From: a virus
Direction: 5' to 3' (one strand)
IMG/VR virus record: IMGVR_UViG_3300030107_005049
Span: 1-27,471 of that record
DNA length: 27,471 bases
The number at the start of each line of letters is the position of its first letter. Positions within the stretch are counted from its first letter, which is position 1. The notes below the pieces were generated by a model, which was given only the letters and a program-made list of their open reading frames with translations, did not search any database and had not been told where the DNA came from. The position numbers were made by a program, and so were the translations under genes. Positions 1 to 27,471 of the stretch are shown here, piece after piece.

Positions 1-1238
1 CCTGCACTGATAACCAATGTACCTGGAACATCTTCAAATGCAAGTTGTCCATTGGCATCAGAAATTAGAATCTGATCATTTGCACCACGTGCTACAGGGA
101 ATCTATAATTTGTTGCTCCACTACCAAGATGGAATGAAGTAGTAAATGTTGCACCAGTACCAACAGTATGTGTTGAACTATTATGAGTACTAGTGAAAGT
201 AGTTACAACACCAGCAACTGCACGTAGATTTGCTCCTGCATCAAGATCAGTTGCATCAACTCTACCAACTACATTTAAGACATTAGATCCATATGTAAAA
301 TTAGCATGATCAACTAATTCTTTAGAAGATCCAACAAAAGGAACACGAGTTGCTGTCAGATTACTTATTATTGGAGTTCCAGTTATAGTAACTCCTGTTG
401 CAGTAGTTTCGAGCTTATTATTGTTATTATGGAATAATTTTACATCAGCTCCATTATCTGCAGATATTAAAGTTTCATCTGCTGCCCCATTATATACTTT
501 AAATGCATTAGTATTGAGTGATATTGCAGATGTATCTGTAATCTTTAGATCACCTGTTGTGTTGTTTATAAAACCATGACTTGCATCATGATAAATCTGA
601 ATTGAATCACCATTACCAAATGTAGCTTTATTATTATCTTTAAATTGAATCTTACTTGCAGATTGATCAAAGGTAATATCATTAGTTGCAGAATTAAATA
701 CTACATCTGCACCAAAATCAACTGTACCATTAGCATCAATTGCACCATTAGTTGTTGTAACACCAGCTACTGTTAGACCATCACTTAAAGTTAAATCTGT
801 AACAACAGTTGTTCTAGAATTAATTGTAAGGAGATCTGTAATTGCATTACCAAGTGTAGTATTACCATTAAGGTTAACACCTTGAGCAAAAGTAGTAACA
901 CCAGTTACATTAAGATTTTGTGTTACTGCATCAGTTATATCCGTTCTTGTAATTGTAGATATACCTGCAATCCTTATTCCATCTAAATTTGCATTTGAAT
1001 CAACAATCAATGCAGAATTTACATTTACTTGGCCTGGAGTATGATCAATAAGTTTGTATATGTATTCTCCACCAATTTCTACAGGGTTTCCTGCAACATT
1101 ACCAATAAACAATCTTCCCGCTTTATTCCCAGAATTACCAGCGGTTCCCTGTTCCACAGTTGCTGCTAATTCTCCAAATTCCAAAGAACTAGGAGCAGCC
1201 GCACCAGTAGATCTATGTATCCTAATCTTACTGGCCAT
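1..1238 (-). CDS. Tail-fibre-like structural protein, N-terminal part (3' end outside window)
   Basis: The minus-strand frame starts at ATG 1238 and stays open to the left edge, giving 412 residues with no stop, so the C-terminus is missing. The N-terminus (MASKIRIHRSTGAAAPSSLE, then FGELA) matches the KIQ-x-RRS...L-x-x-GELA start common in marine phage fibre and adhesin-type proteins. At about residues 212-220 is IQIYHDASHG, followed by INNTTGDLKI, a repeat frequent in cyanophage fibres. Near the end of the visible part is YRFPVARGANDQILISDANG, the Y-x-FP...G-x-x-Q-x-L module seen in fibre shafts. The start overlaps the stop of the upstream 84-aa gene (TAATG), and GGAGG lies 9 nt before the ATG. 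Expected role: trimeric distal fibre or short tail fibre contacting the host surface. The receptor-binding tip is not visible, so specificity cannot be judged. Confidence 0.85.
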   Translation of the reverse strand, partial: MASKIRIHRSTGAAAPSSLEFGELAATVEQGTAGNSGNKAGRLFIGNVAGNPVEIGGEYIYKLIDHTPGQVNVNSALIVDSNANLDGIRIAGISTITRTDITDAVTQNLNVTGVTTFAQGVNLNGNTTLGNAITDLLTINSRTTVVTDLTLSDGLTVAGVTTTNGAIDANGTVDFGADVVFNSATNDITFDQSASKIQFKDNNKATFGNGDSIQIYHDASHGFINNTTGDLKITDTSAISLNTNAFKVYNGAADETLISADNGADVKLFHNNNNKLETTATGVTITGTPIISNLTATRVPFVGSSKELVDHANFTYGSNVLNVVGRVDATDLDAGANLRAVAGVVTTFTSTHNSSTHTVGTGATFTTSFHLGSGATNYRFPVARGANDQILISDANGQLAFEDVPGTLVISA

Positions 1239-1492
1239 TAGAACGAACCTCCATTAACGTCTAAATTTTTTGTATTTGTTGGTGTCAATTCTAAAGTTGC
1301 AACCCAGTTACTGGTTGTGGCATCATAAACTAAAACTGCACCATTTTCTAGAGAAGTAACATCAGTATCCCCAAGACTGCCTAATGTTCCACCACTAGCA
1401 CCAGAAGATGTTGTTGGAACTTTTACACCAGTTTGTTGACCAACTCTAACTTTAACATTAGAATCATTGTTAACACTTACTTTTATACCCAT
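1238..1492 (-). CDS. Small virion-associated protein (84 aa) preceding the tail fibre
   Basis: This 84-aa product begins MGIKVSVNNDSNVKVRVGQQ and has a Ser/Gly-rich middle (about residues 27-38). It then carries the LGDTDVTS...GAVLVYDATTSNWVA motif (about 40-66), which is common in marine T4-like phage fibre proteins and fibre-linked small proteins. It has no signal peptide or membrane segment. It starts 2 nt after the stop of the 113-aa gene, with AAGGA 7 nt upstream. Its stop overlaps the fibre start by one base, which suggests translational coupling to the fibre. A role in attaching or assembling fibres is inferred from motif and position only. No enzymatic motif is seen. Confidence 0.75.
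   Translation of the reverse strand: MGIKVSVNNDSNVKVRVGQQTGVKVPTTSSGASGGTLGSLGDTDVTSLENGAVLVYDATTSNWVATLELTPTNTKNLDVNGGSF
1248..1252 (-). promoter_or_regulatory. Shine-Dalgarno for the tail-fibre gene
   Basis: The minus strand reads GGAGG 9 nt before ATG 1238, inside the end of the 84-aa gene. It is the strongest ribosome binding site in the window and fixes the fibre start. Confidence 0.75.
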
Positions 1493-1494
1493 AG

Positions 1495-1836
1495 TTAAAT
1501 CCTTGTAGCTCCTTCTCTAACTAGAGCGGATCCTTCTACGATCCTTGTTTTCAATCCACCAGAATCAGTAATGAGAACATCATAAATGTAACGACCAGCT
1601 TTAATACCAGCTGTTACTGCATCAGTCATAGTTATTTTTACTATACCAGCAGAGGTATCTGTAAAAGTTACTGTAAAATCATACTTCGTCTTACTAGAAG
1701 CATGTTTACGAAGTTGTGCTGCCCCAGTATATCCAGTAAGATCTAAAGCAGAATCAGATGCATCACTCTCAAGATTGAATGTTTGTGTGAAATCCGTCCC
1801 TTGATCTATTACTAAATTTACAACATATACAGCCAT
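1495..1836 (-). CDS. Ig-like small baseplate/fibre-associated virion protein (113 aa)
   Basis: This 113-aa protein begins with VIDQGTDFTQTFNL, followed by LDLTGYTGAAQLRKHASS. The middle is a beta-rich segment (IVKITMTDAVTAGIKAGRYI), then YDVLITDSGG, and the end is VEGSALVREGATRI. The pattern QGTDF...LDLTGYT...GRYVYD...EG...TR is one I recognise from small beta-sandwich proteins beside tail-fibre genes in cyanophages. It resembles the N-terminal domain of BppU-type baseplate upper proteins. It is the first gene after a GATAAATA late-promoter box and has no visible Shine-Dalgarno. Position and fold suggest a baseplate-to-fibre adaptor. The family likeness is by pattern recognition, and the exact role is unknown. 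Confidence 0.75.
   Translation of the reverse strand: MAVYVVNLVIDQGTDFTQTFNLESDASDSALDLTGYTGAAQLRKHASSKTKYDFTVTFTDTSAGIVKITMTDAVTAGIKAGRYIYDVLITDSGGLKTRIVEGSALVREGATRI
1500..1504 (-). promoter_or_regulatory. Shine-Dalgarno for the 84-aa gene
   Basis: The minus strand reads AAGGA 7 nt before ATG 1492, overlapping the end of the 113-aa gene. Confidence 0.6.
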
Positions 1837-1863
1837 TATTTAAGATGTAGTTTCGTCTAGATA

Positions 1864-1871
1864 TATTTATC
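1864..1871 (-). promoter_or_regulatory. T4-type late promoter box (GATAAATA) for the fibre unit
   Basis: The minus strand reads GATAAATA, matching the NATAAATA late-promoter consensus of T4 (TATAAATA) and T4-like cyanophages. It sits in the longest intergenic gap in the window (38 nt), 3 nt after the stop of the 67-aa gene. It ends 28 nt before the first base of ATG 1836, which predicts a leader of about 20 nt. Recognition would be by the phage late sigma gp55 with gp33 and gp45, which are not in this window. Confidence 0.7.
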
Positions 1872-1874
1872 TAA

Positions 1875-2078
1875 TTATAACTTGTCAATTATCTTGTTAA
1901 GAAGAGACTTTATCTCTCCAACATCACCCTCCAATTTATCAATTCTTTCTATTTCACGAAGTTTTTGTTCTCTTCTAGTCTTATATGCAAGATATCCAGA
2001 TCTATCAGTATTGATAATAGCCTGACTATCCATATCTCTATAAAGTTCATTTGAACCTTCAACTTGTTTAAAACTCAT
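1875..2078 (-). CDS. Small coiled-coil protein (67 aa)
   Basis: This 67-aa charged protein begins MSFKQVEGSNELYRDMDSQA and continues INTDRSGYLAYKTRR. The C-terminal half (about residues 38-67) shows heptad-like spacing of I, L and V among charged residues, typical of a short coiled coil. Similar small proteins (MSFK...E-G...L-x-RD...G-A-I-I-N-T) occur in this neighbourhood in T4-like cyanophages. Its ATG overlaps the stop of the 2478-aa gene as TAATG, so translation is probably coupled. A late promoter for the next unit lies just beyond its stop. It may be an oligomerising accessory of the baseplate or fibre. Function is not established. Confidence 0.75.
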   Translation of the reverse strand: MSFKQVEGSNELYRDMDSQAIINTDRSGYLAYKTRREQKLREIERIDKLEGDVGEIKSLLNKIIDKL

Positions 2079-5000
2079 TATGCTAATGCTATTGTTCTAA
2101 AATCTTTAATACGAGGTACAATTGCTTGATTAGTAGATGTCAATATAACTTTAATTTGGAATCCGTGGAATTCTGGTAAATCATTTGCAGTAAATTGATA
2201 GTCTCTAAATTCATCTATTGTTCTAGAAGAAGGAACTTTCCTATCTGGTGTACCATCACTATTTGCAGCATTTCGTAGTTCATCTCCAAATCCATCACCA
2301 GTTGTATCTTTTAAATTACTAAAGCCAGGGAATAATATAAATGGTTCTTCATTAGATGGAACATCAGCTCTAAGTATACGATATAATACTCTAATATCAT
2401 TACTAACATGATTGAAGGCTGCAAATCTAGTTTGTAAAGAAGTTGCAGGATTTTCTAAGGAAACACGTTTAGTTATATAAATCGCAGAGGTTGGATCGTT
2501 AACTAAACTATTAACTCTACTATCACCCTTATAATCTGTTATTGGATTATCTACTCTATTTGTAGTAGTAATTATACCAAATCTATCCGTATCAATCATA
2601 GGTGATACATGTTGATCATTGGATGTTAATACTAACTCTGTAGTAAATGATTTACTACCAGGCAATGCAGTTAAATTATTTTGTTCATTAATCTTAGAAG
2701 CAATTATTCTAGGAGAGTCAAAGTAATTAACACCATTCAATGCAATATCAGAGAATCCTTCATCTGCAAATGAAACTTCAGTACCATTAGCACTAGTTCC
2801 AGTAACTGTTCTAACTCTACCACTTAACTGAGTATCAACAGGAGTTAAGAATTCTACCAGTGGTGTTATTGCTTCAAATTGAATATTTTGAGTTGCTCTT
2901 GTAAGTTCACCACCATCTAATAATGTTTTATCAATTCTTAATGGTATAGTAGAACTACTTCCATCTCTGGTTGTACCATTACCATTAGCACTAACATCAA
3001 TTTTAATATGATAACTATCAAGATCGGGTGCAATACTAGATTGTGATAATAAATGAGTTTTGTTAATTCTCCTCAATGAAATACCTGCAGTTTGATATTT
3101 GCGTACCTTAGTAGCAGCATCATGTGTTGCAGCAACACTATTATCTATAGCTCTTGTAATACCAGTAAGTTGTTTTGGAGTAGTACTGGAATTAGTTCCT
3201 GTATACTTAATAACTTCATCACCAATTTGAATATAGCCTGGGTTTGAAGTACTAACCGCAAGACCTTCAAAATCTCCCAAATTAGCTACACTATCAACTT
3301 TAATAGCAGAAGTTGCACTATTTGAATATTTTTGACTTAATGTTGTTACTGTATTGATACCTACTGCATCAGAAATAGTAACTCTATTATTTGCAGCGTG
3401 CATACCATGATTTCTATGGAAGACTTTAATATGCAATCCATCTTTATCAGAAGATACTGTATTAACAGTAGATGGTACACTATTAGAGATTGCTGAACCC
3501 GCTTTAGTTAATGTATTAGTAGTATCAAATGTTCCTTGAACTTCATGTAAAAGTAAACTATTAATATTAGATACTGCACCAACTGTAAATCTCAAACCAG
3601 TACCAGTATCACCCACAGTTGCACCAAGAACATCACCAGTTTTGTATCCAGAACCAGCTGTTGTAACAGTTATACTACCTACAGTTGAAGGAGTTCCACT
3701 AATAACTATAGTAGCAACTCCACCACTACCATTACCAGTAATGCTGGTAAGAGGTCTGCTAGTATACGTAGCATTTACAAGTCCAACACCAGAATTAGTT
3801 TGATGAGTTGCCGTTGCAAGAGGTCCAAGCAATGCTGTTACCTTACCATTAGCACTAGTATTATTAGTCTGAGACAATAAATCACCAACATTAATTCCAG
3901 TTACATTACCTGCACATTTGATATTTACTTCATTAGATTTTAATAATAATGGATTTCTTCTAAGAATAGGTCTTTCCATTTCACCAACACCTAATTCTGG
4001 ATTATAAAGTTTTAATATGCCTGGGCCAGAAACAAACTTACATCTGTTAAGTCTAAATTTAAGATCTTCATATTGGCTTGGAGTCCATGTTGCACCATTC
4101 TGTGATTTAAAGAATGATCCTAGATGTGGTTGAGAAGAAACAATTCTTCTTTCACTTTCTTCAAGATTTATATCTCTCAAATCTTCTTCTGACATTCTAG
4201 CAATATAAACATGATAATTAATAGATTGTGCTAATAATACAATTGCATAATCTTTAGATTGTCCTTCAAGGAATACTGGTGATGGGAAAGTAAATCTAGT
4301 ATAAGATTCATCAACACCTGTTTCGGATATATTGACAAATTCTGGATCTAATGTAACTTCACCAAATGATACAATACCTTGTGTTGGTAATCCAGTACGC
4401 ATTGTTCTTATTTGAAGAGTTACTGGAACTTTCACATCTTTTGTCTTAAACCAAATATCAACAGACTCAAGGAATATACCATTTGTTTCTTTAACTTCAA
4501 ATGATTGTGCTAATGGATCATTATCATCCTCTTCAAATCTAACTCTCTCTTCAAAAGATTCTGTCGTGTATGTTCTAGAACTACTAGAAGTTGTTGTTTT
4601 ATCATCAGTTACAGTTCTTTGTGATACCTCAGCATTTCTAATCATCATAATATCTTCTTGAACCGTATCAGTAGTTCCTTCAGCACGGAAATTAGCTTGA
4701 CATACAGATGGTTTATCAAGTGGACTGCGAGAATCTGTAATACTACTACTCAATCTAAATGTCTTAGTTCCTGTTGTAAATTCTGGAGCTGATATATGAC
4801 TAGGATTAGGAACAAACAATGATCCAATCAAAGCACCTTTTTCATCAGTAATCAATCTGGTATCAGTTACAGTAGCTTCAGCACCACTTGTTAGACCTAA
4901 GAGTTTCATATCCTTAGAAATTCTACCAAAATAAGCACCCAGAACTTTTTGTTGTAATGATCCAGTATCCATATTAAGAACACTACTAGTTGCAGAATAA

Positions 5001-8000
5001 CTAGAACTTATTCCTGTAGTAGATGCATATGGATTTACTGCATAAGTAATTCTTGGATCATTATATGATCCAAATTTATGATCTGGTTGTGCAACTCTAA
5101 AACTAATTCTTGGTGCTGAAGAATTTTTTATTGAATCTCCAGAAGTTCCAACAACTTGTTCACCAACTTGGAATACTCCATTATCCATACTAATTTCAAT
5201 TAATTTAGGAGTTATGTATTGTTCAACATTTTGCCCATCAAAAAATGGATAGAATCTAGTGCCTGGTTGTATTCTAGTTGCAACAAATTCAATATTCCTA
5301 GATCTCATATAAGGAATTGTCTCACGACTAACAAGTTTATCTCCAAGACTTTGTTCATCTATTCTAGCATCTACCTTAAATTGAATACCACTTCTTGACA
5401 TTCCAGTATCTACTGTAATAGTTTCTTCAAATGTATCTGTAATTGTAGCTCTAGATGTAGTAAACGTTCCCCAATCATTATTCTGAGTTCCTCGACTCCT
5501 ACCAGTTTGTTTAAAACCACTATTTGTTGTTCCCTTATGTTGAGTATCACTACTAGTTGATGACCATACCGTTTCCCATTCCCCCCAATCAGCAGGACTA
5601 AATCCAGTATTTGGATCTATTTTCAAATTATCTAATGTTTTTTGATAATCACCTTCAACTTCAACAACATTAGTTTTAAGTCTTTTTTCATCAAGCCAAA
5701 CATCACTACTTGGATTCAACTCTACTCCACCAACCCATGTAATTGATGCAAATGGATTAACGTTTTCCCATCTAGTCGCAAATTTTTGTTCGATATATGT
5801 TTCTGAAGTATAATCTAATGTTATTAAATCTCCAGTACGTTTTAATGCATTTGATTGTAAATCACTAACTTGTGTTAGATCTGCATTTGGATCGGAATTT
5901 GTTCCAATACCAATAACTTGTTCAGAACCGAGAAGAAGATCAAGACCATGAGTATAATGAGTTGGTCTCAATTCCCCTCTAGCTTTATCGATAGAAGCTC
6001 TAAAGTTTGGATGTCCTACAGCATGAGCTCCATGACTTCTAAAATTATCAACAAAAAATCCAGACTTAAATCTATTATCTCCAGTCTTAGCATCTACAAT
6101 AGTGAGACTAGAAGTATCTGTTTCTAATAATGATAATTGTGTATAAAATTCTACATTCTTCAATCTATTTTCCAATCTAGCAATATCCGACATAGTATAT
6201 CTTTTATGTCTAGCAAGAAGTACTTTAGAACTACCAGCTCGACGTATATATGGATTATTACTAATAGTAGCAACTATGAATGATCCAGCTGGATCTGCTG
6301 GAGGTACTACATCCTCTACAGGAGCTGAAGCACCTTTCTTTAATTCAAAATTACCATCTTTATCAAGATATATTTTATCAATTCTTGAGAGATAATGTGA
6401 ATATGTAAGAGACATTGACTCATCACCAACAATAATAGATGGTTTAACTCCACCCACAGCAAATGTGCGATTATCATAATCAAATGGTGAAATTGATGTA
6501 CTTACAGGTGTAGATGAAACTCTAGGTCTAACATCAATAAAATCAGAAACTGGAATTCCACTAAAAGTAGGTATATCGAATTCAAAATTATCTGCAGAGT
6601 AACTGTTAACAGTTGCAAAATCACCAACTTCACCATCTAATGTGTAATTATCAAATACAACAGTTAATCTTTTTGATGGAGTACTACTATCATCCTTTCT
6701 TATTATTCTAGCGAAATCATATAATTCAGGTCTTTGGCCATTATCAAATTGGAAATTGTCCACAATATCAGAATCACCATCAACAGTTGAACTGACCAAA
6801 CCATCTATTCCAGAAGATTGGAATGTTACAGTTTCATCTTTAATAAATTCTAAATCATTAACATATACAACATCTACAGTTGCGGTGGCAGAATTAACAA
6901 CTCTAGCCGCTGCACCAGATGTATTACCAATTAATACTTCACCTTGAATCGTATCAGTTAAATCTGCAGATCTATTTGTAAGTGTAACTGTAGGAAGAGA
7001 TGGATCTCCTGCAGTACTTGATTCAAAAATAGCATGAACTCTTACACCATCAGGTACATATAAACATATTTCTTTATCTTCTACTCTATTTCCATATACA
7101 GAATTAGCTGTTACACCATTTTGAGCTACAGTAACACCTTGAGTTTTATTAATAGTTATTGTATTACATCTATTTAAAGTCTTATTTTGAGATTTAATTA
7201 TAGTTTTCTTTATTGTGGCAACAAGAACACCCTTTGTACTGTTACTAATACCAGCAAATTTTAATGTAAGTGTTTTATATGTAGCATTAAATGATAAATT
7301 ACCAGAACGTAAAGAATAGATACTTCCATCAGAAAAACTAACATTATACTTTTCTTCATCAAATGGTTCAAAATATTCATTATCTTCGGTTAATGTAATT
7401 GTAGCTGTATTACTAGATACCGTAAATGTATAATTTTTTCTTACTAATATCTCAGAAGCACTTAAATCAACTTTAGATATAAAAGGTTCTGGTAAATCGG
7501 ATATAAGACCTGTATTACTTGGGTTAAGTAATCGTGGTCTAACAATGACAAAACGGGTAGAAGTACCAGTAGATGAAACTAATTCTTTTTGACAAACTCC
7601 AGCAACATCTGCAGCTAATGCAGCGATTGTAATAGTAGCACCAGTACTTGCAACTGCAGTAACTCTGTTATATGTTGGATCTGATTCTCCTGTTTTTTGA
7701 TATCTTACAATATCACCAATCTTAACACCACTTGAAAATCTCTGGCCACCTACACTGACAACACCATTTGTATGGTTAATAGTAAACTCAGTTCCTCTTG
7801 GAGCAGGGAATAAGAATCTAGAAAGATCAGTATCAGCATTAAATTTATAAGTTGTAGAATCTAATGTATAAGATTGATATACAGATTTAACATCATCAAA
7901 AGAATATTCTGTAACTGTAGCAATAGTTTGATTGGATTTAACACCATTAACTATAATGGCTTCATTTGTTATAAAAGTACCATTGGTTGATGTTAAACTT

Positions 8001-9514
8001 ATAGAAGCACCACTAGCTGCAGATTTTAAATATCCTCTTGCACCAGTATTAGCCCCTTCAATCAAAGACCCTTCAATTGCAGTAAGTGATGAACTTAATG
8101 TTAAACTTGTATATGTTTGTATATCCCACAAAAATAATTCATATTTTGTAGATGCATCAGAATATCTCTCAGCTTCCAACTTAAAGTCATATACTCTGGC
8201 TACGCCAATCTCACTACCAGCAGCATTCGCATGAGTACCTCCAGTTCTTTGGTCTCTTAAACTAACAGTTGCATTAGTACCAAGAGTTGTATTTGGTGCC
8301 CCATATACACGATTAAGCATTACTGAAGAAGTTTTATCAAAAACAAATGATTGTTTTTTTAATTCTCTAACTTCTCTTGGTTTTTCTACATCTAAAAAAG
8401 TATTACCAGTTCTTGTTACTTCATATCCTCTTACATAAGCTTTACCAGGCTCAAGCTGGTATATCATAGTATCACTACTTGGAGTATTTCCTTGTTGAGT
8501 TTTTTGATTGTCAAAATAAACACCATTATTTCCTTGTCTATCATTCAAAGACTCTCTAACATTTAATGCAAATGGTTTTACATAATAATTACCACTTTCA
8601 TCATACGTTCTTCTAGCAAATTCATCAGATAATATATTGTAATCGGTCTTTTCGACCATTTTCTCTTTAGCACCTTGATTTAATCTCAATAATTCAACGA
8701 AATTAGCATCAGATATATCATCTAAATCCTTTTTAATTAATGTTGTTGTTATCTGAAATCTATCAGCGCCAGGAGCTGCAAAGTTTGAAAATCCAGCTGC
8801 ATTATCAAACAAAGTGGAATCACTAAATGCGGTTACAATATTTTCATCAAGATATAAACCAATTCTTCCTGAAGGTGAATTACTATATTGATCTATAATA
8901 ATAGTTTGTTTAGTTATATTAAGAAAATATCCACGAATAAAATATACTCCATCCGCAATAGTACATGCAGATCCAATAGATGTTGCATTTAATGGTATAG
9001 CAGTAGCAAATGGATTTGTTGCAATAATACGAGAATTGCCATATTCAATATCAGAATCTGGAACTACAAAATTTTCCCCATCGACAAATTCAACCGTTTT
9101 AAAATCATCACCAGCTTTAGAATATTTTATATAAAGTGTATTATGTCCTCTATCAGATGTTGTTGATAGAATATAATTAACAACTTCCGCCTCTACACCC
9201 GATGTTTCACCTTTAATTGTTTTACCAACTAATTTATCAAGATATTCAGAAATTGGAATACCTAAAAATGTATCCTCTAATTCAACTGCATAATACTTAG
9301 CATCATATCCTATACCGCCTGGAATCACCATCGAACCTTCTTTAAAGAAGTGTTGTCCGAATTTCTCCATTTGGTTTTGGAGAATAGTTTGTAATTGGGT
9401 TAATTCCCTAGCCTGAACGGGGCTACCTGGCTTAAATAGAACTCGTTTAAAGTTCTTATCTTCATTAAAATCATCAAAATACGGAGAAACGTTCAGATTG
9501 GTCTCTTGAGGCAT
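2078..9514 (-). CDS. Giant DUF4815-type virion structural protein (2478 aa), outer baseplate
   Basis: The N-terminus contains FKPGSPVQARELTQLQTILQ (about residues 28-47), the signature of DUF4815-type phage proteins. A second family block at about 1100-1190 includes RYTMSDIARLENRLKNVEFY and FKSGFFVDNF. Further conserved structural motifs follow: IPYMRSRNIEF then FYPFFDG (about 1400-1430), and DPLAQSFEV (about 1665). The C-terminus, YQFTANDLPEFHGFQIKVIL then RTIALA, is also typical. Added modules include an AGSGY repeat (about 1953), an NHGMH motif (about 2035) and an IGDEVIKYTG module (about 2095). It lies 4 nt after gp8, in the position of T4 genes 9-12, which have no recognisable homologues here. 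Probable role: outer baseplate and fibre platform. It is much longer than a single T4 baseplate protein. Structural identity is confident; the exact subunit is not. Confidence 0.85.
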   Translation of the reverse strand: MPQETNLNVSPYFDDFNEDKNFKRVLFKPGSPVQARELTQLQTILQNQMEKFGQHFFKEGSMVIPGGIGYDAKYYAVELEDTFLGIPISEYLDKLVGKTIKGETSGVEAEVVNYILSTTSDRGHNTLYIKYSKAGDDFKTVEFVDGENFVVPDSDIEYGNSRIIATNPFATAIPLNATSIGSACTIADGVYFIRGYFLNITKQTIIIDQYSNSPSGRIGLYLDENIVTAFSDSTLFDNAAGFSNFAAPGADRFQITTTLIKKDLDDISDANFVELLRLNQGAKEKMVEKTDYNILSDEFARRTYDESGNYYVKPFALNVRESLNDRQGNNGVYFDNQKTQQGNTPSSDTMIYQLEPGKAYVRGYEVTRTGNTFLDVEKPREVRELKKQSFVFDKTSSVMLNRVYGAPNTTLGTNATVSLRDQRTGGTHANAAGSEIGVARVYDFKLEAERYSDASTKYELFLWDIQTYTSLTLSSSLTAIEGSLIEGANTGARGYLKSAASGASISLTSTNGTFITNEAIIVNGVKSNQTIATVTEYSFDDVKSVYQSYTLDSTTYKFNADTDLSRFLFPAPRGTEFTINHTNGVVSVGGQRFSSGVKIGDIVRYQKTGESDPTYNRVTAVASTGATITIAALAADVAGVCQKELVSSTGTSTRFVIVRPRLLNPSNTGLISDLPEPFISKVDLSASEILVRKNYTFTVSSNTATITLTEDNEYFEPFDEEKYNVSFSDGSIYSLRSGNLSFNATYKTLTLKFAGISNSTKGVLVATIKKTIIKSQNKTLNRCNTITINKTQGVTVAQNGVTANSVYGNRVEDKEICLYVPDGVRVHAIFESSTAGDPSLPTVTLTNRSADLTDTIQGEVLIGNTSGAAARVVNSATATVDVVYVNDLEFIKDETVTFQSSGIDGLVSSTVDGDSDIVDNFQFDNGQRPELYDFARIIRKDDSSTPSKRLTVVFDNYTLDGEVGDFATVNSYSADNFEFDIPTFSGIPVSDFIDVRPRVSSTPVSTSISPFDYDNRTFAVGGVKPSIIVGDESMSLTYSHYLSRIDKIYLDKDGNFELKKGASAPVEDVVPPADPAGSFIVATISNNPYIRRAGSSKVLLARHKRYTMSDIARLENRLKNVEFYTQLSLLETDTSSLTIVDAKTGDNRFKSGFFVDNFRSHGAHAVGHPNFRASIDKARGELRPTHYTHGLDLLLGSEQVIGIGTNSDPNADLTQVSDLQSNALKRTGDLITLDYTSETYIEQKFATRWENVNPFASITWVGGVELNPSSDVWLDEKRLKTNVVEVEGDYQKTLDNLKIDPNTGFSPADWGEWETVWSSTSSDTQHKGTTNSGFKQTGRSRGTQNNDWGTFTTSRATITDTFEETITVDTGMSRSGIQFKVDARIDEQSLGDKLVSRETIPYMRSRNIEFVATRIQPGTRFYPFFDGQNVEQYITPKLIEISMDNGVFQVGEQVVGTSGDSIKNSSAPRISFRVAQPDHKFGSYNDPRITYAVNPYASTTGISSSYSATSSVLNMDTGSLQQKVLGAYFGRISKDMKLLGLTSGAEATVTDTRLITDEKGALIGSLFVPNPSHISAPEFTTGTKTFRLSSSITDSRSPLDKPSVCQANFRAEGTTDTVQEDIMMIRNAEVSQRTVTDDKTTTSSSSRTYTTESFEERVRFEEDDNDPLAQSFEVKETNGIFLESVDIWFKTKDVKVPVTLQIRTMRTGLPTQGIVSFGEVTLDPEFVNISETGVDESYTRFTFPSPVFLEGQSKDYAIVLLAQSINYHVYIARMSEEDLRDINLEESERRIVSSQPHLGSFFKSQNGATWTPSQYEDLKFRLNRCKFVSGPGILKLYNPELGVGEMERPILRRNPLLLKSNEVNIKCAGNVTGINVGDLLSQTNNTSANGKVTALLGPLATATHQTNSGVGLVNATYTSRPLTSITGNGSGGVATIVISGTPSTVGSITVTTAGSGYKTGDVLGATVGDTGTGLRFTVGAVSNINSLLLHEVQGTFDTTNTLTKAGSAISNSVPSTVNTVSSDKDGLHIKVFHRNHGMHAANNRVTISDAVGINTVTTLSQKYSNSATSAIKVDSVANLGDFEGLAVSTSNPGYIQIGDEVIKYTGTNSSTTPKQLTGITRAIDNSVAATHDAATKVRKYQTAGISLRRINKTHLLSQSSIAPDLDSYHIKIDVSANGNGTTRDGSSSTIPLRIDKTLLDGGELTRATQNIQFEAITPLVEFLTPVDTQLSGRVRTVTGTSANGTEVSFADEGFSDIALNGVNYFDSPRIIASKINEQNNLTALPGSKSFTTELVLTSNDQHVSPMIDTDRFGIITTTNRVDNPITDYKGDSRVNSLVNDPTSAIYITKRVSLENPATSLQTRFAAFNHVSNDIRVLYRILRADVPSNEEPFILFPGFSNLKDTTGDGFGDELRNAANSDGTPDRKVPSSRTIDEFRDYQFTANDLPEFHGFQIKVILTSTNQAIVPRIKDFRTIALA

Positions 9515-9518
9515 TTTC

Positions 9519-11099
9519 TTAGAACTCTAATACGATTTTTACATCTTCTTTCTGGGTAGCACTACGTTGTATTGCGGCCCTGTTATCTATGTATAAGACT
9601 TCACCAGAATATTTTTTAACTTCTGGTGGTGCAACACCTTTAGTAAAGGCTTGACCTAATGAAACACTAGCTCCATTTATAGTCACAGAATTACCAGTAA
9701 ATGCATCATCTATCGATAAAGCATTACCAGATGTTTGTCCAGAAATGGTTAATTGATTTGATGTACCATCAAAATCAACCATCCTAAATCCAGTGGTAGT
9801 TGATCCAATACCAGTAGGTGTATATAATTTTAATACTGCACTAGTAGAATCCCAACTAGCAACATATCCAATAGCCGTAGATCCAACACCTATAGTTTGT
9901 GTAACTGGAGTATCAACAGTATAGATGGTATCAGCTATATTTCCTCCACTAATTGTCTTCAATTTAAGTGAAGTTAATGGAACTGCAGAATCTGAAGTTA
10001 ATAAAGAACCTGCAATATTTGTTGGATTTTTAACAACACCAACTTGAGCAAAGTCATTTCCTACAATAAAATCAGGATTTGTAGTACTATTCTCAAATCT
10101 TGCATACATTAATACTCTAAAAGCACCAAGTTCACGATAAATATCATACCCATGTCCGCCTGGAGGTGGAATAACTACTTCAAATTCTGCAATAGAAGTT
10201 GTTCCTACACCAACAGCAGATAATCCAGTAATTGGCCCACCAGTTTCAGCGCCTGGAGCGCCAGGATAAAATTCAACAACTCCTCTACTATATCCAGTAC
10301 CACCATTAGTAACAGTTATATCTGAAACTTTACCTTGAGAATTAACAGTTACTGAAGCTCTACCACCAGTACCATCTCCAAGTATGGGAATATTGTTAAA
10401 AGTAGTACCAATAGGTTGATATCCACCACCACCATTAATTACAACTGCAGTTTCAATCTTTCCACTTATTGCATTATCTTTTATATCACCACTTTCACCA
10501 GTTCCCCAAGATGTAGGAACAGGCATATAATCAATTGAATCAAATTTTATAATCTCTTTTGGTTTAATAGTATAAAGATACTTCCAAATATAACCATCAC
10601 CACTAGTACCAGCAGCTCTTGGTTCTAAATCAACAAAATCTGGTTCGTCAAGTGACTGTCTACCTTGTGGGTTATCAGGACTTTGGCCATTATTAATACA
10701 AATATAAACTTTAAGATCACTATTTACAACATAATACTGAGCATCATACAAATTAGTAGAAGATGTTTTAGGACTCTGATTCACTCTTGTATAACTATTT
10801 TTATACATTTCATAGACAGTACCAGCAGTCCAACTATTCTTCTTAACCATTCTTTGTATATCACCACTACTTAATTTCTTAAGTCCTAACATAGTATCCC
10901 AAACATCATTATATTCCCTAAATCCATCCATAGGAGCTGGAGTATTTTCATTCCAATCAGTTTTACCGTAACCAGCACCAATGTCTGTAGAATTTGGGAA
11001 TCCAATGAATGTATAATAATACTGCGATGTGTCAGCTACACCAGCGACAAAGTTCGCAGCATTTAATATTCTAAATTGATCTGAAATAATCGCAGGCAT
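9519..11099 (-). CDS. gp8: Baseplate wedge protein gp8, enlarged (526 aa)
   Basis: The product shows the gp8 pattern of T4-like phages. WNENTPAPMDGFREYNDVWD (about residues 49-68) is followed by GLKKLSSGDIQRMVKKNSW and TAGTVYEMY. DAQYYVVNSDLKVYICINNG leads into GDGYIWKYLYTIKP (about 167-180). In T4, gp8 dimers bind the gp10-gp7 part of the wedge, bridging the core to the periphery. T4 gp8 is 334 aa, so this copy is about 190 residues longer. The extra length holds two glycine-rich repeats (GGGGYQP near 223, GGTGYSRG near 263) of a type abundant in the upstream giant protein, followed by a long beta-rich, Thr/Gly-rich segment. The gene follows a 28-nt gap with a late promoter, and no Shine-Dalgarno is visible. 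It is 4 nt from the DUF4815 gene. Confidence 0.88.
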   Translation of the reverse strand: MPAIISDQFRILNAANFVAGVADTSQYYYTFIGFPNSTDIGAGYGKTDWNENTPAPMDGFREYNDVWDTMLGLKKLSSGDIQRMVKKNSWTAGTVYEMYKNSYTRVNQSPKTSSTNLYDAQYYVVNSDLKVYICINNGQSPDNPQGRQSLDEPDFVDLEPRAAGTSGDGYIWKYLYTIKPKEIIKFDSIDYMPVPTSWGTGESGDIKDNAISGKIETAVVINGGGGYQPIGTTFNNIPILGDGTGGRASVTVNSQGKVSDITVTNGGTGYSRGVVEFYPGAPGAETGGPITGLSAVGVGTTSIAEFEVVIPPPGGHGYDIYRELGAFRVLMYARFENSTTNPDFIVGNDFAQVGVVKNPTNIAGSLLTSDSAVPLTSLKLKTISGGNIADTIYTVDTPVTQTIGVGSTAIGYVASWDSTSAVLKLYTPTGIGSTTTGFRMVDFDGTSNQLTISGQTSGNALSIDDAFTGNSVTINGASVSLGQAFTKGVAPPEVKKYSGEVLYIDNRAAIQRSATQKEDVKIVLEF

Positions 11100-11124
11100 T
11101 TTATTTTTTTAGACTATTTTTGTT

Positions 11125-11132
11125 TATTTATG
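11125..11132 (-). promoter_or_regulatory. T4-type late promoter box (CATAAATA) for gp8
   Basis: The minus strand reads CATAAATA, spanning the TAA stop of the 4347-aa gene (11128-11130). It ends 26 nt before the first base of the gp8 ATG at 11099, nearly the same spacing as the other two boxes. The 28-nt gap that follows is otherwise A-rich, with no Shine-Dalgarno. It would give gp8 its own transcript after the 13-kb gene. Confidence 0.6.
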
Positions 11133-14100
11133 TAGTTTTATCAAAGTCACTATAAGTAACCGCTAATGGATTGATACGTTTTACTTCTGGTGAAGTAGTT
11201 ATACCAATATATCCATTCAAATTATTAATATTAAACACTTTAGGCCCAGTAGCAGACCTATTCATATTAGATAATTTACCCCAACTATAATAACCGAGAG
11301 CAGCTCCTTTTGAAGCACCTGTATAAGTAGTTGCAGTGACAATACCAGATGCATAAGATTGTACATTACATGCAACTTTAACAGTTGCTGCATCAACATT
11401 AGTTACTGTTTCAACCTTATAGATATTATCTATCATAGTTGTTCCTTGACCAACAATATTACCATCTTTATCGATGGATGTTGGGCCAGTTCCAGCAGTA
11501 CCAACTCTAGAATCACGAACTACAAAGTAATCACCAACAGCAATTTGACTTCTTGCAATATTACCAAATGCAGGTTGATTGAGGAATGCATCAGAATCTA
11601 ATGTAAGTTCTATTGCATGTTTGCTGTTGGGCCCAGTTGAATCATAAGCAACTGAAGTAATAACTCCATAATCACCTTCTATAGTAACGGTATTACATTT
11701 TTCACGAGTAACACTCTGTTGACTTAATAATACTGTTGGATTTGTATTAGGTGTATAACCAAATCCACCATCATTTACAGTAATTGCACTAATAGTACCA
11801 CCAGCACCAACAGTTGCAGTTGCAGCTGCACCTACAGTTTCACTCTCACTCCAACAAATACTTGATGTTATACCAACTGCAACTATTTTCTGATCTCCAA
11901 ATGCAAGTCCATTAAATGTTTTATTAACAATAGTTCCTGCATTTTTAATGCGTTTCTGTTGCCAATCAACACCATTTGTAGAATTTAAAACATGACCGTT
12001 TTCACCAACAGCAACCCAAACATTTTCTTGATAATTAATAGCTTTAAAACTCTTATTAGTTAATAAACCAGTAGATCCACCATTAACAATATTCCAAGTT
12101 AAACCATCATCAGTAGAATTAATAATACTTCCTGCAGCACCAACAGCAACCCATTTATTATCTGCATAAGTTATATCATTAATTCTAGTTGTAATTGAAG
12201 TTGTAGTAACACCAGACCAAATCTCCCCATCTGTTGATCTGTATAATGCGCCAGCATTACCTACAGCAATAAATGTTCCATCATTGTATCCAACTCCATA
12301 GAACGGTTGTGTTGCATATTTATTAGCAACAATAAATGATGATGAAAGACCCGCTGTTCCAGGCTCACTATAAAGAATTGTACCAGCAGCACCAACAACA
12401 ACAGTTCTTTCGTAAGGAACATCTGTAGCTATTCCTGTTAATGCATTAGGGAATAGATATGATCCAACAGCTGCAGCATTTAAATTCTGAGATATATTTT
12501 CATGAGTATAAGTTGGTATAAATCCAACCTGTTTTCTTCTATAGATGGTAGTTGGGCCAAATGTTGATCCTCTTGTAGTACTTATTGCAATTGTACCAGC
12601 AGCACCAACAGCAACAACCTCAGATTTAAGTCCAACAACACCATTTAACTGTCCATATGTACCAGTTACTGATGCAGATGACCAACCTATACCTGTTGTA
12701 GATGTATTAATACCAGAAGTACTTCCAACTGCAACAAATACTCCTTCAGGAATATAATCAATATCATTATAGTTAATATCAGTATCAGAATTTACTTTAG
12801 TCCAACCTCTACCAATTTCCCTAGTAAGAGGAACATTTACAAAGAGGGAAGTACCTAACCCAGATTGAAGTCTATTAAATTTAGAAATAGAGACTGTAGG
12901 AATATTTTCATATCCAGAACCACTACTTACAATAGAAATAGAACTAACAGTACCAGCAGATCCAACTGTAGCTAAACCAGTTGCAACATTGATTTCCTGT
13001 GTATTTACAATTTGTATTTGTCCAGGAATTTTATCAGTATCAGTTCTATTATCATAAGCACTGAATAATGGGAATGCATTATCAACATATGTAACAACAG
13101 AAGTTATTCCAACACTCCTAATCAATCTAGCACTAGGATAGAAATTACCAACTTGAAGTGGTCTATCTTTAGCAATAGGTAATCCATCAACTATTAAGTC
13201 ATGTTCTTGTTTCTTCCAAGCAGCAACTCTTAGAAGGGTTGGATTAGTACTAATTCCTCCTCCTCCATATGGAGGTGTTTCTATCTTACTAATATCCTTA
13301 ATTTCAGAAACAACACGATCCGTTTGTGTAGGAACATCATTATCTCTAAGTAATTGAATCTTATCACCAACTTTAACAGTTTCAACTGGGTTTAAAGCTT
13401 CAATATCCTGATTACCACCTCTATAGAATAATATTTGTAATTTACTACCAGCTTTAGGTGCCTCAACAAAAATTACTGTAGTACCACCTTCAAGTCTGTA
13501 ATTTTCTTTTGGTTGTTGTAATACATCATTCAAGAATATAAGTAGATTATTTTCTGGAAGAATAGAAGTATCTAATGATGCAATTGTAACAACATCTTTA
13601 GTTAATACAGTTTTTGTTAATAAGAATGTTTTCTTAACACTATTGAATTCTGATGAAAAATCGTCTAGAGGAACTAATTGACCAAAACTATATCCAGAGA
13701 ATTGATCTGTAATAGTTGTTTTAACGGTTAATGTAAATGGTGACGTTGAAACACCTGCACGGAATGGTATGCCTTGTACTGTTAATACTTCACCATTTTT
13801 ATATCCAAAACCTCTTTGAGTAATATTAATATCTTTAACAACACCACTAGTACCAACCGTTGCATCAACCTTTAAACCACTACCAGATCCACCAGTTACC
13901 GATAATCCAGAATAACCAGTTGCAATACCAACTTTAATGGTTGGAAGCTCTGTTGAGTGAGTACGTGGATATGAATGTTCACTTACATTACCATCTTGAG
14001 TACATGTAAATTTCAATGCATTATCATTAATTCTTACATATGATGTGGCTTTTCTAATCTTATTAGCACTCTTACCTGTTACAAATGAATGAGAACCTGT

Positions 14101-17100
14101 ATAAGTAGAACCTCCAACCCAACAAGTAAATGTATCATTATCAACCCTAGTAATCTTTATCCATTTTCCAAAAATAGGATCAGTCTTTCTAGGATAATAA
14201 TGTTCGGATGAATTACCATCTTTTGCACATGTAAATGGTAACGCACCTTCAAGAATATTAATTTTATCACCAGTACCCATTCCATGAGCAGTAGACTTAA
14301 CAGTTAAAATACCTGTTGTTGGATTATATGCAGTACCACTTATTGGTGTGATAGTTGATGAATTAGTTGCATGAGTCCATCCATCAGCAGCTTTAGTTAT
14401 TATTAAATCTCCAGATGTAGGATCATATGTTGCACCATTGGGAGTCCATTGAGCAGTAGAACCAGCACCAGTTACAACAAATCCTGTACCAGTACGTACT
14501 GAATTAGATAAAGCACTTACAAAAGTATGTTGATACCTTGCTTTAGGAAGTGCAGTTCCAACATTAATTGTTATATTAGCTCCAGAAGTAGAAATTACAG
14601 GAAGATATGTATTATGTGCAGGATCTGCAGATGAATATCCAGTACCACCACTTATAGTAGTAATACCAGTAATCATTCCAGCACTAGATCCAGTACCAAC
14701 TGTAGCTTGAAGTTTTGCAGCCGATCCAATACCTAATGGGTTAAAGATTTCTACATTAACTGGGCCTGATTGATATCCAGAACCTGCAGCCAACATAGTA
14801 ACACTTTGAACAGAACCTGCAGCATTAATAACTGCAGTTGCAGCTGCAGCTACTCTTGGTTGATAATTTTGTCCTGTTGCAATAGTTACTTCATCAACTT
14901 TACCACCTCTAGGTAAATCATATAAAGTATCTCCTGTGAATACAACAGATCCACCAATACCAATATTAGGTGCAGTTGATCTAGCAACTATATCATAATC
15001 AACACCTGGTCTTTGGAATACACCATTAATCATAAGAACACCATAATTAATGACTTCATCATCTCCACCACTACCACTAGTAGTAGTAACAATACCAGTT
15101 ACATCAGCACCATTTTGAGTTAATGTAAATGTTCTTCCAGTTGCAACATTTCCAGTAAATTTATGTGAAACATCATCAAAAACAAAGTTTCTAGTCTGAT
15201 CTTTTCTATTAAATACACGACCAGAGAAACTGGATTGTGTACTAACACCTACATCACCAGTTGGGCCCCAAGGAGGTGTTGCAAAGTAAATAACATCCTT
15301 AACAATATTATAATTACCACCTTTCATAGTACATGCAGCACCTACAAGGTGTGAAGTTGCTTTTGTACCTAAAATACCACGATCAACTGTAATTACATTT
15401 GTTGCTCCAACTCCAACAGTTTTAATTCTAATTAATTCATTATCAATATTAACAATATCATTCAATTTAATTGATGTAATTCCAACAACTTTAATTGTAT
15501 TAACTCCAACAGCAATAGCATCACTTAATGCAACAGAAACACTTCTATTATACAATGGAGATTGTATTGAATTATCAATTTGAATTAATGTTTTAGTAGG
15601 TGCATTTATAGAATCAAATGAATGTTCTGTTCCAGATCCAAGACTACGTAAAGTAAATGCTTCATCAGTAGTTGTTGTTGATAATCCAGCAACTTTGAAT
15701 CTATTTTGGTCTAATCTAGAAACAACATACATCTCAGAAGGCATAAAGTTTGTAGAGACTCCACCTAATACATCATTAGTAGCTACAATACCAATTCTAT
15801 TATTTCCATAAGTACCACTACCAGGATCATACTTAATTCTTTCACCTGTTTGGAATCCGTGGTTATTAAGTCTAATAATAGATGATCCTACAGATACAAC
15901 AGTAGAATCATTTGGATCAAATGCATTACTGAATAATGGAACTGCACCACTTTGAGAAGTAAGTCTAAATGAACTTAAACCAACAATCTGTCCACCAACA
16001 ATAGGAGTATTAACAGTAACTTCAAATGTATCAACAGTTTTATTAGAAATTGTTAAATTAGTACCAAATGCAGGATCACTTGAACGAGGATATGGATGTT
16101 CAGTTTGATGACTATCTTTGTCACAAGTAAAGATTAATGAATTATTAGCTAAACGAATACTAGCTCCATTATTCAATCCATGATTAGTAAGTGTTTTTAT
16201 TTTTAATACACCAGTTGCAGGATTATATGATGTGCCAGAAATTGCAGTTAATTCACCAGTTCCACCAGATTGTATTGATATACCATTAGTAGTTGCCCGT
16301 TTGAATATATGAATACCCATAAAGGTCTGACTCTTGGCATTAAATTGATTACTAATATCATCAATTAACTCAACTTTAGCAGTTGCAATACTTAATAGAT
16401 CTCTAATTTTTCTATTTTGGAAACTAATAAACTTAGATAATCCTGTACGTATTGTAGTTTCTGTTGCAAAATCATAATCATTTTTAACAAAGAAAGAATG
16501 TACATTATCAACATTAACTAATAAATCAGTAGCATTTTGAGGAGATCTAGCTGTAAGAGTAGTACTTCTTGCATAACCAGCTGTAGGTTGAGATTTTATA
16601 ACCAAATCTGAGAAATTTTTAAATCCAGTAGGATGAATAATACTATCTACAGCATCACTAAAGTCTTTTTCTTGAACTTCACTTTGAATAGAATATGAGA
16701 AATTTTGATAATAATCACTATCTTGTAATTTCTGGAAATCGTTACTTAATTTACCAGTATCTTTTTGCCAACCCTTTATTCTTTCTGCTTGATGTGAAAG
16801 ACTAAAGAATCTCTCATAGTAAGAAGATTTAACAACGTCACCAGAAGCATTTGATATTTTACCAACTATAACATCACCAATATAAGGCGTTCGAGTCAAA
16901 TTACGCAATCTAAATGAATTATTAGCTGGATCCCATCCTTCATTCTTAACCATCTGACCTATAGCAGATCCATTACCAAATGTCACAGGTTCTCCATTAA
17001 TGAAATCTCTCTGATCAAATCTTACATTAAATGTTGGCAGATCTTCTTTTTTAATGATTCTACCAGCACTGTTTGTGGGATCAAAGAAACCACCAGTACT

Positions 17101-20100
17101 TCCAATTCCAGTAAGACTATATGTAATTCTAGAGTCTGCAATATTTCTTGAATCAATTGTAAAGGTTCTAAAATCATACATGTTAGAATTATATCCTTGA
17201 ACCTCACCCTCATTATATGTACGTGGATCAGTACTAGGTACTGGTTCCAAAAATACCGTACCATCATTAGCATCAGGATGGCCTTGAATATTAACATTCT
17301 CTACAAATATTTCATCTCCAACTTCAAATGGGAAATTAGTACCCAGTCTATGAGCTTCAGGTCTCCAACCACCTAAAGGTGATTTAAGAGTAATAAATTG
17401 TGTAACACCATTAGAAGTTGCAGTAACAACACCAACACCATTACTATTGTTAATAGGAATAATTCTTGGTGGATTAGGAACTAAATCAAATCCAGTAAGA
17501 CTATCATACAATATACGTACAGATCCTATACCAGTTCCTTCAAGACTAACTTCTGTTTTTGCATTTGGTCTAGATGGGAAGAATAAATCTGGTGCAGTAC
17601 TATAATTTCTACCTGATGTTTCTACACCAATATGTCCTATAACATAATTATTTTTTACAGCTACATGAACAGGAGTATCAGCTCTTGGACTTAATGACTT
17701 ATCTGTTGGATAATCATATCCAATTTTTACCATTTCTTTAAATCCTGGCCTTCCAAGAGTATCATCAAACATACTGAGATTTGCATCTCTACCAGTAGTA
17801 GTTCTTACAGTACTAACTCCTGGATTTTTAAAGTAATCTACACCAGGAAAATCTATCTTAACTTCATTAATTCCACCTGTAGCATGAGTAGATGAAGTCA
17901 AATATCTAAATGTAGTAATACCAGATTTAACATAGGATGATCTTTCTGGTTTATATGGTACTTGATATGAAAATGATGTTATTCCAGTTGTTGTAATACC
18001 AAAATTACCAGCGTATATACTAGGATCAATTGTTATTTGAGATGCATTAATAACTTGATTATCAATTTCACTATCCCGTTTAGTAACATTAATAGTGTTT
18101 AATGATGTTGGAACTAATTTGTAATATAATGGTAATGGTAAATTATCTGTAAGTTTAACATTAACTATAGCACCTGTTGTTCCAGTCACACCAGTTCTTA
18201 CAATTTCTGTTGATATTCCAACACCATTAAATTTGTTAGTAAAGTTCTGATCTTTATAGAATTCAAGTTTAAAATCAGCAAGAGAAGTATCAGATACCGC
18301 AAATCCAATAGTTTCTCCTTTCATAACTTGAATTGGAGGATTTATTCTTGCAACCCTATGAACACCAGATCCTGCATTGGTTAAATTGATAAATGCAATT
18401 GGAATACTTAAGGAATCCTTACGATTATTAAATAATCTAAATGTATTTTTACTGATTCTCTTAACATAATATTCACCCCTATCAGTTAATGGTGTTATTC
18501 TATTAGCTACATTTGTAGTATGAGAATATAGTATCTTATCACCATCTTTAAATCCATGATCAACTAATGTAATTGTAGAATCTGTAGTAGATACAGCACT
18601 ACTATTAAAATATGCAGGATTAACTATAGTTTTTCTTGCAATACTATCATATTCAATAGTTTTACTAACTGTAGTATTAGGTGCAAGATCTACAGTTATT
18701 TTATCCTTAGTTCTTAAATTATGTGGAGATGAATTGTAAATTAAAACATCATAACGATCAAGAGTACCCTTATGTTGTTCATTTGTTGTTTCAAGAGTAT
18801 GATCTGTTAATAAATTATTTTCTACAGTAACAATATAAAGAGAAGTACCAGTACTACCAATACCAGTTCTTGTAGTAGTAATTCCTAATAAATCATTACT
18901 CTTTTTAACTGCATATACATACTGACCATCAGTTAATGCAAAAGAATTACCAAGACCAACAGAGTTAGATACTTTTAATGGTTCACCCTGTAAACTCTTA
19001 CCATATTTTAATCTCTGTCCTGTTAGGAATCCATGATTTGGAAGAGAAATAACGTTATCAGCATTACTACCTGGTTGACCATTATGAGGTCTATTTTGTG
19101 GATCATGATCATATAATACACTATTATCTTTAGCAACTACTCTTGCAACTGACACATTTCCAAATGGGCCAGTTTCAGTTTTTATTACTGTTCCAATACC
19201 AATACTATTTTGTGGATTAAATGTAATTAACTTATCAAGTTTAATAGGTAAATCTGTATGAATACCAATATTAAAAGTAAATCGTCTTTGATCTACAGAA
19301 AGTCTTGTTCCTGCAGGGAATGTAGTGTTTATACCTGGTTGACGCCAAACTCTATATCTATTCAAAGTTTTATCAACTTCTAAGACTCTTAATCTTTCAG
19401 AACTCCAACCATCCTTTATACCATCAATTCTTAACCAATCACCAACTACTATATCATCATCAGTATTTGCACCACCAACAACATCAGTAAGTGTTATCCA
19501 AGCATTATCACCAGTTGCACTCGTATGATTATTAGCTGTTGTTCTGGATGTTAATGCAAAACCTAATGTAGATGTAACTGAAGATATAGAAATTGTTGTT
19601 GGGCCTTCAAGAAATCTTAATTCTCCAGTTCCAATACCAGAAAGATTAACTAAATCGCCATTCTGCAATCCATGAGAAGTAGATCCAACACCAACACCCA
19701 ATCCATTTTTATAATCAAATGCAATATGATCAATAGTAGTTTGATTGTAAGTAACTTCTGTTATTCCTTTACCAACTAAAGTCTTTACTTTTGCACTTGC
19801 ACCACTACCACCAGTGTTATCATTATTAAATACAACTCTATCACCTACTTTATATTCTATACCTGGTGATAATACATTTACAGAACTTATACCACTAGTA
19901 GCTATAGTTTTAACAAATAACTCAGTATCTTCTATACTATCAGAAACAAAATAATCATAATCAGATGCAAGGAATCCTAATTTATATGGAAGAGTATTTC
20001 TTAATATATCACCACTATTAAGAATTGACATATTCTGTAATGACAATGGTTTGCCATTCATCTCAATTTTCTTAAAACGGAAACCGTTTAAGATGTAAGG

Positions 20101-23100
20101 GAATACTGGTTCTCTAGAACCAATAAATGGAGATGATGTTCCATTAGCATCCGAAATAGTACAGAAATATGCATATACACCATCAGGAAATTCTGGTGTT
20201 TTACAAAATCTTCCATTATATTCATCTAAATCACCATCTGCAGTATAGTCAAAATCTTCAACAAAGAAACCAAGTGGATATTCTGTAGAAACTGGTGGTC
20301 TATCTGATTTAACATTCGCAGTATAACTTGACGTTATTCTACGAATAATTCCTCCAGTAGGAGTAGCATATCCATATGGCCCATATATTGGACAACCATC
20401 ATAAGCCCAACCAACAATAGGAGAATGAACTAATTGTGTATTTTCCTTTAACTGACCATTAATATCTACAAAAAGATTATCATCTAACTTTAATCTTAAT
20501 GTTCTGGGTAGATATGTAGATACAAATTTTAAACCATATTCAGTATTTTGGCTTGGTACAATAATACCATCATCATCTTGATTAATAGACTTACTATATC
20601 TGTTAACTGTAGTAGTTTTCCATTGTCTTAGATCCGCTCTGAAAACAGCGCCAGAACCCTGTTGTTTGACCCTCACAGTGGTCGCAGGTTGATCCTTATA
20701 GTCTTTACCACCATCGATGATATTTACACTTAATAACGTACCATCAGTATCAAGATTAGAAAGAAGTTTTGCATATCTACCTTCACCTTCAACAATTAAT
20801 TCTGGAGGAGTAACATATCCTTTACCTGCAATTTTTACAAATGCACCAGTAATTTTACCATCTGTTTGATTTACTGTAACTAATCCATCTTGCCCATTTG
20901 ATATTGTAACCAATGGTCTTCTATGTGCATTTAATGTTGCATCAGTACCATAACCAACTCCACTACTTGTTAAACGTACATCAGTGATAGCTCCATGACA
21001 TAATGGTCTAATAATAGGTACAGAAGTAGCTGTAAGAGCAACACCAGATAATGTTTCTAATGAAACTGCAATATCTGGATACTTAAAGGTATGTGTACCA
21101 ACACCAACAGTTTCAAGATCTACATATAATCCTTTATGGTAATTTTGAGTTGTTGTAGTAGTTCCAATACCAGCACTACAAACACGGAATTTATCTTCAT
21201 CTAAAACAATAACTTGATAATTTTGAGTTGTATGTAAACCACCTATAGCAGTATCAGTATGTCTATATTCAACAACATCACCAGAGTTAAACCCATGCAT
21301 CTTGGAGAAAATATAATTATTTGCAGTACTAATACCAGATATAAGATTATTTCTATTGTAATATGAAGATGATGGATGTGCAGTAGAATTTACAAGTACC
21401 TTTCTATTAGAGTAACCAGATCCTGGATTTTCAACAAGAATCTTATCTAAAACATTTCTAGCTGTAGTTGATGTAAATTTATGACTACCTAAAGATTTAT
21501 TTCCTATAGTAACACTATTAATACCAGCTACTGCATCATCAAAATTAGTCGCAAGACTAATTTGTTTTTCATTAATTTTATTAACATAATAAACAGCTTT
21601 ATCTACAAGACCACCAACAGCTGCATTTGCTACAGATTTTTCATATACAACCGATTCTCCATCAAAAAATAAATGATCATCTATAAAATTAATTGTTCCT
21701 GGTGTACCAGTTGCAGTAATGGCTACATCTGTTTTTGCATCAAATAATCTAGAATTTCTTGTTGCTCTTAATCTTGCAGATGCAGTAGCGCCCTGACCGT
21801 TGCCACCCGTTATGGCAACGTTAGGAACTTGTTTTAGGTCATATCCACCAGAAACGACTTCAATACCTTTAAATGACCCCTCTACCACCGCATATGCAGT
21901 AGCTCCAGAACCTACGTTATCTGTAATATGAATATTAGGTGGAGTTATTACATCATATCCAGAACCACCACTCTCAACATCAATATGTTCAATTGGGCCG
22001 TAATGAAGACTGTCTCCAGATTGATTAGAAATCAATTCTACTCCATTAATGAGCATTCCAATAGGTTCATTCTTAAGTTCTACTTCAGATTCTTTAGGTT
22101 CTGGAGTTATTGGGAATTTTCTTAAGAAATTTTGATATTTTACATTCTTTCCAGTTAGATCTGCAGGAATTAACTCATGTGTAGTAGTATTACCCACACC
22201 AAGAATAGAAATATATTTACCTGCAGCTACATCAGCAACACTTCGAGATAATCTTATTCTATTATCATCAACTTTAGTAACTGCATATTTTGATCCAGTA
22301 TCTAATCCAACTACAGTACGGCCTGGAGAAACAAGAGGTGCATATCTAACCAATTCTCCTTGTAAGAAATTATGATTATTAATTGTAATAATATCAGTAA
22401 CACCATCAACATCAGAATTAAATGCATTATCTGCAGCTATAAACTCTTTCTTTCTAGTATCAGAGAATATTTCATAACTTGGTAATGATCCACATGTTAC
22501 ATAAACTTCTTTATTATCCTTAGAAGTATAAGTATTTTGAATATCAGAAACAAAATCAGATATACCTAAACTACCATTATAACTTTTTGCATAATTTAGA
22601 GCTCTTTGAACTTTATAAAGTTTTGTAGGATCTAAAGTTCCAGAAGTAATATCAATCTCAAATTCCAACGCTGTAAGAGATCTTTTAACAGTACCTTTAA
22701 CATTATCAGGATTTTGATCATCATTAGTTACATCAAGTAACGTTACAGTATCATCTTCATTCAATAAATGTGGAGATGATGTAGTTACAACTCTACTATT
22801 AGTATTAACTTTAGAAGTATTAGTTAAAATATCTCTTGCAACATCACTTTTTGTCTTGGTATTATGAATCCAACTATTTAAATGATCATTTGCCTTATCA
22901 GATACTCTACCTAATTGTCTTGGTAATATATCATCACCTTCAAATAAAAATCCAACATCATCAATATTAGCACCATTAGCTACATTTGTTAATCTGAAAT
23001 ATACGGGTTTCGTAATATCTCCATTTTCATATGCATATACAGTCGCAGAAGATCTTACAAAATCAGAATCACTATAATTTGATGATATGCCAGTTACTCC

Positions 23101-24171
23101 AAAAAATTGATTTGAAGACTTACTTGTATAAGTTGCAATACCAACAGTTAATCCTGCACCAACATAAACGGATCCAGACTCAGGAAATCCCAAAGTTGAA
23201 TCAACTGTAATTACAGTTGAACCAATACCAACTGCATTTACCAAAGAAGATGATCCAGTTGGATAAAATTCACCAACAGTAGATCCTTTACTCAAACTTA
23301 TGATGTAATAATGTCTACCATCTCTTGGAAAATACTGTGTGTTAAAAATAGATCCACTTGTTGCAGTATTATCTGTTTGAAATAATGTTTGGCCAACTAC
23401 ATTATCAGCATTTCCACTAAGACGTTCAGCTATTAAATCAAAAGTTTTTACATAATCTGCATCAGATGGTGCAAATAAGTACTCAATTGGTTTAATTACT
23501 TCAGCTGTAGAGTTAAAAAGTACTCCAAATAATATTTTTATCGCTTCATCAGTACCTTTTGTTGCATAAAAATCCTTAGCTTGACGTAGAAAATTAGCTT
23601 TATCTACTTTATCATGTAATTTTCTATCTTCAAAACCAGGCAAGAATAATTTTTTAGTTTTTTGCCAAAATTCTTGTAAAAATAAGTTACTTAAATTAAT
23701 AACTTTTGAATTATTTTCATGTTTACTAGAACTAGTATTAGAAAATACTAATGTTTCTGGATTATTTGGATCTTTTAAATTATCTACACCACAAAAACCA
23801 CGTACACAACCTGTAAATGACGTTGCTGTTTTACCAGTATATGTTATTATTTCATTATCAATCTTCAAAAGTCCATAATCTGCAGGCCAACCTTCTGTTG
23901 AACTTACATTTATTGTTGCATCATATGAATTAACATGACTAGTACATGTAGAAAATCCTATTAAATTACTAGTTTCACTATAAGTTTCAGATTTTTGATA
24001 GTCATTAAAATTAGTAATAATATCAATGGAACTACCTTGATTCTCTTGACTAATATAATATTGTTTTAAAAAATCTACAAATAAGGGATTATCATCAACC
24101 ACAAACGAAGGCAGTTGACTTGATACAAGTTTATTAATTTGTACTTTTTTAGCGGCTGTGTCTATACCCAT
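11128..24171 (-). CDS. Giant multidomain baseplate-wedge-position virion protein (4347 aa) with YHYH-like domain and beta-propeller
   Basis: One uninterrupted 13-kb frame lies between gp6 and gp8, where T4 has gene 7 (1032 aa). N-terminal residues about 1-240 match a conserved marine T4-like structural block: SSQLPSFVVDDNPLFVDFLK and FLRQAKDFYATKGTDEAIKI. A second family block lies at about 2460-2530 (GKLSNDFQKLQDSDYYQNFS, then IIHPTGFKNFSDL). Between and after them are modular segments: a YHYH-like domain (about 1250-1367, with DGCPIYGPYG, LDEYNGR and PDGVYAYF), about 11 HGF-x-x-G-D repeats, about 15 G-x-G-Y repeats, three FTC...EH-x-YPR repeats, two INGVFQRPG/LNDVLQQP-type segments (about 3044, 3544), and seven AVG-x-x-G-x-x-x-S blades (about 3810-4105). 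There is no signal peptide or obvious membrane helix. It starts 8 nt after gp6, with no Shine-Dalgarno. A wedge or outer-baseplate role is inferred from position. Sequence identity to T4 gp7 is not evident by eye. Confidence 0.85.
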   Translation of the reverse strand: MGIDTAAKKVQINKLVSSQLPSFVVDDNPLFVDFLKQYYISQENQGSSIDIITNFNDYQKSETYSETSNLIGFSTCTSHVNSYDATINVSSTEGWPADYGLLKIDNEIITYTGKTATSFTGCVRGFCGVDNLKDPNNPETLVFSNTSSSKHENNSKVINLSNLFLQEFWQKTKKLFLPGFEDRKLHDKVDKANFLRQAKDFYATKGTDEAIKILFGVLFNSTAEVIKPIEYLFAPSDADYVKTFDLIAERLSGNADNVVGQTLFQTDNTATSGSIFNTQYFPRDGRHYYIISLSKGSTVGEFYPTGSSSLVNAVGIGSTVITVDSTLGFPESGSVYVGAGLTVGIATYTSKSSNQFFGVTGISSNYSDSDFVRSSATVYAYENGDITKPVYFRLTNVANGANIDDVGFLFEGDDILPRQLGRVSDKANDHLNSWIHNTKTKSDVARDILTNTSKVNTNSRVVTTSSPHLLNEDDTVTLLDVTNDDQNPDNVKGTVKRSLTALEFEIDITSGTLDPTKLYKVQRALNYAKSYNGSLGISDFVSDIQNTYTSKDNKEVYVTCGSLPSYEIFSDTRKKEFIAADNAFNSDVDGVTDIITINNHNFLQGELVRYAPLVSPGRTVVGLDTGSKYAVTKVDDNRIRLSRSVADVAAGKYISILGVGNTTTHELIPADLTGKNVKYQNFLRKFPITPEPKESEVELKNEPIGMLINGVELISNQSGDSLHYGPIEHIDVESGGSGYDVITPPNIHITDNVGSGATAYAVVEGSFKGIEVVSGGYDLKQVPNVAITGGNGQGATASARLRATRNSRLFDAKTDVAITATGTPGTINFIDDHLFFDGESVVYEKSVANAAVGGLVDKAVYYVNKINEKQISLATNFDDAVAGINSVTIGNKSLGSHKFTSTTARNVLDKILVENPGSGYSNRKVLVNSTAHPSSSYYNRNNLISGISTANNYIFSKMHGFNSGDVVEYRHTDTAIGGLHTTQNYQVIVLDEDKFRVCSAGIGTTTTTQNYHKGLYVDLETVGVGTHTFKYPDIAVSLETLSGVALTATSVPIIRPLCHGAITDVRLTSSGVGYGTDATLNAHRRPLVTISNGQDGLVTVNQTDGKITGAFVKIAGKGYVTPPELIVEGEGRYAKLLSNLDTDGTLLSVNIIDGGKDYKDQPATTVRVKQQGSGAVFRADLRQWKTTTVNRYSKSINQDDDGIIVPSQNTEYGLKFVSTYLPRTLRLKLDDNLFVDINGQLKENTQLVHSPIVGWAYDGCPIYGPYGYATPTGGIIRRITSSYTANVKSDRPPVSTEYPLGFFVEDFDYTADGDLDEYNGRFCKTPEFPDGVYAYFCTISDANGTSSPFIGSREPVFPYILNGFRFKKIEMNGKPLSLQNMSILNSGDILRNTLPYKLGFLASDYDYFVSDSIEDTELFVKTIATSGISSVNVLSPGIEYKVGDRVVFNNDNTGGSGASAKVKTLVGKGITEVTYNQTTIDHIAFDYKNGLGVGVGSTSHGLQNGDLVNLSGIGTGELRFLEGPTTISISSVTSTLGFALTSRTTANNHTSATGDNAWITLTDVVGGANTDDDIVVGDWLRIDGIKDGWSSERLRVLEVDKTLNRYRVWRQPGINTTFPAGTRLSVDQRRFTFNIGIHTDLPIKLDKLITFNPQNSIGIGTVIKTETGPFGNVSVARVVAKDNSVLYDHDPQNRPHNGQPGSNADNVISLPNHGFLTGQRLKYGKSLQGEPLKVSNSVGLGNSFALTDGQYVYAVKKSNDLLGITTTRTGIGSTGTSLYIVTVENNLLTDHTLETTNEQHKGTLDRYDVLIYNSSPHNLRTKDKITVDLAPNTTVSKTIEYDSIARKTIVNPAYFNSSAVSTTDSTITLVDHGFKDGDKILYSHTTNVANRITPLTDRGEYYVKRISKNTFRLFNNRKDSLSIPIAFINLTNAGSGVHRVARINPPIQVMKGETIGFAVSDTSLADFKLEFYKDQNFTNKFNGVGISTEIVRTGVTGTTGAIVNVKLTDNLPLPLYYKLVPTSLNTINVTKRDSEIDNQVINASQITIDPSIYAGNFGITTTGITSFSYQVPYKPERSSYVKSGITTFRYLTSSTHATGGINEVKIDFPGVDYFKNPGVSTVRTTTGRDANLSMFDDTLGRPGFKEMVKIGYDYPTDKSLSPRADTPVHVAVKNNYVIGHIGVETSGRNYSTAPDLFFPSRPNAKTEVSLEGTGIGSVRILYDSLTGFDLVPNPPRIIPINNSNGVGVVTATSNGVTQFITLKSPLGGWRPEAHRLGTNFPFEVGDEIFVENVNIQGHPDANDGTVFLEPVPSTDPRTYNEGEVQGYNSNMYDFRTFTIDSRNIADSRITYSLTGIGSTGGFFDPTNSAGRIIKKEDLPTFNVRFDQRDFINGEPVTFGNGSAIGQMVKNEGWDPANNSFRLRNLTRTPYIGDVIVGKISNASGDVVKSSYYERFFSLSHQAERIKGWQKDTGKLSNDFQKLQDSDYYQNFSYSIQSEVQEKDFSDAVDSIIHPTGFKNFSDLVIKSQPTAGYARSTTLTARSPQNATDLLVNVDNVHSFFVKNDYDFATETTIRTGLSKFISFQNRKIRDLLSIATAKVELIDDISNQFNAKSQTFMGIHIFKRATTNGISIQSGGTGELTAISGTSYNPATGVLKIKTLTNHGLNNGASIRLANNSLIFTCDKDSHQTEHPYPRSSDPAFGTNLTISNKTVDTFEVTVNTPIVGGQIVGLSSFRLTSQSGAVPLFSNAFDPNDSTVVSVGSSIIRLNNHGFQTGERIKYDPGSGTYGNNRIGIVATNDVLGGVSTNFMPSEMYVVSRLDQNRFKVAGLSTTTTDEAFTLRSLGSGTEHSFDSINAPTKTLIQIDNSIQSPLYNRSVSVALSDAIAVGVNTIKVVGITSIKLNDIVNIDNELIRIKTVGVGATNVITVDRGILGTKATSHLVGAACTMKGGNYNIVKDVIYFATPPWGPTGDVGVSTQSSFSGRVFNRKDQTRNFVFDDVSHKFTGNVATGRTFTLTQNGADVTGIVTTTSGSGGDDEVINYGVLMINGVFQRPGVDYDIVARSTAPNIGIGGSVVFTGDTLYDLPRGGKVDEVTIATGQNYQPRVAAAATAVINAAGSVQSVTMLAAGSGYQSGPVNVEIFNPLGIGSAAKLQATVGTGSSAGMITGITTISGGTGYSSADPAHNTYLPVISTSGANITINVGTALPKARYQHTFVSALSNSVRTGTGFVVTGAGSTAQWTPNGATYDPTSGDLIITKAADGWTHATNSSTITPISGTAYNPTTGILTVKSTAHGMGTGDKINILEGALPFTCAKDGNSSEHYYPRKTDPIFGKWIKITRVDNDTFTCWVGGSTYTGSHSFVTGKSANKIRKATSYVRINDNALKFTCTQDGNVSEHSYPRTHSTELPTIKVGIATGYSGLSVTGGSGSGLKVDATVGTSGVVKDINITQRGFGYKNGEVLTVQGIPFRAGVSTSPFTLTVKTTITDQFSGYSFGQLVPLDDFSSEFNSVKKTFLLTKTVLTKDVVTIASLDTSILPENNLLIFLNDVLQQPKENYRLEGGTTVIFVEAPKAGSKLQILFYRGGNQDIEALNPVETVKVGDKIQLLRDNDVPTQTDRVVSEIKDISKIETPPYGGGGISTNPTLLRVAAWKKQEHDLIVDGLPIAKDRPLQVGNFYPSARLIRSVGITSVVTYVDNAFPLFSAYDNRTDTDKIPGQIQIVNTQEINVATGLATVGSAGTVSSISIVSSGSGYENIPTVSISKFNRLQSGLGTSLFVNVPLTREIGRGWTKVNSDTDINYNDIDYIPEGVFVAVGSTSGINTSTTGIGWSSASVTGTYGQLNGVVGLKSEVVAVGAAGTIAISTTRGSTFGPTTIYRRKQVGFIPTYTHENISQNLNAAAVGSYLFPNALTGIATDVPYERTVVVGAAGTILYSEPGTAGLSSSFIVANKYATQPFYGVGYNDGTFIAVGNAGALYRSTDGEIWSGVTTTSITTRINDITYADNKWVAVGAAGSIINSTDDGLTWNIVNGGSTGLLTNKSFKAINYQENVWVAVGENGHVLNSTNGVDWQQKRIKNAGTIVNKTFNGLAFGDQKIVAVGITSSICWSESETVGAAATATVGAGGTISAITVNDGGFGYTPNTNPTVLLSQQSVTREKCNTVTIEGDYGVITSVAYDSTGPNSKHAIELTLDSDAFLNQPAFGNIARSQIAVGDYFVVRDSRVGTAGTGPTSIDKDGNIVGQGTTMIDNIYKVETVTNVDAATVKVACNVQSYASGIVTATTYTGASKGAALGYYSWGKLSNMNRSATGPKVFNINNLNGYIGITTSPEVKRINPLAVTYSDFDKTT

Positions 24172-24179
24172 TATTAGGA

Positions 24180-26138
24180 TTAATAGCTAACGTCTGTTGA
24201 TGTAGATGATATATCTTTAGTAGAAGTGTATCTACTAGAAGTAGGAGCAGAATCCGTCTTTCTTATGTAGTCACCATCGGAGAAACTAGATGTGGAAATG
24301 TAATTTGCACCTGATGAGTCTGCACCAGTGGAAATAGTATCTTCAACACAACCAATATGACTATCTGGTATAGAAAGTTGAACATATAGATCCTTTAATC
24401 CAATAATATCATTAGATTCTGGAATTGCCTCTATTTCAACGATATTATCAGCCTTAACTGTTGATAAGATCCGTATTGTATCTATAAGAATTTCACCAAT
24501 ATCATATTTAACAGTACCTGCATTATTAACTACTTTTTCTACTTCACCTGTGTTTGATAATCTGAATATAAACAATTGACCAGTTTTATCATCAATATAA
24601 GAATCACCAAAGTAACAAGTACCTAAAACACCGTCAAGAGTGAATCCAGTTGACTTAATATTATAGCCTTCTCTCCTATTATGGAATCTATTACCAAAAC
24701 ACAACTCATATTGTGCAAAATTATCAGTATCTACGTCTAAATTACGTCTAATAATGATTTTTGTGATATTTGACGTAACTGCAGGATTAGTTTCATCAAT
24801 TATCTTAATTATTTTACTATATTTAAATCTACCACCAAATTTATTCAAATCTGCAGATTTTGAGTAAGTTTCGAGAGAATTTCTGATAATAGACTTTAAA
24901 TCATTAACATTTCCAACAACATTTGAGTTATAATAGATTGTAGAATCTAATTCAATGTACAAATACTTCAAATCTACGAATTCTTGACGAATTCCTGCAA
25001 CTGAGTAGCTTTTTAACTTGGATATAAGTTGTCTTTTGTCAAAATCGGAGATAAATCGTCCATTTTTGGGTTTTATTGACAAAAATACCTTCCCAAATTG
25101 AGGAGGACTTGAATCTTCACCTCCATATGCAATTACACTCTCTGCATTTGGGAAAATTGTCGGAATTATTGCTTCATAATCGTTAGTTGTGACTGCACGG
25201 TGTTGTGCCGAGTAAATTCTAGTTGCTAAATTCCTAACTGTGTCTAAACTTTCAATATTTGCACCATTTCTAGCTGGTTCGTTGGTAATTATGTCAGAAA
25301 TACCCGTTGTAATGAGTCCACCATCATTATCTAATAGTTTTCCAGCGAAAGAAAATGCAGAAACACCATTTCCACCAGGCCCATCAGACACAATATAGGT
25401 TGCAGTCACACAATTATTGTTACTTAACTTCTTACCAAGTACTCCATCACCAAAAAGTATCTCATATTTCTCATCTTGGACTTCTTGTAGTAAATATGTC
25501 TCAGAAAATGTTGTAATTCCCACAATATTATCAATTTGTGAGAAAAGTGTCTTTGAAGTAGAAGATATTGTGTCTTTTACATTGACTTTTAGAGTAGAAG
25601 TGTCAACATATGCATTAGGAATAATGAATCTTTGGTTAGGTTGACCATTATCTACAATAAATTGCTTCGTTAAGAAGGTTCCTTGCTTAATATCAATGGT
25701 AAATTGTGCAAATCCATCATTAACAGGTGATATAATGTCCTCTGGTACACAAAAAGTGTAGTTAGTATTCTCAAAATCACCCAATGCAAACAGTCCAGCC
25801 TTAAGTGTTACACTTGATCTGGTAGTTCCAGACCCTAAATCAACAGTAAAAGTGACATTTGCAGTTGCAGCTCGTCTAGAAGAGGGTACATAACCAACAT
25901 TTCTTGCTAATGCAACCACATTTTCTCTTAAAGTTGCACTATCAATGAACGCCTCATTGGCGACCATGTTAGTATTATATGCTGTAGTATAGGTATTATA
26001 AGCTAAAGTGTCTATTAATATGGATAAATTTGATCCTTCAAAGTCAAAATCAGTGAAATCGGAGTTGGCACGCAGATATTCACGCAAAGAAACCTTAATT
26101 TCTTCAAAATCTAGGTTTGTATATTGTGTAAATGCCAT
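24180..26138 (-). CDS. gp6: Baseplate wedge protein gp6 (Baseplate J-like)
   Basis: At 652 aa this is close to T4 gp6 (660 aa). The N-terminus is diagnostic: YTNLDFEEIKVSLREYL, FDFEGSNLSILIDTLAYNT and NMVANEAFIDSATLRENVV (about residues 6-90), then GYVPSSR. The middle has FGDGVLGKKL (about 229) and DGPGGNGVSAF. The baseplate-J core shows AQHRAVTTNDYEAIIPTIFP (about 310) and YGGEDSSPPQFGKV (about 337). gp6 forms the inner ring of the baseplate, and with the gp7-position protein it makes the wedge core around the hub. The last 50 residues are Ser/Thr/Asp-rich and may be flexible. Its ATG overlaps the gp25 stop (TAATG), so the two are probably translationally coupled. Confidence 0.96.
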   Translation of the reverse strand: MAFTQYTNLDFEEIKVSLREYLRANSDFTDFDFEGSNLSILIDTLAYNTYTTAYNTNMVANEAFIDSATLRENVVALARNVGYVPSSRRAATANVTFTVDLGSGTTRSSVTLKAGLFALGDFENTNYTFCVPEDIISPVNDGFAQFTIDIKQGTFLTKQFIVDNGQPNQRFIIPNAYVDTSTLKVNVKDTISSTSKTLFSQIDNIVGITTFSETYLLQEVQDEKYEILFGDGVLGKKLSNNNCVTATYIVSDGPGGNGVSAFSFAGKLLDNDGGLITTGISDIITNEPARNGANIESLDTVRNLATRIYSAQHRAVTTNDYEAIIPTIFPNAESVIAYGGEDSSPPQFGKVFLSIKPKNGRFISDFDKRQLISKLKSYSVAGIRQEFVDLKYLYIELDSTIYYNSNVVGNVNDLKSIIRNSLETYSKSADLNKFGGRFKYSKIIKIIDETNPAVTSNITKIIIRRNLDVDTDNFAQYELCFGNRFHNRREGYNIKSTGFTLDGVLGTCYFGDSYIDDKTGQLFIFRLSNTGEVEKVVNNAGTVKYDIGEILIDTIRILSTVKADNIVEIEAIPESNDIIGLKDLYVQLSIPDSHIGCVEDTISTGADSSGANYISTSSFSDGDYIRKTDSAPTSSRYTSTKDISSTSTDVSY

Positions 26139-26548
26139 TATTCTCTAGTTGATTGAAGGATAAATGTAATTTCTTGTGGTTGTGCCTCTTGGCCAATAAT
26201 ATTGTAATTTACACTAACCTCTAAATTGTTAGTATCAGGTGGATGAACACAACTAACATTAGTTAACGCAACTCTAGGTTCAAAATTATTGATCGTAGTT
26301 TCAATTTGAGTCTTTATTGTAGTCAATAATCCACTATCTGCCTGTTCAAATAGACTTTCTTTGACACGAGAACCTATCAGAGGGTTAAAAAACCTCTCTT
26401 CATTGATAGTTTCGACTAAATTTCGGACAGATCTCTTAATTGCATTCTCATTTGTAAGAGAAATGATGTCATTAGTGACAGGATGTTTCTTAAAAGACAG
26501 TGAAATGTCTTTAAATGCACGTGATTGTCTCTGTTGTACAACAGGCAT
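26138..26548 (-). CDS. gp25: Baseplate wedge protein gp25 (GPW/gp25 lysozyme-like fold family)
   Basis: This 136-aa protein compares with T4 gp25 at 132 aa. Family motifs are AFKDISLSFKKHPVTNDI (about residues 11-28), NENAIKRSVRNLVETINEER (about 33-52), then FFNPLIGSRVKESLFEQ (about 53-69). The FNP-x-x-GS...LFE signature is the conserved EPR-family core. In T4, gp25 stabilises the wedge and contacts the first sheath ring through gp6. It is the first gene after a perfect TATAAATA late promoter, with no visible Shine-Dalgarno, and overlaps gp6 by one base. Identification is secure. Confidence 0.96.
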   Translation of the reverse strand: MPVVQQRQSRAFKDISLSFKKHPVTNDIISLTNENAIKRSVRNLVETINEERFFNPLIGSRVKESLFEQADSGLLTTIKTQIETTINNFEPRVALTNVSCVHPPDTNNLEVSVNYNIIGQEAQPQEITFILQSTRE

Positions 26549-26575
26549 TATGCCAATACAATATTTTACTCAATA

Positions 26576-26583
26576 TATTTATA
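26576..26583 (-). promoter_or_regulatory. T4 late promoter box (TATAAATA) upstream of gp25
   Basis: The minus strand reads TATAAATA, an exact match to the T4 late -10 element. It contains the TAA stop (26579-26581) of the SET-domain gene and ends 28 nt before the first base of the gp25 ATG at 26548. The gap between the two genes is 30 nt. It should drive gp25, gp6 and the giant gene as one late transcript of about 15.4 kb if no stop signal intervenes. Confidence 0.75.
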
Positions 26584-26863
26584 CTACTTTATAAAAAGTA
26601 TACTTAAGAAAGAGTTCTTCCTCAGGCTTAATAACTCTAATAGTTCGTATATAATATTTATTATTTATTAAGTATTTTTCACAATTAGGATTTTCGCTAT
26701 GATTGATGAAGCCACCCATTGGTGTTCTTATTATTTCTTCATCAATTAAAACGTGTGATAGACCTAATTCTGTGTTAATAGGTAATTCTTTTTTAGTAAA
26801 CAATCCTTGGCCTGCAATAGGACTATTACCAACAAAGAGACCATCATGGAGTGCTTGATACAT
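26579..26863 (-). CDS. Minimal SET-domain protein (94 aa), putative protein lysine methyltransferase
   Basis: The start is taken as ATG 26863, not the upstream in-frame TTG at 26875. ATG 26863 gives the TAATG overlap with the preceding gene and has GGAG 6 nt upstream. SET motifs appear in order: SPIAGQGLFTKKELPINTEL (G-x-G-L-F, about residues 14-33), GGFINHSENPNCEKY (about 50-64, the R-F-I-N-H-S...PNCE cofactor/knot motif with Gly for the usual Arg), and IKPEEELFLKYTFY (about 77-90, the GEEL-x-x-x-Y motif with the candidate catalytic Tyr). At 94 aa it is shorter than a usual SET domain (about 120-130 aa): the SET-I insert is minimal and no pre- or post-SET cysteines are seen. Family use of S-adenosylmethionine to methylate lysines is known. 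Activity and target here are inference. Confidence 0.82.
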   Translation of the reverse strand: MYQALHDGLFVGNSPIAGQGLFTKKELPINTELGLSHVLIDEEIIRTPMGGFINHSENPNCEKYLINNKYYIRTIRVIKPEEELFLKYTFYKVV

Positions 26864-27159
26864 TACTGACTCCAATCCTTATATGGTGGTTCTGGTTCAT
26901 TGATACGATGTTCAAAGTGTTTAGTATCAAAGTATGAAGGTGGTAATGGTTCTACATTATCATATGGCCCTTTTAATTTTCTTTTATATTCTCTTTCATC
27001 CAATACTTCATTTAAAAGTATCTTTAGTTCTTTGACATACTCAGGAGTAAATAACCTACGAGGATGAATCATCATAGGCTTATGTGGTTGTGCTTTTCCT
27101 TTTCCTTTGTAATTAGGATCGACAGGGCCACTCATACCCTGAGTGTCAATTTTACTCAT
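26863..27159 (-). CDS. Hypothetical proline/lysine-rich protein (98 aa)
   Basis: I do not recognise this 98-aa protein. The N-terminal third is basic and Gly/Pro/Lys-rich (SGPVDPNYKGKGKAQPHKP), probably unstructured. A short amphipathic helix follows (FTPEYVKELKILLNEVLDER, about residues 37-56). The C-terminal part is rich in P, Y and charged residues (NVEPLPPSYFDTKHFEHRIN). No signal peptide, membrane segment or catalytic motif is seen. The start ATG 27159 overlaps the stop of the preceding gene as ATGA, and its stop overlaps the SET start as TAATG, so all three are likely co-translated. Genomic position suggests a late, perhaps virion-assembly, role, but this is weak inference. Confidence 0.75.
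   Translation of the reverse strand: MSKIDTQGMSGPVDPNYKGKGKAQPHKPMMIHPRRLFTPEYVKELKILLNEVLDEREYKRKLKGPYDNVEPLPPSYFDTKHFEHRINEPEPPYKDWSQ
26870..26873 (-). promoter_or_regulatory. Shine-Dalgarno supporting ATG 26863 of the SET gene
   Basis: The minus strand reads GGAG, 6 nt before ATG 26863. The competing TTG at 26875 has AAGGA directly abutting it, too close to act as its ribosome binding site. This decides the start. Confidence 0.6.
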
Positions 27160-27471
27160 TTCTTTCTGATAGGAACGTCAATTTCCCAACAATGGGACTT
27201 AAGTTTAACTATATCAAATTGTTTTCTATTCTTCTCATATGTAGCTGCAGGTTCATTACCTGCGGTTTCACCATAATTGGGTTTATTGGGATTTTTTAAA
27301 CCCATGTAATCTAATATCGCACCATCTACCATGAAAAATAATGCATCCCATGTTAATGTATCTCTTAGATTAACTGCAATACGATCTACATCGTTTTCAT
27401 CAAGATACTCACCAGTTGCAACTGCATTTGAGTAATCTTCATATTGAGTCAAGAGTTTTGCTCTTGCTTCT
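27156..27471 (-). CDS. Hypothetical protein, 5' end outside window (at least 105 codons)
   Basis: The frame ends with TGA at 27156-27158 and is open to the right edge. A TTG at 27452 could serve as start, but the codons before it (reading EARAKL into LTQYEDYSNA) continue without a stop and look like ordinary coding sequence, so the gene is best treated as 5'-truncated. The visible protein is acidic in its N-terminal part (TGEYLDENDVDRIAVNLRDT), then has LTWDALFFMVDGAILDYMGL and a C-terminal KSHCWEIDVPIRKK. The hydrophobic stretch is short and interrupted by Asp, so it is not a clear membrane helix. I do not recognise a family. It overlaps the next gene by 4 nt (ATGA). Confidence 0.7.
   Translation of the reverse strand, partial: EARAKLLTQYEDYSNAVATGEYLDENDVDRIAVNLRDTLTWDALFFMVDGAILDYMGLKNPNKPNYGETAGNEPAATYEKNRKQFDIVKLKSHCWEIDVPIRKK

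Follow-up and report, generated by a model that had tools for sequence, protein, structure and literature searches.

The 27,471-bp IMG/VR virus record analysed here (the window) carries, in the position of T4 baseplate gene 7, a single gene for a protein of 4347 residues, which sequence comparison identifies as a true gp7 enlarged by thousands of inserted residues. We place at about 88% the probability of the whole reading, that the gp7 core lies in the baseplate wedge and that inserted and appended modules sit at an enlarged periphery. The giant form itself is already known; the analysis also brought out the split-core architecture, relatives in which the chain is naturally divided into two genes, and results that counter the published absence of gp7. 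Few genes in well-studied marine phages are as large as that for giant gp7, yet a published survey counts gp7 as absent. The gene lies between genes 6 and 8, as a T4-type gp7 does, and the order in the direction of transcription is gp25, gp6, the giant gene, gp8 and a 2478-residue DUF4815 protein:

26138..26548, minus strand: gp25, baseplate wedge, 136 aa (PF04965, E=6.8e-14)
24180..26138, minus strand: gp6, baseplate wedge, 652 aa, with which the gp7 core is predicted to associate (PF21379, E=5.7e-17)
11128..24171, minus strand: giant gp7 of the baseplate wedge initiator family, 4347 aa (phrog_2885, 'baseplate wedge subunit')
9519..11099, minus strand: gp8, baseplate wedge, 526 aa (PF09215, E=4e-13)
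2078..9514, minus strand: DUF4815 / 'VrlC-type' structural protein, 2478 aa (PF16075, E=4.9e-64; phrog_358)

The combination of giant size, gene position and a profile match to phrog_2885 (2949 bits, with residues 5-2616 as the best stretch) is that of the giant gp7 of cyanophages. The calculated mass of the protein is 467 kDa.

The divided core and its added modules

Profiles of residues 1-340 (N-core, 89 relatives) and residues 2380-2700 (C-core) were compared with T4 gp7 using HHalign, the E-values of which refer to single comparisons. Residues 193-302 (FYATKGT...ILF), a core helical segment, aligned with T4 gp7 728-822 (E=1.4e-9, probability 96), and residues 2415-2518, ending in HPTGF where T4 has HPVGF, aligned with T4 gp7 805-889 (E=1e-4, probability 57), so that both core halves match T4 gp7 in order. 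Neither a reversed T4 alignment nor T4 gp6, gp8, gp9, gp10, gp12 and wac gave anything significant in HHalign (all E at least 0.08). The preliminary description had assigned the protein to gp7 and singled out residues 1-240 and 2460-2530 for profile comparison; the assignment proved right, and each of these stretches corresponds to one half of the core.

The gap between the giant protein and T4 gp7 is bridged by intermediates, namely the compact gp7 proteins of the Methylophilales phage Melnitz (896 aa; HHalign E=2.2e-50 for the N-core and 1.7e-32 for the C-core), the Pelagibacter phage HTVC008M (1016 aa; 1e-18 and 1.6e-13) and the Xanthomonas phage X1 (498 aa; 6.3e-12 and 1.5e-5). These carry both core halves in order without the large front domain, have an insert of just a few hundred residues and have almost no C-terminal extension. 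The plain N-core HMM also matched the T4-type gp7 set (iE about 1e-6 to 1e-8), and X1 gp7 used as a query in viral contigs gave one match. A single-sequence search of solved structures reached only E=0.072, to a T4-type gp7, and profiles were therefore needed. The model that AlphaFold gave for residues 1-1200 (mean pLDDT 70), searched with Foldseek against 350,542 PDB chains, had T4 gp7 as its top match (E=1.9e-3, probability 0.38; chain 5iv5_BJ of 1004 residues, assigned to gp7 by its length and by the listing for 5iv5). This structural match is weak and the C-core match to T4 alone, with its probability of 57%, is modest, and both weigh against the overall reading. The parts of the protein are as follows:

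23266..24171, minus strand: gp7 core, N-terminal half, residues 1-302 (193-302 aligned to T4 gp7)
16930..23265, minus strand: inserted stretch that parts the core halves, residues 303-2414, about 2,100 in all (profile comparison, model)
20155..20433, minus strand: YHYH domain, residues 1247-1339 (PF14240, E=1.9e-25)
16618..16929, minus strand: gp7 core, C-terminal half, residues 2415-2518 (HPTGF end; HHalign)
11131..15975, minus strand: C-terminal extension, residues 2733-4347 (a separate gene in a sister clade)
11797..12831, minus strand: BNR/Ycf48-like beta-propeller region, about residues 3781-4125 (sequence and model)

T4 gp7 shares the core helix, the HPxGF segment and the gene position with the window protein, but its core halves are adjacent, it has no giant inserts, and its approximately 700 residues before the core are missing from the giant. 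About 150 residues separate the KGT helix from the HPxGF segment in T4, whereas the two are found at 201 and 2513 in the window protein, the core segments being parted by about 2,100 residues. This insertion (303-2414) carries HGF..G and G.GY motifs and is predicted to be largely beta-structure, the model covering residues 1-1200 only. Its YHYH domain scores 90.4 bits against a curated cut-off of 25 and corresponds to profile positions 90-182 of 193, the first part being unmatched. Beyond the core follow about 1,600-1,800 further residues, including the beta-propeller, for which Ycf48 proteins are the nearest relatives of solved structure (E=1.3e-3 by sequence; E=4.8e-9 by Foldseek, from a model that is reliable in part). 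For residues 3640-4347 the AlphaFold model is poor overall (mean pLDDT 37.5), and residues of about 3952-4099 alone are usable, mostly at pLDDT 64-87. The propeller profile did not match T4 gp7 (E=0.23), so nothing indicates that this propeller derives from a T4 gp7 domain moved to the C-terminus. Among the named relatives the propeller is common to S-CAM9 only. Four further families matching 11128-24171 (phrog_4406, 701, 19630 and 18802) are filed under 'head and packaging', yet are probably mis-categorised.

The giant family and its separable C-terminal extension

Oversized gp7 is the norm among viruses that infect marine cyanobacteria, with 3.5-7.3 thousand residues being usual in Kyanoviridae. 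The N-terminal third of the window protein is matched by 469 phage records, many of which bear the names 'gp7' or 'baseplate wedge initiator', and giant forms include those of S-RSM4 (3515 aa), S-CAM9 (3884), DSL-LC03 (4107), S-SM2 (4156), S-SCSM2R (5172), P-SSM2 (5195) and P-SSM4 (7312). The window gp7 is mid-sized in this family, larger versions of which are already public. The preliminary estimate of about four times the length of T4 gp7 stands (4347 versus 1032 aa), while its suggestion of a place among the largest structural proteins of a T4-like phage gives way to an unexceptional rank, as Kyanoviridae gp7 reaches 7312 aa.

The 'baseplate wedge initiator' of the Synechococcus phage S-CAM9 (Kanaloavirus; AOV60219.1, 3884 aa) lies in the same gp25-gp6-gp7-gp8-giant structural protein order as in the window, is about 53% identical over the first third and 45% over the last third, and has the C-terminal propeller, but is 463 residues shorter. 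In the Prochlorococcus phages P-SSM2 and P-SSM4, gp7 likewise has both core halves, giant inserts and the slot after gp6, but is larger than the window gp7 and lacks a match to the propeller; P-SSM4 in addition has about 480 extra residues within the N-core and extra genes ahead of gp8. The baseplate wedge initiator S-SZBM1_208 (6619 aa) also has both core halves, but is 50% larger with other outer modules. This protein has been detected in virions by mass spectrometry with 71 peptides and 13.5% coverage (PMC9146016), as has ORF122 of S-CREM2 (1937 aa) with 91 unique peptides and 27.2% coverage (PMC10665884). Homology was re-tested for both and the two core halves are present in each, which supports the occurrence of giant gp7 in virions by way of homologues from viruses other than this one.

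The C-terminal extension is a gene of its own in some relatives. In 19 tree rows, all from uncultured viruses, gp7 ends at 2722-2779 residues and is followed, across a short or overlapping start-stop junction, by a second gene and then by gp8; the second gene is homologous to the window residues from 2733 on and comprises 966-1237 residues where gp8 is reached. These loci, which form a clade with the junction near window residue 2733, are L032-L034, L041, L043, L044, L047, L048, L070, L141, L148, L152, L153, L161, L165, L168, L188, L210 and L212. In S-SSM7 (L005), a 340-residue gene at 11615-12637 lies between two gp7 parts, both annotated as gp7. The fused state is found in 58 of the 79 giant rows, and in a quick tree built from 81 rows the split condition requires at least three changes and is nested among fused rows; the tree is midpoint-drawn with long outgroup branches, so that any direction, fusion or fission, is provisional. 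As the split rows lie among fused ones with at least three changes, the pattern suggests repeated late fission rather than an original gene pair, and the two-gene versions found in nature point to a place where the extension could be cleanly separated from gp7.

One alternative is that the 4347-residue chain represents a fusion of gp7 proper (about residues 1-2,730) with a further baseplate protein of distinct role (about 2,733-4,347), and that the two may be cleaved apart or act independently after assembly. It draws on the separate genes in the 19 uncultured loci and the division in S-SSM7, but most relatives are fused, the split forms are nested among them and nothing points to cleavage, and we regard it as unlikely; since it refines the main explanation, confidence in the two overlaps. 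We put forward with somewhat less doubt, although still tentatively and at less than even odds, the broader idea that marine T4-like phages enlarge the baseplate periphery by one expanded site in the gp7 core and a separable C-terminal module, which was split off several times, and that the chain may combine a wedge core with a detachable host-contact device.

Proposed position in the baseplate

In T4-type phages, each wedge contains a single gp7, which binds gp10 at an early step and initiates wedge assembly. In the favoured reading, the window gene encodes the gp7 of a T4-like virus (Kyanoviridae, cyanophage-type), and its core, formed by residues of about 1-302 and about 2415-2518, would link two gp6 chains in a wedge heterotrimer and initiate wedge assembly as in T4. 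The about 2,100 inserted and about 1,600 appended residues, mostly beta-modules such as the YHYH domain and the Ycf48-like propeller, would project from the wedge and constitute an enlarged baseplate periphery, most likely carrying or anchoring receptor-contact elements. Heterotrimers of the kind (gp6)2-gp7 and (TssF)2-TssG have been described (PMC6300606), and T4 gp7 has a copy number of six (PMC3004832). By analogy with T4 and T6SS structures, we infer that the core binds gp6 and that the added modules are exposed, and we further suppose six copies per virion, as in T4, and a host-contact role; six copies would amount to about 2.8 MDa per baseplate.

The added beta-modules most likely decorate the rim of the baseplate and probably serve in contact with the host, although the YHYH and propeller domains do not in themselves prove receptor binding and processing might divide the chain into two. 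A search for a solved structure of a giant gp7 found none, and the gp7 identity together with the split core tells structural biologists where the chain belongs. A baseplate unlike that of T4, across the whole group, is plausible.

The reported absence of gp7 and the integrity of the frame

It has been stated that T4 gp7 is absent in cyanomyophages and pelagimyophages and apparently substituted by VrlC (PMC7029224), which would imply that the giant protein is not gp7 and that a VrlC-type protein has taken the place of a gp7 lost in marine T4-like phages. The failure of the single-sequence search to go beyond E=0.072 against T4-type gp7 fits such a loss. However, profile comparison recovers both gp7 core halves in order, and the VrlC-type gene at 2078-9514, annotated as VrlC at the same place in S-SM2, is separate from gp7 and located downstream of gp8; Pfam profiles found DUF4815 in this neighbour and not in the window gp7. 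In HTVC008M, the gp7 slot is taken by a 'putative structural protein' of 1016 aa that carries both halves as well (iE 3.1e-28 and 9.1e-26). On these grounds the substitution is rejected as very improbable, and by profile evidence, which counters the published statement, gp7 keeps its usual slot in cyanomyophages and pelagimyophages, HTVC008M included. The HTVC008M gene in question (L014, 13436-16486; AGE60389.1) is the gp7 reported as absent.

The preliminary description of an uninterrupted frame of 4347 codons from gp6 to gp8 is borne out to the exact coordinates, with an ATG start on the minus strand, the plus strand of 11128-24171 being stop-rich, and chance does not explain such an open frame at about 33% GC. 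Overlapping independent IMG/VR contigs stay open end to end: L015, aligned to residues 1-3297, is open for 3412 codons up to its contig end, L124 covers residues 1713-4347 at 92.6% amino acid identity, and L132 has 4028 open codons at 66% identity. Moreover, the first 1200 residues are open in all 48 relatives checked. A tandem repeat scan of the gene gave only two short 2-copy repeats. Compared with L015, dN is far below dS, the ratio being 0.10-0.40 for every block of 400 codons, with a looser final 93 aligned codons (0.77). An assembly artefact, in which the length would stem from genes joined over errors or lost stops in a metagenomic virus contig lacking reads, is therefore rejected and of negligible probability, as the continuous frame recurs in independent contigs and cultured phages, open relatives are found and purifying selection acts along the whole frame.

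The gene at 2078-9514 is a second giant gene of the window, and one of similar size occupies the same place in cyanophage relatives. A SET-domain protein of 98 residues (26579-26875, minus strand; PF00856, E=1.8e-9) is encoded just upstream of gp25 in the structural cluster, and a tail-fibre-like protein (3-1238, minus strand; phrog_15769, phrog_8745) is cut by the contig end.
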